DNA of 64,000 nucleotides from Fimbriiglobus ruber (GTDB lineage: Bacteria > Planctomycetota > Planctomycetia > Gemmatales > Gemmataceae), in the NCBI RefSeq assembly GCF_002197845.1, contig NZ_NIDE01000009.1, positions 310,001-374,000 on the forward strand, given 5' to 3'. Under the pieces are notes generated by a model. It was given only the letters and a program-made list of their open reading frames with translations. It had not been told where the DNA came from and did not search any database. Of the stretch, positions 1 through 64,000 are shown piece by piece; within the stretch, counting starts at the first letter, position 1; every line of letters begins with the position of its first letter. Position numbers and translations under genes: made by a program.

Positions 1-35
1 AATTGTGTCCGTGGCCATCTCAAGCCTCCCGTATG

Positions 36-57
36 CGAAAGGGCGATACCCTTTTCG
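36..57 (-). terminator. Hairpin downstream of the transglutaminase-like gene
   Basis: An inverted repeat (CGAAAGGG, short loop, CCCTTTTCG) lies about 30 bases past the stop codon of the minus-strand transglutaminase-like gene. It can form an 8-9 bp stem and is placed like a transcription terminator, but no long T run follows it. Confidence 0.35.
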
Positions 58-88
58 ATACCCCCAAGGCTTGCATGGATTCTTTGAA

Positions 89-928
89 CTAACCCGCATC
101 GTTAGGCGACCCCGCCACCTCAATCGTCCCGACCCGGAACCACTCCAACTGGTTCACCCCGAACGCTGTTGTCATGGCGACGTCGGCCGCGTCCCGACCG
201 CGGGCGACCACTACCCGACCAATCCGCGGCACGTTGTGCCGGGCGTCGAACGTGTGCCACTGCCCGCCGAGGTAAACCTCGAACCACGCGCTGACGTCCA
301 TTGGTTCGGGGGCCACCGGAACGCCGATGTCGCCCAGGTATCCGGTGCAATACCGGGCCGGCACGTTCAGACACCGACAGAGTGTTATCGCCAGGTGGGT
401 GAAGTCGCGGCAAACCCCGACGCGCTCCCGGAAAACATCCAGCGCCGTCCGGTTCGCCCGTGCTTGCTGATAGTCGAACCGAATGTGTTGGTGGACGAAC
501 GTGCAAACGGCGCGGACCAGGGGCCACCCGGCCGGCAGGGCGCCGAACATGGCCCAGGCGGCCTCCTTCAACTCGCTGTCCACTTCACAATACCGGCTGG
601 CGAGGAGAAACAACAGAGCGTCGTCCGGCAATTCTTGTACCCGGTGGTGGTAGGCGTCCCACACCTGGGGGTCCGGCAGGCCGGAATTCTCGACCACCGC
701 AAAATGGCGGAACACTACCTGTCCGGCCGGCACGAACACCCGCGCGCAACGATTTCCGTACACGTCGGCGAACCGGTGCAGTCCGACCGCGGGTTCCACT
801 TCCAGTCGCTCGGACCCACGGGCGGCGGGGGCGATCGACGGGTGCAGCGATAGCATCAAGACTACGGCCGCTGGTTCGGGGAAGGTGAGGGCGATCTCGC
901 ATTCGACTTGAATGTGCATGGTGACCAT
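89..928 (-). CDS. Transglutaminase-like cysteine peptidase family protein
   Basis: A 279-residue protein with a transglutaminase-like core in its second half. The expected Cys-His-Asp triad is visible: Cys173 in GVCRDFTH, His225 in GGQWHTFDAR and Asp228 three residues later. The N-terminal 120 residues resemble the beta-rich N-terminal region of bacterial transglutaminase-like proteins. No signal peptide is evident, so a cytoplasmic role is likely, but the substrate is unknown. Translation could instead begin at the Met three codons downstream (MHIQVE), which reads like the usual start of this family. It appears monocistronic, with a hairpin past its end. Confidence 0.85.
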   Translation of the reverse strand: MVTMHIQVECEIALTFPEPAAVVLMLSLHPSIAPAARGSERLEVEPAVGLHRFADVYGNRCARVFVPAGQVVFRHFAVVENSGLPDPQVWDAYHHRVQELPDDALLFLLASRYCEVDSELKEAAWAMFGALPAGWPLVRAVCTFVHQHIRFDYQQARANRTALDVFRERVGVCRDFTHLAITLCRCLNVPARYCTGYLGDIGVPVAPEPMDVSAWFEVYLGGQWHTFDARHNVPRIGRVVVARGRDAADVAMTTAFGVNQLEWFRVGTIEVAGSPNDAG

Positions 929-1087
929 AACGGTTTCGCGGCCGCCCGGTTGAACGGTCGGCCCGCGGATGGAGGATCGGAGAGGCGGCCAGACCGATTC
1001 GGCCGAAGGTTCTCACGTCAGGAAATCAGCTATATTATCCGGGCCGGCCACGGGGCTGAGGGTGTCTCCGATGACGGCCCAGATCGT

Positions 1088-1381
1088 TTACTCAACCACG
1101 AAGCCGAGGGCTTCTTTGGCGGACTCCATATCGTCTTCGAGGTCCGGTCTCGCCAGATCAGGCGAGATCGACAACAGGACATGGATCCTCTCCAGACTGA
1201 ACGTGATGAGCGTCTGAGCCCACCTTAATGCAGCGGCTCTCCCACGTCTGTGCGAGTCGGTTGCGTAAATCAGGGCCGCGACAAGTTCAATGTGAGCGTC
1301 GACCAGTTTATCTTCGGGGGGCACGTACGCACTCAGCGATTCCCAGCGGGACGGAGACGCTATGCCCAAAGCATACGACAT
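1088..1381 (-). CDS. Hypothetical protein, 97 aa
   Basis: An open frame of 97 codons with a balanced composition (helical, Leu/Ala rich, acidic C-terminus). No domain is recognised. It lies between the transglutaminase-like gene and the two-hairpin repeat. It is kept because its composition does not look like an antisense shadow of another gene, but there is no homology evidence and the start is uncertain. Confidence 0.35.
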   Translation of the reverse strand: MSYALGIASPSRWESLSAYVPPEDKLVDAHIELVAALIYATDSHRRGRAAALRWAQTLITFSLERIHVLLSISPDLARPDLEDDMESAKEALGFVVE

Positions 1382-1448
1382 GCCAAAGATGACAATCGCC
1401 AGCCTATATTGCGTCGGTTGCGGTGAGTCGTTGGTTGTGGGAAATGAA

Positions 1449-1555
1449 AGACCCGCGAGGGGGATTGCACCGCGGGTCTCTGAGCCGCAGGGCTCTCGTC
1501 AGCCGTCGCTCTGCTCGATACCGACGGAGTCAACCAGGACCACGGCGGGCCGAGC
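1449..1555. repeat. Two-hairpin repeat element, copy 1
   Basis: About 107 bp that recurs in the same orientation at 4563-4669. Hairpin 1 pairs AGACCCGCG (1449-1457) with CGCGGGTCT (1471-1479). Hairpin 2 pairs GAGCC with GGCTC just after it. A conserved tail then contains CCGTCGCTCTG and CACGGCG. In the other copy the second stem is AAGCC/GGCTT, a compensatory change, so selection on a folded DNA or RNA is plausible. The function is unknown. Confidence 0.6.
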
Positions 1556-1821
1556 GCGAAGCTGATATCACCACTCTTTGACGACGTCAAGATATTGACA
1601 CGGATTTTCGACCCAAGTTAAATTCTTCTCGTCTTGGTGCGTCGTCGCGATACTACCAGACCCTCGCCCCGATTCTCACGGTGTCGGGGCGGGGTCGTCT
1701 GATATGCCCGCTCATCGTCGGGACGGAAGCGTTGATTTTAATTTGTGGCTATGTTAGCCTTTCATTTCTCACCGAGTTATCACGTTCATTCCCGCCTGCG
1801 CAGTGAGTGAGGGGGAACCGC

Positions 1822-2247
1822 ATGGCAGAAGAAACCGCCAGTCCGCTCGCCGTTTTGATAGTCGAAGATAACGAAGACGTCGCGATGAGCACCGATTTCC
1901 TGCTGAGCAGTTGTGGGTACCGCGTTTTGCTTGCCAAGAACGGTCCCGATGCTTTGAAATCCGTCGAAGCAGACCCGCCGGACGTCGTCCTGATGGACAT
2001 CGGCCTACCCAGGATGGACGGCTGGAGGGTGGCCCAAAAGATCCGGTCCCAGACGGCGGGGAAGCAACCGATCATCATCGCGGTATCCGGGTACGGGACG
2101 ACACCGGACAAGCTTCGTTCGGCCTCCGAAGGGCTTGACGGGCATCTCGTGAAGCCTGTGTCACCTGCCGAACTGATCGGGTTGCTTGGGGAGATCCAAA
2201 CGAGTCGGGTGATAAAAGCAAGAAACAAAAGTCTCTTTGCGTCGTGA
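1822..2247 (+). CDS. Single-domain response regulator (CheY-like receiver)
   Basis: A 141-residue stand-alone receiver domain. The hallmarks are the acidic pair Glu15-Asp16 (LIVEDNED), the phosphoacceptor Asp59 in VLMDIGLPRMDG, the switch Ser89 (AVSGY) and the conserved Lys111 (LVKPVSP). No output domain follows, so it probably passes a phosphoryl signal by protein contact. The ATG at 1822 is preferred over the upstream GTG at 1807 because the run GAGGGGGAA gives it a ribosome binding site. No histidine kinase lies nearby, so it is an orphan regulator. A strong terminator follows about 140 bases after the stop. Confidence 0.93.
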   Translation: MAEETASPLAVLIVEDNEDVAMSTDFLLSSCGYRVLLAKNGPDALKSVEADPPDVVLMDIGLPRMDGWRVAQKIRSQTAGKQPIIIAVSGYGTTPDKLRSASEGLDGHLVKPVSPAELIGLLGEIQTSRVIKARNKSLFAS

Positions 2248-2384
2248 CAGTGTCGTTAGATTGGCCCGGCGGCAGTTCTCGGCCGGGTTCACCCCGGGGA
2301 TCAACCTCAGATTCCTGGTCAGTTATTGACCATCTCCCAACGCTGAGTTGGAATTTTTTTCTTCGCGGAGATAAATCTCCGACA

Positions 2385-2440
2385 CTGGGCCGACTGAGGG
2401 GGAACGGCGAGCCTCCTCGGTCGGCCCAGATCGTTTTTTT
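2385..2440 (+). terminator. Rho-independent terminator after the response regulator
   Basis: CTGGGCCGACTGAGG (from 2385) pairs with CCTCGGTCGGCCCAG (to 2429) with one mismatch, and a T7 run follows at 2434-2440. This is a classical intrinsic terminator on the plus strand and probably ends the response-regulator transcript. Confidence 0.75.
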
Positions 2441-2465
2441 GCGGGCGACCTGACCGCAGGTTACA

Positions 2466-2744
2466 TTAGTCTCGATTTAAAATTTGTTCGACCATTTTGG
2501 TGAGTTGGGAAATCTTGCGGTATAAGTCTTCCACCTGCTTTTCAAGTTCGTCTACCCGTTGCGCACTATCCGGTTCGTGAATCTGAAGCGGAGCCGTTTG
2601 AGCTTTCGGACTTGCATCGGGTGCAGAGCTATTTGAGGTGGGACGAATGGGGATATTTTCTTCCATCGCGTTCTCGGAAAACCTATCGTGCTTTGTCAAG
2701 GTCACAGTTATATCGTTTCCAAAAAATTTGTATGTATCAGCCAT
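2466..2744 (-). CDS. Hypothetical protein with C-terminal coiled coil
   Basis: About 92 residues starting MADTYKFFGNDITV; an upstream in-frame Met at 2804 would give 112. The first 25 residues resemble a short beta-rich domain, a low-complexity Ser/Pro/Ala linker follows, and the last 35 residues form a heptad-like helix (ELEKQVEDLYRKISQLTKMV) that probably oligomerises. The gene is much more AT-rich than its neighbours, which suggests foreign origin. The general layout resembles small proteins near bacterial conflict genes, but no function can be assigned. Confidence 0.5.
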   Translation of the reverse strand: MADTYKFFGNDITVTLTKHDRFSENAMEENIPIRPTSNSSAPDASPKAQTAPLQIHEPDSAQRVDELEKQVEDLYRKISQLTKMVEQILNRD

Positions 2745-2964
2745 CTCTACATTACTGCCACGTAACGCATTCGCTTGCGCAAATTTTCCGTTACGATATC
2801 GCAATCTGACTCGTCAATTTGATAAATTTTTATTAATTTCTGCGATGCCGCTGTAATTTACATCAAATACTGTTTTTATGGTTTGCTTGCCCACACTCGC
2901 ACGGAGTGAACAAACTGACATGTCTAGAAACCGAGACGTGCGCCGGGGCAGAACAACGACGCTA

Positions 2965-4194
2965 GTGGTCCTGGCCAGAAGTCGTGCAAGAAATTGGCGG
3001 GGGGTATATGCTGGCCATGCGCCGTTGTCGAACCTTGGGGTGTTACCATGCGTGGCCGCAAACCCTCGCCCGTGACGTTGACCCCGGCGGATCGTCCCAT
3101 CCTGGAAACCGTTGCCCGAAGCCGGCGATTACCGTGGTTCCAAGTTCAACACGCGCGGATCGTTTTGGCCCTCGCGGCCGGGGATCGCGTCCAGGACGTG
3201 GCCTCTCGGTTAGCGTGTGATCCCTCCACTGTCTGGCGGGTTTGCCGCCGGTACGAGGAAGGTGGGCTGAACGAACTCCTGCGGGACGACGCCCGGGTGG
3301 GACGACCGCCGGAGATTTCCCCCCCTCCAGCGCGCCCAGATCGTCGAGTTGGCATGCTTGGAGCCCGTCGCCAAGGGATTGCACATTACCCACTGGACCA
3401 GTCAGGATCTGGCCCGCCAAGCGGTCACCGATGGCATTGTGGACGCCATCAGCCCACGCACCATCCGGCGGATTCTGGACGAGGTGGATCTGCAACCACA
3501 CCGCACCCGATATTGGCGAACGGCCCGCCTGGACACCACCTTCAAGGAGCGGGCCGAGAAGGTGCTCTGGTGCTACGGGAATGCCGAACAGATGGCCCGC
3601 CGGGGTATCTGGACGGTCGCGGTTGATGAGATGCCCAATCTCCAGATCCTGGAACGCAACCCGATCCGGCGAGCGATCCCCGGCGCGATCGAGCAGCAGG
3701 AGTTCGAGTACACGCGGCACGGAACGGTCAACCTGCTGTTGTTCCTCATCGTCCACACGGGCCGAATGGAGGTGGCGGTTGAGGCCAAGAAGGACGCGGC
3801 CCACTACATCCGTGCGTTGAGGGCTTTCCGTCGTCGGCACCGAAGACTCAATGGTGTCTTTCTGATCCAAGACGGTGACCCCAGCCATACGGCCGGCGAC
3901 ACGCAGGAATATTGGGCCGGTTGCAGGGGGTGGTGGCGACCCCGGCGGACTCCGGCTCACGCCTCGTGGTTGAATCAAGCCGAGATGCTGGTCGGGGCGT
4001 TTGGCTATCACTACTTGAAACGAGGTTCGTGGGACGATCGGGGGGCATTCATCGAGCATGTGTTGGCGTCCGGTCCCGAGTACAACCGGCTCTACGCCCA
4101 CCCGTTTGAGTGGACCTGGACCAACCCGAAGATGCGGCAGTGGTTCGCCAGCCATACCCACTGAATATCTTGCACAACTTCTGGCCAGGACCAC
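2965..4194 (+). mobile_element. IS630-family element (1230 bp) with TA target duplication
   Basis: The ends carry near-perfect inverted repeats: GTGGTCCTGGCCAGAAGTCG on the left matches the reverse complement of the right end (CAACTTCTGGCCAGGACCAC) apart from one base. TA dinucleotides flank both sides (2963-2964 and 4195-4196), as expected for IS630/Tc1-type transposition. It carries one transposase gene in two frames and interrupts the small gene described separately. Confidence 0.93.
3048..4164 (+). CDS. IS630-family transposase, two frames joined at a C7 run
   Basis: The N-terminal frame (ATG at 3048) carries a helix-turn-helix region (DVASRLACDPSTVWRVCRRY). The second frame carries the DDE catalytic domain: Asp in VAVDEMPN, Asp in LIQDGDPSH and Glu in WLNQAEML. 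The frames are offset by one base at a run of seven C near 3316-3322. Shifting there reads through ISP-LQRAQIVELACLEP. Either the element expresses a fusion by frameshifting or transcript slippage on the C7 run, or this copy has acquired an indel. The spacing of HTH and DDE parts matches full-length IS630 transposases of about 370 residues. Confidence 0.85.
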
Positions 4195-4562
4195 TAGAAG
4201 TACTCGGCGGCCGTCGTTCAAAGGCCGATGGGCAAAAGAATTGGTTGGGACATCGACTGACCTCGTCGCTTAGTGATGTCGATGGGTTGCTTCTTGTGGG
4301 CGCGACCCGTGACGAGTTGATGGACGTTTGTACGGCCTACGACGGACACCTATACCATCTTCGATATTTCCACGGGCTTCCAATAGTCTACTCCGATCAG
4401 CGGTATCAGTTCGACCGAGCGACGCTTAAGTCCTTGGTCCGCGATGAGGAGATGGCTTCTCAACGAGACGGAACCGCTGCCGCCCGTAATGAACTATCCC
4501 CACCCCAAGACACGCTTTGAAGTGGCGGTGAGGGACGGGGGATGAATCGGTGAGTAAACAAA

Positions 4563-4669
4563 AAACCCGCAAGGGGGAATGCCCGCGGGTCTCTAAGCCA
4601 AGGGCTTTGGTCAAGCCGTCGCTCTGATCGACGCCGACGCAGTCAACGAGAACCACGGCGAGGCCGAGC
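4563..4669. repeat. Two-hairpin repeat element, copy 2
   Basis: Same-orientation copy of 1449-1555. Hairpin 1 is ACCCGC (4565-4570) with GCGGGT (4585-4590). Hairpin 2 is AAGCC/GGCTT (4595-4607) where copy 1 has GAGCC/GGCTC. The downstream tail (CCGTCGCTCTG, then GTCAAC and CACGGCG) is also conserved. It lies 40 bases past the end of the IS630-split gene. Confidence 0.6.
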
Positions 4670-4765
4670 AGGGAGGGAATAGCATTCGACGCTATCGGCG
4701 TCAAGTCCGCCACGTGACCGGCCCACCGGCCGGGTACGCCGATTTTCTCTGGGGGTTGGCGTAAC

Positions 4766-6114
4766 TCATGCCGCCAGCGACCAGTACGCCTCGAACTGGT
4801 CGCTGTGCCGCACACACACCAGGGATGCCATCGCGTTCACGTTCGCGATCCGCCATTGGGCGCCCCGGGCTTTCAACCGTAACCCCAGTGTCTTCGCCTG
4901 ACCCTCCACCGCCCCGCTCCCGATCGCCCGTCCGCTCGCCAACCGTTCCGCATAGTTCAACCGCCCGACATGCGGAGCGAAATACATCACCAACTTGGTC
5001 GTGGCCTTCTGGCGGCGCTCCCGCTCGCCCACGTCGTCCACGCCCAGCAACTCACCCACCCACTCGCACACCCCCGCCCACCCCTTCGCCAGGAGCAGCC
5101 CCCGACCCCGCTCATACCCCGCGTGCGACACACTCGTGCTGTCCCCGAACACCCGATCCGCACACTGCTTCAACCGCTGACACGCGTGGAAGATGTCCAA
5201 CGTCTCGAGGCATCCGGTCAGCACCCGCGGGGCCGATTTCCAGATCCACGACGCCCCATCGGCCAGCACCGACAGGTCGGCCATGTGCGCCACCCCCAGC
5301 CCCTGCAACCACTCCCGCCAACACTGGCGGAACATCTTCGACGGGGCAATTTCGGCGAACGCCAGCCGGGCCGTCGGGGCCGGCAACCGCTGCTCGTCCC
5401 AGTCCTCCAGCGACACCGGGGCGCCGGCCTTCCGCTTCTGAAAGACACCGATCTCGATGTCCCGCCACCCATCCGCGCACGTATTCACCTTGCCCGCGTC
5501 GATCGTGAATTCGACCCCACCCTCGGACGCCTGGAATTCCTGACCCGAGGCCACATCCCGCGGCTGAAACGTCGCCATGGCCGCCCCATGCGACTCCACT
5601 AGGGTGCGAATCGTTTCCGCACACACGACCACCCCGAGCATCGCGTGCAGGTGTTCGCTGGTGGCCGCAAACGAGACATCGGCCGCGAGCCGGCAGCTAT
5701 GCTTTTGCAGAGTGCGGGTATACCGGGAGGTGATGCCGAGCAGGTCATCGACGGCGTACGAACCGTCACTCCCACCGCAGCGGCACTGGAAGTAGCGGCG
5801 GGTCAGCGTGATCACGCCGATGGCGGTGACGAGTTGCCGTTCCTTGGGGCCGCGATTTTCCTTCGCCCGACCGCAGTCACAGACGCGGAGGGGCGCCCCC
5901 TTTTTTCGGCCGTCTCGATTCGTCGAGCGACCGCGTCGGTGAGCAGTTGTCGCTGGAGATCGCGTCCGCGGTCGAGGACGGCCTGCTCGCAGGCATCGAG
6001 GACGGTGCCCGCGGGTGCGGTGAGGGCGAGTTGGGTAAGTTCGTCTTGGAGTGCGAGCACTCGGCGGATGGTGGCTTCGTGCGCGGCGGGGATTTCGATG
6101 GTGACGGTCGGCAT
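4766..6114 (-). CDS. ISKra4-family transposase, two frames joined at A6G
   Basis: The N-terminal frame starts at 6114 (MPTVTIEIPAAHEATIRRVL) and ends near an AAAAAAG run at about 5898-5906. The catalytic frame continues one base back, starting APLRVCDCGRAKENRGPKER, a Cys-rich segment, and runs to 4766. DDE-like residues are visible: FTIDAGKVNT, LADGASWIW and GAVEGQAKTLGL. Joining the frames by a -1 shift at A6G gives about 450 residues, a usual length for the family. This position and the A-rich heptamer suggest programmed -1 frameshifting or transcript slippage rather than decay, although a mutation cannot be excluded. Confidence 0.85.
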
Positions 6115-6197
6115 GGGACATCCGTGTCCGAGGAAGGAATCCGGGGGGCCAGATTACCCAACCCCCGCCACCACCACCAGAGAACTTAGACGTACCC

Positions 6198-7900
6198 TAG
6201 GCTGATCGGAAGTCGGGCTGGCCGTGGTTTTTGGTTCATCCCGGATTGGGTACGGTTTTTCCCGGGGACGGGTCGGTGCCGAGGAACTTCCGCCGCAGCC
6301 ACTGGACCGTCGACCCGAACATGAGTTTCGCCCACGTCTGAACGACCTTCTCCGGCACCCGCTCGAGGTCGGCCTGGATTTGTTCCGGGGTGGTCGTCCC
6401 GATCATCGCCCCCAACCCCACGCTCAACCCCGTCAACCCACTGGCCGATTGGTCCCCGGACAACCGCTTGAGAACCCCGAACGCGGATTCCACGATCTCC
6501 GTACTCCCGACCAGCCGTTCCCCGGACGGGCCGCCCGGGTCTCCCGCCCGACGTACGCCCGCAACCGGTTCCGCAGGCGTTCCGTGGTCGGATGGTCGCG
6601 GGTCGCCAACGGCTCCCACGCCTCGGCGACCAGGGCCGGGGTCCGGGCGCCGAACCCCTCGACCCGGACCACCCGGACGGTCGCCTGGGCCAGCGCGTGT
6701 TGGTCGGCCCAGACCGGCAGCGCCGCCGCGTACCCGGCCACCCACCCGTAGTGCGCCACCACGTCCGCATCCGGTTCCGCGGCCTGCAACTTCCGCAGAA
6801 CGAACGGGCCGAACCGGACGAACGCGGCCACACTCAGGTACCGTCCCCGAGCCCGCAACGTTGGGGCCATCAGGTGCGCCGACCGGGTCTGGCGAATCGC
6901 CGCCGCGGTGGCCGCCATCTGGCGGGTGAACGCCGCCCACTGGGGATCGCCCTCCCAGTAGTGCTTGAGCAGGTTAGCCGCGACGTGGGTCACGTCCGCC
7001 ACCCCGACGGTGTCCGGATACCGGACCCGGAAGTCCTGAATGCCGGCCCGCCATTCGGTCGCCCCGTCGGACACGATCTGCCGCGGCGGCCCGGTCCGGG
7101 CGACCGCGTCGGCCAGCGCGGTGGCGACCTGCGCGCGGTTCGTGGTGGCCATCGGAACCAGGGCCAGGAGATGCACATCAGCCAACGGGAGGGGGCGGAC
7201 CCCGAACGGCACCTGATCGAGTGGGATGCCAAAGATGGCGAACAATTTCTGGTGACCGATCTGGAGGGTGTGGTCGATCAGCCACGCCCACGAGTGGTCG
7301 TGGGCCAGGGGGCGCGTGAGGTGGGCGTACCCGAGTCGGACGACCCACGACCGGACGGTGGTCGGGCACGGCGTCCGGTCGGTGTCCAGGGCGGTCGGCC
7401 CGGCGGCGGCCACGACGGCCAGCGCGGCGGCCGTTCCGCGGAACGACAACCCGGCCTGCCGGACGAGGGCGACGGCGAGACCGATGACGGCGACGGGGTA
7501 TTGGCCGCCGCGGGGGGACAAATCTTTTTGGGGGGCGCGACATCGCCCGCGTCGGCCCCATCCGGGCGATACCGGGCGACTTCCTGTTCGAGGTGGTCGA
7601 CCCGTTGTTGCAGGTGGTCGACCCGCTGTTGCAGGTCCTCGGCCCGCTGACGATGACGTTGGCGGGACGCGACGAGATCCCGGACGCGGATGGTCAAGGC
7701 TTTCTGTTCGGCTTTGCGGGCGGCCGCTTTCGCTTTCCAGGCGTCCCGCGAGCGGACCAGTTTGGGGATCAGAATCCGGGGCGGGGTGTGGAATGCCGTT
7801 GCGGTTGCCATGCGACCCTCGTGCCCGACAAGCGGGAAACAGTTCCCGGAAGTAGAACCGCGAGAATAATCCGCGACAAGCCCAACTTCTGATCAGCCTA
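6198..7900 (-). mobile_element. Unclassified DDE IS (1.7 kb) nested in the ISKra4-like element
   Basis: Terminal repeats are TAGGCTGATCGGAAGTCGGG on the left and TAGGCTGATCAGAAGTTGGG read inward from the right, 18 of 20 identical. A 9-bp target duplication GACGTACCC lies at 6189-6197 and 7901-7909, inside the terminal repeat of the host ISKra4-like element. The single transposase gene fills the element. The family is not recognised with confidence. Confidence 0.88.
6236..7811 (-). pseudogene. DDE transposase of the nested IS, broken into three frames
   Basis: Frame 1 (7811 to about 7524) starts MATATAFHTPPRILIPKLV and is basic and coiled-coil rich, with a duplicated QQRVDHL motif. A CCCAAAAAG site near 7524-7532 allows a -1 shift into frame 2, which carries DLSPRGGQYPVAVIGLAVAL and the aspartates VSDGATEW and VADVTHVAANLL. 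A second offset near 6525, in a GGGG run, moves into frame 3, which holds the likely catalytic Glu (STEIVESAFGVLKRL) and the C-terminus ending at 6236. The first junction looks like a normal IS frameshift site. The second separates the catalytic Glu and probably inactivates this copy. Confidence 0.75.
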
Positions 7901-7986
7901 GACGTACCCCCACCGGCCGAATGGCCTCTTGGCCGATTTCTGCTATCGTGGTCCTTCGGAGCTTGCAGAAGATTCCTCCTGACCAT

Positions 7987-8289
7987 CTAGCCGTCCTTTT
8001 GGACCATGACTTCGAGCGACTTGCGGTCGAATCTGTACAGTCCGTCGACGTAGGCGATTGGCAACCCGTGGTCGTGTCGCAGATGGTAGACGTGGGTTTC
8101 GTGCGTCATCGTCACGGTCAGCAAATGCTTACGGGTTACGCCATGGAGCAGTAGGTCGTCGACCACACTGAGAGATCCAACCATTCGATGACCCAACCAG
8201 TTGACTTTACCTTCGATCTTTGGATGGCCGCCATTTAGCACCTCAAGCGTAGTTTTCCTGTCTCGGGCCTTATCGCGGTTTTGGGACAT
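7987..8289 (-). CDS. Small conserved hypothetical protein, intact paralogue of the IS-split gene
   Basis: 100 residues from ATG 8289 (MSQNRDKARDRKTTLEVLNG). This start is chosen because the IS630-split paralogue begins at the matching position (MSRNRDVRRGRTTTLEVL). Shared blocks are VNWLGHR, VDDLLL, HVYHLRHDHGLPIAYVDG and YRFDRKSLE. It is basic at the N-terminus and may bind nucleic acid, but no domain is recognised. It converges on the other paralogue, so the pair probably arose by an inverted duplication before the IS elements arrived. Confidence 0.65.
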   Translation of the reverse strand: MSQNRDKARDRKTTLEVLNGGHPKIEGKVNWLGHRMVGSLSVVDDLLLHGVTRKHLLTVTMTHETHVYHLRHDHGLPIAYVDGLYRFDRKSLEVMVQKDG

Positions 8290-8785
8290 GGCGGGCGCTC
8301 CACTCGATCGAATGCAATTCCAAGGAAAGAACAATTCGCTGGGCTTACCAGTTACACTGTTCTTTCCATGACTTCGTCGCTGTTAAGCCGCCAGGTCCAA
8401 TAGCCGCTCGGCAGCGGCCTGGATTTCCGCCTCGGTCATGCCCGGCCGCAGAGCCGCCCGAATCTCTTTTCCCTGTAATTCCCGCTGCCACCCCGCCGCT
8501 TGTCGGCGTGGCTCGGTCGCCGGGCGGGGTCGTCCCACGGAGCCGACGCCCGGTGTCCGACAAGGGCCTCTGGGGTCGCGGTCGACGCCCACGCCTCGGT
8601 CATCGCGAACGTCCACAGGCAGACATGGAACGCTCCGACGTTGGCGTGGAATCGTCGGACTTGTTGGTGGCCCGCTCCGACCACTTGCTTGAGGTCGCGG
8701 AATGTGGTTTCGATGGCACAGTCACAATGCCTCCGAAGGTGGAGTGGGGGTGGCCCGAGCGACCGGCGGTCGGGCCACGGCGAGT

Positions 8786-10912
8786 TTACCGCGCCGGCCG
8801 CGGGGTTGGCTTCTGCAGTTCCGCCAGACGGCCTTTGTTGGCCCACGTCCGGGGAAGTCGGTGCAATTCGCGGAGACGATCCCGTTCGCCGGCGTCGGCC
8901 CAGATCACGTGATGCCCGTCCTCGTCCCGCCGCACGTTCCGCCACCCGGCCCGCAGCCACCTCCGGACCGTGTCCCGGCTGAGTTCGAGCCGCCGGGCCA
9001 GACCCATCGGCCGGTATTCGTCCGACTTCCATCCGGTCGAACTTCCATGCCGCGGGCGGCGAGCCAACCCCACGTGGGTCGTCAATCGAAGGACCATCTC
9101 GCCGGTGAACCGGGTCGTCCGTTTCGGCGGCCGGAATCCCTCGGCGTTGAGCCGCTCCGCGATGCCCGCCGCGTTCCACCGGTCGGCGCACAATTCCCGC
9201 AACCGGGCCACCAACCGCGGGTAATCGGCCTGTTGACTGTACCGCGTGACCGGGCGGGCGAGCGCGTGCGACCGCACCGCACCGCCGACCCAGTAGACGG
9301 TCACGTCCACCCGCTCGCTCGCCTTGTCGACCGTCACGACGACCCGCGCGACCAACAACCGGGTCACGCGCTGACGATCGGCCGGGGTGGTGGTCGGGGC
9401 CGACCCGACCGCCGGGAGGTCGGCCGCCAGCGCACGGATGGCGGTCGCGGCGGTGGGACTCAACTCGGCCGGGATCGTTCGCCGCCACCGCTCGTACTCG
9501 TCCCCGAGTGGCCGCTGGGCTTTCAGCGCGTCCTCCCAGCGGCGTTCCCACTCGCGGGCGACCAGCCGGTTCTCCGGCTCGCACGCCTGGAATTGCCGGC
9601 ACGCCCGGTCGACCTCGTGGGCCGCCCGCTCCCGCCGCAACTGCCACGGTCGCTCCCGTTCGGCCCGCTGCCGTTCGACCCCGGCCACCGCGGCCAGACG
9701 GGCCTCCAGGGCGGCCGGTTCAACCGCCGCCAGAACCTGGCCGGCGACCAGGGCGTCCACCGCGCCCCCGCTCGACAATCCCTGGCACAACGGCTCGCCG
9801 TAGTCGGCGGCCGCCCGCGAACACGAGTACGCGTGCGCCCGGCCGCGGGGACCGTCGTACCGAACCGCCATCCGCTGCCCACACCGCCCACACCGGACCA
9901 ACCCGGCCAGTAGGGACGGCCCGTTCCGCGGTGCGCCCGGTGTCGCGACTGTACTCCGGTTCGCGGCCAGGCGGGCCTGATTCGCCTCGAACCGGTCCCA
10001 CGTGATGTACGCCGGCAGGTGGTCGCGGAGCAGGACCAGGCACTCCTCCGGGCGGCGGATCCGCTTCCCGGTTCCCGGTCGCCCCGGTTGCTTCGCCCGC
10101 GCGTCCGCCGGGCGGTGTCCGTACCGGTACGCCCCGGCATACGTCGGATTCCGGAACAGGTTCTGGAGGGTCGCCCGGCTCGGCCGGTGCCACTCCCATT
10201 GACCCTTGCTCGGCCCGCCGGCGAGACGAACCGGGAGGCGGACGTGGTGAGGCACGAGGTATCGGAGCAACCCGTGCATCGTGGCTTCGCGGTCGAACGG
10301 GTCGAACACCAGCCGGACGGCGGCCTGCACCTGCTCGTCCGGGTCGAGAACCCAACTCCCGTTCGGCGAGCGGACGTACCCGATCGGCGGAGTGCCGAAC
10401 AACTCGCCCCGCCGGGCCGTGTTCAACTGGCCCTGGTACATCCGTTGCTTCAGGACGTGAAGTTCCGCCTCGTTCATGACCCCGTGGAGACCGAGTAGGA
10501 GACGATCCGAGTGGTCGGTCGGGTCGTACACCCGGTCGCCATCGGCCAGCAGCACCCGGTAGCGACCGCACAACTCGAGCAGTTGGTGCCAATCCTTGCA
10601 ACAGCGGGCCAGGCGGCTCATCTCCAGCCCGAGGATCAGGCCGATGTGGTCGAGCGCGACCTCGGCCCGCAACCGCTGGAATCCGGGCCGGCCTTCGATT
10701 GACTGGCCGCTCTTGCCCAGGTCGTCGTCGATGGTGGTGACCCGATCACGGGTCCACCCGAGGGCAACCGCGCGGTCGGCCAGGGCATACTGGCGGGCGG
10801 TCGACTCCTTGTGGTCGAGAACCTGCTGCGGGGTCGACTGGCGGACGTACACGACGGCCACGCGGTCGAGGTGCCAGGCGCGCAGTTTGGGGGACCGGAG
10901 GGGGTCACTCAT
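8786..10912 (-). CDS. Large serine recombinase (site-specific integrase)
   Basis: 708 residues. The resolvase/invertase catalytic domain is N-terminal, with the nucleophile Ser26 in VVYVRQSTPQQV. A recombinase domain follows, then a zinc ribbon near residue 335 (CGRCGQRM, later YSCSR), a coiled-coil region, and a C-terminal part with helix-turn-helix features (GLARRLELSRDTVRRWLRAG). This architecture cuts and rejoins DNA at short att sites by a Ser-DNA intermediate with a 2-bp crossover. It is the intact copy; the copy at 46073-48198 has a 1-bp deletion. It starts 8 bases before the end of the upstream small gene, so the two are translationally coupled. Confidence 0.92.
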   Translation of the reverse strand: MSDPLRSPKLRAWHLDRVAVVYVRQSTPQQVLDHKESTARQYALADRAVALGWTRDRVTTIDDDLGKSGQSIEGRPGFQRLRAEVALDHIGLILGLEMSRLARCCKDWHQLLELCGRYRVLLADGDRVYDPTDHSDRLLLGLHGVMNEAELHVLKQRMYQGQLNTARRGELFGTPPIGYVRSPNGSWVLDPDEQVQAAVRLVFDPFDREATMHGLLRYLVPHHVRLPVRLAGGPSKGQWEWHRPSRATLQNLFRNPTYAGAYRYGHRPADARAKQPGRPGTGKRIRRPEECLVLLRDHLPAYITWDRFEANQARLAANRSTVATPGAPRNGPSLLAGLVRCGRCGQRMAVRYDGPRGRAHAYSCSRAAADYGEPLCQGLSSGGAVDALVAGQVLAAVEPAALEARLAAVAGVERQRAERERPWQLRRERAAHEVDRACRQFQACEPENRLVAREWERRWEDALKAQRPLGDEYERWRRTIPAELSPTAATAIRALAADLPAVGSAPTTTPADRQRVTRLLVARVVVTVDKASERVDVTVYWVGGAVRSHALARPVTRYSQQADYPRLVARLRELCADRWNAAGIAERLNAEGFRPPKRTTRFTGEMVLRLTTHVGLARRPRHGSSTGWKSDEYRPMGLARRLELSRDTVRRWLRAGWRNVRRDEDGHHVIWADAGERDRLRELHRLPRTWANKGRLAELQKPTPRPAR

Positions 10913-11159
10913 GACCGCTCTCCTTGCGACTTCGCGCGACGTGGCACCGGGCGAGCAACTGGCCGAGGAGTTCGTGGAGTTGCTTCTGGCGATCGGCGGG
11001 GAGATGGGCCCATACCGGCGGCGGGCTGTTCGTCGGGGAAGAGACCGGCGTCAAGCGCGGGGGGGACGGAGCGGCGGGCGGGGTCGGACATGCGGTTCCT
11101 CCGGTGAGTTCCTCTTGGCGCTGCCGGCACCACACGGTCAGCTCGAGCAACGCCGTCAC
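10905..11159 (-). CDS. Small protein coupled to the serine recombinase
   Basis: 84 residues: a conserved-looking N-terminus (MTALLELTVWCRQRQEELTG), a Pro-rich linker and a helical basic C-terminus (QKQLHELLGQLLARCHVARS). It overlaps the recombinase start by 8 bases, so the pair forms a two-gene operon. In the second copy of the element a 2-base shorter G run shifts the frame after PAAPSP. A role as a recombination directionality or accessory factor is conceivable from size and position only. Confidence 0.6.
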   Translation of the reverse strand: MTALLELTVWCRQRQEELTGGTACPTPPAAPSPPRLTPVSSPTNSPPPVWAHLPADRQKQLHELLGQLLARCHVARSRKESGHE

Positions 11160-12524
11160 GTCGATGGTAACCGATCCGCCGGGTGCCGACCCACCTCCCG
11201 CTTGAGGGGTAGTCTGCTTGGTTCTTCTCCAGGGCGAACCGGCCAGCTACCCGGGTCAGGATGTCCGCGACGGTGGCCGCCGGGTCGGTGCAGAAGTACG
11301 CTCGCCACCCGGTCGGTTCGTCGACCACGACGACCCGGATGGCCCCGCCGGCCGGCCGCCACGTGGCGACGAACGTCTTGTACCGCTTGACCGTCGCCTT
11401 CCCGTACAGGACGAACGTCCCGGTCGACTACCCGCCCTTCTGGCCGGCCCGCTTGGCCAGGGAAATCCGCCGGTCGCCGTAGCTCCGCTGCCGTCCCCGT
11501 TGCCCCGGACGCCGCGGACCCGGTTCCGTCCACAGGGCCGCGTCCTTCCGCAGGCGGCTGACGACGCGGACCCCGAGGGCCTTCACCGGCTTCAGGAACG
11601 GGGCCGTGGCGTACGCCCCGTCGGCCACCACCCACAGGGCTTTGCCACACGCGGCCAAGCACGACGCCGCCCACCGGACGAGTTCGACGGCCATCGCGTG
11701 CTTGGTCCGGAAGACCGGCCGGTCGACCGCCGGAATGCCCGCCACGTCCTTCGCCCGGACGTACAACCGGGCGAGCAGGGGGAGGGCTGTGATCCCCCAC
11801 GTCGGGTGCGTCACGAGCAACCCGAGGACGACCCACACGTGCCCGTACACGTATGCCGACCCGGCCGGGCCGGGGGTCGGGTTGTGATGCACCCCCGCGC
11901 CCTGGACCTGCGGCCCGTAGCGTTCGGTCGGGGTGTCGTCGAGAGCCAGCGTCAGGTACTCGTCGGCGGCCACCAGGGGCTGGACGACCGCGCTCACCAA
12001 CCGGGTCGCGCACGCGTCCGTCCGCCGGCCGACGGCCGCCACGGTCGTGTAACACGAGCGGAATTGGTCACCCAAACCGGCCGCCCGAATCCACCCGGTG
12101 ACCGTCCGCCGACCCCGGGCGACAACCGCCCCGACGAACAACCGGGCCAGTCGGGTACCGGAACGGCGATCCAGAGCGGTGACCAGGCGGGAAAACCAGT
12201 GGACGGCGGGCGGGGTGGTCTGCGACGATATCATGGCCGAGTCCGTTCGGGGCATGGGTTGGTGTGGTAACCCCCATCGTCCCGGGCGGGCCGGCATTCT
12301 GTCTACCCGATCTCGCTACCCCACTCCGTCACACGATTTCGCGGAAAGGACAGGTTACAAAAACCGTAGGGGAAAATAAAATATGTTACCCGGCATGCGA
12401 ACAACATTACATATTTGCAACGTTACCCGCGGTCGTGCTTCCCCGCGGGTTCTTGGCGAACGGTCGGCGGAACTTTCCGCCTCTATTTCTTCAACGAAGG
12501 ATGAACCCAAGGAGTAAGAAAGGC

Positions 12525-12551
12525 TCCCGATCGCACCGGGAGCCTGGGGAA
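12525..12551 (-). terminator. Hairpin terminator of the 62-aa gene
   Basis: GGCTCCCGGTGCGATCGGGAGCC on the minus strand forms a 7-bp stem followed by TTTCTT, placed about 45 bases after the stop codon of the minus-strand gene at 12597. Confidence 0.55.
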
Positions 12552-12596
12552 AATGCCGGGCGACGTGGACGGGGGGTGGATAGTGATCGTCGCGAT

Positions 12597-12785
12597 TTAC
12601 GCCTGTGCCCAAGGAGTTGCCTTGGTCTCTTCATCTGGCAAGCTGCCCCATTTTTCACGGTAGTTGGCCCACGGGGTCGACGTGTCAATGTATGCCCGAT
12701 ACGCAGGGTCGGCGCTTTTCGTGCTGCTTCCCTGATGCTTCATGCGGCCGTTCGTGTCGTTCATGTTGATCATTTCCAATCCCAC
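12597..12785 (-). CDS. Hypothetical protein, 62 aa or shorter
   Basis: A short frame that may really start at the Met of MNDTNGRMKHQGSSTKSADP (12764). It is polar and Trp/Tyr containing (TPWANYREKWGSLPDEET), and a well-formed terminator follows on the same strand, which supports real transcription. No family is recognised. Confidence 0.4.
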   Translation of the reverse strand: MGLEMINMNDTNGRMKHQGSSTKSADPAYRAYIDTSTPWANYREKWGSLPDEETKATPWAQA

Positions 12786-13068
12786 CCACCAAATTTAGCG
12801 GAGCCAGCCCACGTCTTCCCCGCAATAATCACGTCGAACCGGTCTGAGGAAACCACCGCGTTTCATTTCCGCTTTCGCGGAGGGATGTTCGAAGTACCCA
12901 CCCGTGGTGACGACCGTTTTCTCACTCGCCCGGACAGGACCTGCGGCCCACGGCGGCCGACGGGTGAGCATTAAACGCGATCGCCAGTTCCAGCATTTCC
13001 ACGGAGCCCCTCGCCCCAGGTTGGGACTTTTTTGTCGCCACTGCTGACGGTTCAGGGCACTATCTGGT
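12786..13068. other. Intergenic region upstream of the sigma factor gene
   Basis: About 280 bases without a supportable gene. It probably holds promoters for the divergent 62-aa gene and the sigma factor gene, but no convincing promoter motif was found. Confidence 0.4.
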
Positions 13069-14921
13069 ATGAGCGCCAAACCCTTCCTCACCACCGCCAG
13101 CGCCCTCCTCCGCCCCACGGCGGGCGAGGCCGATGCCGACCTCCTCGCCCGATTCGTCGCCACCCGAGACGAAGCCGCATTCTCTGCTCTGGTCAGCCGG
13201 CACGGGCCGACGGTGTGGGATGTCTGCCGGTCGATCCTCGGAAACCGGGCCGACGCCGACGACGCCTTCCAGGCCGTCTTCCTCTTACTGGTCCGCCGGG
13301 CCGGTCGGCTCCGCATGCCGGGGTCGGTCGGGGCGTGGCTCCACGGGGTTGCGGTCCGGGTGGCTCGAAAGGCGCGGGTGTCGGCCGCCCGGCGACGGGA
13401 GAAGGAGGCCGGGGTGCCGCCGCCGGCCGCCTCAGACCCACCCGACCCGAGCTGGGCCGAGGTCCGGGCGGCGGTCCACGAGGCACTTGCCGCGCTGCCG
13501 GCCGCCTACCGTGAACCGCTGGTCCTGTGCTACCTCCGCGGGCTAACTCGGGACGCCACCGCGGCCGAACTCGGACTGTCCCCGGCCGCCCTCAAGAAGC
13601 GCCTCGAACGCGCCCGCGGCCGGCTCCGGGCGGCGCTGGTCCGCGGCGGATTCGGGCCGGCCATCCTACTTGCCGTCGACGCAGTGCCGACCTGCGCGGT
13701 CCCGCCCCGCCTGCTCGAAGCCGCGTCCCGGCTCGTCGCCGGCGGGGCGATTCCCGCTTCTGTTCTCCGCCTTGCCGAAGGAGCATTTCCGATGACGTTT
13801 GGGAAGCTTGCTGTTGTCGTGGCCGTGACTTTAGGAGTCGCGCCAAAATAAGTTACCGGAATCTTCCGTTGGCTAACTACGATCGATGAGTTTCCGAGAC
13901 TTTCTCCGGTAACTTATTTTGGCGCGACTCCTTAGGCATGAGTCTCGCTTGGGCCGGGGGGCGAGCCGAAGTCCCCCGCGCGTCCGGCCAGTCGAAGGAG
14001 TCGCCTACCCCCGTGCGAAAGGAGGGGGCGGAGAATGTCCGTGAGGAGGGAGCCGTGAAGGCGGTCACCGAACTCGACGGGCAGTGGGCGATGACCCGAA
14101 TCTTGACCGCGGGCGAGGAATTCTTCGACGCCGGTCTCCACGACGAGACCCTGCCGCTCCCGCGACTCCATGTCCAGGGGAACCAGGCCAGGGTCGAGGG
14201 GATTCGGGTGCTGTTCGTCCGCGACTTCTCGTTCGCCCTCGACCCGACGGCGAGCCCGAAGCAGATCGACGCGACCTTTCTCGAAGGTTCGATGAAAGGG
14301 AAGACGTTCGGCGGGATCTACGCCCTCCGCGGGGATGAACTCCGTATTTGCCTGCGACTTCAGCAGACGGACCTGGGGCGGCCGAAGGGGTTCTCGACCG
14401 TGAGTGGTACGTCGCTATACACGTTCATTCTGACTCGGGTGAGGAAGCCCGGTGATCGGCTCCCGGCCACCAGCCTGCGCCCCCTCCCGCCGGTATCGGC
14501 ACTAGCCCCGGCACCCGAGGCCCCGGCCCTAAAGTTCGATGCGGTCCTCCAATCGGGGAAGCGGCTCTATTTCGTACTCGACCGGCCGAAGGGGGACGGC
14601 TTCCAGGCCGAACTCGCCGCGTTCGGCCGGCACGCCGAACTGGCGCTGCGAATCGCCGAACGGGGTTCGCACAAAGAGTTGACGGTCGTCTTCTTTATGC
14701 GGGTCGATCCGAAAGGGCCGGTGGGGTTCTTCACCGGGCTCAGCCGTGAGCGGCTCCGGGAGATCGCGGCGGTTCCGGTCGAGAAGCGAACGGGCAAGCT
14801 CCTCGAACACGCATGGGCCAATGGCCGTCTGCCGAAGGACGCTCGGCCGGTTCCGGTCGAGCACCTCGCCGACGTGAACGATATTCCTCTCCCACGGCAG
14901 AGCCCAACTCCCGCAGAATAG
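13069..14921 (+). pseudogene. ECF sigma factor fused to a TIGR03067-type domain, broken by a MITE
   Basis: As it stands the reading frame stops at 13851 inside a MITE. Removing 13834-13934 (the MITE plus one TTA) restores one frame: 13069-13833 joined to 13935-14921, 583 residues. Region 2 of sigma-70 is seen in DDAFQAVFLLLVRRAG and region 4 in LPAAYREPLVLCYLRGLTRD followed by ATAAELGLSPAALKKRL. A hydrophobic segment (KLAVVVAVTLGMSLAWAGG) spans the rebuilt junction. The extracytoplasmic part matches the planctomycete TIGR03067 pattern (LDGQWAM, GGIYALRGDELRICL). Membrane-tethered ECF factors of this kind are typical of the group. Independent translation of the C-terminal part from 13938 is possible. 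Confidence 0.85.
13834..13931. mobile_element. 98-bp MITE with perfect 27-bp terminal repeats
   Basis: The left end 13834-13860 (GGAGTCGCGCCAAAATAAGT...) is the exact reverse complement of the right end 13905-13931. A 44-base loop separates them. TTA is duplicated at 13831-13833 and 13932-13934. It has no coding capacity. Insertion introduced a TAA stop after residue 260 of the sigma factor. The matching autonomous element is not in this window. Confidence 0.93.
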
Positions 14922-14957
14922 CCGAGCCCGCCGGGCCAGGAGCGAGAGCAGTCGGAC

Positions 14958-15353
14958 ATGACGCCCGCGGGACTCGCGGCCGTGGTCGGTGGCGAGGTAG
15001 GAAACCTTGACCGCGTCCACGGGCGGGTGGTCGCGTTTATGGGAACCATTATTTCGGTCGGCAAAGGGGTCGACGGCGGGGTCGTCCCTCAAATGCGGAT
15101 CGACGGGTGGGACAAGGGCGAGCTACTGTCCGGCTGGGTGTTCGTCCACAACGTCGACCCGGACCGGGTCGGACGGGTCGGTGACCGGATACGAGTCCGC
15201 GGGATGATCGTGGGGCACGGTTCCGGCACGTTTTCCCTGTGGAGCGACGGGTGGAACCGGGAAAATGACCCGGCCCCAGCCCGGACCCCGAACACACCGC
15301 CGGTATCGATGGAGCCTGGACCGCGAAACACGGCGAGCCCGATGAAATCTTAA
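14958..15353 (+). CDS. Hypothetical protein, possible OB-fold
   Basis: 131 residues starting MTPAGLAAVVGGEVGNLDRV. The pattern of short strands (HGRVVAFMGTIISVGKG, GWVFVHNVDPDRVGRVGDRI) resembles a small beta-barrel, but this is only an impression. It lies 36 bases after the sigma/TIGR03067 gene and may be its operon partner. The C-terminal 30 residues are Pro/Asn rich and disordered. Confidence 0.5.
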   Translation: MTPAGLAAVVGGEVGNLDRVHGRVVAFMGTIISVGKGVDGGVVPQMRIDGWDKGELLSGWVFVHNVDPDRVGRVGDRIRVRGMIVGHGSGTFSLWSDGWNRENDPAPARTPNTPPVSMEPGPRNTASPMKS

Positions 15354-15567
15354 CATGGTGTGATTGTCGAGGGCACGGCATTAACCTCCACATGTCACAC
15401 CGGTTTTTAGTTATTACCCGATCCCGCTGCGGGTAAACGGACGAGTGGTGCTTTCTTTTCCGGATTTATCGCTACAACCCTGACGTTTCACACCGCCCGC
15501 GTCCGCTACGGCCAACGGCTTAGCGCTTGGGAAATGCGGACTTCCACCTTGTCACCGGAAGAACCAC

Positions 15568-15999
15568 ATGACGTGCCGAACACTAGTATCCTGTACAAGC
15601 AAGTCGTCTTTTGGGCCAGGAAGGTCCGTCGCTCTGACCGCCATCACCCTCTTGTCAGTCGGTAGCCTCGCCCTTTGGTATGCCCGACCGGCTGCCGACG
15701 TGTGCGATCCAGCAAGACTCGTGAAGATCAGAAAGGGCACGACCATGGCGGAGGTCGAAGTGGCGTTGGGCTTCCCGCTTCCGCCACCGAAGGATGGACA
15801 GCCGATCGGGGTACGAAGTGACCCCCGAACCGCTCGTTCACACCAGACTTGATCGAGGAAGAGGGCTGTTGATCAGGTTCGACGACAGGGCATGCTAGTC
15901 GAAGCAAGGCCGTGGGCATTCGTCCGTCAGGAGCGGCTCCATGAGTGGATCTTCTGCCATCTCGGGATCAACGCATTAAAGCTCAACCTCGCAGGTTAA
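15568..15999 (+). pseudogene. Decayed small membrane-anchored protein gene
   Basis: The first frame (ATG 15568) has an N-terminal hydrophobic segment (VALTAITLLSVGSLALWYA) and a motif typical of small periplasmic proteins (IRKGTTMAEVEVALGFPLP). Two single-base offsets, near 15815 and 15885, are needed to read on through EVTPEPLVHTRLDRG, LLIRFDDR and MLVEARPWAFVRQERLHEW to a stop at 15997. The rebuilt product is about 140 residues. The consistent C-terminal reading supports a recently broken gene rather than a 94-residue protein. Confidence 0.55.
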
Positions 16000-16312
16000 C
16001 AGGAGTCGTGGGGATCCATAAACGGCCGTGAACCGTCTGATCAGCTCGCAAAGCAGTGACTTTGAGGTCGCCCTCAAAATGCCGAGTTTTGTCTCCGTGC
16101 GGAGGCTTGGATCAATTTGAGAGGGTCAAGTCCAGTTTTTGCTCGCATTCAAACTCGCCGTCAATTTCTCGATTTTATTTCCTATTTTCGCGAATCACCT
16201 CGCCCGCCGACCGCATAGTTAACAGATAGAGCCTTTTATTTCCCCGCCAGTCCGACCGGCCGCACCGCGGAGGTTCCTGGGGTTCACCACAACCCCCCAC
16301 GGACCTCGCGCC
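16000..16312. other. Intergenic region before the recombinase cassette
   Basis: Around 310 bases, more AT-rich than the flanks, with no supportable gene. It probably contains the promoter of the cassette and perhaps its left boundary. Confidence 0.4.
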
Positions 16313-16513
16313 ATGCATCTCGGCCTAGACCCATCCGAACTCACCTCATCCGACCGTCTGCGGGCCGTCGCCACCATCCTCGCGGCCGGCCTCCGCCGCC
16401 TCCACAACCACAACGGCCTTCGCACCGATCCACCTCGGCAAAATCTCTCGGATTCCCGCACGAACGAGCTTGCTTTAACGCCGGACACGAGCGTCACTGT
16501 CCACGGCGGTTAA
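16313..16513 (+). CDS. Small conserved protein of the DUF2924/recombinase cassette
   Basis: 66 residues (MHLGLDPSELTSSDRLRAVA, then ILAAGLRRLHNH). The pattern D-P-S-E-L-T followed by an amphipathic helix with VATILAAGLRRL recurs, as known from planctomycete genomes, just upstream of DUF2924/recombinase pairs. It lies 41 bases before the DUF2924 gene. The function is unknown; it may be an accessory factor of the recombinase. Confidence 0.6.
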   Translation: MHLGLDPSELTSSDRLRAVATILAAGLRRLHNHNGLRTDPPRQNLSDSRTNELALTPDTSVTVHGG

Positions 16514-16554
16514 CGCCGGTCCCAGAGCCCCAGAGAATTCGCGAGGGAAAACTC

Positions 16555-17045
16555 ATGTCCCAGGACGTCGGGCGGGCGATCGCCGCCCTGCCCCGGATGA
16601 CGGTCAAGCAACTCCGGGCCAAGTACGCCGAGGTGTTCGGTGAGGCCACGAACGGGCACAACAAGGCGTGGATGGTCAAACGGATCGCGTGGCGGCTCCA
16701 GGCCAAGGCTCAGGGCGGCCTGTCCGACCGGGCCAAGAAGCGGGCGGCGGAACTCGCCGACGATGCCGACCTCCGCGTCACCGCACCCAAGGTGCCCGCT
16801 GCCAAGGAATCGCCCCGGTGGCCCGCGAGGTCGGCTTCGCGAGCGATGAGCGGCTGCCCCCGCCCGGCACGATCATCACCCGCCCGTACAAGGGCCGCAC
16901 TCTCCACGTCCGCGTCCTGGCCACCGGGTTCGAGCACGACGGGACCGTGTACACGTCCCTCAGCGCGGTTGCCAAGGCGATCACCGGGTCCCACTGCAAC
17001 GGGTTCCGGTTCTTCCGTCTCGACGCGAAGGACGGTGCCGAATGA
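16555..17045 (+). pseudogene. DUF2924 family gene with a single-base frameshift
   Basis: The N-terminal frame reads MSQDVGRAIAALPRMTVKQL then KYAEVFGEATNGHNKAWMVKRIAWRLQ, the DUF2924 signature. Near 16808 the frame must change by one base to continue as IAPVAREVGFASDERLPPPG and on to the conserved end GTVYTSLSAVAKAITGSHCN-GFRFF. The rebuilt protein is about 163 residues. DUF2924 proteins regularly precede a serine recombinase, here overlapping by 4 bases (ATGA at 17042). Whether the frameshift is real or a sequence error is open. Confidence 0.8.
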
Positions 17046-18628
17046 AACGCACCTCCAAAACCCCGGCAACGACCGAGCGGTCGATGGTGCGGTGTGCGAT
17101 CTACACCCGCAAGAGTACCGACGAGGGGCTCGACCAGGCGTACAACTCGCTCGACGCCCAACGGGACGCGGGCGAAGCATACGTCCGCAGCCAGGCCGGG
17201 GACGGATGGCAGGCGATCCCCGACCGATACGACGACGGCGGATTCGGCGGCGGCTCCACCGACCGGCCCGCCCTCCGGCGCCTCCTGGCCGACATCTCGG
17301 CCGGGAAGGTCGACGCGGTTGTCGTGTACAAGGTCGACCGGCTGAGCCGGTCCCTGCTCGACTTCGCCGGGCTCATGCACACGTTCGACCAGCACAAGGT
17401 GTCGTTCGTGTCCGTCACCCAGCAGTTCAACACGGCCACCAGTATGGGTCGGCTGGTGTTGCACGTCCTCCTGTCGTTCGCCCAGTTCGAGCGGGAGCTG
17501 ATCGGCGAGCGGACGCGGGACAAGATCGCGGCCACCCGGCGGAAGGACAAGTGGGCCGGCGGGTGGCCGGTCCTCGGGTACGACGTCGACCCCGTCGCCC
17601 GCAAGCTGATCGTGAACCCGGTCGAGGCGGGCCGGGTGCGGGTCATCTTCGCCCTGTACCGGGACCACGGGTCGCTCCTCCCGGTCGTTGACGAACTCGC
17701 CCGCCGGGGGTGGCGGACGAAGGCGTGGACGACTAAGGCCGGGGCTGCCAAGGGCGACCGCCCGTTCACCCGCACCGGGCTGTACCAGACGCTGACCAAC
17801 GTCGTGTACGCCGGCAAGGTGCGGCACAAGGACGCCGTCCACCCCGGCGAGCACGAAGCGATCATCACCGCTGACGTGTGGGAGAAGGTGCAAACCCAGC
17901 TCGCCCGGTCCGGGAAGGCCGGCGGGGTCGCGGAGCCCGCGCGGTTCGGGGCTATCCTGCAGGGTCTCCTGCGGTGCCGCCCGTGCGGGTGCGCGATGAC
18001 CCCGACGCACGCGACCCGGGGGGCCAAGAAGTATCGGTACTACGTGTGCAACGCGGCCCAGAAGAAGGGGTGGCGGACGTGCCCGTCGAAGACCGTCCCG
18101 GCCGCCCAGATGGAGGACCTGGTGGTCGCCCAGATCCGCGGGATCGGGAAGGACCCGGCCCTGGTGCGGGAAGTCATCGAGCAGGCCCGCCAGCAATCCG
18201 CCGACCGGGTGGCCGAACTGACCCGGGAGCGGAAGGGCGTCGCGGCGGAGTTGAAGGCTCTGCACGCCGAGGTCGCGGCCGTGTCGGCCCGGCTGGGAAC
18301 GGGGGACGACGGCCCGGGGCTGGGCCGGTTGGTCGACCTGCACGCCCGGGTCGCGGCCGCCGAAGGCCGGGCGCGGGAGTTGGACGATCAACTCCAGACG
18401 GCCCGGGCCGACGCGATCGACCCGGCCGTGGCGGCGTCGGCCCTGGCCGCGTTCGACCCGGTGTGGGGGACGCTGACCCCGCAGGAACAGGGGCGGGTGC
18501 TGCGGCTACTCGTCGACCGGGTCGAGTACGACGGCGGGCGGGGCAAGGTCGGGATCGCGTTCCGGCCGGCCGGATTGGCGGCGCTGGGGACCGAGTGGGC
18601 GATCACTGAACCCGGGGAGCAGGTATGA
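17042..18628 (+). CDS. Serine recombinase of the DUF2924 cassette
   Basis: 528 residues. The resolvase domain has the nucleophile Ser in CAIYTRKSTDEG (about residue 25) and the motif VVYKVDRLSRSLLDF. A recombinase domain follows, then a zinc ribbon (CRPCGCAM ... YYVCNAAQKKGWRTC), a coiled coil of about 100 residues and a C-terminal LLVDRVEYDGG segment. It performs site-specific DNA strand exchange. ATGA overlaps link it to DUF2924 upstream (17042) and to the HTH gene downstream (18625). It is unrelated at sequence level to the 708-aa recombinase of the IS701-targeting element. Confidence 0.92.
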   Translation: MKRTSKTPATTERSMVRCAIYTRKSTDEGLDQAYNSLDAQRDAGEAYVRSQAGDGWQAIPDRYDDGGFGGGSTDRPALRRLLADISAGKVDAVVVYKVDRLSRSLLDFAGLMHTFDQHKVSFVSVTQQFNTATSMGRLVLHVLLSFAQFERELIGERTRDKIAATRRKDKWAGGWPVLGYDVDPVARKLIVNPVEAGRVRVIFALYRDHGSLLPVVDELARRGWRTKAWTTKAGAAKGDRPFTRTGLYQTLTNVVYAGKVRHKDAVHPGEHEAIITADVWEKVQTQLARSGKAGGVAEPARFGAILQGLLRCRPCGCAMTPTHATRGAKKYRYYVCNAAQKKGWRTCPSKTVPAAQMEDLVVAQIRGIGKDPALVREVIEQARQQSADRVAELTRERKGVAAELKALHAEVAAVSARLGTGDDGPGLGRLVDLHARVAAAEGRARELDDQLQTARADAIDPAVAASALAAFDPVWGTLTPQEQGRVLRLLVDRVEYDGGRGKVGIAFRPAGLAALGTEWAITEPGEQV

Positions 18629-19035
18629 CGACGCCGACGATCGAGTGCGACGTTCACTTCGACCGCCGCGGGCGGGGCGGGCGGAAGGTGCTGGCGGCCG
18701 GTTCGGCCCCGCCGGCCTCACCGGGTCGGGTCCCCCGCGTCTCGCGGCTGATGGCCTTGGCGATCCGGTTCGACGGTCTGGTCCGGGACGGGGCGGTCGG
18801 TAGTTACGCCGAGCTGGCCCGGCTCGGGCAGGTCACGCGGGCCCGGGTGACGCAGATCATGAACCTGCTCTACTTGGCCCCGGACGTCCAGGAGGCGATC
18901 CTGTTCCTGCCCCGCATCGAGCGGGGGCGGGATCGGATCGTTCTCCGGGACCTGCAGCCGGTGGCCGCAGTACTGGACTGGCGGGAACAGCGGGAGCGGT
19001 GGAACGCCCTCTCCCGTCACCCCGGGCACTCATGA
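18625..19035 (+). CDS. HTH protein of the recombinase cassette
   Basis: 136 residues overlapping the recombinase stop by 4 bases. The middle carries a helix-turn-helix: GSYAELARLGQVTRARVTQI followed by MNLLYLAPDVQEAILFLP. Proteins of this type follow the DUF2924-recombinase pair in many bacteria and probably bind DNA near the att site or repress the cassette. It is the last gene of the four-gene unit that starts at 16313. Confidence 0.75.
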   Translation: MTTPTIECDVHFDRRGRGGRKVLAAGSAPPASPGRVPRVSRLMALAIRFDGLVRDGAVGSYAELARLGQVTRARVTQIMNLLYLAPDVQEAILFLPRIERGRDRIVLRDLQPVAAVLDWREQRERWNALSRHPGHS

Positions 19036-19226
19036 AATGATCGACGAGAACGAACATGGACAAAATACTACTACCGACTGGTTTTCCGACGGACGACCGG
19101 TGTATGCTCGGTCCGAGTCTGTACGGACGGGTCGCCACACGGTCCTCGTGAGGTGCCTCCTGATTTCGCACCGTAATCGCTACCGTCCCGATTCGAGTCC
19201 CCGCATCCGACCCCGGTAACCGCAGT

Positions 19227-21737
19227 ATGTCGCCCGAAAAATACGACACACCGACCGAAAGCCGAACCCCCGAGACCGACCCCGTGGAAAAAACGGGCGA
19301 AAAATCACCGCCCCGCAGCAGGTCGCGCAAGGTGAAAAAAGGCCCCATTTTTGGCGGCGCGGAACCGACCCCGAGCCCGCTCCTGTTCGTCGGGGAGGAC
19401 TGGACCGACTTCCGCCAACTCGACCGGATCACCGTTAAGGCGGGCGTAGCCAAGGACTTGCTCCCGCGGGTCGCGGTCAAAGAACTGGTCGACAACGCCC
19501 TCGACGCGGCCGACGCGGCCGGACAGGCGGGGGCCGTCGAATACGGTCGGCTCGACGCGGACGACGACGCATTCGGGTTCTTCGTTGCGGACCACGGGCC
19601 CGGCATCCCGGGCACCAACGCCGAACTCGCCGTCCACTTTTCCATCCGCCGTCCACTCACCACGTCCAAGATGAAACTCATGCCGTCCCGCGGGAAACTC
19701 GGGAACGGCATCCGGGTGGCCGTCGGGGTCGCCCTCCTCGGCAACGGGGATGTCCGGGTGAGCACCCACGGCTGCACCCTGACGCTCGTTCCCCAGGCCG
19801 ACGACGGGACCACCCGGGTCGCGGCCGACGACCCGTGGGACGGGACGGGCACCCGGATCGAGGTCCGGTTCGGGGACCCGGTGGCCGCCATCGCCCGGGC
19901 CGACCGCGACCTGTTCCGGTGGGCCGATGTGGCCACCCGCCTCCTGAACCGTGGAACCCGGTACAAGGGCCTGTCGTCCCCTTTCTGGTACAACCCGGGC
20001 ACGTTCTTCGAACTCCTCCAGGCGGCCGGCGAGACCCCGCTGGCCCGGGTGATCGAGACCCTCGGCGGGTGCACCAGCGACCGCCGGGTGGCCGCGATCA
20101 CGGCCGGGTTCCGAGACCGGACCGCCCGGGCCGTCACCCGCCCCGAGGCCGCGGTCCTGCTCGACCGCTGCCGCCACGACCAGGACCCGGTGCCGCCCCA
20201 CCGGCGGGGCGGAGTCAAGAAGATGCCCGGCGTGTACGACGGGTATGGGAAGCGAACGGTGCTGCTGGACGACGACGGGCGGGAGGTTCCGTACGTGATC
20301 GAGGCGTGGGCCCACAAGCAGGCCACCCCGGCCCTGACCGTGTGCGTCAACCGGACCCCGATCGTGACCCGCGTCCACGCCCGCCGGGACGGCACCGAGT
20401 ACGCCCTGTTCGGGGCCGGGTTGAGCCACGGCGTCCGGGCCGGGCGGAAGAAGTTCGGGGAGTACCGGATCCTGGTCAACGTCCTGTCCCCCCACCTGCC
20501 GCTAACGAGCACCGGGAAAGAACCCGACCTCGACCCGGTGGTCGCGGGGATCGGCGGGGCGGTCGCCCAGGCGATCCGGGGAGCCCGCCGGGCGGCCCCG
20601 GGGGCGGGGGCCGGGGCCCACACCCAGAAGGAGGTCATCCGGGACCACATCCCGGCCGAGGCCGCCCGCCTGAGCGGCGGCGGGGCGTACCAGTTCTCCC
20701 TCCGCCAACTGTTCTACGCGATCCGCCCGACGCTGATCGACGCGATCGGACAGGAGCCCGAGTACGGGCGGTTCTCGAAGGTCGTCGGGGAGTACGAGGA
20801 CGCGGTCGGGGCGATCCCCCACATGTACCGGGACAACCGCGGGTCGATCTACCACCCGCACGTCGGGCCGGCGGCCGGGACCATCCCCCTGGGCAGCCGG
20901 ACGGTGGCCGAGTACACCCGCCCGGCGTGGCGGTTCGACAAGATCCTGTACTGCGAGAAGGAGGGCCTGTTCCCGGTCCTCCAGCACGCCCGGTGGCCCG
21001 AGCAATACGACTGCACCCTGCTGACCGCCAAGGGGTTCGCGAGCCGGGCCGTTCGGGACCTGGTGACCCGCCTGAAGGGCGGGGCCGAGCCGGTCACGGT
21101 GTACTGCATCCACGACGCCGACGGGCCCGGGACGGTCATCTACGAGTCCCTCAAAGACAAACTGGCCGCCCCCGGGGTCGAGGTCGTCAACCTCGGGCTC
21201 GACCCGGCCGAGGGGCGGGCGATGGGCCTGACCGTCGAGCCGGTCAAGCGGAAGGCGAGTGCCCGGGGGACCGAGCCGCGGGTGGCCGTCGCCCGGTACC
21301 TGTCGGACGACGACCAAGACTGGCTCCAGACGCATCGCATCGAGCTGAACGCGATGACGTCCCCCGAGTTCATCGCCTGGCTGTCCCGGAAGATGGCCCC
21401 GTACCACACCGGCAAGGTGGTCCCCCCGGTCCCGGTTCTCACGGCCGAACTGGAGAAGGTGGCCCGGGCCGGTCTGGCCGCCCACTTCACCGCCGAGACC
21501 CTCCGGCGGGCCCGCATCGCAGACCGGGTCGAGGCCGCGGTGGCGGCCCACCGGGGGCACCTGGACGGAGTGTCGGCGGGGGCCGACGCGGCCGTCCGGG
21601 CGGCCCTGGCGGTGGCCCCCACGACCCACTGGGCGGGGGCGGTCAAGGATCAGGCCGACATCGCCGTTCGCGGCATCCTTGGGGACCTGGGCGGCGGGTC
21701 CCGGCGCCCCAGGAAAGGCTCCGGACGAAAGATCTGA
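19227..21737 (+). CDS. Topoisomerase VI-like B/A fusion (GHKL ATPase + Toprim)
   Basis: 836 residues. The first 45 are polar and disordered. A GHKL ATPase follows: N box KELVDNALDA (85-94), G1 box ADHGPGIPG (121-129), lid/G2 GKLGNGIRV (156-164) and GTGTRIEVRF. The second half resembles TopoVI-A/Spo11: a 5Y-CAP-like segment FSLRQLFYAIRP with Tyr497 as candidate nucleophile, then Toprim Glu577 in YCEKEGLFPVL and Asp630/Asp632 in IHDADGPG. The B-A order in one chain recalls topoisomerase VIII of mobile elements, expected to make ATP-dependent double-strand passage or breaks. It lies just after the recombinase cassette. The transducer region is shorter or diverged, so the activity is inferred. 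Confidence 0.75.
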   Translation: MSPEKYDTPTESRTPETDPVEKTGEKSPPRSRSRKVKKGPIFGGAEPTPSPLLFVGEDWTDFRQLDRITVKAGVAKDLLPRVAVKELVDNALDAADAAGQAGAVEYGRLDADDDAFGFFVADHGPGIPGTNAELAVHFSIRRPLTTSKMKLMPSRGKLGNGIRVAVGVALLGNGDVRVSTHGCTLTLVPQADDGTTRVAADDPWDGTGTRIEVRFGDPVAAIARADRDLFRWADVATRLLNRGTRYKGLSSPFWYNPGTFFELLQAAGETPLARVIETLGGCTSDRRVAAITAGFRDRTARAVTRPEAAVLLDRCRHDQDPVPPHRRGGVKKMPGVYDGYGKRTVLLDDDGREVPYVIEAWAHKQATPALTVCVNRTPIVTRVHARRDGTEYALFGAGLSHGVRAGRKKFGEYRILVNVLSPHLPLTSTGKEPDLDPVVAGIGGAVAQAIRGARRAAPGAGAGAHTQKEVIRDHIPAEAARLSGGGAYQFSLRQLFYAIRPTLIDAIGQEPEYGRFSKVVGEYEDAVGAIPHMYRDNRGSIYHPHVGPAAGTIPLGSRTVAEYTRPAWRFDKILYCEKEGLFPVLQHARWPEQYDCTLLTAKGFASRAVRDLVTRLKGGAEPVTVYCIHDADGPGTVIYESLKDKLAAPGVEVVNLGLDPAEGRAMGLTVEPVKRKASARGTEPRVAVARYLSDDDQDWLQTHRIELNAMTSPEFIAWLSRKMAPYHTGKVVPPVPVLTAELEKVARAGLAAHFTAETLRRARIADRVEAAVAAHRGHLDGVSAGADAAVRAALAVAPTTHWAGAVKDQADIAVRGILGDLGGGSRRPRKGSGRKI

Positions 21738-21901
21738 GGCCGGGACCGGATGGCTCCCGCGACGTCGAGGCCGGTGGCCAGGTCGAAGCGCCACGGATCT
21801 CGGCCGTGCCAGGAAGTCCGGACGGCGGCCGGAGCCGTCAAGACCACGCTCGTTTCCGTCCCCTCGAACCCGGTTTACGACCGGCCACTCCCAAAAGTCG
21901 A

Positions 21902-22249
21902 CAGCGATTCCCGACCTCGACGCAACCCGTTGCGGGCCATCAAATTTCCGGACAGTGGACATCGCGCCAGTACTGATCATCCGTTCGAATTCTTGCCCCA
22001 CGTAATGGAACCCCAGAGAGCCCTGTACTTTACGATTTACCACGAGAACAGGGATTTGTGCTTGACATCGTGGAAAACGTACCTCGATAGCACTATTAGC
22101 ACATTGTTCACTAGTCATACGATCGCAAACCGGAGCCCCACAACAGTTTGCAGTTTATAGTGACCACGTGTTCACAGGATATTATCGCGATACATCGAAT
22201 ATCGAATTCTTTATGCAGCAACGGGTTGCGTCGAGAGCAGGAATCGCTG
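21902..22249. repeat. Inverted repeat of 32 bp, arms 280 bp apart
   Basis: Arms at 21902-21933 and 22218-22249 match at 29 of 32 positions in opposite orientation and share CTCGACGCAACCCGTTGC. They may be the ends of a small degenerate element or copies of a dispersed repeat. Confidence 0.55.
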
Positions 22250-22253
22250 GCGA

Positions 22254-22393
22254 TTTTTGCACGTCGTGCGACCCTGCTGCGGAGCGCGCAAAATCGACCT
22301 GTTTTTCCTCCCGCCCTTGTCCGTTTTCTTGGACCGCCAACAACCGTACGGCCAAAAGTTGCCGTTTTTTGCACGTCGCGCGACCTGCTGCGG
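22254..22393. repeat. Two direct copies of a GCACGTCGYGCGAC motif
   Basis: Copies at 22254-22283 and 22366-22393, 112 bases apart, share TTTTTGCACGTCG, YGCGACC and TGCTGCGGA. Each contains a short palindrome (GCACGTCGTGC in copy 1) and is followed by an A-rich then T-rich run. They may be protein binding sites or decayed tandem repeats. Confidence 0.5.
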
Positions 22394-22679
22394 ACCGTGA
22401 AAAAGTGGGCCGTTTTTTCCGCGACGGACACGTATCGCGGATCCCAAGGACTCGCGAAAAATACCGCAGGTCGTGATTCCGTATGGAGTTATTGCACTTC
22501 CCGGGGGCCAGCGAGCCGGTCCATTCTTTCCATTGCGACCTCGGGGCTGTGACCCACGGATTCGACATCTGGGTTGGATTGCACGAATCACTCGATCCGC
22601 CGCGGACAGAAACGGGCCGCACGCGGGGAACTGACGCGAATCAGTAACGGGTCGATCCTGCCCAACTTTCGATTCTATC

Positions 22680-22907
22680 TTACTCTCTGACGATCGACGC
22701 GAGTTGCACGCCAGTTCTTACACAGGGGGGGGTGATAGGGTCCACCGAGACATCGGCGGCCGGATGTTCGAGACCACAAGTGACCGGACGGGGGTTGGCT
22801 GTCACGGCAACAGCCGGATCGCCGGCTTTGCGATGCGGCACCCGGGAGGACACACCCCCGACGATCCGAGCGTGACAACAATCAAAGACACCGTACGCCG
22901 CATGCAA
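22680..22907 (-). pseudogene. Possible fragment related to the primase-like gene
   Basis: The C-terminus of this frame (PPCVRTGVQLASIVRE) matches an internal segment of the neighbouring primase-like protein (PPCIRTGVQLALLVRA). At DNA level this is a 43-bp direct repeat, 22685-22727 against 23264-23306, about 39 of 43 identical. The rest of the frame shows no convincing similarity. It may be a partial duplication or a recombination scar. Confidence 0.3.
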
Positions 22908-22937
22908 CTCATCGGATCGGAATGACGCCGTCGACGA

Positions 22938-24374
22938 TCATCTGTCGGCCCGAATGGCATTAAGCGGGCACACCCCGCCGAGCAGATAGTCCGATGCTCT
23001 TCCCGACCGCCGACTCCCCTTCCGTACCCGCCGCAGTAACCCGCGGGTGCAGAAATCCGTCAGCCACCGCCCGGTCGTCGCCGGGTCGATGTACAGGAAG
23101 TCGGCGGCCGTGTCCCGGCTCAGGAAGAACGAACCGCCCCACCGCCGCCGGCCGAGTTGCCAACACAACGCGAATAGTCTCTCCTTCCCCTCGCGGGTCC
23201 ACCGGATCCGATCCCCGAACGTCACCCCTGGCGGTACCCCATCACACCGGGCACGCTCCCATGCTCTGACGAGTAACGCGAGTTGCACGCCAGTTCTTAT
23301 ACAGGGTGGGTTTGCTTCACCAGCCACCGGGGTAGTGGTATTCAAGGGGACGGCGGACGGGTCGTAGAAGGAGCGGCACGTCCCGATCGCGACATCGATC
23401 TGCTCGGCGCCCCAGGTCGCTCGCGACCGCGGGGCGTCCCACTTCCGACGGACTGCCTCGGTCGCCTGGAACAGCGGGGACGACCGGAACACGGCGTCTA
23501 ACCGCTGCGGGTACGGGCCGACCCAGAACGCCAGATACTGGAGCAGGGCCAGCACGGCCTCGGACGAGCTCGGGTACCATTCGGAATCGCCCGCCCACAA
23601 CTTCTTGACGCGCTCCCCGTTCGCCGCCGCGAACGCCCGCTCAACAATGCCTGCCGTCGGCCCGTCCAGGCGGCACGGGGCGTCCGTCGCCGCAACCTCC
23701 GGGCGACGGCCGACATCGCGAAGGTCGTCCTGAAGGTGGCGGGCGGCCGCCCCGCACGCGACCACGGCCGCCGGCGCGTCCGCCAGCCGGTGCCCGGTCA
23801 CGGTCAGGAACCGGTCGGCCGCGTACAACTCGACCAGCCCCCGTTTGCACGGCCCACCCGGGTCCAGGTCGCCCCGCCCGAACCCGCGAACCCCGGCCCG
23901 GAACGGTGACCACTCGGCGTACGTCCCGACCCCGCGGACGATGTCCTCGGCCCACGGCCGGACGTCGCCGGCCTCGTAATCCCCGCACCCGTCCAGGTCG
24001 TACCCGACCAACCCAGCCTCCCGCCGGAGGATCAGACCGACCCCGTCGTAATTCCCGTCCCGGTACGACTCGTAGGCGTAGGAAAACGAACACCCCGCCC
24101 CGCGGCGGGTAATGTCGATGGGGCGCTCAGTCCGGGGGTGGACGGGTACTTTCTTGGGCTTGTTCGAGCCGCCCGGTGCCAACTGCCAGACGACCCAGAA
24201 GGGGAGTTGTTTGAGGTCGTCCGGAATGCCGTCCGGGCGGACCCGGAGGAGCGGGGAGTAATCGTCGTACACGCACACGGCGGGCGCCTCCGCCCTCCCC
24301 CGGGCCGGGCGGCTCGGGAGCGGACACGCCCGCGACCGACCGTGCGCCGCGCGCCGGGTTCGGGACCAAATCAT
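22938..24374 (-). CDS. Primase-polymerase-like protein with C-terminal winged helix
   Basis: 478 residues. The core matches the PrimPol group seen in phages and plasmids (NrS-1 polymerase type): FWVVWQLAPGGSNKPKKVPV, then GVGLILRREAGLVGYDLDGC with the metal-binding Asp126/Asp128, and later ELYAADRFLTVTGHRL. These enzymes start DNA chains during element replication. The C-terminal 110 residues look like a winged helix (FFLSRDTAADFLYIDPATTG, then RWLTDFCTRGLLRRV). No helicase domain is attached, unlike many relatives. The first 33 residues are Arg-rich and may not be translated; no better start is obvious. It suggests that the 22.7-29 kb region is or was a replicating element. Confidence 0.75.
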   Translation of the reverse strand: MIWSRTRRAAHGRSRACPLPSRPARGRAEAPAVCVYDDYSPLLRVRPDGIPDDLKQLPFWVVWQLAPGGSNKPKKVPVHPRTERPIDITRRGAGCSFSYAYESYRDGNYDGVGLILRREAGLVGYDLDGCGDYEAGDVRPWAEDIVRGVGTYAEWSPFRAGVRGFGRGDLDPGGPCKRGLVELYAADRFLTVTGHRLADAPAAVVACGAAARHLQDDLRDVGRRPEVAATDAPCRLDGPTAGIVERAFAAANGERVKKLWAGDSEWYPSSSEAVLALLQYLAFWVGPYPQRLDAVFRSSPLFQATEAVRRKWDAPRSRATWGAEQIDVAIGTCRSFYDPSAVPLNTTTPVAGEANPPCIRTGVQLALLVRAWERARCDGVPPGVTFGDRIRWTREGKERLFALCWQLGRRRWGGSFFLSRDTAADFLYIDPATTGRWLTDFCTRGLLRRVRKGSRRSGRASDYLLGGVCPLNAIRADR

Positions 24375-24621
24375 CGTTCCAGCGTTCGGGGCGGTCGTTC
24401 CACCGCCGCCGACTCAAGCCCTGATGGGCGAACCCAAATCGGCCGCCCAAGTCACCCCATCACACGACCTGCCGCAACTCGTCCGATTCCCACGACTGGA
24501 GCCGACGAATTCCGGCACGGCCGGTCCGACCGATCGCGGGCGTCCCGCGACGCTTCCCGTGCCGCGGCGTGCATGGAATCATTTCCACGTCTATCCATGT
24601 GAACACATTCCGCCGCCGGCG

Positions 24622-25164
24622 TCAGCCCCCGCCCTGCGAAGACAGGTACGCGTCCAGGTCGCGGGCCGCGAATCGCTCCCGGAGCCGTTCCACCCGCCGC
24701 CCCAGAGTCGCCCGCGAGATCCCCAGGTCGCGAGCTGCTGCGGCACATGACTGCTCCCGCAACCGCTCGGCCACCTCCCGCAACTCCCGCGGCAGCGCCG
24801 CGACCTCGGCCGCCACGTCGGCCCGCAGCTCGCGGCCCCGGCAGTCGTCGGCCGGGTCGACCCGCTCGTCCGGGTCGTGGCGGTCGATGTCGCACGCCAG
24901 GATCACCTTTTCTCGGCCCCGCTTGGTCGCCCGGTACTCCCGTAGCATCATCGCCGCCGCCCGCCCGACGACGACCTCGCAGAACACCAGCGGGTGCCCG
25001 CGAGCCGGCCGATACTGCGGCCACCCGCCGAGCAATCGGGCGGTCAGTTCCTGCTCCACGTCGGCCCGCTCGGACGCCCCCAAGCCGGCCCGACCGACCA
25101 CCACCCGGGCGTGCTTGCGAACCAGGGCGACGGACGCCGCCGGCAGTTCGAGCTCGGCCACCAA
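24622..25164 (-). CDS. Sigma-70-like/phage-type transcriptional regulator
   Basis: 180 residues. The N-terminal half resembles sigma region 2 (DVEQELTARLLGGWPQYRPA). The C-terminus has a clear helix-turn-helix like sigma region 4: VAALPRELREVAERLREQSC followed by AAAARDLGISRATLGRRVERL. It is probably a small sigma-like regulator of the accessory region. It is on the same strand as the primase-like gene, 250 bases upstream of its start, so it may control it. Confidence 0.7.
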   Translation of the reverse strand: MVAELELPAASVALVRKHARVVVGRAGLGASERADVEQELTARLLGGWPQYRPARGHPLVFCEVVVGRAAAMMLREYRATKRGREKVILACDIDRHDPDERVDPADDCRGRELRADVAAEVAALPRELREVAERLREQSCAAAARDLGISRATLGRRVERLRERFAARDLDAYLSSQGGG

Positions 25165-25301
25165 GTACCTCCCGCCGGCCCGCGGGTGGCTCGGACCGCC
25201 GGCGTGGCTCGCACGCCGGGCCGGGTCCGCCCTCGCCTCCGCATCGCGGCCGGCCGAACGTCAGAACGGGGGAAAACGGTTACACGACCACCGTGTAAGG
25301 C

Positions 25302-25631
25302 CTAGCGCGGCGGGCTGGTGAGGAGCATGCGAAACGGGATCCCGTGCTTGATCTCGAGCGCGGCGACCGTTCCGTCACCCAGGTCGGCCAGTCGCCGGAT
25401 CAGTTCGATGACCTGGGCCTTGAGCGGGAAGTCGGGGGCCATGAGCTCGGGCCGTGCGCCGTTCTCGCCCCCGAATTTGACCTCGGTAACGTACCGCGGC
25501 AGGGGGTCGAGGACCGGTTGGCCGCGGCGGACCGGCAGATCCTCGATGGTGCCGAAGTTGATCCGCTGCATGAGTTCGACCAAGCGGCGGGCGGCGGGGG
25601 TCAGGGACGACTTGAGGGGGGCCGACGTCAT
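25302..25631 (-). CDS. Conserved hypothetical protein, 109 aa
   Basis: Starts MTSAPLKSSLTPAARRLVEL; an upstream in-frame Met at 25658 is less likely because the chosen ATG follows a GGAGG-like run. Contains INFGTIEDLPVRRGQPVLDP and a C-terminal helical part with IKHGIPFRMLL. The motif NFGxIExLxVRxGxP recurs in small planctomycete proteins near phage-like genes (from memory, not checked). The role is unknown. It lies 137 bases upstream of the sigma-like regulator on the same strand. Confidence 0.6.
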   Translation of the reverse strand: MTSAPLKSSLTPAARRLVELMQRINFGTIEDLPVRRGQPVLDPLPRYVTEVKFGGENGARPELMAPDFPLKAQVIELIRRLADLGDGTVAALEIKHGIPFRMLLTSPPR

Positions 25632-26002
25632 ACATCCTCCGGGGCGGGGTCGTGGCACACGACCGTCGGGTCACTGGGGTATCAGGAGGGCCACTGGCGC
25701 GGGGCTGGTGACGAAGTCTACCGGGGCCGTTGCCTGAGTGCGGGAAACCCTTCCCCCGGCAGATCGCACGCGGGCCGCCGGGGGGGGTGGACTCGCGCGC
25801 TTCGGTTGCTGCCGGCCGCTGGGGCGGTCGGCGGTTCCGGCGCGGGTGTCCACCCCAGATGGTGGCCGCACGATGGGAACTACCGGGTTGACGGATCACA
25901 CGCGGGTCGAGGGTACCCGTCTTTCGGAAACAGGCAACGTGCGAGGTTATCCTGGGGTGCCGAGCCATGCCTACAGCCTAACCCGCCCGCCGGAACACCC
26001 CG
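25632..26002. other. Divergent intergenic region
   Basis: About 370 bases between divergently transcribed genes (25631 on minus, 26003 on plus). It should hold both promoters; no clear motif was recognised. Confidence 0.4.
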
Positions 26003-26287
26003 ATGACCATCCGTTCCCGCCTCGCCCGCATCGAGCAGTCGGCCCGCGACCGACCGCCGGCCGACGTCCTGCACATCATCTCGGTGGTGCGGACCGACCA
26101 GGACCCCGACCGCCGACCACCCGGCGTGTACCACTATCCGAGCCGCACGTCCGTCGACCTCGTCCACGACGGACCCGAACCCGATCCCGTCGCCCTCCGT
26201 ACCCTCACCGACCGCCTCGCCCCGTGGGGGCTCGTCATCACGTGCGACGCGGGCGAACCGATTTCGGAAATTCTGCCGGATTCGTGA
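26003..26287 (+). CDS. Small protein with MTIRSRLARIEQ N-terminus
   Basis: 94 residues. The N-terminus (MTIRSRLARIEQSARDR) shares the pattern M-x-x-R-x-R-[LV]-x-R-[LI]-E with three other small proteins here (27983, 28654, 36649), which suggests a common leader helix. The remainder (DVLHIISVVRTDQDP, then VTCDAGEPISEILPDS-like end) shows no known domain. The gene precedes the ParB-methyltransferase by 73 bases on the same strand. Confidence 0.6.
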   Translation: MTIRSRLARIEQSARDRPPADVLHIISVVRTDQDPDRRPPGVYHYPSRTSVDLVHDGPEPDPVALRTLTDRLAPWGLVITCDAGEPISEILPDS

Positions 26288-26360
26288 GGCAGGTGAGGGC
26301 CGGACGGCAAACTTAACAGGTAGGGGGACATTGCGACGAGTTTGTACACCGGGAGATGCG

Positions 26361-27542
26361 ATGGACGTTCAGATGCGGCCGGTCGGTTCGATCACCCCGT
26401 ACCCCGGCAACCCGCGGGACAACGCCGCGGCCGTCGACGCCGTGGCCGCCTCGATCCGCGAGTTCGGGTTCCGCCAGCCGATCGTGGTCGATGCCGCCAG
26501 CGTGATCGTGGTCGGCCACACCCGGTACCAGGCGGCCGTCCGGCTCGGCATGGTCGAGGTCCCCGTCCACGTGGCCGACCTAACCCCGGCCCAGGCCAAG
26601 GCGTACCGGCTGGCCGACAACCAGACGGCCACCCTCGCCACCTGGGACGAAGCCCTCCTGCCGAAGGAACTGGCCGACCTCCAGGCCCTCGACTTCGACC
26701 TCACCCTGACCGGGTTCTCGGCCGACGATCTGGCCCGCCTGCTCGCCGACCCGCCGGGCGAACCCCAGGCCGACCCCGACGACGTCCCCGAACCGCCGGC
26801 CGAGCCCGTCACCCGGCCCGGCGACGTGTGGGCCCTCGGCCGCCACCGCCTCGTCTGCGGGGACAGCACCGACCCCGCCGTCATCGCCACCGCCCTCAAC
26901 GGCACCGCGGCCAACCTGCTGTTGACCGACCCTCCGTACAACGTGGCCTACCAGGGCAAGACGGCCGAGCGGCTGACGATCGCCAACGACGCAATGGGCG
27001 AATCCGCATACCACCAATTCCTCACGTCCGCCCTCGGGGCCGCCGTGACCCACCTTCGCCCAGGCGGGGCGTTCTACGTCTGGCATGCCGACCTGCACGG
27101 CCTGACCGTCCGGGCCGCCTGTGGGGACGCCGGGCTGACCGTCCGCCAGTGCCTGGTGTGGGTCAAGCCGGGCCTCGTCCTCGGCCGCCAGGACTACCAC
27201 TGGCGGCGCGAGCCGTGCCTGTACGGCTGGGCCGACGGGGCCGCCCACACGTGGCTCGGGGACCGCTCCCAGACGACCGTCCTCGAGTTCGGTAAGCCGG
27301 CCAAGAACGCCGACCACCCGACCATGAAGCCGGTCGACCTGTTCGCGTATCTCATCGCCAACTCGTGCCCGGCGGGCGGGACCGTTCTCGACCCGTTCGG
27401 CGGGTCCGGAACCACCTTGATCGCGGCCGAGCAGACGGGACGAACGGCGTGCTTGATCGAACTCGACCCCGGCTACTGCGACGTGATCGTGGCTCGGTTC
27501 GAGGCCGTCACCGGCACCAAAGGCGTGCGCAATGCCGGGTAA
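26361..27542 (+). CDS. ParB-like nuclease domain / DNA adenine-or-cytosine-N4 methyltransferase fusion
   Basis: 393 residues from ATG 26361, preceded by GGGAG; an in-frame upstream start at 26331 is less likely. Residues 1-100 form a ParB-like domain (ITPYPGNPRDN, FGFRQPIVVD, VVGHTRYQAA). The rest is an amino-methyltransferase with catalytic DPPY (about 190-193, LLLTDPPYNVAYQ) before the AdoMet-binding FxGxG (about 346-350, VLDPFGGSGTTL), the order of beta-class N6-adenine/N4-cytosine enzymes. Such ParB-MTases are common in phages and integrated elements, where they protect element DNA. No cognate endonuclease lies nearby. Confidence 0.92.
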   Translation: MDVQMRPVGSITPYPGNPRDNAAAVDAVAASIREFGFRQPIVVDAASVIVVGHTRYQAAVRLGMVEVPVHVADLTPAQAKAYRLADNQTATLATWDEALLPKELADLQALDFDLTLTGFSADDLARLLADPPGEPQADPDDVPEPPAEPVTRPGDVWALGRHRLVCGDSTDPAVIATALNGTAANLLLTDPPYNVAYQGKTAERLTIANDAMGESAYHQFLTSALGAAVTHLRPGGAFYVWHADLHGLTVRAACGDAGLTVRQCLVWVKPGLVLGRQDYHWRREPCLYGWADGAAHTWLGDRSQTTVLEFGKPAKNADHPTMKPVDLFAYLIANSCPAGGTVLDPFGGSGTTLIAAEQTGRTACLIELDPGYCDVIVARFEAVTGTKGVRNAG

Positions 27543-27600
27543 ACCTGACGGTCGGCGGGCAGAGTCTGACGATCGACAGAATCGAGGAGGGGATCGGATG

Positions 27601-27980
27601 GGAAAGGCGCTGCGGAAGAAGAACCAGGACGGGCTGTTGATCGCCCTGGCGTGCGGGGCGACGGTCGAGGGGCGGCCCGCCAGTGCGGGGTCCACGAGCG
27701 GACCGTGTACCGGCGGCTGGAGGAGCCCGACTTCAAGCGGGAGTTACAGCGGGTGCGCGCCGACATGTTGGCCCGGGCGGCCGGGATGCTCACCGCGGCC
27801 GGGCTGGAGTCGGTTCGGACGCTCCTGGAGTTGCTCAAGCCGACCGGCCCGGCGGCCATCCGACTGGGGACGGCGCGGGCGATCCTGGAAATCGGGCTGC
27901 GGGTCCGCGAGGTGGTCGACCTGGAGACGCGGATCGCCGACCTGGAGCAAAAGTTCGGGCTGACCGAAGGTGAGCAGTAA
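27601..27980 (+). pseudogene. Terminase-small-subunit-like HTH gene with frameshift
   Basis: Frame 1 reads MGKALRKKNQDGLLIALACG then ATVE. One base later the true frame continues RQCGVHERTVYRRLEEPDFK and ends LEQKFGLTEGEQ. Together they form a helix-turn-helix (ALACGATVE..A..RQCGVHERTVYRRL) plus a C-terminal coiled coil, about 125 residues. This is the layout of phage terminase small subunits and related plasmid HTH proteins. The offset lies in a GGGGCGG run near 27666. The gene is followed 2 bases later by the next start codon. No large terminase gene is present. Confidence 0.65.
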
Positions 27981-27982
27981 CG

Positions 27983-28207
27983 ATGGGCGTGCGGACGCGG
28001 GTGACGCGGTTGGAGCGGGACGCGGCGGGTCGGGCGGAGAACGCGCCGGTGAAGCCGGTCGTGTTCGTGCGGCTCCCGTACAACGGCCGCGGGCCGCCCC
28101 TCCCCGGGGAGTACCTCAGCCTAGACGGCCGGGTGCTAACAGTCATCTACGAGTCGGTGGTGACGGACCGGAGCGACATTGAGGACTGGATCCCGCAGCG
28201 CGGATGA
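27983..28207 (+). CDS. Small protein with MGVRTRVTRLERD N-terminus
   Basis: 74 residues. The first 12 follow the M-x-x-R-x-R-V-x-R-L-E pattern also seen at 26003, 28654 and 36649. The rest contains VFVRLPYNGRGPPLPGEYLS and ends SDIEDWIPQRG. It starts 2 bases after the terminase-like gene and overlaps the zinc-binding gene by 4 bases (ATGA at 28204), so the three form one operon. Confidence 0.6.
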   Translation: MGVRTRVTRLERDAAGRAENAPVKPVVFVRLPYNGRGPPLPGEYLSLDGRVLTVIYESVVTDRSDIEDWIPQRG

Positions 28208-28566
28208 TCAGCACGAGGGTATGGGAGATGCGGGCGGCCGGTCGGTTCGAGAAGTTGCTCCGGGTCTATTCGCGGGCGGCCTGCCCGGAGTGTTCCCGGC
28301 CGCTCCGCGGGCACGACGATCCAGCCCCCGAGTGGGATCCGCCGGCCGCCTTCCACCGCGACGTGGTGCCTCTCCTCGAAGGAATCCTCAAGCGCTGTCC
28401 CGAGCCCCCGGACCCGTGCCCAGGGTGCCAGCGACCCGCCGAACCGGACGGGTGGAACTTCGCGATCAAGTACGCGACGCCCGAGGAGTTGGGGAGGCTG
28501 GAGCGGGCGTTCAAGCGGTACATGCCGGCGTACGTGTACTTCGACAAGGGGAAATGGCGGCGGTGA
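28204..28566 (+). CDS. Small CxxC protein (possible zinc binder), intact copy
   Basis: 120 residues. Two Cys pairs, CPECSRPLRGHDD and CPGCQRPAEPDGW, separated by about 40 residues, could bind one zinc ion. A conserved EWDPP and a C-terminal IKYATPEELGRLERAFKRYM follow. Diverged or broken copies are at 37232-37592 and 45394-49595, with tails at 36330-36413 and 36505-36563. The function is unknown. The ATGA overlap ties it to the preceding gene. Confidence 0.7.
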   Translation: MISTRVWEMRAAGRFEKLLRVYSRAACPECSRPLRGHDDPAPEWDPPAAFHRDVVPLLEGILKRCPEPPDPCPGCQRPAEPDGWNFAIKYATPEELGRLERAFKRYMPAYVYFDKGKWRR

Positions 28567-28653
28567 GGCGGTGCCCCGCCGCCGCCCACAATTCAGTTAG
28601 CCGCTTCCCTTTCGCGCGGCTCACGGTCGCCTCACCCGATCCCGGTTCCCACT

Positions 28654-29073
28654 GTGAAGTTCACCTCCCGCCTCGTTCGTCTCGAGGACACCGCCCGCTG
28701 CCTGCTCCCACCACCGCCCATACGCGGCCCGAGATGCGACGAGGAATGGCTGGCCGCGTTCGAGCAGTGGGGAGCCGCCGGGCATTTCGCCCACGAGCCT
28801 GATTTTCCGGTGGCCCTTTCCTTGTTCCGCAATGCGATTGCTTCCGCCAAGTCCCAGTTTGACCCGCCGTGGGAGCCGCCTGCGGACTTCATGTCCGACC
28901 ACCGCCACCCGCACATCCGACTTGAGTGCTGGCGGGCGAACTTCTCCGAGGTACGGGCGGCTTATCCGTGGCGGACGGAATACCGCCCCCTCCCCCTGAA
29001 AAGCATCAACACTCCTGCGCGTTTTTCTGAACATGCCCCCATGGTTTCCCCCCGCGTGTTCCAGACTTTCTGA
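28654..29073 (+). pseudogene. Truncated copy of the MKxTSRLVRLED protein
   Basis: From a GTG start (MKFTSRLVRLEDTA) to about 28960 it is nearly identical to the gene at 36649 (WLAAFEQWGAAGHFAHEPDF, SAKSQFDPPWEPPADFMSDH, RLECWRANF). After RAAYPW the sequence diverges and the remaining 35 residues look like readthrough. The 36649 copy continues 130 residues further with sensible protein sequence, so this copy is 3' truncated. Confidence 0.65.
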
Positions 29074-29315
29074 ACGGCATACGGGTATCCGGATCAAGGA
29101 CGCAACCCTTTTTGCATTTTTGCCAAATAATATGTGTGGCTCCCTGTGCGATCGACGATTGTTCGTGGGCAAAATTTTGTTCTCCGTAACCCATCTCAAC
29201 CAACACCATCGACAGTCACCGTTCAGTGACAACGTGCGCCGTCCAGCTTTCGCGCAGTCTTCGCCCGTCGACTTCTGCCGACCTGCCGACGGGCATTAAA
29301 GCGGTTTCTGAGGTT

Positions 29316-29738
29316 TCACTTCATGTCGAAGACGAACAATTCATTACTCCCTGCCTTGACCGTAGCCACGAACCCGCTCGTTTTGGGTTGGCGGTATTTC
29401 GGTGGGATGTTCGGGCAATCCGGCTCTGCCGTGGTCGTCCGGGCGATCACCGATCCCGGGGTCGTCTTGCTCGCCCGCGGCGGACGGATCGCGACGGCGT
29501 ACGCGCCCGGCGGCAACCCCTTTCCGCCCGCGGACGCGAGCGTGAAAGTGCCGTCTGGTCCGAGGTCGGCGACGTACGCCACGCCTTGGGCGTCGTCGGA
29601 AAAGGTGACCGACCCTTCCGCGACGGCCGTGCCTCGGTACGTCACCCGCCCGACGGCCGCGCCGACTGGGGGCCGGGCGTCCCGACACCCGCACGCCAAC
29701 ACGAGACACACGACCGCCGCCGCACCGTATCCCTTCAT
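29316..29738 (-). CDS. Secreted lipoprotein, transthyretin-like/carboxypeptidase-regulatory fold
   Basis: 140 residues. A lipobox is visible (VVCLVLACGCRDA, lipid-carrying Cys about residue 18). The mature part (VGRVTYRGTAVAEGSVTFSD, GPDGTFTLASAGGKGLPPG, YAVAIRPP) is the short Ig-like domain of planctomycete lipoproteins that often follow DUF1559 genes. It is the last gene of a three-gene unit with the two DUF1559 genes upstream. It probably sits on the periplasmic face of a membrane. Confidence 0.85.
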   Translation of the reverse strand: MKGYGAAAVVCLVLACGCRDARPPVGAAVGRVTYRGTAVAEGSVTFSDDAQGVAYVADLGPDGTFTLASAGGKGLPPGAYAVAIRPPRASKTTPGSVIARTTTAEPDCPNIPPKYRQPKTSGFVATVKAGSNELFVFDMK

Positions 29739-29780
29739 GGTCCTCTCCTCATGTTCGGAGTCAAAGGCCGTTGCGGTCGG

Positions 29781-30788
29781 TTAGAAATCCGGAAGGACTT
29801 GCCCGTCGGCCCGGTCGGCGAGGAGTTTCAGCGTCTGGACCGGGATGCTGGCCGCCAGCGAGCGGACGGAACCGTCCGCGAAAACCACGTTCACCGCGCC
29901 GCCGGTGTGGGCGGACTGGAGCGGGCTGTTTCCGCCGTAGTTGCCGGGGCTGGAGGTATTGGCCAGTGTGCCATCTTTGCTGATCTGGTAGCGAACCGTG
30001 GTCATGTTGAAGATGCGGGTCTCGCCCGACGGCCAGCTCGTCGTGATGCTCATCGTGAACCCGAGATCGCTCGCACTGCGGCAGTCACCTTTGGAGCCGT
30101 CGGCCATCACGCAGTAGTCGGACTGCTCGCCCACGGCGATCGTGTTCGAGGTGCCGTCCGTCACCTGGAGGACGTTGACCGGCGTCTTCGGTGGCAGCAC
30201 GCCGCCGGTCGACACGAGGCCGGCGTAATACGGGCCGAAGTTCAAATCCATCACGGACGGATCGTTGACGCTGCCGGTGATCGCCACGTAATCGGAGACG
30301 AAGACCTGAGTCGACCCGGAGGTGATGAACGGCGGGAACGGGCTCGACGGGCACTTCCCCAACTTCATGGAGAAGCCGTTCATGAGCCCCCGGTTGTAGA
30401 CGTTTGCGGCCGGGTCGCCCTCGTCGATGAAGCCGGTCGACTGGTACTGCGTGCCGCTGTCTTGGCCGGTCTTGTCGTACTTCCGGTACAGGGCGTCCTG
30501 TTCCAGGTACGGGAACAGCAACACCCACCACGACGAGCCGTAATAAGTCCCCGTCGGGCACCCGATTCCGCCGGCCGGGAACGTCCCCATGGCGGAGTGG
30601 TAGTTGTGGAGCGCGAGGCCGATCTGCTTCAGGTTGTTTTGACAGGTAGAGCGGGCGGCGGCCTCCCGGACCTTTTGCACGGCGGGCAGGAGCAACCCGA
30701 TCAGGATCGCAATGATGGCGATCACCACCAATAACTCGATCAGCGTGAAGCCGACCCGGGCGGGGGCTTGCCGAGATAACAATCGCAT
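29781..30788 (-). CDS. DUF1559 pseudopilin-like protein
   Basis: 335 residues. The start at 30788 is chosen because AGGAGG lies just upstream and [20 protein letters not shown] then begins with a typical type IV prepilin signal: the G-F-T-L-I-E-L cleavage motif and the hydrophobic stretch [18 protein letters not shown]. The DUF1559 body ([30 protein letters not shown] near the end) is hugely expanded in planctomycetes. It is probably exported by a type II/IV-pilus-like system to the cell envelope. Confidence 0.92.
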
Positions 30789-30894
30789 AAGAAACCAACC
30801 TCCTGACCTAAAAACAAAAATCTCATGACCCGAGGACCGCTTCCTCGGGCACGACAAAAATTCGAAGGTCGGAGAGGTTTTGCGGCGTGGGCGG

Positions 30895-31833
30895 TTAGAA
30901 GTTACCGCTCGGGAGGTCGCCCTGGCTCGGGGTACAGAGCGGCCACCAGGTGTTGGCCGGGTCGATCGAACTGGTCAGGTTCTTGACGCTCCCGTCGCTC
31001 ATGCCGACCAGAATCACGCCGGTGTGCGGGGTGGACGCCTTCCCGGGGTCGCCCGTCCCGGGCTTCGGCTGGACCTGGAACAGGGACGACGCGCCGACGT
31101 AGCCCGTACTCGAAGACATCCCGGTGCTGTAGTTCGTTAACCCGTTGGCACTGCCGTAGGCGAAGGTCGGGCCGTAGCTGTTGTTCCAGCCGCCGTGGGC
31201 CCAGAGGCACCAGCTCCCATTCAACTGGGTCGTCTTCTCCGCGAACATGATGGTGTTCGAGGTTCCGTCCGAGAAGGTCGAGGCGATGTTCGGGCTGCCG
31301 TTCGCGTTGCCCGGGGCGGTGTCTCCGGCCGACGGGTTACCGAACACTTGAAAGTTCGACGCGTAGCAACTGGACGCCCAGTCCCCCTGGCCGAGGCCGG
31401 TGCCGTAACCCGTATCCGATGGGCAGGCGAATGTTTTGAGGACGGCCCGGTGCCCGATGTTCGTCCCGGCGGTCTGGAGGTTGGCCAGGGGCGTACCGAA
31501 CGTGGTTGCCACGGCTTGCTGTTCGATGAACGGGAGGAGGGAGACGAAGACCTGATACGTGGCCGTCGCACCGGAACCGGGATTGGAGTAGTCCAGGAAG
31601 TACGCCGGCAGGCGGTTGTACGTGCTCTGGTAGTTGTGGGCGGCGATCGCGAGTTGCTTCAGGTTGTTCGAGCATGTCGACCGGGCGGCCGCCTCGCGGA
31701 CCTTTTGCACCGCCGGTAAGAGCAGGCCGATCAAAATCGCGATAATCGCGATCACCACCAGCAACTCGATCAGCGTGAAGCCAGTGCGGACGGGCGTTTG
31801 CGGCCTGGGAGACGTAACTTCCATAACAGACAT
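30895..31833 (-). CDS. DUF1559 pseudopilin-like protein
   Basis: 312 residues from ATG 31833 ([20 protein letters not shown]); GCGAGGA upstream acts as ribosome binding site. The prepilin motif [20 protein letters not shown] is followed by the DUF1559 signature [41 protein letters not shown] and the C-terminal [10 protein letters not shown]. It lies 107 bases upstream of the second DUF1559 gene on the same strand and shares its export mode. The N-terminal helices are nearly the same, the bodies only moderately similar. Confidence 0.92.
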
Positions 31834-32027
31834 CACTTGTCCTCGCGGCGAAGAATGGAGCATGATTCGGAGCGGTCTGCCGCTCACCAGTACCTATCCG
31901 GCCGCCGCCGCGAACGAACGGGGGGAGGACGAATTTTTTTTCTGTCGCGTGATGTGGTGGTGGGATGTGGTCGGGCCCGATGCTCTACGGGCTACTGGAA
32001 ACGTGATCGAAACGAGACCGCCCGCCG

Positions 32028-35000
32028 TCACCTACCGTCAGCCGGGTCTACTCGGCGGGCGTCCCAGAGGTTCATGGTGCCGTCCCAGTTGGTGGAGAGC
32101 ATCCATTGGCCGTCCGGGCTAAACGCCACCCGCGCGTCTGAGGCCGGGTCTTCGCCCAAGTTCCCGACTAGGCCCGGTAGCCGCATGATCGGGCTGCCGT
32201 CGGCCGCGTCGTGCAGGCTCACCACGCAGTCGTACCCGATCAGCGCGAATCGATCACCACCCGGGGTAAAAGTGATCCGCGTCGGCGACCTGCACCCGGG
32301 CGGCGGTAAAGGACTTGCCAGGTGTCCGTGGAGATGGCGCACACGTGCGTTTCCGACCAGCCAGCCGCTACGATCTGTCGTCCGTCCGGGCTGAAGGCGA
32401 GAGCCGTCACGGCGTGGGAGTATTCCGGCAGTTCGGCCACCCGCCGGCCACTGTCCATATCCCAGACCCGGAGCGCCGGGGTACCGTGCCGGATCGGTTG
32501 CCCGTCGGCGGCGAGGTAACGACCGTCCGGGCTGATCGCGACACAAGACGGCGACGTGCCGGTGACGGTCAGCGAGGTCCGCTCGCGGCCGGTGGAAGCG
32601 TCCCAGACTTTAAGTTCGCTTTCCGTTGCGTCGGCGGCCGCGTCCCAGCCGGCGGACGCGATCCACCGGCCGTCCGCACTGACGCCGATGGCCCGCACCG
32701 GTTGCGTGTGCCCGGTCAGCGACAACAACCCGCGGCCGGTGTCGGTATCCGCCACGTGGAGTACGTGCCGGTCGTCCCCGCCGATGTAAACCAGCCGCGT
32801 GCCGTCGCCGAGGAATTCCGTGAAGTTGAGCGGCCAGTACGTCGCGGTCACTCCGGCAACCGGTGGGACGGCGCGGGTCGGCGGCGCGGTCGGGGCGGTC
32901 CACGTGCGGACCTCCCCGCCGAGGCGGGCGGCCCGCGCCCGGCCGTCGGCCGTTAGGCAGACGGCGTTCACACGCGGGAGGTAACCGGGCGGGTCTCCCG
33001 GGGACGTGCCGAACGCCCACGTCTGCCCCCGCGGGTCGCGGGACACGTCCCACCGCAAGACCGTCCCGTCCTGTCCACCGGAATAGAGCCACCGGCCGTT
33101 CGGGCCGAACGCCAGGGCCCGCACCTTCCACTTGTGCCTCTTAAAACTTGTCGCTCGCGTCCGTTTTCGACGTTCCACAGCCGGATCGCCTGGTCCGCCC
33201 CGCCACTGGCGACCAGTTCTCGACCCGGGCTGAACGCCAGGGCGCTAACCAGTCCGGAGTGTCCCGCGAAGGAAAAGATCTCGCGGTCGGCGGGCTCGTC
33301 CGCACTCGGCGTAGACCGAGGGGCTCGCCGGGGTACCAGTCGGACGTCCCACGCGGCCCCGCCCCCGACGCAGGAACAGACCACCCGGTCGTCGTCAAGC
33401 GCGACCAGATCGGCGGTGAGTTCGGTGCCGGTCGGGACGACGACTTCGGCCCCCGTCCGCGGCTCCCAGGAGAGAATCGCGTTATCGGTCCGCAGTGCGT
33501 ACAACCGCGCGCCGTCCGGCGAGTACGCCAAGGCCGCCCGCAGCGGTCGTCGAAGTTCGGCCACGACTCGACCGGTTTGCGCGTCCCGCACGATGACGCA
33601 CCCCACGGACTCCGTACGCGCCTTCCAGACGTAGGCGACCTGCGCTCCGTCGGGGCGAAAATGGACGGCGTGAGCCGGTCCCGGTTCCTTCGCGGACCAC
33701 CGCTCGCGGCGGGTCGCGCGGTCGAACACGGTCACCTCGCCCGCCTCGGTCGTGGCGGCCAGGAGTTTGCCGGCCGGGTCGTAGGCCACGGACAGGGTTT
33801 CGGCGTCCCCGTGCCGCCAGTTCACCTTCCGACTTTGGGCGTCCCACACCACCAGCGAGCCGACCGGACCGTGCCGGCCGTCTCCACGCGTTAGGCCGGC
33901 CGGCGTGCCCGTGGCAGCCGCGACCTCGGTCCCGTCCGGGCTGACGGCGAGCCCGAGTACCCAGCCGTCTGCGCCAGTGAATTCGGATGCGCTGCCGTCG
34001 CACAGGCGGTTCAGGTAATACCACTCCCACCCCCGCGGGTCCGGCTGACCGACCCCCGGAACGCAGGCTTCCAGTTGTTCCCGCGCTGCCGCGATGTCGT
34101 TCGACTGCCACAACAGCGCCGCCTGGGAGACCCGGGTTCGGTAGAGGTTCGCCTCGGCGCGCTTCCGCTGTTGGGTCTCCGCCCCGGCCAACCGGACCGC
34201 CTCCTGCCAGTTCCAGACGACGCCCGCCAGCCCGGTCACCACCGAGAAAACGAGGACCGCCAGCAACCCCGTGACCAGCGGGTGCCGCCGGGCCCGCTTG
34301 ACCACGCGATCGACCGGGCCGAGCGGGCGAGCCAGGATCGGTCGGCCCGTGAGGTAGCGGTCGAGGTCGTCGGCCAATGCCGCGGCCGATGGGTACCGCC
34401 GGGCCGGGGATTTCTCCAGACATTTGAGGCAGATCGTCTGGAGGTCGCGGGGGACGCCCGGGCGCAACCGGGACGGCGGCAGCGGGTCGACGTGGCCGAC
34501 CTGCCAGAGTGTCTCGGCGGCGCTCGACCCGCGGAACGGCGGTTGCCCGGTCAGTGCCTCGTAGAGGATCGTCCCGAGGCCGTAAGTGTCGGTTGCGGGG
34601 CCGACCGCCCGACCGCCGACGACTTGCTCCGGGGCCATGTACCCCGGCGTGCCGAGGGCGTCTCCGGTCCGCGTCAGCCCGACCCTGTCGTCGACCAGCC
34701 TGGCCAGACCGAAGTCACTCAGTTTCGGCTCGTCGGACCGGCCACCGTCATCCACCCCGGTGAACAGGACGTTTGCCGGCTTCAGGTCGCGGTGAATCAA
34801 GCCGGAGTGGTGAACCACCTCGACCGCCTGGGCCAGCGTGCGGACCAGGGCGGCCGCAGCCGCGTGCGGCAGGGGACCGGCCCGCAGGCGGTCAGCGAGG
34901 GTGCCGCCAGCCATGAGTTCGAACGCGATGAACGGCCGGCCCTCGTGCAGACCGACTTCGTAAATCTGGAGGACGTTCGGGTGCCGGAGCCGCGCGAGGG

Positions 35001-35484
35001 CATCCGCTTCGTTCGCGAACCGTCGGGCCTCATGCGGGCCGACCGGGTATTCGCGGGGAAGCGTCTTCAGCGCGACCCTGCGGTCGAGCCCCAGCTGAAT
35101 CGCCTCGTAGACGATCCCCATGCCGCCGCGGCCCAGTTCCTTGACGACTCGATACCCGGCGACCACCCCGCTGTTCGCGACCACGCCGGGCTCGGTCGGT
35201 GTCGGGTCGACGTGCCGTAAGTGGTCGTGGAACGCGAGCTGGGAGCGGAGCGGTTCGCCTAGCGTCGGGAACCGGCCGACGAGTTCGGCGACCGTCGGGG
35301 CGTCGCCCTTTTCTTCGCGGAGAACGACCTCGAGCAGGATCAGGTCGAGAACAGCATCCGGGTCGTCATGCAAGAAAGGGAAGCGGATCAGGAAGTGTTC
35401 GACGGGCACGCGCTCGCCCTGGGCCCAGCGCGCGTTCATCTCCTGGCAGGCGGTTTCGAGCGGGCCGGTGGGGGGCGGGGTCAT
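32028..35484 (-). pseudogene. Ser/Thr kinase-WD40 repeat gene with two frameshifts
   Basis: The first frame (35484 to about 33140) has an N-terminal sensor region, a complete kinase domain (LGRGGMGIVYEA, VALKTLP, LIHRDLKPANVL, LSDFGLARL), a transmembrane helix (LVTGLLAVLVFSVVTGLAGV) and the first WD40 repeats. One missing base near 33139 shifts into a second frame at HKWKVRALAFGPNGRWLYSG. Another offset near 32290 moves to the third frame, TRITFTPGGDRFALIG, which ends WDARRVDPADGR. The full product would be about 1150 residues, normal for this class. The start overlaps the sigma gene stop (ATGA at 35481), and such sigma-kinase pairs act together in envelope signalling. Confidence 0.85.
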
Positions 35485-36086
35485 TGGCCGGCTTCGACGC
35501 CGGCGGCCATGCCGAACTCGTCGGCAATGCGGGCCTCGGCCCGACCGAGCTGCATTCGCCGGCCGTCCGGGCTACCGCCCATCGTTCCGGCGATTTCGTT
35601 CCAGCTCAGGCCGTCCGCCCGGCGGTCCGCGAGCGACCACTCTTCCGGGGTGAGCCGGGCCTTGGCGATTTCGAGCAGTTCGTGTTCGACGGCCTCTTCA
35701 ATCGGCGTCCCGCGGGACGCCGGTTCAGGGAAGTCGACCCCGCCCAGGACGTGCGTTTTGCGGATGTCCCGGCACCGGGCCTGGTTGTTCCGGGAGTGTT
35801 GGAGGAAGCGGTTCCGGGTCATGACGAGGAGCAGGTTGGTGAGGTGCGCGGGCCCGTCGAGTTCGACCCCCGGCAGCGCCCGGTCGAACAGCCGGGCCAT
35901 GACCGACTGGCAGATGTCCGCCGAATCGAAAATACGGTCCAGAGGCAAGCACCGGTGGCGGCGCAGTAGCGTGCGAACCTCCCGGCGAACGAGCGGCTCG
36001 AAGCGCCGAACGAGTTCGGTGGCCGCGTCGTTGTCCCCGCGGCGGGCCCGGTCGATCAGTTGCTGAAACGCGTCACTTTCGCTCAT
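35481..36086 (-). CDS. ECF-type RNA polymerase sigma factor
   Basis: 201 residues from MSESDAFQQLIDRARRGDND; an in-frame Met 6 codons upstream is also possible. Region 2 is seen in RIFDSADICQSVMARLFDRA. Region 4 follows as LTPEEWSLADRRADGLSWNE then IAGTMGGSPDGRRMQLGRAE. This is the planctomycete ECF group usually found beside a Ser/Thr kinase. It overlaps the kinase-WD40 gene by 4 bases, so the kinase probably controls it through phosphorylation or sequestration. Confidence 0.9.
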   Translation of the reverse strand: MSESDAFQQLIDRARRGDNDAATELVRRFEPLVRREVRTLLRRHRCLPLDRIFDSADICQSVMARLFDRALPGVELDGPAHLTNLLLVMTRNRFLQHSRNNQARCRDIRKTHVLGGVDFPEPASRGTPIEEAVEHELLEIAKARLTPEEWSLADRRADGLSWNEIAGTMGGSPDGRRMQLGRAEARIADEFGMAAGVEAGQ

Positions 36087-36104
36087 GAGATGCCCGCCCG
36101 TCAA

Positions 36105-36648
36105 AGTGGGTGGGAAATTCCGTAAACGACAAGCCGTGTCGTGGAGGCGGCGGAGAGGAGTCCGGCCGGTAGGTGAATAAAAGCATACGCTCGGATACTG
36201 TACTTTACAACAGATCTCGTTGAAACGTCCGGCGCTCCAACCGCGACGGCTTCAACAAGTGGCCGTGATCACGAATCGTCACCTTGGTCGAACCGATCCC
36301 GGACACGGACCAACTTGCGAATCCGCCACTTCAGCAACTTCAGACTGAACGCCATTGCCGAGTACGAACTTGAGGGCTTGCGGCGGGAACTCAAGCGGGT
36401 CATGACGAGCTAAGTGTTCTACGGAATTGATCGATGTAAATCGCTGAGACAATAGTCTTTCTTTTAAATCGCTACCCCAGAAGGAATGTTACGGATTCAG
36501 TTGGCGTTCAAGCGGTACATGCCGGCGTACGTGTATTTCGACAAGGGGAAGTGGCGGCGGTAAATCGCTGCCGCGGTGCCCACCGACTCACCACATTCCA
36601 TTCGACGTCACACGGCTTACGTTCCCCCACCCGAATTCGGTCCCTGCT
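36105..36648 (+). other. Region of decayed CxxC-gene tails
   Basis: No intact gene. On the plus strand, 36330-36413 reads RLNAIAEYELEGLRRELKRV then MTS and stop, like the tail of the CxxC family (HELEALQRALKRVMPA). 36505-36563 reads AFKRYMPAYVYFDKGKWRR and stop, identical to the end of the 28204 gene. These mark at least two further duplications. The first 200 bases are AT-rich and hold the likely promoter of the sigma gene. Confidence 0.6.
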
Positions 36649-37386
36649 TTGAAGATTACTTCCCGCCTCGTCCGGTTAGAGGACAGCGCCCGCCATCTCC
36701 CACTACCAGCGCCCCCGCGTGGCCCGAGCGGCGACGAGGAGTGGCTGGCCGCGTTCGAGCAGTGGGGAGCCGCCGGGCATTTCGCCCACGAGCCTGATTT
36801 TCCGGTGGCCCTTTCCTTGTTCCGCAATGCGATTGCTTCCGCCAAGTCCCAGTTTGACCCGCCGTGGGAGCCACCTGCGGACTTCATGTCCGACCACCGC
36901 CACCCGCACATCCGACTTGAGTGCTGGCGGGCCAATTTCCCCGAGGTACGGGCCGCTTATACTTGGCTGGATGAAATGTACTGGCGGCTCCAGCGCGGCA
37001 TCCCGCCGGTGTCGGAGGCCGAGTTTGCCGAACTGACCGCGTGGTTCGATGCGAACGAGACGCGGTTGAGTCAACTCGGGGAGACGCTCGCAATGGAGAA
37101 CGGGCGACGGACGTGTTGCTGGTATGTGCGGAACAGACTCCGCGACGGCCCCCGCGCCGAGGAGAGCGGGCAGACGGCCGAAAACGTCCGGCAATTGCGG
37201 GGGTTATATCCGGCCGGTGAGCAAGCGGTATGCCATAGATCGTATATTGGATCAGGGAAGTTGCCGATCGGGCTCAGCGAGTTGCCGCCGGTCAGAACTT
37301 CTGCGCTACTGATTACGGACCATCGTACCGCGAGAATGACGCCCCGACCCCCGAGTGGGACCCGCCGGCCGAGTACCATCGAGTGA
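36649..37386 (+). CDS. MKxTSRLVRLED protein, full-length copy
   Basis: 245 residues from a TTG start (MKITSRLVRLEDSARHLPLP). The central 75 residues are almost identical to 28654-28960. It then continues with TWLDEMYWRLQRGIPPVSEA and FAELTAWFDANETRLSQLG. The last 60 residues may be readthrough into the next gene copy, since 37232 onward also encodes the CxxC family in another frame. No domain is recognised. The family seems to travel with the CxxC gene. Confidence 0.55.
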   Translation: MKITSRLVRLEDSARHLPLPAPPRGPSGDEEWLAAFEQWGAAGHFAHEPDFPVALSLFRNAIASAKSQFDPPWEPPADFMSDHRHPHIRLECWRANFPEVRAAYTWLDEMYWRLQRGIPPVSEAEFAELTAWFDANETRLSQLGETLAMENGRRTCCWYVRNRLRDGPRAEESGQTAENVRQLRGLYPAGEQAVCHRSYIGSGKLPIGLSELPPVRTSALLITDHRTARMTPRPPSGTRRPSTIE

Positions 37387-37592
37387 TCTGCGACACCCTC
37401 GGCCCGGCTTTCAAACGGTCCCCGAAGCCGCCCGAACCGTGCCCGAAGTGCCTTCGCACGGCCGACCCCGACGGGTGGGTGTTCGTGATCAAGTACGCCA
37501 CCCCGCACGAACTCGAGGCGCTCCAGCGGGCACTCAAAAGGGTCATGCCGGCGTTCGTGTATTACGCCATCGAACGCCGGCGAGGACGGTGA
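37232..37592 (+). pseudogene. CxxC family gene, 5'-degenerate copy
   Basis: The frame reads NFCATDYGPSYREND, then PTPEWDPPAEYHRVICDTLG, PCPKCLRTADPDGWVFVIKY and ATPHELEALQRALKRVMPAF to the stop at 37590. The second CxxC pair (CPKC) is intact but the first is reduced to one Cys, and no good start codon is present. A shorter product could begin at 37383. Compared with the 28204 gene it is diverged, so this is an older duplicate. Confidence 0.5.
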
Positions 37593-38192
37593 ATCAGGAT
37601 CACACTCTTAATCCGTTTCTGCTGGCTGGCCTGGGTAACCCACTCCTTTTACACCTGGGATATTTTTACCTGCCAGACGATTACGTGATGAAAATTATCC
37701 GACGTAGACTCCGCTGGCAAAGTTGGAGAACGCGTCCATAATAAAGTCGACCGCTGGGCTTTCGGAGTTCGCTAAAATTGCTTTGCCGATATCCGTGGCC
37801 CCAGCTCCTACCATTTACCTGGCCCGCTCCCTCGATCTAACTCGCTTGGCATTTCGGTTACAACTCGCCAATCGATACCCGAGGCAAGCTCAAGTTATTT
37901 GGATCGCGGGAAAATTTATGCTCACCCGGTCCACGACACCTATTCGTCGTCCAGCGACAGAAAGCCCCAGCGGTCGTTATTATGAAAGCCATGTGAACCG
38001 CCCGGATTAGTGGCCACCCACACAGCCGGCATCGATGATGAAGTCGGGGTACCCTTCTTGGTCATCTCGCTCGAACCAAACTCGTACAGTCAGCCGATCG
38101 CTGCTGCATAGCTGTTGCCAATCGCCAATTCGTTCATATCGCTGCTAAGTACTTCACTGATGTCGACTTTATCTTAATGAAAGGGGTGACGC
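37593..38192. other. 600-bp AT-richer region, boundary of the FtsK island
   Basis: No convincing gene. A 95-codon frame from a TTG at 37723 exists but has unusual composition and no ribosome binding site. GC content falls clearly here and stays lower through 42.7 kb, so this may be one edge of a transferred island. It should contain the promoter of the 38193 gene. Confidence 0.45.
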
Positions 38193-39569
38193 GTGCCGGA
38201 AGTCTTGCCACCTCCGAGTGATTCCCTGCTCCAACAGCGACAGGCTTATTTGCTGCACCAGCTAGCAAACGACTCGGACGGAAAACGGTCGGCATCTGAC
38301 GCGAACAAAGCGATCCCGAAACAAATCAAGGATGAGCTCCAATTCGGCAAGACAGTCCCAGGGGTTTTGAAGCAAATGGCAGGAGCCGGTTGGTTAAACG
38401 AGGAAAAGGGAAAAACTAAGACCAACCCGGTGTTTAGTATCACGGAAGCTGGGCGAGCTCTTCTCCCCAACCTCGAACACTTCCTGCCCCTGCTTCCCGC
38501 GGGCGGTGCGCTGAACACCACGACAGACAGCCGAATCGGGGCTACCCGCGAGGCATACGTCCTCACCGCCCTATCTCTCGCGCCAAACCAGACGATTTCG
38601 AAGGCGGATCTAGAGGTCGGGTTCGGAGGCAAGCCGAAACTCAAGGCCTCAGATCTGGCAGCGAAGTACCCACACCTCGCGCCTTTCCGCGATCAGCTCT
38701 GCATCGGCCTGAATCCCGCGACAACGCGAGCCGTTCTGACCGAACTCTTCCACGGCGGTCGGATTCGGGTCCACCGGGAAAATAGGACCGAGTCCTATGC
38801 GCTCACGCCCGCTGGGAGCGAATCACTCGCCCATCTCCGAAATGAGGTGCCGATCCTTCCGCCGACCGGAAAGCCAAGCCTGGCTCGGGATGAATCCGTT
38901 CACCGGGCCCGGGAGATGGTGATTTTACTTAAGCTGTTGCAATGCGCGGATCAAACCCTCTGGGAGTCCGATGCCCACATCGGCAACAAAAAGGAGCCGT
39001 ACAACCTCAACCACCCAACGGCGTGGGAAGTGCGTGGAGCGCTGGCGCGAGCGGGGCACATCGCCCTCGACTGGGACGGCAAGGAAGGTCGCTACACAAT
39101 CACTCCGTCTGGCAAGAAACATCTGACAACGCTCCCCTTCGGCGAACTGGGTGAGGTCACTATTAAGGGGATCGCGCTAGCGGAACTACTAGCCGCGGCC
39201 CGTGAGCTACCCGTACAGTCCATCAGCCACGCAGCGACAGCCCCTCCAATCACGCACACTGCGATCACTGCTACGCAGCTTGAGCAGGCCATACTGGACA
39301 TTCTCTCCGAGCTACTCGCCGGGAAGTATGCGAACCTGCGAATGGCACCGATTCACGAAATCCGATCGATCGTCGCCGAGCGGTTCGGTCCAGATGCCGC
39401 CTCACACGCCAATTTCAATCACAGCTGTTTAGAACTCCGCCGCACGGACAAAGTGCGACTGATCTCGATCGACGATCGAAGCCGCGCCACTCCGGTGCAA
39501 CTTCGGGATTCTATCTTCGCCGTTGGCGAGACCTTCTTTTACGCGGAGAAAGCCAATGCCCCTGCTTAA
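38193..39569 (+). CDS. Winged-helix-like protein of the FtsK two-gene unit
   Basis: 458 residues from GTG 38193, preceded by AAGGGGTG. The sequence shows repeated winged-helix-like units: KTVPGVLKQMAGAGWLNEEK then FSITEAGRALLP; TRAVLTELFHGGRIRVHREN then YALTPAGSESL; and WEVRGALARAGHIALDWDGK then YTITPSGKKHL. Each ends in a T-x-A-G-like wing. A C-terminal domain of about 110 residues (ATQLEQAILDILSELLAGKY) follows. Tandem winged helices suggest DNA recognition. It overlaps the ATPase-FtsK gene by 14 bases, so the two products are made together and probably form a complex. No known family is recognised. Confidence 0.75.
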   Translation: MPEVLPPPSDSLLQQRQAYLLHQLANDSDGKRSASDANKAIPKQIKDELQFGKTVPGVLKQMAGAGWLNEEKGKTKTNPVFSITEAGRALLPNLEHFLPLLPAGGALNTTTDSRIGATREAYVLTALSLAPNQTISKADLEVGFGGKPKLKASDLAAKYPHLAPFRDQLCIGLNPATTRAVLTELFHGGRIRVHRENRTESYALTPAGSESLAHLRNEVPILPPTGKPSLARDESVHRAREMVILLKLLQCADQTLWESDAHIGNKKEPYNLNHPTAWEVRGALARAGHIALDWDGKEGRYTITPSGKKHLTTLPFGELGEVTIKGIALAELLAAARELPVQSISHAATAPPITHTAITATQLEQAILDILSELLAGKYANLRMAPIHEIRSIVAERFGPDAASHANFNHSCLELRRTDKVRLISIDDRSRATPVQLRDSIFAVGETFFYAEKANAPA

Positions 39570-42500
39570 AGCTGACGACCCGTTCTCGACAGATCGCTTG
39601 AATGGGCTCGGCGATTACCACCCGGAATTGGATGTCCCCTCTCTCGCAAGCGAGTTTACCGACGATTTCTCGGTGGCTGTTGACGCGGTCCGGGCGAACC
39701 CGCTTCCGGACCCGGGGCGAAAAATCCGCGCATGTATTGGGCCCGCCGGTTATGGGAAGACTCACCTCTTCGGACGACTCCAACATCAGCAACGGGATCG
39801 AGTATACCTCGCATTCCTGATGGCGCCACCCGGCCTCGAAGGGAAGGACAAGCAGGAGCAGCTTGAGTCAGTTCTTCGATGGCGGTTGGTCGAATCGCTG
39901 CTGTACTCCTCGCAATCGTTCGCATCGTTCCGACTCGAACTGGCTAAACTCCTAATCCCCTCTTTTTCCACATACTTCGATCGACTTAGCGCTGGGCTCA
40001 AGGCCAAGCACGCGGCGATACGTAATGGGTTGGAAAAAGAAGACCCGCTCGCGGTATTGGAATTATTTGGCCACGTTGAGACTCTGGAACCTTATCACCA
40101 ACTCGCGGATTCACTGCGAGCCGCGCTGCCGCACTGTTCCGGTGCGGTCGTTCGGGCACTCGTTCTGAGCACATCACCAGCAGGCGACGACGTTCGCTGG
40201 TGGTTGCGAGGTGAAGCCGATCAAATGCCTGTGCAGCGGCTCGCCGCTTTGCGGTTGGTTGATAAGCAAGGGGCCGCGATTGATTCGCCCCCCCTGCTCG
40301 ACATTCTAACTGCTGTGGCAGAATTATTACGGTTGAATAAGACGCCTCTAATTCTTTGCTTCGACCAACTTGAAGAATTGTTTAAAAACGATTCGGCTGG
40401 ATTTACTACTCTGACCAGCCAGCTAATGAATTGGCTTCAAACAATACCAAATTTATTGATAGGCATTGGGTGTTTAGAAGCAACTTGGAAGTTGGTACGG
40501 GGTGAGGCTGGTTATAAATCGTTCGTCGATCGCATAAAAGAATGCTATCTACCTGTGCTTCGCGGCACGGAGGCAGTTGAACTCGTAGAACGTCGAATGA
40601 AGTGCTGGGTGGATCATGACGCAAAACGGACTGCCGGATGGCCGTTCGATCTCGATTCGGTTCGGAAATACGCGGATACTAAGAAGCCCGGCCCTCGCTT
40701 TCTTATTCAACAAGTGTGCGCCCCAGCGTTCACTACCTGGTTAAGTAAAAAACAGTCGGGTCTCATCTTGGTTGATGAGGCGACAGGCGGCGAGACACTC
40801 TCCGATTTGTTCAAAGAAGAGTGGGCCAAGACGCTCCAGCGAATTCAGGCAGAGAAAAAGCCCGCGTCCGATGTCCAGGATCTCGAGCTTTGGTCCGGTG
40901 TGAGCGAGGCACTTGTTCTCGCACAGAAAGGATGCTGGAAACTCGATGGGTTTCTCATCAAGTCGATCAACTCACAACCCATCAAGAAATCCTCCAATGA
41001 CCCACGCCCTAGCGCTCTCATCGACTTGACCGTGAACGGCAAGTCGGGCTCGGTGCTCGTGACTGTGAGCAAAAAGGACGGCGGAATTGCGTTCGGCCAC
41101 TGGTTCACGGCACTTGATGAGGCCATCACCAAGGCAGTCGTGGGGGGAGTCGTGGTGTGGCCCCGGCGAGAATTGTCGGTTGGGAAAAAATCCGCCGGTT
41201 ATATTAGTTACTCAACTCGACTGGATAATGGGACACTCCGGGCTTTTCCACTCGATGAGAACGAGGGAACATTTCACCAGATGGAGTGTCTGCGTCAAAT
41301 CATCAGTCGAGCCGGTAGTGACCTCGTCTTGAAAGGGAACCTGATTTCCCGAGACGACTGTCGCATTCTCATCATCGAGACCGGCGTACTCGCGCACCTG
41401 AAACTATTTGAGTTCGTGTTCCAGAACTGGAGCCGCTTGCCGCACACTTCGGCGGGAAACGCGCCAGCGGCTGTGGCGCCCCCTCCGCCGGTCCCGGTCA
41501 ATCCGCCACCCGTCCCGACCTCACCGACGGCGACGACCCTGGCGAGTCCTCCGCCCCTCATACCGCCGCTGATTGCCGTCTTTCAGACCACAACTGGCCA
41601 GGCGAGTCCGCCGCCTCTGGGCAGTCCGCCTGTCGTGACCCCGCCCCAGGTTTCGCTGCCGACTCCACCTCCGGTGCCCTCCTGGGCGGAGGAGATGCTG
41701 AAGAAGGCCGCGGAGTACCTGAAGAAGAAGGGGGAGGCCGTTCATCCGATCGGGGCGGACATCGGGCCGACGTTCGCTCGGCTAAAGGTCGAACTGCGCG
41801 GCGACGCCGACTTCGGGAAAATCCGCCGCCAGGCCGAGAACCTCAAGGTTTATCTGGCCCTGACTCAGGAGCCGCTGATCTCCAGTCAAGCCGGGTTCGT
41901 AAGTATCGATGTGCAGCGCCCAGACCGGGCAACTGTTTTACTCCCACAGCTCCTGGCCCAGTGCCCAACCAAACTCGTGGGTGAACCGGCCATTCCCGCC
42001 GGCGTAGGCGTGTCGGGGAATGTCGAGTGGCTCAACCTGAGTGAGCCGGAAAGCTGTCACCTGCTCGTCGCCGGCACCACGGGCAGCGGGAAGAGTGAGT
42101 TCCTCAAGGCGGTTTTGGCCGCACTCGCCGCGCGACTGGAGCCCTCCCAGGTGAAGTTCCGGCTCATCGACCCCAAGCGGGTCACGTTCAACGTGCCAAA
42201 CCACTGCCCTTACTTGGGCGGACCGGTGGTATTCGACGGCGAGGAGGCGATTCCGGTCCTGGAGGAATCCGTCGCGGAAATGGAGCGGCGGTATGAGCTG
42301 CTCCAGAGGCGTGGCGTGGATCACATCCAGAAACTCACCGGCACTGACGCCGTGCCCCGCTGGGTGATCGTGTTTGACGAGTTTGCCGACTTAATGGTCG
42401 ACAAGATGACCCGGAAGCAACTGGAACCGCAGCTCAAACGGCTAGGGGCAAAGTCCCGAGCGGCCGGTATCCACCTGATTTTGGGCACTCAACGACCGGA

Positions 42501-42720
42501 GGCGTCGGTGGTAACCCCCCTCCTTCGCAGCAACCTACCCGGGCGGATCGGGCTTCAAGTCGCAAGCGAAAAGGAATCGAAACTGTTCCTCGACGAACCG
42601 GACGCCGCGTACTTGTTCGGGAAAGGCGACCTGGTCTGGAAGCGTGGCGGCGGACTTACGCGACTCCAGAGCCCGTTCGTCCCGAAATCTGAGTTCGACA
42701 AATACCTGCGGGTCGGTTAA
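39556..42720 (+). CDS. Two-ATPase protein: P-loop NTPase fused to FtsK/HerA-type translocase
   Basis: 1054 residues from ATG 39556 (ribosome site GGAGAAAG). The N-terminal NTPase has Walker A GPAGYGKTH (62-70) and Walker B LILCFDQLEELF (265-276), like AAA/STAND-type regulators. A middle region (LIDLTVNGKSGSVLVTVSKK, VVVWPRREL) resembles a beta-sheet core of unknown role. A Pro-rich linker spans about 635-710. The C-terminal motor has Walker A GTTGSGKSEFL (840-850), Walker B VIVFDEFADLM (Asp942-Glu943) and LGTQRPEASVVTPLLRSNLP, as in FtsK/SpoIIIE translocases. No transmembrane helices were seen, so it is not a division FtsK. A role in moving or guarding DNA is inferred. Confidence 0.85.
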   Translation: MPLLKADDPFSTDRLNGLGDYHPELDVPSLASEFTDDFSVAVDAVRANPLPDPGRKIRACIGPAGYGKTHLFGRLQHQQRDRVYLAFLMAPPGLEGKDKQEQLESVLRWRLVESLLYSSQSFASFRLELAKLLIPSFSTYFDRLSAGLKAKHAAIRNGLEKEDPLAVLELFGHVETLEPYHQLADSLRAALPHCSGAVVRALVLSTSPAGDDVRWWLRGEADQMPVQRLAALRLVDKQGAAIDSPPLLDILTAVAELLRLNKTPLILCFDQLEELFKNDSAGFTTLTSQLMNWLQTIPNLLIGIGCLEATWKLVRGEAGYKSFVDRIKECYLPVLRGTEAVELVERRMKCWVDHDAKRTAGWPFDLDSVRKYADTKKPGPRFLIQQVCAPAFTTWLSKKQSGLILVDEATGGETLSDLFKEEWAKTLQRIQAEKKPASDVQDLELWSGVSEALVLAQKGCWKLDGFLIKSINSQPIKKSSNDPRPSALIDLTVNGKSGSVLVTVSKKDGGIAFGHWFTALDEAITKAVVGGVVVWPRRELSVGKKSAGYISYSTRLDNGTLRAFPLDENEGTFHQMECLRQIISRAGSDLVLKGNLISRDDCRILIIETGVLAHLKLFEFVFQNWSRLPHTSAGNAPAAVAPPPPVPVNPPPVPTSPTATTLASPPPLIPPLIAVFQTTTGQASPPPLGSPPVVTPPQVSLPTPPPVPSWAEEMLKKAAEYLKKKGEAVHPIGADIGPTFARLKVELRGDADFGKIRRQAENLKVYLALTQEPLISSQAGFVSIDVQRPDRATVLLPQLLAQCPTKLVGEPAIPAGVGVSGNVEWLNLSEPESCHLLVAGTTGSGKSEFLKAVLAALAARLEPSQVKFRLIDPKRVTFNVPNHCPYLGGPVVFDGEEAIPVLEESVAEMERRYELLQRRGVDHIQKLTGTDAVPRWVIVFDEFADLMVDKMTRKQLEPQLKRLGAKSRAAGIHLILGTQRPEASVVTPLLRSNLPGRIGLQVASEKESKLFLDEPDAAYLFGKGDLVWKRGGGLTRLQSPFVPKSEFDKYLRVG

Positions 42721-42827
42721 CGGCTAACGCATTCGTTGCTCGATGTACTCGCGGGCGATTCCAGCCACCTCGAAGCACCCTTCGGGCACATTCCAGTCGC
42801 CTGGCCCGGGGGGCGTTTCGACATCTA

Positions 42828-43999
42828 TTCTCGGACTCGCCTGAAGTGACACAAGTCGGCCTTGAGCAACCAGGCCTGGATAGCGGAGGATAGATCCTTC
42901 ACCGATCCGTCTGCGGGAGGGCAAGGATGCGTCCCCAATATTCGTTTCCCGAACCCGTGGTCCAAGCGATCGCGGACGCGCGCTATCGGCACCCGGACCC
43001 GCGTGTCCAAGAGCGGATGGAGATTCTCTGGCTCAAGACCCGGAACGTGACGCACAGTCGGATCGCGGAGTTGGCCAACGTGTCGCGCTCCACGGTGCAG
43101 CGGACCCTGCGGATCTATGCGGCGAAGGGTCTGGATGGGGTCCGATCGTTCGGCTGGAAGGGCCAACCCAGTGCGCTGACACCGCATCACGGGACGATCG
43201 AAGACGCGTTTCGCCGGCACCCGCCGCACACGGCCCACGAGGCGGCGCGGCGGATCGAGGACCTGACGGGCGTCCGACGCAAGGCGTCGCGGGTGCGCCA
43301 GTTCTTGAAAGAGGATCTGGGGATGAAATGCCTGAAGGTGGCACCCATCCCGGTGCCGCCCAAGAAAACGGTCGACGAACACGCCCGCACGCAGGCGGAT
43401 TTTTTAAAAGACGGAACTGGAACCGAAGTTGGCGGAAGCCCGCGACGGTAAGCGGACGGTGTACTTCGTGGACGCGTCGCACTTCGTCTTGGCGTCGTTC
43501 CTGGGGTGGGTGTGGTGCTTCGTCCGGTTACATGTCCGGGCCGCGTCGGGACGGCAGAGGTACAACGTGCTGGGTGCGCTGAACGCGGTCACGCACGAGC
43601 TGGTGACAGAAATCAACACGACGTACATCACGGCCACCTCGGTGTGTGCGTTGCTCCGCAAGATCGCGGCCCTCGGTGGGTCATTGCCGATCACGCTGGT
43701 ACTCGACAACGCCCGCTACCAGCGGTGCGCGCTGGTGGAGCACACGGCCAAGGCACTCGGGATCGAGTTGTTGTTCCTGCCGTCGTATTCGCCAAACCTG
43801 AACTTGATCGAGCGACTCTGGAAGTTCGTGAAGAAGGAGGCGTTGAACAGCCGCCACCATCAGGACTTCAAGAAGTTCCAGGAGGCCATCGACCATTGCT
43901 TGGCGGATCTGCCGACGAAACACCGAGAGAAACTGGCGACCCTGATGACCCACAAATTCCAGACGTGGGACAATGTGTCACTCCTGGACGCGTAAAGTA
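42828..43999 (+). mobile_element. IS630-family element 2 (about 1.17 kb) with TA duplication
   Basis: TA flanks both ends (42826-42827 and 44000-44001). The ends are imperfect inverted repeats sharing GTGACACA about 20 bases in (AGTGACACAAG on the left, AGTGACACATTG read inward from the right). It interrupts the 3' part of the Ser/Thr kinase gene, whose frame is restored when the element and one TA are removed. Confidence 0.85.
42927..43995 (+). CDS. IS630-family transposase 2, two frames
   Basis: The first frame carries HTH modules (THSRIAELANVSRSTVQRTL and VDEHARTQADFLK). The second carries the DDE domain: VYFVDASHFV, TLVLDNARYQ and PNLNLIERLWKFVKKEAL. The frames are offset by one base at a TTTTTTAAAAG run near 43400-43410, where shifting gives DFLK-TELEPKLAEARDGKR. 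The homopolymer context and the domain boundary suggest an expression frameshift, as for the other IS630 copy, but a loss mutation is possible. Confidence 0.85.
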
Positions 44000-45168
44000 T
44001 AGCTCGCTGTAAAGATCACACGCCGACGGGTACCGGCGGTTCGGGTGGGCGAGGCACCGCGATACCATTTTGATCGTCCGCGAGTCCACGCCGGCGTCGG
44101 AGAGCCGCGTGGCGAAGTCGTAAGGCGGACGGACCAGGTCCCCGGTCAACACCTGATACCAGACGACCCCAAGGGCGAACACGTCATCCTGTGCTGGGTC
44201 GCGCTTGAGGAAGGGGTCGGACGCCTCAGGCGGATGGTAGACACGGGTGCCAACGAGGACGGCTTCCGACCGCATGGACGATTGGAGCGATGACGCCGAC
44301 TCCGCTTTGGTGTCTACGGTGCTGAGGCCGAAGTCGGCCACCTTGGGGACCTGGTGTTCCGTAAGTAAAATGTTAGCCGGCTTGAGGTCTCGGTGGTGAA
44401 TCTTGTGCCGGTGCGCGTCGGCCACGCCGCGGACGATGCCCCGCATCAGTTCGGACGTATTGAGCCGCGGCCGCTCGCTTTCGGGGCTCAAAATCCAATC
44501 TTCGAGCGACCCGCCCGCAGCGAATTCAAGGACGATGTACGGGTACGGTCTGGCCTCGATCGCGACGTTCAAGTAAGCGACGACGTTTGGGCAGTCCTTC
44601 AAATGTTGGGTCACGGCCATGAGCGCGGACGCTTCTTTCTTCAGCCAGTCCCGGGCGCCATCCTGGGTGAAGAACTTATAAACGTGCGGGTAAGGGTAAA
44701 GCCGGTTGACGGCTTTCCACACCTCGCCGAACGAGCCCATACCGAGGAACGACACGAGTTCCCAGTCGTCGATCTTGTCCTTCGCTTTGCGTTTAGGCTG
44801 TAGGCCTTGAAGCAACTGCTCGATCAATTGTGCGGACCGGAGCACGCTGCTGACCCGCATACCATTGGTCGTGTGCGTCCGAATGCTTCGGACGAGGTTG
44901 GTCAGAAGCGAGATCAATTCGATTTTGTTTGCTTCGGTGAATCCTTTTGGGGGCGTCCATTTCTCAACAGCCTGACGGATGTCGGTCTCGGATTTGAGGC
45001 CGAGGTCGTTGAGAAACCTCATGATCTCACTGACTTTCCGGCTCCTGCCAAAATCCCGGAGGTGCGTAATCAGGATGTTTGCGACGCTGTAGGATCCATG
45101 GATCGCACCGGCACCGGCACTGATCCACCCGAGCACGGTTGGGATATCCACGACGGGCCTCCACCTAC

Positions 45169-45357
45169 TCAAAAGAATGTGCGTGTTATACTTGCGATTT
45201 CCGTGATGGGGAGCATTAACCGATAAATTCCTCTCGTGATCAGGATGTAAGGCTCGATAACCTCGAATGGCTTTGTATTATTTGGGAATAGCTGGGCGAG
45301 CGCACGAGAGCGGGCAAACGCCAGGGTGACTGGCAACCCGACTGCTCGCTTCATGTG
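45169..45357 (-). CDS. Possible small protein upstream of the kinase
   Basis: 62 residues (MKRAVGLPVTLAFARSRALA, ending ITEIASITRTFF). Its TGA overlaps a TTG at the kinase gene's 5' end, which hints at coupling, but the start context is poor and no homology is recognised. Confidence 0.25.
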   Translation of the reverse strand, partial: HMKRAVGLPVTLAFARSRALAQLFPNNTKPFEVIEPYILITRGIYRLMLPITEIASITRTFF

Positions 45358-46072
45358 ATCGCGGATGTGAAGCTGGTTTGCTGATATCTCAGGCCGGTAT
45401 CGGGGTGTATGCCCGGGCGCTTTTCCGGAGTGTTCCCGGCCACTCCGCGGGCACGACGATCCGGTCCCCGACTGGGAGCCACCGCCCGCCTTCCACCGGG
45501 ACGTGGTGCCGCTCCTCGAAGGCATCCTCAAGCGGTGCCCCGAACCCCCGAACCCGTGTCCGGGCTGCCAGCGGCCCGCCGAGCCGGACGGGTGGAACTT
45601 CGCGATCAAATACGCCACCCCCGAAGAGTTGGAGCGATTGGAGCAGGCGTTTAACGGTACAGCGCGTATTTTACGTAACACGTTTGTGCCGCTGCTTCTT
45701 ATGAGATCGGGTGGCTTGCTTGTTTCGCCGCTGGTGGTATTGAATTACGTCGCTGGTATGTTGGGTGGCCCCGGTTCCCCGTCGCCGCCGGAACAGGATC
45801 GCGCACCGGACGTTGAGCGCCCGGCACACCTGCTCCATCGTCACGTCTGGGTTTTTCCCCCCGGAGCCGCTCCGTGTGGGCGGCGACGAATCCGAGGACG
45901 ACCACGGCCAGGGTCCGGTGCCGCATCAGCCCCGTGTAATCCCGCCCCTCGTCGTGCATCAGTCCGACTTCCTGTTTGGCGACCCGGAACAGATGCTCGA
46001 TGGCACAGTCACAATGCCTCCGAAGGTGGAGTGGGGGTGGCCCGAGCGACCGGCGGTCGGGCCACGGCGAGT

Positions 46073-48198
46073 TTACCGCGCCGGCCGCGGGGTTGGCTTC
46101 TGCAGTTCCGCCAGACGGCCTTTGTTGGCCCACGTCCGGGGAAGTCGGTGCAATTCGCGGAGACGATCCCGTTCGCCGGCGTCGGCCCAGATCACGTGAT
46201 GCCCGTCCTCGTCCCGCCGCACGTTCCGCCACCCGGCCCGCAGCCACCTCCGGACCGTGTCCCGGCTGAGTTCGAGCCGCCGGGCCAGACCCATCGGCCG
46301 GTATTCGTCCGACTTCCATCCGGTCGAACTTCCATGCCGCGGGCGGCGAGCCAACCCCACGTGGGTCGTCAATCGAAGGACCATCTCGCCGGTGAACCGG
46401 GTCGTCCGTTTCGGCGGCCGGAATCCCTCGGCGTTGAGCCGCTCCGCGATGCCCGCCGCGTTCCACCGGTCGGCGCACAATTCCCGCAACCGGGCCACCA
46501 ACCGCGGGTAATCGGCCTGTTGACTGTACCGCGTGACCGGGCGGGCGAGCGCGTGCGACCGCACCGCACCGCCGACCCAGTAGACGGTCACGTCCACCCG
46601 CTCGCTCGCCTTGTCGACCGTCACGACGACCCGCGCGACCAACAACCGGGTCACGCGCTGACGATCGGCCGGGGTGGTGGTCGGGGCCGACCCGACCGCC
46701 GGGAGGTCGGCCGCCACCGCACGGATGGCGGTCGCGGCGGTGGGACTCAACTCGGCCGGGATCGTTCGCCGCCACCGCTCGTACTCGCCCCGAGTGGCCG
46801 CTGGGCTTTCAGCGCGTCCTCCCAGCGGCGTTCCCACTCGCGGGCGACCAGCCGGTTCTCCGGCTCGCACGCCTGGAATTGCCGGCACGCCCGGTCGACC
46901 TCGTGGGCCGCCCGCTCCCGCCGCAACTGCCACGGTCGCTCCCGTTCGGCCCGCTGCCGTTCGACCCCGGCCACCGCGGCCAGACGGGCCTCCAGGGCGG
47001 CCGGTTCAACCGCCGCCAGAACCTGGCCGGCGACCAGGGCGTCCACCGCGCCCCCGCTCGACAACCCCTGGCACAACGGCTCGCCGTAGTCGGCGGCCGC
47101 CCGCGAACACGAGTACGCGTGCGACCGGCCGCGGGGACCGTCGTACCGAACCGCCATCCGCTGCCCACACCGCCCACACCGGACCAACCCGGCCAGTAGG
47201 GACGGCCCGTTCCGCGGTGCGCCCGGTGTCGCGACTGTACTCCGGTTCGCGGCCAGGCGGGCCTGATTCGCCTCGAACCGGTCCCACGTGATGTACGCCG
47301 GCAGGTGGTCGCGGAGCAGGACCAGGCACTCCTCCGGGCGGCGGATCCGCTTCCCGGTTCCCGGTCGCCCCGGTTGCTTCGCCCGCGCGTCCGCCGGGCG
47401 GTGTCCGTACCGGTACGCCCCGGCATACGTCGGATTCCGGAACAGGTTCTGGAGGGTCGCCCGGCTCGGCCGGTGCCACTCCCATTGACCCTTGCTCGGC
47501 CCGCCGGCGAGACGAACCGGGAGGCGGACGTGGTGAGGCACGAGGTATCGGAGCAACCCGTGCATCGTGGCTTCGCGGTCGAACGGGTCGAACACCAGCC
47601 GGACGGCGGCCTGCACCTGCTCGTCCGGGTCGAGAACCCAACTCCCGTTCGGCGAGCGGACGTACCCGATCGGCGGAGTGCCGAACAACTCGCCCCGCCG
47701 GGCCGTGTTCAACTGGCCCTGGTACATCCGTTGCTTCAGGACGTGAAGTTCCGCCTCGTTCATGACCCCGTGGAGACCGAGTAGGAGACGATCCGAGTGG
47801 TCGGTCGGGTCGTACACCCGGTCGCCATCGGCCAGCAGCACCCGGTAGCGACCGCACAACTCGAGCAGTTGGTGCCAATCCTTGCAACAGCGGGCCAGGC
47901 GGCTCATCTCCAGCCCGAGGATCAGGCCGATGTGGTCGAGCGCGACCTCGGCCCGCAACCGCTGGAATCCGGGCCGGCCTTCGATTGACTGGCCGCTCTT
48001 GCCCAGGTCGTCGTCGATGGTGGTGACCCGATCACGGGTCCACCCGAGGGCAACCGCGCGGTCGGCCAGGGCATACTGGCGGGCGGTCGACTCCTTGTGG
48101 TCGAGAACCTGCTGCGGGGTCGACTGGCGGACGTACACGACGGCCACGCGGTCGAGGTGCCAGGCGCGCAGTTTGGGGGACCGGAGGGGGTCACTCAT
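46073..48198 (-). pseudogene. Large serine recombinase, frameshifted copy
   Basis: The first 470 residues are the same as in the intact copy at 8786-10912, including the catalytic VYVRQSTPQQV and the zinc ribbon. A missing T near 46789 (CTCGTACTCGCCCCG instead of CTCGTACTCGTCCCCG) shifts the frame after AQRPLG, and translation ends shortly after. The remaining C-terminal DNA-binding part is present in another frame down to 46073. Confidence 0.9.
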
Positions 48199-48443
48199 GA
48201 CCGCTCTCCTTGCGACTTCGCGCGACGTGGCACCGGGCGAGCAACTGGCCGAGGAGTTCGTGGAGTTGCTTCTGGCGATCGGCGGGGAGATGGGCCCATA
48301 CCGGCGGCGGGCTGTTCGTCGGGGAAGAGACCGGCGTCAAGCGCGGGGGACGGAGCGGCGGGCGGGGTCGGACATGCGGTTCCTCCGGTGAGTTCCTCTT
48401 GGCGCTGCCGGCACCACACGGTCAGCTCGAGCAACGCCGTCAC
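48191..48443 (-). pseudogene. Recombinase-coupled small protein, frameshifted copy
   Basis: Same as the 10905-11159 gene up to PAAPSP. A G run two bases shorter (near 48346) then moves it into another frame (ALDAGLFPDEQP). The C-terminal helix QKQLHELLGQLLARCHVARS is still present in the DNA but out of frame. Confidence 0.75.
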
Positions 48444-49689
48444 GTCGATGGTAACCGATCCGCCGGGTGCCGACCCACCTCCCGCTTGAGGGGTAGTCTG
48501 CTTGGTTCTTCTCGACCGTCTACCGACGGAACGCGACGGCGAGAATCCGAGCCACCGGCTCGGCCGTGGCGTTCGTCAGGAAGTACTTGATCTCCCCGGT
48601 CGCGTCGTTGCGGGCGACCATTAGGGTGTGCTTGCGGTCGGCCACCCAGACGATGGCGGTGGCCACCCGCCAGACCGACGGGCGGGTCGTCTGGCGGGTC
48701 AACCGGTACACCCGCCCCCGCGCGGCGTGAGCCCCGGTCAACCGCTCGTCGGCCCGCCGGGAGGAGCCACCGGCCGCGTCCCGGACGGCGAAATGCGTCG
48801 GGATTTCACCCACGAACCGCTGTCCCATCGCGCCCAACACGGTCAGGAGCGGGACGGCCGCCCCGTACCCCTCGTCGAACGTCAGCCCGTCGAACGTGAG
48901 CCCGTTCGCGCCCGCCCGGAGCAGTTGGTCGAGGGCGAGCCGCCACTTCGGGTGGTGCCGGACGGTGTCCGGGATGCCGGCCGCCTGACACCGAACCCGG
49001 TCCGCATCCCACGACTCCGGGAGGAACAGGTCGGCGTCCAACAGGGTACGGAACGTACCCTTGGCGACCCCCACGTGGACGGTCACGATCCCATTGTCGA
49101 CCTTGCCCACACACCCCAGGTACTGCCGTTGGACGCCCGGAGTGTGATCCCCCCACTTCCGGCTGCTCGTCTCGTCGATCACCCCGACCGTTCCGACGGG
49201 ATCGGTCGGGAGATCGGCCAGCGTATCGGCCACGAATCGGTGCAACCGCGTCCGGGCCTCGTCGTACGACCACACCGAGGTCGTCACGAACAACTGGAGG
49301 GTACGGACCGTCGTCCCGCTCGCCAACGCGATCGGTTCGATCGATTTCCGCGGCAGGTCGGATAACAGGCCCCGATAATACGTGTCGAAGTGGGCGGCTG
49401 TGCGGTCCTGCCGGAACACGTCCCGATACCGGCCCAGATACCGGGCGAACGCCGGGCCGACGCCCACGATTTCCTGCTCCGTCATGCGAGTCCTCCTAAA
49501 TCCTTCCCTCCCATCATATTAAATTATTGCGCTGTACTGTTAAGCGGTACATGCCGGCGTATGTGTACTTCGAAGGGGGGAAGTGGCGGCGGTAAATCGC
49601 TGCCGTGGTGCCCATTCCCCGCCCATATTCCTAGAGCCGCCACTCTTCGCATGGCTCACGTTCGCCTCCCCTGTCCCCGGTTCTTGCCG

Positions 49690-49738
49690 TGAAGATCACG
49701 ACCGCCTCGCTTGACTTGAGGACACCGCCTGTCAAATA
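49690..49738 (+). pseudogene. Remnant of an MKxTSRLVRLED gene start
   Basis: GTGAAGATCACG followed by a CCTCGCTTGACTTGAGGACACCG-like stretch matches the first 16 codons of the 28654 and 36649 genes with small deletions, and ends in TAA. It shows that the CxxC gene and this gene were copied as a pair here too. Confidence 0.5.
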
Positions 49739-49758
49739 ACGGCTCGTCGAGTGCGAAG

Positions 49759-52700
49759 TCAGTTTGGGCTACCCAGATATACAAAGGGTGCCCAAAAGAA
49801 TGGGGCGTTCCACCCGGGAGTTGACCGGACCTTTATCCGAGCTGCCTTGAGCGCGCCCGGCGAGGGCCGCATCACACCGTTGGGCGCTCGCATGATCCGG
49901 AAAAATTCGCCCATGAGTTCGGCCGTCGCCCGGTCGTCGACCGACCAGCATGTCGCGAGTACACGCCGGGAGCCTGCACAAAGAAATGCTCCCGCCAACG
50001 TGACCCCGGCCTCCAGCGGCCGCTGCGGGCCCACATTCGTCACGCATGCACTCAGCACAGTCAGTTCACACTTGGCTAATTTTAGTCGATGGATCTCGTG
50101 GAGCGTCAGATATCCGTCATTTTCGGGTGCGTCCTCGCCGACCGGGGGAGGAGCTAGGGCGATAGCGGCGAACAGGTTTCCGAACCGTTTGTCCGCAAAG
50201 CCGTGGGCAGCTAGGTGGACGAATTGTTTGCCCGGAATTTCGGTCGTGACGTTCTTCTCGGTGGCGGCACCCCCTTCTAAGACCGTGACCCTGTCCGGCG
50301 GGAAAAATTCCCGTACCCGTTTACTCTCGACGCGGGTAAACGGCAGGCGTGGAAGATTCCTACCCGGGGTGTTTCCCACCGTGGAAACACCCCGAGTAGC
50401 AAGGTCGGTCGAGTAAGTGGGGTCGCCGACCGTCAGGAGTGACGGGTCAGTAACGGCACGCCGGGGGCGATCCATGACCACCGTCAGAACCCCCAGGGAT
50501 GGTGTGTAAACGATCGGAGGAAGTTCGTCCAATCCATACCGCACACCAGGCCCGCCGGATAGCGTGAGACTTTCGAGGGGAATTTTGTGCAACGGGCCGT
50601 CGGGGACCACGACCAGCCGGTCGGGGGCGATCGCCCGTAAGCGGTCGCGGAGTGGTGGCGGGATGAGGACATCACCCAACATTTCCGCCGGAGCATGCGT
50701 TGGTGCCCGCTTGGGCTCTCGGGGGGCTAGGGACATTCCCCGCGCGGGATTGAATCCCGGGTCGGCGATCATCCGGAGGTAATGGTCGATTAGTCGCGCT
50801 GCCGCCGCGTCGGTCAGCGCGACGGCCGGACCGCCCAACGGCGGCGGACGGTCCGGCTGAGGGGTCGAAGGGCGAAGGGCGAGTCCGCGGAGGCCGGAAG
50901 CTACTTCCGCGCTGGCGGCGGGTACGTCACCAATCCCCTCAGACACCACAGTCGGTAAAGCGAGTCGGAAAATTTCCGCGCGGGCGGCCCCACCGGGCCG
51001 GAGGACCGCGAAGCTCTCATCCCGACCAATGAAGTAAGCCAAAACTGCGGTCCTCGCGCCGAGTTCCTCGATACGTAGTCCGCCCCCTTTACCCGGTTGA
51101 CCTGAGCTGGTCAACGCGCGCGTTACCGGGTCGGCGTTAACGATCTCAAGCCAGACGCTGGCGTATACCTGCTGGGCTGATTCCAGGTCCTTCAAAGATT
51201 GTATCACCACCGGATCGTCCGATTGTCCCGCGGGCAGGAGTTGGGCTTTCGCCCGCAAGCGCGATACGGTTCGCCGGGCCCCGACCTCCCGGGCGAGGAG
51301 TTTGTCCCGTTCCGGCCCGGCGAGGTTATCGCGGGGATCGACGCCAGCGGCGAGGATTTGGTCGAGGAGCGTTCGGCTGCGGCTCTTCGCGATGACCTCG
51401 AGCAACGCGTCACCTTCCCCGTCCCGGGCGTGCCAACCGGCCAGTAGCTCGAACTGCTCTCGGAACTGGGCGAAGAATTGGGCCCGCTGCCCGGCCTCCC
51501 CGAACGTGTTCAGTCTCGCCCGGTCGGCGATGTCAAACACCTCGGCTAGCAGTTTCTTTGCTTCGGCTTTTCGCCCCCCCTTGTCGGCCAAGACGGCGAG
51601 GCGCCAGAGGGTAATCGCACGGGTGACGGGCGCGACCCACGAACGAGTCGTCTGGAAGGTGCGGGCTTCTTGATACCGCACGGCCGCGTCTGCGTCGCGG
51701 CCCACGACCTCGGCCGCCGCGCCGTAATAATTCAAGGTACGGGCGAGTAGAAGCTGCCCCTCGTTCCGCTGGAGAACGGCCAGGTCCGCCCACACCGCCT
51801 CGGCCTTCGCCGCCTCGCCATGGGCCAGTAGGTCGATCGCACGGACGTGGCGGGCGGTTGAGAACAAGTAGCCCCCCCGGATCGCGTGCTTGCCACATAT
51901 CTCCTCGATCCGCGGAACCAAGGCGAGGGCCGGCTCGATTTTCGCCTGGCTGAGGTACAGGTCGGCGCGCACCGCATCGATGAGGCCGAAGTTCAAATCG
52001 TCGGGCTCGGCGAAAGTCGCCAGCGACTTCACGGCCCCCGTCAGTTCGGCCAAGGCCGTGTTCGTATCTCCCTGCTCCTGGTGAATTAAGGCCATATTCA
52101 GCAGAAGGTTAAATCGGACCGGTTCGGCGGACGGGCCGACGGTAACGCAAAGCGCCAGCCCGGCGCGGAAGAGCGACATCGCGGCCGCATAGTCGCCCCG
52201 CTGGGCCGCAGTTGCGCCGCGGAGGTATTCGCATTCTGCCCGGACCGAGTCGTCCGGGAGTTTGAACCGGCGGTACACGTCCACGCACCGGTCGAGCAGA
52301 GGGGCGGCCTTGTTCGGGGCGTCGCCGGCCAGTTCCGCGGTTGCCAAATTCACCAGTACCTGGGGCAATGCCCGGAGGTCGGGCGGGTCCGTGGCGTCGA
52401 GGTCGGCGAGGACTTTCCTCAACAACGTGCGGGCCGTCTGGTACGAGGCGGCGAGCAATTCCAGTCCACCCCGATCGGCCTTCAATCTTACTTCCAAAAG
52501 AACGTCCGACGACCACCGCTCGCCGGCGTTGCGGCTTAAGTCGAGGGCCTTTCGGAACTGGCGAGCCGACCGCGTCAGGAGTTGAAGTTTGACGAAGGCG
52601 GCCAACGGCCCACCCGCCTCCAAATCGACGAGTGTCGGCTTGTCAAGGATGGCTTTGAATTCACTCTCGGCCTCCGCCCGGAGGCGGGTCGCCTCGTCGC

Positions 52701-53538
52701 GCCGGCCGGCCGCCCCCGCCGCCTCGGTCCACTCGGCCAGAACGTCACCGGCCGTCATCCGCCGCTCTTTCGCATGTTTGCGGTGGAGTGCCAGCGCCTC
52801 CTCGAACAGTGGGGCGGCCTCCGGGTAGTGACCGTTTGCCGCGAGCAAGTTCGCCCGCTGGCGCTGGGTGTCACGCCGTCCGAGTGGGTCCCCGAGCCGA
52901 TCGTGTAGAGCGGGCAAGGGGGCGAGAACCCCGAGCGCCGCGGTCGTCTCCCCGCGGTGGTGAAGGGCCTCGGCCAGATACCGCGCCGCCCGCACCCGAA
53001 ACGTGGTGTCCAGGGCGCGCGTGGCCGTCTCCTCCGCGGTCCGGGCCGTAGCTTCTAACTCGACCCATCGTTGCTTGGCCGCCGGCGCGTTTTTCTTTTG
53101 ATCGGCCACTTCGGCCCGGCCCCGGAGGGCAGCCAACCGGCCGGCCGTGCTGATGTCGTAACCCACCGCCAGAGCCGCGGCGTACCGCCGGTCGGCCTCG
53201 TCGTGGTGACCGAGGCCGAGGTAGCAATCACCGACCACGACATCGAGTTCCGCTTCCCCGCTCGCGTCGCGGACTTTGCGCAGCCACACGCGGTAGGTTT
53301 CCGCCAGTTTCACCGCGCGGTCCTGGCGGCCGGACTTGACGTACACCCCCATCAGACGGACGAACGCCTGGCGGCGTGTGAACGGGTCGTCCGAGCGGGT
53401 GGCGGCCAAATAAAACGGCTCGGCCTCCCCCGGTTTCTCGGCGTCGGCCAGTGCGTCGGCGCGCTGGAGGGCGTCGCCGGGCGTCGGGGGGGGAGCGGCT
53501 AGGAGTAAGGTCACGCACATGACGAGCGCGGGTTGCAT
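49759..53538 (-). CDS. Secreted TPR-CHAT protease-like protein
   Basis: 1259 residues. A signal peptide is likely (MQPALVMCVTLLLAAPPPTP). Residues 20-750 are tetratricopeptide-like helical repeats (GEAEPFYLAATRSDD, GHYPEAAPLFEEALALHRKH, GDTNTALAELTGAV). The C-terminal 420 residues form a CHAT domain of the caspase clan: catalytic His1112 in HLAAHGF and Cys1165 in LSACVTN, with LPRLPFTRVESKRVREFFP between strands. It ends FFWAPFVYLGSPN, a standard CHAT ending. It lies 14 bases after the kinase gene and shares an operon with it and the giant protein. TPRs probably recognise the partner, and the peptidase acts on it. Confidence 0.92.
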   Translation of the reverse strand: MQPALVMCVTLLLAAPPPTPGDALQRADALADAEKPGEAEPFYLAATRSDDPFTRRQAFVRLMGVYVKSGRQDRAVKLAETYRVWLRKVRDASGEAELDVVVGDCYLGLGHHDEADRRYAAALAVGYDISTAGRLAALRGRAEVADQKKNAPAAKQRWVELEATARTAEETATRALDTTFRVRAARYLAEALHHRGETTAALGVLAPLPALHDRLGDPLGRRDTQRQRANLLAANGHYPEAAPLFEEALALHRKHAKERRMTAGDVLAEWTEAAGAAGRRDEATRLRAEAESEFKAILDKPTLVDLEAGGPLAAFVKLQLLTRSARQFRKALDLSRNAGERWSSDVLLEVRLKADRGGLELLAASYQTARTLLRKVLADLDATDPPDLRALPQVLVNLATAELAGDAPNKAAPLLDRCVDVYRRFKLPDDSVRAECEYLRGATAAQRGDYAAAMSLFRAGLALCVTVGPSAEPVRFNLLLNMALIHQEQGDTNTALAELTGAVKSLATFAEPDDLNFGLIDAVRADLYLSQAKIEPALALVPRIEEICGKHAIRGGYLFSTARHVRAIDLLAHGEAAKAEAVWADLAVLQRNEGQLLLARTLNYYGAAAEVVGRDADAAVRYQEARTFQTTRSWVAPVTRAITLWRLAVLADKGGRKAEAKKLLAEVFDIADRARLNTFGEAGQRAQFFAQFREQFELLAGWHARDGEGDALLEVIAKSRSRTLLDQILAAGVDPRDNLAGPERDKLLAREVGARRTVSRLRAKAQLLPAGQSDDPVVIQSLKDLESAQQVYASVWLEIVNADPVTRALTSSGQPGKGGGLRIEELGARTAVLAYFIGRDESFAVLRPGGAARAEIFRLALPTVVSEGIGDVPAASAEVASGLRGLALRPSTPQPDRPPPLGGPAVALTDAAAARLIDHYLRMIADPGFNPARGMSLAPREPKRAPTHAPAEMLGDVLIPPPLRDRLRAIAPDRLVVVPDGPLHKIPLESLTLSGGPGVRYGLDELPPIVYTPSLGVLTVVMDRPRRAVTDPSLLTVGDPTYSTDLATRGVSTVGNTPGRNLPRLPFTRVESKRVREFFPPDRVTVLEGGAATEKNVTTEIPGKQFVHLAAHGFADKRFGNLFAAIALAPPPVGEDAPENDGYLTLHEIHRLKLAKCELTVLSACVTNVGPQRPLEAGVTLAGAFLCAGSRRVLATCWSVDDRATAELMGEFFRIMRAPNGVMRPSPGALKAARIKVRSTPGWNAPFFWAPFVYLGSPN

Positions 53539-53552
53539 CGGCCTATCCTTTT

Positions 53553-55355
53553 CTAGCGCGAAATCACGCGATATTTGAGTTCTACCTCCGCGATCTTCGG
53601 AACGCTTTGGTCTTTGTTCCGCGTCGGTTTGACCACGAGACCCCGGAGAGCGACTACCTGGCGGCGCCCATCGTCCGTGTTGAACAATGCGTATTCACCA
53701 CTCCGTTGGCCGGAGGGGAGCGGTGGCATTTCGTCGGTCGTCGCCACGACGCGAATCTGTTCGGCCCCGGAACCGATTGTCGGCGTCGTTTCGATCGCGT
53801 ATTTCGCGTTGCCGGGCACGGTCCGGGCCTCGCCCGCTTTAAGCCGCCCGTTTTGATCGTACGTGTTCGGAAATAGCTGAACGATTACACCGTCCGGCTG
53901 AATCGACCAGACCGCCGCCGTGCAATCGACTTCGGCGCGCAGACGGATCTCGAGTGGTGATTTGTTCGCCAGTAGGAGCACATTGTCACGCTTTACCGTA
54001 GGCGCGAGCAATTCTACTGTTAGAGAGAAGTCGGATTTGACGGGAGACGGCCAGGCCACTGTGTTGACCGGCCCTGTGTCGGCCGGCGGCGGGGGAGATC
54101 TGTGAGCCTCTTCTGCGGCCAGAGAGGGTCTGGTGGGGATACCCGGACGGGTAAAGTTCGACCACGGTCGCGCTACTGCGACCAGAACACCGGCGACCAC
54201 AAGGGTAGCCGCCACGCCGGACAGAGCCGTCACTTTTCGACGCGGGGCCGGGGTATTCGGTGGGGAAATGGTGACGGTATTTTTCTCGGCCGAGATGTTC
54301 CCGGATTCTCCACCGGCGGGGACCGGTTTCGCGTTCACCATGTCTGATAAGGAGACCAGCCGGGGGGCCGACCGGGGAACGTACCGGTCCGTCAGTTCCG
54401 TCAGCCCAACAAAGAGAGCGTTGGCGTCGGTGTACCGGCCGGTCGGGTCTTTCGCCAGACATCTCATGCAGACGGCCTCGACTTCGGGGGGGATGTCCGG
54501 GTGACTGGTGCGGGGCGGGATGGGGGATTCCGACACCACCTTGATCAATAGATCGGTAATCGTCTCCCCTTCGAACGGCGGCCGCCCTGTTAGTAGGAAA
54601 TAGAGGACCGCTCCGAGAGAGTAAACATCGGCGGCCGGACCGATGTCCTTCGCCCCTCGAGCCTGTTCGGGAGGCATGTACGCTGGGGTTCCCATGATTT
54701 GACCGGTCCCGGTCAACTGGGAATCGCCCGTCCCCCGCTTGGCCAGGCCGAAGTCGGTGATCCGCGGCCGGCCGTCCTTGTCGATCAATACGTTTCCGGG
54801 CTTTAGGTCGCGGTGGATGATCCCGTGTTTGTGTGCGTGCCCCACCCCGGACGCGATTTGCGCGAAGAGGAGTAAGGCGTTGGCCAGGGACGGGACGCCG
54901 TGCGCCCCGATGTGTGCCTTGAGGTCCGGGCCGTCGACATAGGCCATCGTGAAAAAGACGCGGCCGTCGAGTTCGCCGGAATCGTAGATCGGGACCACGT
55001 TCGGGTGGTCAAGGGCGGCGGCGGCCCGGGCTTCCTGAACGAACCGCCGGACGTTTGCCGGCTGGCCGAGGTCGGTCCCCAAGACCATTTTCAAAGCAAC
55101 CACCCGATCCAACCCGCGTTGCCGAGCCTTATAGACGACACCCATGCCGCCCCGCGCGATCTCCCCGAGAACCTCGTATTGGCCGAGCACGTGGCCGCCT
55201 CGATCGAGCGTTTCGCGTCCGGACGGCTTCGCCGGAGGCTTCGCGGGTAGGCCTCCCCATGCGCCGGTCGGAAACGGACTCCCACTCGGCGGCCGGCTGT
55301 CGTCCGAAGGAGGGGTGGCGTCGGGCGTGGTTAGCCGGGTCGCGTTCGGGTCCAT
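53553..55355 (-). CDS. Transmembrane Ser/Thr protein kinase with DUF4384-like C-terminus
   Basis: 600 residues from ATG 55355 (MDPNATRLTTPDATPPSDDS), chosen for the GAGGAGA ribosome site. A Pro/Ser-rich N-terminus precedes the kinase: IARGGMGVVYKA, VALKMV, IIHRDLKPGNVLIDKDG, RITDFGLAKR and GTPAYMPPEQARG. A transmembrane helix follows near 412-432 (VTALSGVAATLVVAGVLVAV). The outer part contains a beta-rich domain of the DUF4384 type (KAGEARTVPGNAKYAIETTP, GSGAEQIRVVATTDEMPPLP). It lies 32 bases after the giant repeat gene and 14 before the CHAT gene. It probably senses envelope state and signals to the cytoplasm. Confidence 0.93.
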   Translation of the reverse strand: MDPNATRLTTPDATPPSDDSRPPSGSPFPTGAWGGLPAKPPAKPSGRETLDRGGHVLGQYEVLGEIARGGMGVVYKARQRGLDRVVALKMVLGTDLGQPANVRRFVQEARAAAALDHPNVVPIYDSGELDGRVFFTMAYVDGPDLKAHIGAHGVPSLANALLLFAQIASGVGHAHKHGIIHRDLKPGNVLIDKDGRPRITDFGLAKRGTGDSQLTGTGQIMGTPAYMPPEQARGAKDIGPAADVYSLGAVLYFLLTGRPPFEGETITDLLIKVVSESPIPPRTSHPDIPPEVEAVCMRCLAKDPTGRYTDANALFVGLTELTDRYVPRSAPRLVSLSDMVNAKPVPAGGESGNISAEKNTVTISPPNTPAPRRKVTALSGVAATLVVAGVLVAVARPWSNFTRPGIPTRPSLAAEEAHRSPPPPADTGPVNTVAWPSPVKSDFSLTVELLAPTVKRDNVLLLANKSPLEIRLRAEVDCTAAVWSIQPDGVIVQLFPNTYDQNGRLKAGEARTVPGNAKYAIETTPTIGSGAEQIRVVATTDEMPPLPSGQRSGEYALFNTDDGRRQVVALRGLVVKPTRNKDQSVPKIAEVELKYRVISR

Positions 55356-55387
55356 GATGCGGTCTCCTCGTACTCGCCGACAGGGCG

Positions 55388-58300
55388 TTAATAAAATAGT
55401 CGGCGCATTCTGTAGGCCAGCCGATTGATCTTGTCCGGATGCTGAGCCGCCGCGACGCCCGACGCCGCACCGGCTCCGAGTATCAAAGCGAGCGGCCAAA
55501 ACCACCCCTGCCGGGCCGGCTTTTGTTGCGGGGAATCCGGCTTCTCGTCGGTTCGGGCCTGTGCGGGCTTAATGGTAGCCATTACGGGGGTAACAGTTGC
55601 GTCCCCCACGTCCGGCGACCTCGGAGACGCCGTCAGGAGCTGCTGTTGCGGCTTGGATGTCAGTTTGCGAACGAGTTCGATGCTGTCAAGCGAGACCGAA
55701 CTGAGCGCCGCGGCGGGCACGGATTGATCCAACGGAAGCCCCACGATCGGGTTGGTCGGCGGTGCCCCGAGGCCGTAATTCGTCAGGGCGGCGGCGTTCA
55801 CGTTCCCAAACCCGCCGACCAGGGCCGCATCCCCGGCGATCGTCGTACGGCCTACCCCGCCGGGTCCGTCGTTCGTAGGCGGGGCGAAGACCGACTCGTT
55901 AGCCCGATCCGCCCGGGCAAATCCGATTCCGGCCCCGCCCCTGCCGCCCGACCCGCCTTCGCCCGCGTCGCCGGCGGAAAGCGTGGTCCCGCTCCCCCCG
56001 CCGGACGTGGCCGCACTGGCCTGCGCCGGTGTGGGGGATGGTGAGGGTGTCTGGTTCTGTGTGGACGACGCCCCGCCCGCGAAGCCGGGCACAGTATCGA
56101 TCGGCGAACCCAACGACAAGAACACCCCAGCCACTCGTGGCGAAAACGGTTCGGCGGCCGAGGTGTCACTCGCGCCGCCGCTGGCGGTAAGGTCGACAAA
56201 GAGCGGCGTCAGATCAAGGGCCGACAACGCGGCGGACGAGGAACCGACGGGGACCGTGTACAGTCGATTGACAGTCGCGCCGCTGGCGTCCGTCGCGGTA
56301 ACCCGGAACGTGACGGTTCCCGTCGACGTCGGCGTCCCTTTCAGGGTGATCGTGGATGTTCCGCTCCCGTAAACGTCGAGCCCCGAAATCGTGATCGCGT
56401 CGGTTACGGCCAGCGTCACCGGTCCCGAGCCGCCCGCGGAGGTGATGTCCTGACGGTAATCCTCTCCGACCTCCGCGCCCGGCAAGGTCACCGGCGTGAG
56501 GGCGATTCCGGCCGACATTGCGATCGTATAGGTCAAAGGAGGCGTGTCGCCGAAAGCGTCATGGGCCGTCACACTGAAGACGACGCTCCCGGGCGTCGCT
56601 GGTGTCCCGGTCACGGAAATCGTTCCGGTCCCGTTGCCGGATACGATGACCCCGGGGACTGTCGTGAGACCGCCGAATGAAAGTGTGACCGGGCCAGAAC
56701 CCCCGACCGGGATGATGGTCCGGGCGTACATAACCCCGACTTCACCACCGGGTAGCGCGGTCGGCGTCAGGGTAATACCTGCCGCGACCGGGATCGTGTA
56801 GGTAACGGGGGTGGCATCTCCGAACGCGTCGCGGGGGGTGACGGAAAAAGTCATGGTCCCACTTGCCGTCGGCGTACCGGCGACCGCGATAGTCCCCGTG
56901 CCTTCCCCGAGGACGACTAACCCGGGGACGAGTGTACCCTCGGTTAGCGAGAACCACACCGGCCCCGTCCCGCCGACCGAACTGATGACTTGTGCGTACT
57001 CCTGCCCGACTTCGCCACCGGGCAGAATAGTCGGGGTCAGGGCGAGGCCCGCGGCCACCGGAATCGAGTAACTGACCGGCGCGCCTGGACCGAACGCGTC
57101 GTGCGTGGTAACCGCGAATTTAACCATACCACTGGTAGTGGGCGTGCCGCTCACGATGATCGTTCCCGTGCCGTCCCCGCCTACCGTCAGTCCCGCAACG
57201 GTGCTGATGTTGTCGAGGGTCATTGACACGGATCCGGCGCCGCCGGTCGTCGTGATCGATTGCGAGTACGCGTACCCCACTTCTCCAGCCGGTAAGGTTT
57301 TGGGTGTCAATGCCGGGGCGGCCGCGACGAGAACGGTGTACGTCACCGGGGTGCCGGAACCAAAGGCGTCCTGGGGGGTTATAGTGAAGGTCACCGTTCC
57401 GCTGGTTATGGGCGGGCCACTCAGAACGATTGTTCCCGTGTCGCTATCCGTGATTGTTATCCCCGGAACATCACCCTCGTCACTAACCGCGAGTGTAACG
57501 GGGCCGGTTCCCCCGACCGAGCGAACGGATTGGAAGTACGCGAACCCGACTTCGCCGGCCGGCAGCGTTGTCGGATCGAGCGCCAGGCCCGCGGCGACCG
57601 AAACGGTGTAAGTGACGGGGAGGCCGTCACCGAATGCGTCGCGCGGGATGACCGTAAAAGTCAGAGTGCCGTCGGCTGTGGGCATGCCGCTAACGCGAAT
57701 AGCATTCGTACCGTCACCGGCGACCGTCAAACCAGCTACGGTATTCACTCGAGTAAGAGTTAAGGTTACGGCCCCCGTTCCCCCGACCGGTTTAACGGCC
57801 TGCGAGTATGCATACCCGACCTCGCCGCTCGGCAACATGGTCGGCGCAAGGCTGACCCCCGGAGCGACGGGAAGGGTGTAGTTGACGGGTGTGCCATCCC
57901 CGAAGGCGTCGTGTGGCACGACGAGGAATGTCACGGTTCCGGCCGTTGTCGGCGTTCCACTTATGGTAATTACGCCGGTACCGTCCCCCGTGACGGCTAC
58001 CCCCGGAACGGTGGTTATGGCAGCGACCGAAAGGCTAACCGCTCCGGTTCCGCCAATCGGCGTGATCGTTTGAGTGTATGCGAATCCGGTCTCGCTGCCC
58101 GGCAGGGTCGTCGGGGTGAGGGTCATGCCCGCGGCGACCGGGACGCCATAAGTGACCGGTACACCGTCACCAAAGGCGTCGCGGGGAGTGACCGTGAACG
58201 TAAGTACTCCACTTACTGTCGGCGTGCCGGCAATCGTGACGACCTTCGTTCCGCTCCCCGAAACCGTCAGCCCGGGAACCGTGTCCGACGCAGTGATCAC

Positions 58301-61300
58301 GAGGGTGACCTGACCGGTCCCACCCATCGAAGCAACGGACCGTGAGTACGCAAACCCGACCTCGCCGCCCGGCAGGGTCGTCGGGATGAGGGTGAGCCCG
58401 GCGGCCACGGGGATCGTGTACGTGACCGGGATGCCCGGGCCGAACGCGTCGGTCGGGGTTACGGTGAAGGTGATCGCGCCGGCGGCCGTCGGCGTCCCGG
58501 ACACGGTGACGGTGCCCGTTCCGTTCCCGGTCACTGTCACCCCGGGGACGGCCGACACGTTACTCACGATAAGGGCGGTGGTGCCAGCCCCGCCGACGGG
58601 TATGATCGACTTCGCATACGCGTACCCGACCTCGCCGCCCGGGAGGGTCGTCGGGGTAAGAGCGATGCTCGGGGTGACGGGAATCGTGTACGTGACCGCG
58701 GACCCGTCGCCGAACGCGTCGGCCGGGGTCACGGTGAACGTCACCGTCCCGCTCGCGGTCGGAGTGCCGACCACCGTGATGGTGTCCGTCCCGTCGCCGG
58801 ACACGGTGATGCCGGGGACTGAACTAAGCTCTGTGACACTGAGGGTATATGGCCCAACTCCACTAACGGGGCCGATTGCCTGTGCGTACCCGTACCCGAC
58901 CTCCCCTCCCGGCAAGGTAAGAGGAGAGATCGTGACTCGGGGGCTTACATTTACGCTCAAGGAAAGCAGAGGTGACGCCCACGTATCGGTGGCCGAACCC
59001 GAGAGGGGACTGTACGTCACCGAATCGGTTACCACGACACCCACCGTCAGACTGATCTTGCCGGAAAAAGCGGCCGGGGAGGTGAATACCAGTCCGCCCA
59101 AATCCGCGGGCGCCAGTTCCCAGATCCCGCCGGTTTGGGGTGTGCCGTGGTTGAACGACGCGCCGACCGGCACTCCCTGGATAAAGATCTGGACGACTTC
59201 GGCCGGGTCGGTGGAGGCGGGGACGGTGATCCCGAGTGAAACGGGATATTCGGTCTCGGCCACCACGTCGGCCGTGGACGGTATAAGGTGACTCGCGACT
59301 GGGGCGATGCGGAGGCCGGCCTGTCCGGTCCAGTCGGCCAACGGAGAAGCGTCGTTGGCGGCCGTCGCGGCGATCACGATGCCGCCCGCGAACTGGGAAT
59401 CCGCGGCCTCGTACCGAAGCGCATTCGAAGTAGCAAGGAACGTGTTCACGGCCGCAAGCGGCCCGGAGACACTCACAGTGCCGCTACCGGAACCCGTGAC
59501 TAGCACGTTGGAGAGAAATAAGTTCGTGTCGGCGAGCAATCGGCCCGAACTGACGGTCAAGGTGACGGTATCCGTCTCATCGGGCGCGGCGTCCGGATCG
59601 ACAGCCGTCAAAAGGCCGGCCAAGTCCGTCGGGCTTCCTTCGGTGCCGTTCCGATCGGACGTGGTAGCTCCCACACCGCCACTGAAATACACTCCGTTGA
59701 TCGCGCCAGCGGCACTGACCGCGGTCACGGTCTCTGACGTGCCCGTAGTCGGAAAGTCGGCGTGGTCGGTGACGACGGCGAGGATCGAAAGCGTGAATGG
59801 GCCCGCAAACCCGGTCCCGGCGAACATCAAGTTTAGACCGGGCAATTGTCCCACGGGGACGATCCACGCGTCGGAGGATGCGTCGAACGTGCCTGCCGAA
59901 AGTGAGACGCCGGCCGGTACGCCGCCGATCCTCACCACCGAGACGGCCTCGGAGCCGTCCGTATCGACCGTAACGGGCGGGACCGTAATCGTCAGTGGGA
60001 TCGAATTCTCTGCCTGGGGACCCAACACCGCGACTGGCGCTACGACCGAGGCCGCCACGGGGTGTATCTGGACGACGCCCGCGGCCACAGCCGGCGTGTA
60101 ATCGGGGGAGCCGTCGGCCGTGTCGTTCGTTAATGTCAAGGTCAGGCCGGTCTCGCCACTCACGTGAGATTCGGGCAGATACACGAGGCCGCCGCTTGAG
60201 AGCCACGCCTGGATCGCATCGAGGTCGCCCGTTACGGTAACGGCCCGTGATGTCGGATCGCTCGCCACCGTCGCTCCGGCCGGCACGCCGACAGCCTGCA
60301 GGCTGCCGCCCGTGACGCCAACTACCAGGGTGTGCGTGTCGCCCGGGAGGACGTCGGGATCCGAAAGGGTGATGGCACCGGCGAGCGAGACGGGGGTGGC
60401 TTCTTGGCCGCTGATTCCACCACCAACTGCAGCGGTAATGCCACCTGCGACGTACCGGAATGTGACCGTCGTCGGAGAGCCGAAAAGGGTGTCGGTCGCG
60501 GACGTGCCGAGTGTCGGGTAGGTCGCCGAATCCGTGTCCAGCGCAGTAACCGTCAAGGTCAGATTACCGTGGAAGCCACTCCCGTCGAAGAGGAGCGTCA
60601 GGCCGGCAAGTTGACCGCTCGGAATGTCCCAAACGCCCGCGCCGACGTTCGTCCCGGTCGACAACTGGACGCCGGCCGGGATGCCACTGATGCGAACGAA
60701 ACGGACCGCCTCAGAACCGTCGGTGTCGACGGTGATAACTGGGGGGGTAATCGAAAGAGGGATTGTCAGCCCAGACTGCAGAGCCGGCACGACATCCGGG
60801 GGGGCCACGACTTCTGAGACGACCGGCGTTACCTGGATTACACCCGACCCGACAGCCGGCGTGTACCCCAAGGTCCCGACCAATACGGTGTCGGACAAAC
60901 TGACGGAAAGTTGAATCTCGCCACTGAAATGGAGATTCGACGGTACGTACGCTAGTTCGCTCGTGCCCAACCAAGCCTGGACGTCGGCTAACGTCCCGAT
61001 CAGAGTCAGGCTCGCGCCGTCCGGGCTCATCGTGGCGGCCAGACCTGGCGGGACCGCCGCCGAGTACGAAAGCGTACCCGCGGCGACTTGGATGACGGCC
61101 GTGTAGTTGTCGCCCGCGAGATTGTTGGGGCCGGACAGGGTCAACAGGGGTCCGAAAAGAATCGTGACGCCCTCGGCCCCACTCACCAACCCGATCGAAA
61201 CTGCTGGGGCCGCGTGAACGACGAGCGTGTCGACCGTATCGGCCGTGTCGGTGTACGTGCTTCCGCCGATCAGAGCCGTGTCAACGACACCGGCGTCGAC

Positions 61301-64000
61301 TGTCAAGTCGATCTCGCCGGACACTGACGGGCCCAGGTGCACCTGGAGCCCAGCTAGGAGGATTTGCAGGTCAGTCGTGGTTGCGGCGGCGAACTGCCAA
61401 GTTTCAAACCCGACCAGGGTGCCAGCCGGGTTCCGGCCGGAGTCCGTGAACCCAATGACCTGGCCTGTCGGGTCGAAAACCGTCACGGTGACTTGCTCTG
61501 ACCCGTCCGTATCAACCAGGCCGCCAACGACCAGCGGGACAGGAATCGGCGACCCGCTAACTCCGGTAGCGGGCGGAAGCGCCAAAGTAGGAATGGACGC
61601 AATTGGGTAGACCGGAACATCCACCGGCATGTCGGCCGTCAGGCCGTCGGGCGCCGTTAGCGTAACGTCAAAGGTCGCGTCGCCACTGAAGTATGCGTCC
61701 GGGGTGAACACCAGCGGAGAGCCGGAGTTAACGAAGTCCGAAAGGGACGAGAGGGTTCCCGTGAGGGTTACGTCTGCCGTCCCGTTCCCGTTCGCCACCG
61801 TCGCACCATTCGCCGCCGCCTCACCCGCGTCGACGGTGATCGTTCCGTGGGTGCCGAGCAAGTGAAGAGTGTATCCCGCACCGAAATCCTGGGGATCGGA
61901 CAAGGTAAAATAAACATTGGCTGACTGGTTCTCGTCGGTAGCGGTCGCGCCGAAGTTGATAACGGACGGATTACCTCCGATTGCCGTGACGGCGAGAGTC
62001 CCGGTGGTCTCGGACCGGGCCGTAATAGGATTCCCATTAACAACGGCGAAATCGACAACTACGACATCGACGAACAGATCGATCTCGCCGTACGCCGACG
62101 GGTCCAGGTCGACCTGGAGGCCAGCCAGGAGAGCTTGCAGGTCCGCCGCAGTCGCACCCGTGAACTGCCACGACTGGTTTCCCATAAAAGTACCAGCCGC
62201 ATTTCCGCGCGCGTCGGTGAACCCCGTCACGAACCCGGTCGGATCGCTGACGGTCGCAGTCACTTGCTCGGACCCGTCCAGGTCAAACAAATTGTCGACG
62301 GTGAGAGGCGCCGGGATGGGGGCGGCTGGCAGACCGGAAGCGGGCGGTAGTGTCAGGGCGGCGACGGACGCGATGGGGTTGACGAAGATGGCTTCTGACG
62401 CGCTTGCTGTCACGCCGTTAGGAGCCGTCAGGGCCAGTTCGAGAGCCGCATCGCCGCTGAAATAAGCGACTGGGTTGAAAGTAAAACCGAACGAGACCAC
62501 CTGATTGAGTGCGGAAAGAGGACCAGACAAGATGATGTCAGCCGTGCCGTTGCCTGAGTCGATCGAGACACCGTCCGCGGCCGCGATGGCCGGGTCGATG
62601 GTCGCTTTGCCGTTGGTACTCACCAATTCAACGGTGTACGTTCCCCCGAAATCGTAAAGGTCGGTCAGCGAGAAAGAGACAATCTGCGCGTCGTTCTCGT
62701 TGATGAAGTACGGACCAAACGAGGAGACTGCGGGCGCGCCGGCGAGTACGGTGACGGTCAATGTGTCGAAAGCCGCATTCTGGACACTGAACAGGGAGCC
62801 GTTGACTACGGCCGTATCTGTTACGACCGCACCGACTGAAAGACTCAGAATCCCGTACACATTCGGCGCGACTTGGACGCTGAGGCCAGCCAGGAGGTTC
62901 AATAAGTCGGTGGTGGTCGGTGCGGTAAATAGCCATGTGGAAGGGGTCGAGGGATCGACTGAGCCCACTTGAGATCCGGAAGCGTCGGTAAACCCCGTCA
63001 CTTCTCCGATCGGGTCGAAGACGCTGACTGTGAGCTGCTCGGAGCCGTCCGTGTCGACCAACCCGCCGATCGTGATAGGGACCGCAATGGGGACAGTCGG
63101 CGGGCCCGCGGCAGGAGGGGAGGTCAGCAAAGGAGTGGACGCGACCGGGTAGACGTAAATCGCTACGGTGTCGTCGGCCGTTACGCCGTTCGGAGCCGTC
63201 AGGGTTATCTTGAGCGAGGCGTCACCGCCGTAATGGGCGTCCGGGGTGAACGTAACCATCGGGCCAGAGGTGAGCAGATTCTGGAGCGCGGCCAGTGCGC
63301 CTGTCAGGATCACATCGACGGTGCCATTCCCACTCTGGACACTAACCCCGTCCGCGACAGCCGCGACCGCATCGAGAGTCGCCGTTCCGTGCGTGGAAAC
63401 AAGTTCGACCGTGTACGTGTCACCAAAATCGAGAGGATCAGTGGGAACAAATTGGACGACGACGGCCTGGTCTTCATTAATGCTAGGTATGCCGTTGTCG
63501 GACACGGCGGGAGCCCCACCGAACACGCGAACGGGCAACGTTCCGGTCGCGTCCGCCTGACTGGAGACCGTTCTCCCATCGATCGTCGCGTGGTCGGTGA
63601 CGGTCGCGTCTACAAGCAGATCGATCTCGCCACCCGCTGCCGAGACTAGATTGACTTGTAGGCCTGCCAGGAGCGTTCGGAGATCGGCGACCGTTGCGGC
63701 GGTGAATAGCCACGTTTGGGGACCGATCACTGAACCCGCTTGATGACCGGAGGAGTCGGTGAAAGATGTCACGTACCCGGACGGATCGGTCACGGTGACG
63801 GTTAATTGCTCGGACCCGTCCGTGTCAGGCAACTCGCTGACGAAGATGGGAGTCGGAATCGTGGCAGATCCCGAGGCCAGTTGAAGTATTATGACAGGCA
63901 CCGAAGCCACCGGACGAACCTGGACGAGGGCCGTCGCACTCGCTGTCGCGGCGTTCGGGGCCGTCAAGTTCAGTGCGACGGCTGCGTCCCCGCTGTAGTA
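55388..64000 (-). CDS. Giant Ig-like repeat surface protein (5' end outside the window)
   Basis: At least 2870 residues; the frame is still open at the window edge, where YYSGDAAVALNLTAPN is in mid-repeat. From the 5' side come about four 260-residue units (FTPDAHYGGDASLKITLTAP, TDPSGYVTSFTDSSG, DLRTLLAGLQV), then three related units (VPAGVQLSTGTNVGAGVW, VPAGVSLSAGTFDASSD), then ten Ig-like repeats of about 90 residues (LPGGEVGYAYAQ, GGTGPVTL, GTPTASGTVTFTVTP). A Gly/Ser/Ala-rich linker and a C-terminal transmembrane helix (GWFWPLALILGAGAASG) with a basic tail end the protein. It is probably an envelope-anchored adhesin or matrix protein. It is the first gene of the operon with the kinase and the CHAT protein. 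Confidence 0.9.
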   Translation of the reverse strand, partial: YYSGDAAVALNLTAPNAATASATALVQVRPVASVPVIILQLASGSATIPTPIFVSELPDTDGSEQLTVTVTDPSGYVTSFTDSSGHQAGSVIGPQTWLFTAATVADLRTLLAGLQVNLVSAAGGEIDLLVDATVTDHATIDGRTVSSQADATGTLPVRVFGGAPAVSDNGIPSINEDQAVVVQFVPTDPLDFGDTYTVELVSTHGTATLDAVAAVADGVSVQSGNGTVDVILTGALAALQNLLTSGPMVTFTPDAHYGGDASLKITLTAPNGVTADDTVAIYVYPVASTPLLTSPPAAGPPTVPIAVPITIGGLVDTDGSEQLTVSVFDPIGEVTGFTDASGSQVGSVDPSTPSTWLFTAPTTTDLLNLLAGLSVQVAPNVYGILSLSVGAVVTDTAVVNGSLFSVQNAAFDTLTVTVLAGAPAVSSFGPYFINENDAQIVSFSLTDLYDFGGTYTVELVSTNGKATIDPAIAAADGVSIDSGNGTADIILSGPLSALNQVVSFGFTFNPVAYFSGDAALELALTAPNGVTASASEAIFVNPIASVAALTLPPASGLPAAPIPAPLTVDNLFDLDGSEQVTATVSDPTGFVTGFTDARGNAAGTFMGNQSWQFTGATAADLQALLAGLQVDLDPSAYGEIDLFVDVVVVDFAVVNGNPITARSETTGTLAVTAIGGNPSVINFGATATDENQSANVYFTLSDPQDFGAGYTLHLLGTHGTITVDAGEAAANGATVANGNGTADVTLTGTLSSLSDFVNSGSPLVFTPDAYFSGDATFDVTLTAPDGLTADMPVDVPVYPIASIPTLALPPATGVSGSPIPVPLVVGGLVDTDGSEQVTVTVFDPTGQVIGFTDSGRNPAGTLVGFETWQFAAATTTDLQILLAGLQVHLGPSVSGEIDLTVDAGVVDTALIGGSTYTDTADTVDTLVVHAAPAVSIGLVSGAEGVTILFGPLLTLSGPNNLAGDNYTAVIQVAAGTLSYSAAVPPGLAATMSPDGASLTLIGTLADVQAWLGTSELAYVPSNLHFSGEIQLSVSLSDTVLVGTLGYTPAVGSGVIQVTPVVSEVVAPPDVVPALQSGLTIPLSITPPVITVDTDGSEAVRFVRISGIPAGVQLSTGTNVGAGVWDIPSGQLAGLTLLFDGSGFHGNLTLTVTALDTDSATYPTLGTSATDTLFGSPTTVTFRYVAGGITAAVGGGISGQEATPVSLAGAITLSDPDVLPGDTHTLVVGVTGGSLQAVGVPAGATVASDPTSRAVTVTGDLDAIQAWLSSGGLVYLPESHVSGETGLTLTLTNDTADGSPDYTPAVAAGVVQIHPVAASVVAPVAVLGPQAENSIPLTITVPPVTVDTDGSEAVSVVRIGGVPAGVSLSAGTFDASSDAWIVPVGQLPGLNLMFAGTGFAGPFTLSILAVVTDHADFPTTGTSETVTAVSAAGAINGVYFSGGVGATTSDRNGTEGSPTDLAGLLTAVDPDAAPDETDTVTLTVSSGRLLADTNLFLSNVLVTGSGSGTVSVSGPLAAVNTFLATSNALRYEAADSQFAGGIVIAATAANDASPLADWTGQAGLRIAPVASHLIPSTADVVAETEYPVSLGITVPASTDPAEVVQIFIQGVPVGASFNHGTPQTGGIWELAPADLGGLVFTSPAAFSGKISLTVGVVVTDSVTYSPLSGSATDTWASPLLSLSVNVSPRVTISPLTLPGGEVGYGYAQAIGPVSGVGPYTLSVTELSSVPGITVSGDGTDTITVVGTPTASGTVTFTVTPADAFGDGSAVTYTIPVTPSIALTPTTLPGGEVGYAYAKSIIPVGGAGTTALIVSNVSAVPGVTVTGNGTGTVTVSGTPTAAGAITFTVTPTDAFGPGIPVTYTIPVAAGLTLIPTTLPGGEVGFAYSRSVASMGGTGQVTLVITASDTVPGLTVSGSGTKVVTIAGTPTVSGVLTFTVTPRDAFGDGVPVTYGVPVAAGMTLTPTTLPGSETGFAYTQTITPIGGTGAVSLSVAAITTVPGVAVTGDGTGVITISGTPTTAGTVTFLVVPHDAFGDGTPVNYTLPVAPGVSLAPTMLPSGEVGYAYSQAVKPVGGTGAVTLTLTRVNTVAGLTVAGDGTNAIRVSGMPTADGTLTFTVIPRDAFGDGLPVTYTVSVAAGLALDPTTLPAGEVGFAYFQSVRSVGGTGPVTLAVSDEGDVPGITITDSDTGTIVLSGPPITSGTVTFTITPQDAFGSGTPVTYTVLVAAAPALTPKTLPAGEVGYAYSQSITTTGGAGSVSMTLDNISTVAGLTVGGDGTGTIIVSGTPTTSGMVKFAVTTHDAFGPGAPVSYSIPVAAGLALTPTILPGGEVGQEYAQVISSVGGTGPVWFSLTEGTLVPGLVVLGEGTGTIAVAGTPTASGTMTFSVTPRDAFGDATPVTYTIPVAAGITLTPTALPGGEVGVMYARTIIPVGGSGPVTLSFGGLTTVPGVIVSGNGTGTISVTGTPATPGSVVFSVTAHDAFGDTPPLTYTIAMSAGIALTPVTLPGAEVGEDYRQDITSAGGSGPVTLAVTDAITISGLDVYGSGTSTITLKGTPTSTGTVTFRVTATDASGATVNRLYTVPVGSSSAALSALDLTPLFVDLTASGGASDTSAAEPFSPRVAGVFLSLGSPIDTVPGFAGGASSTQNQTPSPSPTPAQASAATSGGGSGTTLSAGDAGEGGSGGRGGAGIGFARADRANESVFAPPTNDGPGGVGRTTIAGDAALVGGFGNVNAAALTNYGLGAPPTNPIVGLPLDQSVPAAALSSVSLDSIELVRKLTSKPQQQLLTASPRSPDVGDATVTPVMATIKPAQARTDEKPDSPQQKPARQGWFWPLALILGAGAASGVAAAQHPDKINRLAYRMRRLFY
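56240..58930 (-). repeat. Ten tandem Ig-like repeats, period about 268 bp
   Basis: Coding repeats with landmarks LPGGEVGxAYxQ, GGTGPVTLxV, VPGxxVxGxGTGTIxVxGTPT and FTVTPxDAFGDGxPVTYTIPVAAG. DNA identity between neighbours is high in places, which favours unequal recombination and could cause assembly errors in repeat number. Confidence 0.85.
61300..64000 (-). repeat. Four long tandem units (about 780 bp) of the giant protein
   Basis: Landmarks such as SDPTGFVTGFTDxxGxxAGT, DLQxLLAGLQVxL and the F-x-G-D-A repeat start recur every 770-790 bases. Each unit joins two domains. They continue past the right window edge. Confidence 0.75.

Follow-up and report, generated by a model that had tools for sequence, protein, structure and literature searches.

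A topoisomerase VIII-family gene in a recombinase- and primase-bearing element of Fimbriiglobus ruber

The 836-residue protein encoded at 19227..21737 of the window, the 64,000-nucleotide stretch of Fimbriiglobus ruber DNA analysed here, almost certainly belongs to the topoisomerase VIII (Topo VIII) family. A single chain holds a Topo VI-B-like half (GHKL ATPase, H2TH region and transducer) followed by a Topo VI-A-like half (catalytic-tyrosine domain and Toprim), and the gene lies in an integrated element that is present twice on the same contig. Judged from its sequence, this is an apparently intact representative of an uncommon enzyme already described from plasmids and integrated elements. 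A search mainly of openly readable papers found no published description of the element itself.

Domain architecture and active-site residues

The protein was divided into the following regions (window coordinates, strand, residue range and basis of the assignment).

19227..21737, + strand: topoisomerase VIII, single-chain B-A fusion, 836 aa (Pfam, alignments, tree, model)
19467..19871, + strand: GHKL ATPase domain, aa 81 to about 215 (Pfam HATPase_c at aa 81-189; secondary structure of the model)
19995..20207, + strand: H2TH-like helical region, aa about 257-327 (inferred from the 1mu5 alignment and a profile alignment across the region)
20241..20594, + strand: transducer-like domain with K431, aa about 339-456 (secondary structure of the model; GK match)
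20625..20849, + strand: winged-helix (CAP-like) domain with Tyr497, aa about 467-541 (predicted helix/strand order; profile alignment)
20943..21404, + strand: Toprim domain with E577, D630 and D632, aa about 573-726 (Pfam PF21180 at aa 573-643; structural alignment with 1d3y_A)

Pfam identifies the Top6A-Spo11_Toprim family (PF21180) at aa 573-643 above its curated cut-off (E = 2.8e-9) and HATPase_c at aa 81-189 with E = 1.3e-5, 0.4 bits below the cut-off. Among solved structures, a single-sequence search returned Topo VI A and B only, at weak E-values of 0.015 to 0.24. A 23-row profile, comprising the window protein and 22 of 41 loci, matched Topo VI-B best (1z59, profile positions 40-407, E = 1.9e-14) and also reached Topo VI-A (1d3y, E = 2.5e-8), with MutL, Topo IV and kinases lower. 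The other 19 loci (L070, L071 and L073-L089) were excluded as split, partial, Topo VI or other ATPases.

A first-pass annotation of the sequence had recognized the GHKL boxes of a TopoVI-B ATPase, and these are borne out by the presence of E86, N90, D122, G124, G126, G156, G159 and G161. The transducer lysine K431 is present too, and its GK pairs with the GK of Topo VI-B in the profile alignment. Y497, E577, D630 and D632, proposed in that annotation as candidate residues of the A-like part, are likewise present and were confirmed by profile comparison of the A half with seven Topo VI-A rows (hhalign; probability 98.4, E = 6.5e-15). In this comparison SLRQLFY, whose last residue is Tyr497, pairs with SLREVFY of Topo VI-A, E577 pairs with the Topo VI-A Toprim glutamate, and D630-x-D632 pairs with its DxD. 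Alignment with TopoVIII and TopoVI, which the annotation had also proposed, therefore places the Toprim residues on those of Topo VI-A.

All 21 inspected positions, the 13 residues named above and eight more, are identical in the five rows of the first alignment, and all 21 are identical in the two Topo VIII copies of the genome. The 23-row alignment keeps the catalytic tyrosine in 21 rows and E577, D630 and D632 in 22 each; L067 is missing the A-half core and L068 has Phe in place of Tyr. These two loci are counted among the 23 rows and were excluded from the A-half alignment.

The full-length predicted model (pLDDT 78.3, pTM 0.50) aligns over aa 57-472 with Topo VI-B 1mu5 (Z = 23.2, r.m.s.d. 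= 4.8, 387 aligned residues in a 416-residue span) and over aa 538-727 with Topo VI-A 1d3y_A (Z = 15.1, r.m.s.d. = 3.3, 169 aligned). The alignment with 1mu5 and the transducer-like secondary structure of the model agree with the transducer fold expected beforehand. Since the pTM is only 0.50, the relative arrangement of the two halves is unsure. Modeled alone, the A half (pLDDT 83.0, pTM 0.74) aligns with Topo VI-A 9o0g_A (Z = 15.4, r.m.s.d. = 2.9, 173 aligned) and 1d3y_A (VIA-align; Z = 15.1, r.m.s.d. = 2.9, 168 aligned), the C. glutamicum nuclease 8b7f_A (Z = 13.3, r.m.s.d. = 3.0, 159 aligned), JetD 7til_B (Z = 12.0, r.m.s.d. = 3.2, 160 aligned) and Spo11 8urq_A (Z = 11.3, r.m.s.d. = 3.3, 156 aligned).

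These A-half Z alignments begin C-terminal of the tyrosine domain and thus omit Tyr497, so the winged-helix assignment rests on the profile alignment and the predicted helix/strand order. A Foldseek alignment of the A half with Topo VI-A spans the tyrosine domain (E = 3.1e-8, 321 columns) at an r.m.s.d. of 15.5 and a TM-score of 0.33-0.35, as if the two A-half domains were rotated relative to each other in the model. The CAP fold that had been anticipated around Tyr497 is supported in this way: the tyrosine lies in a predicted helix-turn-helix/wing order and is profile-paired with the Topo VI-A tyrosine. C-terminal to the Toprim domain, the predicted structure ends in a helical tail; a passage of PMC8185306 describes a short C-terminal extension of Topo VIII relative to Topo VI. 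Lower in the structure tables than Topo VI-B are the ATPase regions of gyrase, Topo IV, Topo II and Hsp90, and viral HSP90/RIIA-type proteins appear there with poor TM-scores of about 0.2.

Family placement and distribution

Over 92% of its length, the window protein is 34.7% identical (E = 1e-122) to WP_014600290.1, annotated 'ATP-binding protein', from plasmid pPPM1a of Paenibacillus polymyxa M1. We take the pPPM1a protein to be the P. polymyxa Topo VIII of the literature. It is likewise a single chain, B then A, with the same motifs; it is plasmid-borne, whereas the F. ruber Topo VIII is part of a recombinase element in a 404-kb contig and has about 50 extra N-terminal residues, modeled with low confidence. 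This alignment, the tree and the predicted structure together support membership in the Topo VIII family, towards which the B-then-A order noted in the first-pass annotation had pointed. A plasmid-borne P. polymyxa Topo VIII, given by species name only, serves as a family example in a passage of PMC7614492, and a passage of PMC5922973 calls Topo VIII a 'single chain variant'.

Seven plasmid records match the Topo VIII protein by tblastn, three of them partially. They include a second P. polymyxa plasmid (34.8% identity over 92%) and the Pseudomonas megaplasmids pBASL58 of Pseudomonas sp. Leaf58 (37.5% over 90%) and pMPPla107 of P. amygdali (36.7% over 87%). The flanks retrieved from these megaplasmids hold no match to the recombinase of the F. 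ruber element, and their gene table, which is incomplete, shows no recombinase-DUF2924 cassette near Topo VIII. Phage records gave no tblastn match to the Topo VIII protein, and scanning viral and genome contigs with this single protein yielded nothing.

In a tree of 30 A-half rows, the 23 rows of Topo VIII type separate from the seven Topo VI-A rows with support of 100/100. The window protein joins the second copy from the same genome (91/84) and then the Planctomycetota MAG L051 (96/97), followed by a less sure grouping with the viral contigs L090 and L091 and the Pseudomonas plasmids (94/86, 92/89). The Pseudomonas rows are the nearest plasmid rows to the window protein, in a seven-row set at 94/86 that is not starred. 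Three rows, including the window protein and copy 2, have an unusual letter composition. The rows were chosen; those absent include L053, L055, L060, L062, L064 and L072, each close to an included row, and also L066, L067, L068, L070, L071 and L075. Row L012_G034_A is a remnant with a branch of 4.53 and is therefore to be ignored. The G034 match was considered as a separate A subunit and rejected, as it is Topo VIII-like only in its C-terminal part; the sequence adjoining the remnant may be read as a transposase.

Topoisomerase VI (A2B2) has folds, tyrosine, Toprim and ATPase motifs in common with the F. ruber protein but consists of two separate subunits and falls in a separate clade. Among the matches listed, scores above 500 bits occur in two of the 392 phylum-sample genomes, F. 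ruber itself (G000) and G121. At a threshold of E = 0.001, matches occur in at least 240 of the 392; in 238 of them no match is stronger than E = 4.3e-9, and what is matched there is probably Topo VI, MutL or kinase ATPases. In a survey of relatives covering 59 genomes, G000 among them, six reach E = 0.001, and a close, near full-length match is confined to G000. Within the F. ruber genome, PF21180 matches just the two Topo VIII genes (control: four archaea among 14 named genomes), so a host Topo VI is not seen.

The integrated element and its second copy

The first-pass annotation had suggested that the gene might belong to the same integrated element as a DUF2924-recombinase-HTH cassette ending about 190 bases before it. 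The gap between the end of the HTH gene (19035) and the Topo VIII start is 191 bases, and a common element is supported by a second colinear block at about G000:C9:228.7-241.2 kb, 97 kb away on the same contig and in the same orientation. Over about 12 kb, both copies contain DUF2924, recombinase, HTH, Topo VIII, primase, sigma-like and methyltransferase genes. Besides Topo VIII, the window copy comprises the following.

16196..28170, no strand: integrated element (colinearity with the second copy; blastn, sliding alignment)
16555..17045, + strand: DUF2924 gene, out of frame in the window copy (Pfam PF11149, E = 2.2e-17)
17042..18628, + strand: large serine recombinase with Resolvase, Recombinase and Zn ribbon domains (PF00239, E = 4.8e-39; PF13408, E = 1.3e-15; PF07508, E = 3.6e-10)
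18625..19035, + strand: small recombinase-cassette protein, HTH according to the first-pass annotation (phrog_14161, described as recombinase, E = 6.6e-19)
21738..22937, no strand: intergenic stretch, mostly unalignable between the copies (copy comparison)
22938..24374, - strand: phage/plasmid-type primase with an NrS-1-type HBD domain (PF22763, E = 5.7e-16; phrog_1829 DNA primase, E = 1.1e-46)
24622..25164, - strand: sigma-factor-like protein (phrog_1740, E = 1.1e-7)
25302..25658, - strand: 118-aa protein without family match (99% identical in copy 2)
26003..26287, + strand: 94-aa frame without family match (89% identical in copy 2)
26331..27542, + strand: ParB-N-type / N6-N4 DNA methyltransferase (PF01555, E = 6.9e-22; phrog_498, E = 1e-155)
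27651..27980, + strand: possible small-terminase-like protein, weak match (phrog_2538, E = 0.0036; phmmer E = 4.8e-8 to a frame in L069)

The left end of the element lies at about 16170-16200. Within the stretches compared, neither copy has direct repeats of 12 bases or more joining both ends, so the right end is approximate, with identity fading from 28170 to 28941. The 64-kb window contains no tRNA genes. The large serine recombinase is likely the integrase of the element, and Pfam gives nothing for the protein at 18625..19035 even at E = 1. Within this genome DUF2924 is confined to the two blocks, and none of the 14 control genomes has a match. A one-base difference near 16814 distinguishes the window copy from copy 2, whose domain is one frame; in the window the family search meets the 5' part and the 3' part of the domain in separate frames, and in copy 2 it gives a single full match.

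The primase match to phrog_1829 spans profile positions 5-302 of 772. The 118-aa protein has a homologue in L070 (6909-7289; phmmer E = 2.1e-17), upstream of the primase and Topo VIII-type genes there, and the L069 frame resembling the small-terminase-like protein itself matches phrog_2538 at E = 4.2e-5. The intergenic stretch contains a MITE-like piece of 348 bases (21902-22249), which lies within 42-base inverted repeats and is met again, 98% identical, on another contig; a clean replication origin was considered for this stretch and rejected on account of that repeated piece.

PICI-like phage satellites have an integrase, a primase and a small terminase, lack capsid genes and depend on a helper. 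The element has a likely integrase and a primase, and its small terminase match is weak (E = 0.0036). The large terminase family phrog_2 is found at four places in the genome, none of them on C9, and in 11 of the 14 control genomes. The element is possibly phage-related.

Some relatives have comparable surroundings. L065, a Desulfotomaculum MAG, has in order primase-like, Topo VIII, ParB-type methyltransferase, small terminase and large terminase genes within about 11 kb, and in the viral contig L090 Topo VIII is followed by small and large terminase genes. L069 carries a serine recombinase, a primase, a small-terminase-like gene and Topo VIII. In L070 the B and A parts occupy two frames and are accompanied by the 118-aa homologue, a primase and a tyrosine-type integrase. 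In G025, from the same family as F. ruber, the A part is a gene of its own followed by a small terminase, and the B part lies on another contig near a primase-like gene. Overall, Topo VIII-type genes have primase-type genes nearby in L065, L069, L070, L014, L015 and L075, and terminase genes nearby in L065, L090 and L013. Primase, terminase, methyltransferase and integrase seeds match at 10 of 34 Topo VIII-type loci, seven of which are the loci the seeds came from, so the partnership with primase or terminase is unsupported as a family-wide trait. The included Paenibacillus, Bacillus and Desulfosporosinus loci gave no match to these seeds.

Identity between the two copies is uneven. It is 92.1% over the aligned bases of 16200-19035 (DUF2924, recombinase and HTH), 82.0% in the 191-base gap 5' of Topo VIII, 72.6% in the Topo VIII gene, 58.3% in the alignable part only of the intergenic stretch 3' of it, and 93.9% in 22938-28170 (primase, sigma-like, 118-aa, 94-aa, methyltransferase and small-terminase-like genes). 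At the right edge, up to 28941, it is 71.1%; this edge contains a small multi-copy gene family. Identity reaches at least 90% in 21 of 29 100-column steps on the left and 42 of 53 on the right, with ranges of 80-99 and 82-100, respectively, and of 49-85 in Topo VIII. At the protein level the copies share 94% of residues in the recombinase, 92% in the primase and 61% in Topo VIII, with dS of 0.22, 0.125 and 0.52 and dN of 0.030, 0.043 and 0.305, respectively. Frame breaks in copy 2 depress the values for sigma (70%) and methyltransferase (68%), which were left aside.

That dS is raised in Topo VIII along with dN may point to the arrival of an older allele, or to homogenisation of the flanks, rather than to selection alone; GC-rich codons, however, saturate dS. 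A more speculative reading, to which we give little credence, is that Topo VIII and the non-coding DNA 3' of it would form a module of a phage-satellite-like element that confers specificity and can be exchanged. The enzyme would act at a cis site beside its own gene, and swapping the pair would allow near-identical elements to coexist in one chromosome without interference. What points to such a module is the pattern of flanks at 92% and 94%, Topo VIII at 73%, the unalignable 3' stretch and the 5' gap at 82%; the MITE-like insert accounts for part of the 3' difference.

Proposed function and alternatives

ATP-dependent duplex passage is the most economical reading of the protein, because the protein has ATP-gate, tyrosine-cleavage and metal-binding motifs and its gene is accompanied by those of an integrase and a primase. 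Probably, then, this is the Topo VIII of an integrated mobile element, carrying out duplex passage for it, and we lean towards a role in replication or resolution of the element. We infer the activity, as we do the dimer and the client DNA: a homodimer would close its GHKL/transducer gate on ATP, holding two duplexes, one of which would be cut via Tyr497 and the metal-binding Toprim residues E577/D630/D632. The second duplex would be passed through the break, which would then be resealed. The client would be the element's own DNA, unlinked or relaxed during replication primed by the element's primase or, alternatively, once the serine recombinase has excised the element. According to a passage of PMC8084294, relaxation and decatenation of DNA in vitro have been seen for several Topo VIII, and a passage of PMC7614492 describes those tested as weak and many as seemingly inactivated.

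The fold of the A half would also suit an ATP-controlled double-strand breaker resembling the Spo11 core complex, acting in excision, recombination or defence without strand passage. The Spo11 core complex and Wadjet JetD have a similar Toprim-containing fold, and the A half aligns structurally with Spo11, JetD and the C. glutamicum nuclease. To our knowledge, neither Spo11 nor JetD has a GHKL ATPase in the same chain. There is a precedent in A. degensii Topo VIII, for which a passage of PMC7614492 reports ATP-independent cleavage only. However, a passage of PMC11302465 ties the Spo11-type breaker to H2TH loss and reduced ATP hydrolysis, the Spo11 partner being described as having lost H2TH. 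Because the F. ruber protein keeps its ATPase motifs and H2TH region, and with them the transducer lysine, a breaker is less likely than duplex passage and, on balance, unlikely. Among the element proteins scanned with Pfam and PHROGs, moreover, there is no match to Jet, including JetABC of Wadjet, or to recombination partners.

Frame breaks affect DUF2924 in the window copy and the methyltransferase and sigma genes in copy 2. Both elements may therefore be decaying, and the topoisomerase could be a vestige without present function. Its dN/dS between copies (0.59) exceeds that of the recombinase (0.14), the HTH gene (0.17) and the primase (0.35), and the relative G034 retains a C-terminal Topo VIII remnant. 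The high ratio is not peculiar to Topo VIII, as the 94-aa frame is also high (0.72), and the frame breaks could be read errors. Against decay of the gene itself, both Topo VIII frames are open over 826-836 codons despite 39% residue differences, with the 21 inspected residues unchanged, which makes a vestige distinctly improbable.

A chromosomal Topo VI serving the host is very improbable: the gene does lie on a 404-kb contig of a 12.4-Mb genome and at least 238 other phylum-sample genomes have weak matches, read in part as Topo VI, but the protein is a single chain in a clade apart from Topo VI, strong scores are confined to two of 392 phylum-sample genomes among the matches listed, and only five of 58 other relatives have any match, none both close and near full length.

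A passage of the review PMC8084294 describes the function of Topo VIII and its relatives as unknown. A complete Topo VIII in a small recombinase-primase element, present in two copies with a diverged topoisomerase, offers a compact natural system for asking what that role is. The relatives near primase and terminase genes point first to replication or packaging of phage-like elements, and what most deserves following is that Topo VIII has diverged between elements that are near-identical in other respects.

Sequence 3′ of the Topo VIII gene

Within the intergenic stretch that follows the Topo VIII gene in the window lies a MITE-like piece (window 21902–22249), bounded by 42-base inverted repeats. 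A 98% copy of this piece is present elsewhere in the same genome (G000:C14:911059–911406), and another contig, C4, carries pieces of the sequence at 84% and 76%. Short related repeats of the CTGCTGC... type are also found 3′ of Topo VIII in the intergenic stretch of both copies of the element (window 22248–22417; locus L010, 14454–15301).

Methyltransferase gene, right edge and further repeats

When aligned with window 26549–27494, the methyltransferase gene of the second copy (G000:C9) has nine single-base deletions in ~950 bases relative to that of the first, reflecting either decay or read errors. A small gene family consisting of 120- and 139-residue frames is repeated in the window, both where the element has its right edge and at positions beyond it (28204–29073, 36503–37569, 45400–45661 and 49542–49729).

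The window also contains a 2.5-kb stretch twice (8710–11229 and 45997–48513; 99.8% identity), and by our reading a 708-residue frame inside the 8710–11229 copy is serine-recombinase-like. With the recombinase of the element as query, ten distant matches of equal score were obtained elsewhere in the genome, which may or may not belong to the same element.

Incomplete or possibly split Topo VIII genes in relatives

A Topo VIII-like frame in a Deltaproteobacteria MAG (L067, 10016–11167) lacks the tyrosine and the Toprim core, owing to either a deletion or an assembly fault. In G034, from another genus of the same family, a C-terminal remnant of Topo VIII (L012, 10155–10532) adjoins apparent transposase sequence. 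In the relative G025, two contigs are involved: one has the A part adjoining a gene for a small terminase, and the other has a B part that lies near a primase-like gene and runs off the contig end (loci L013 and L014); the two parts possibly represent a split version of Topo VIII.
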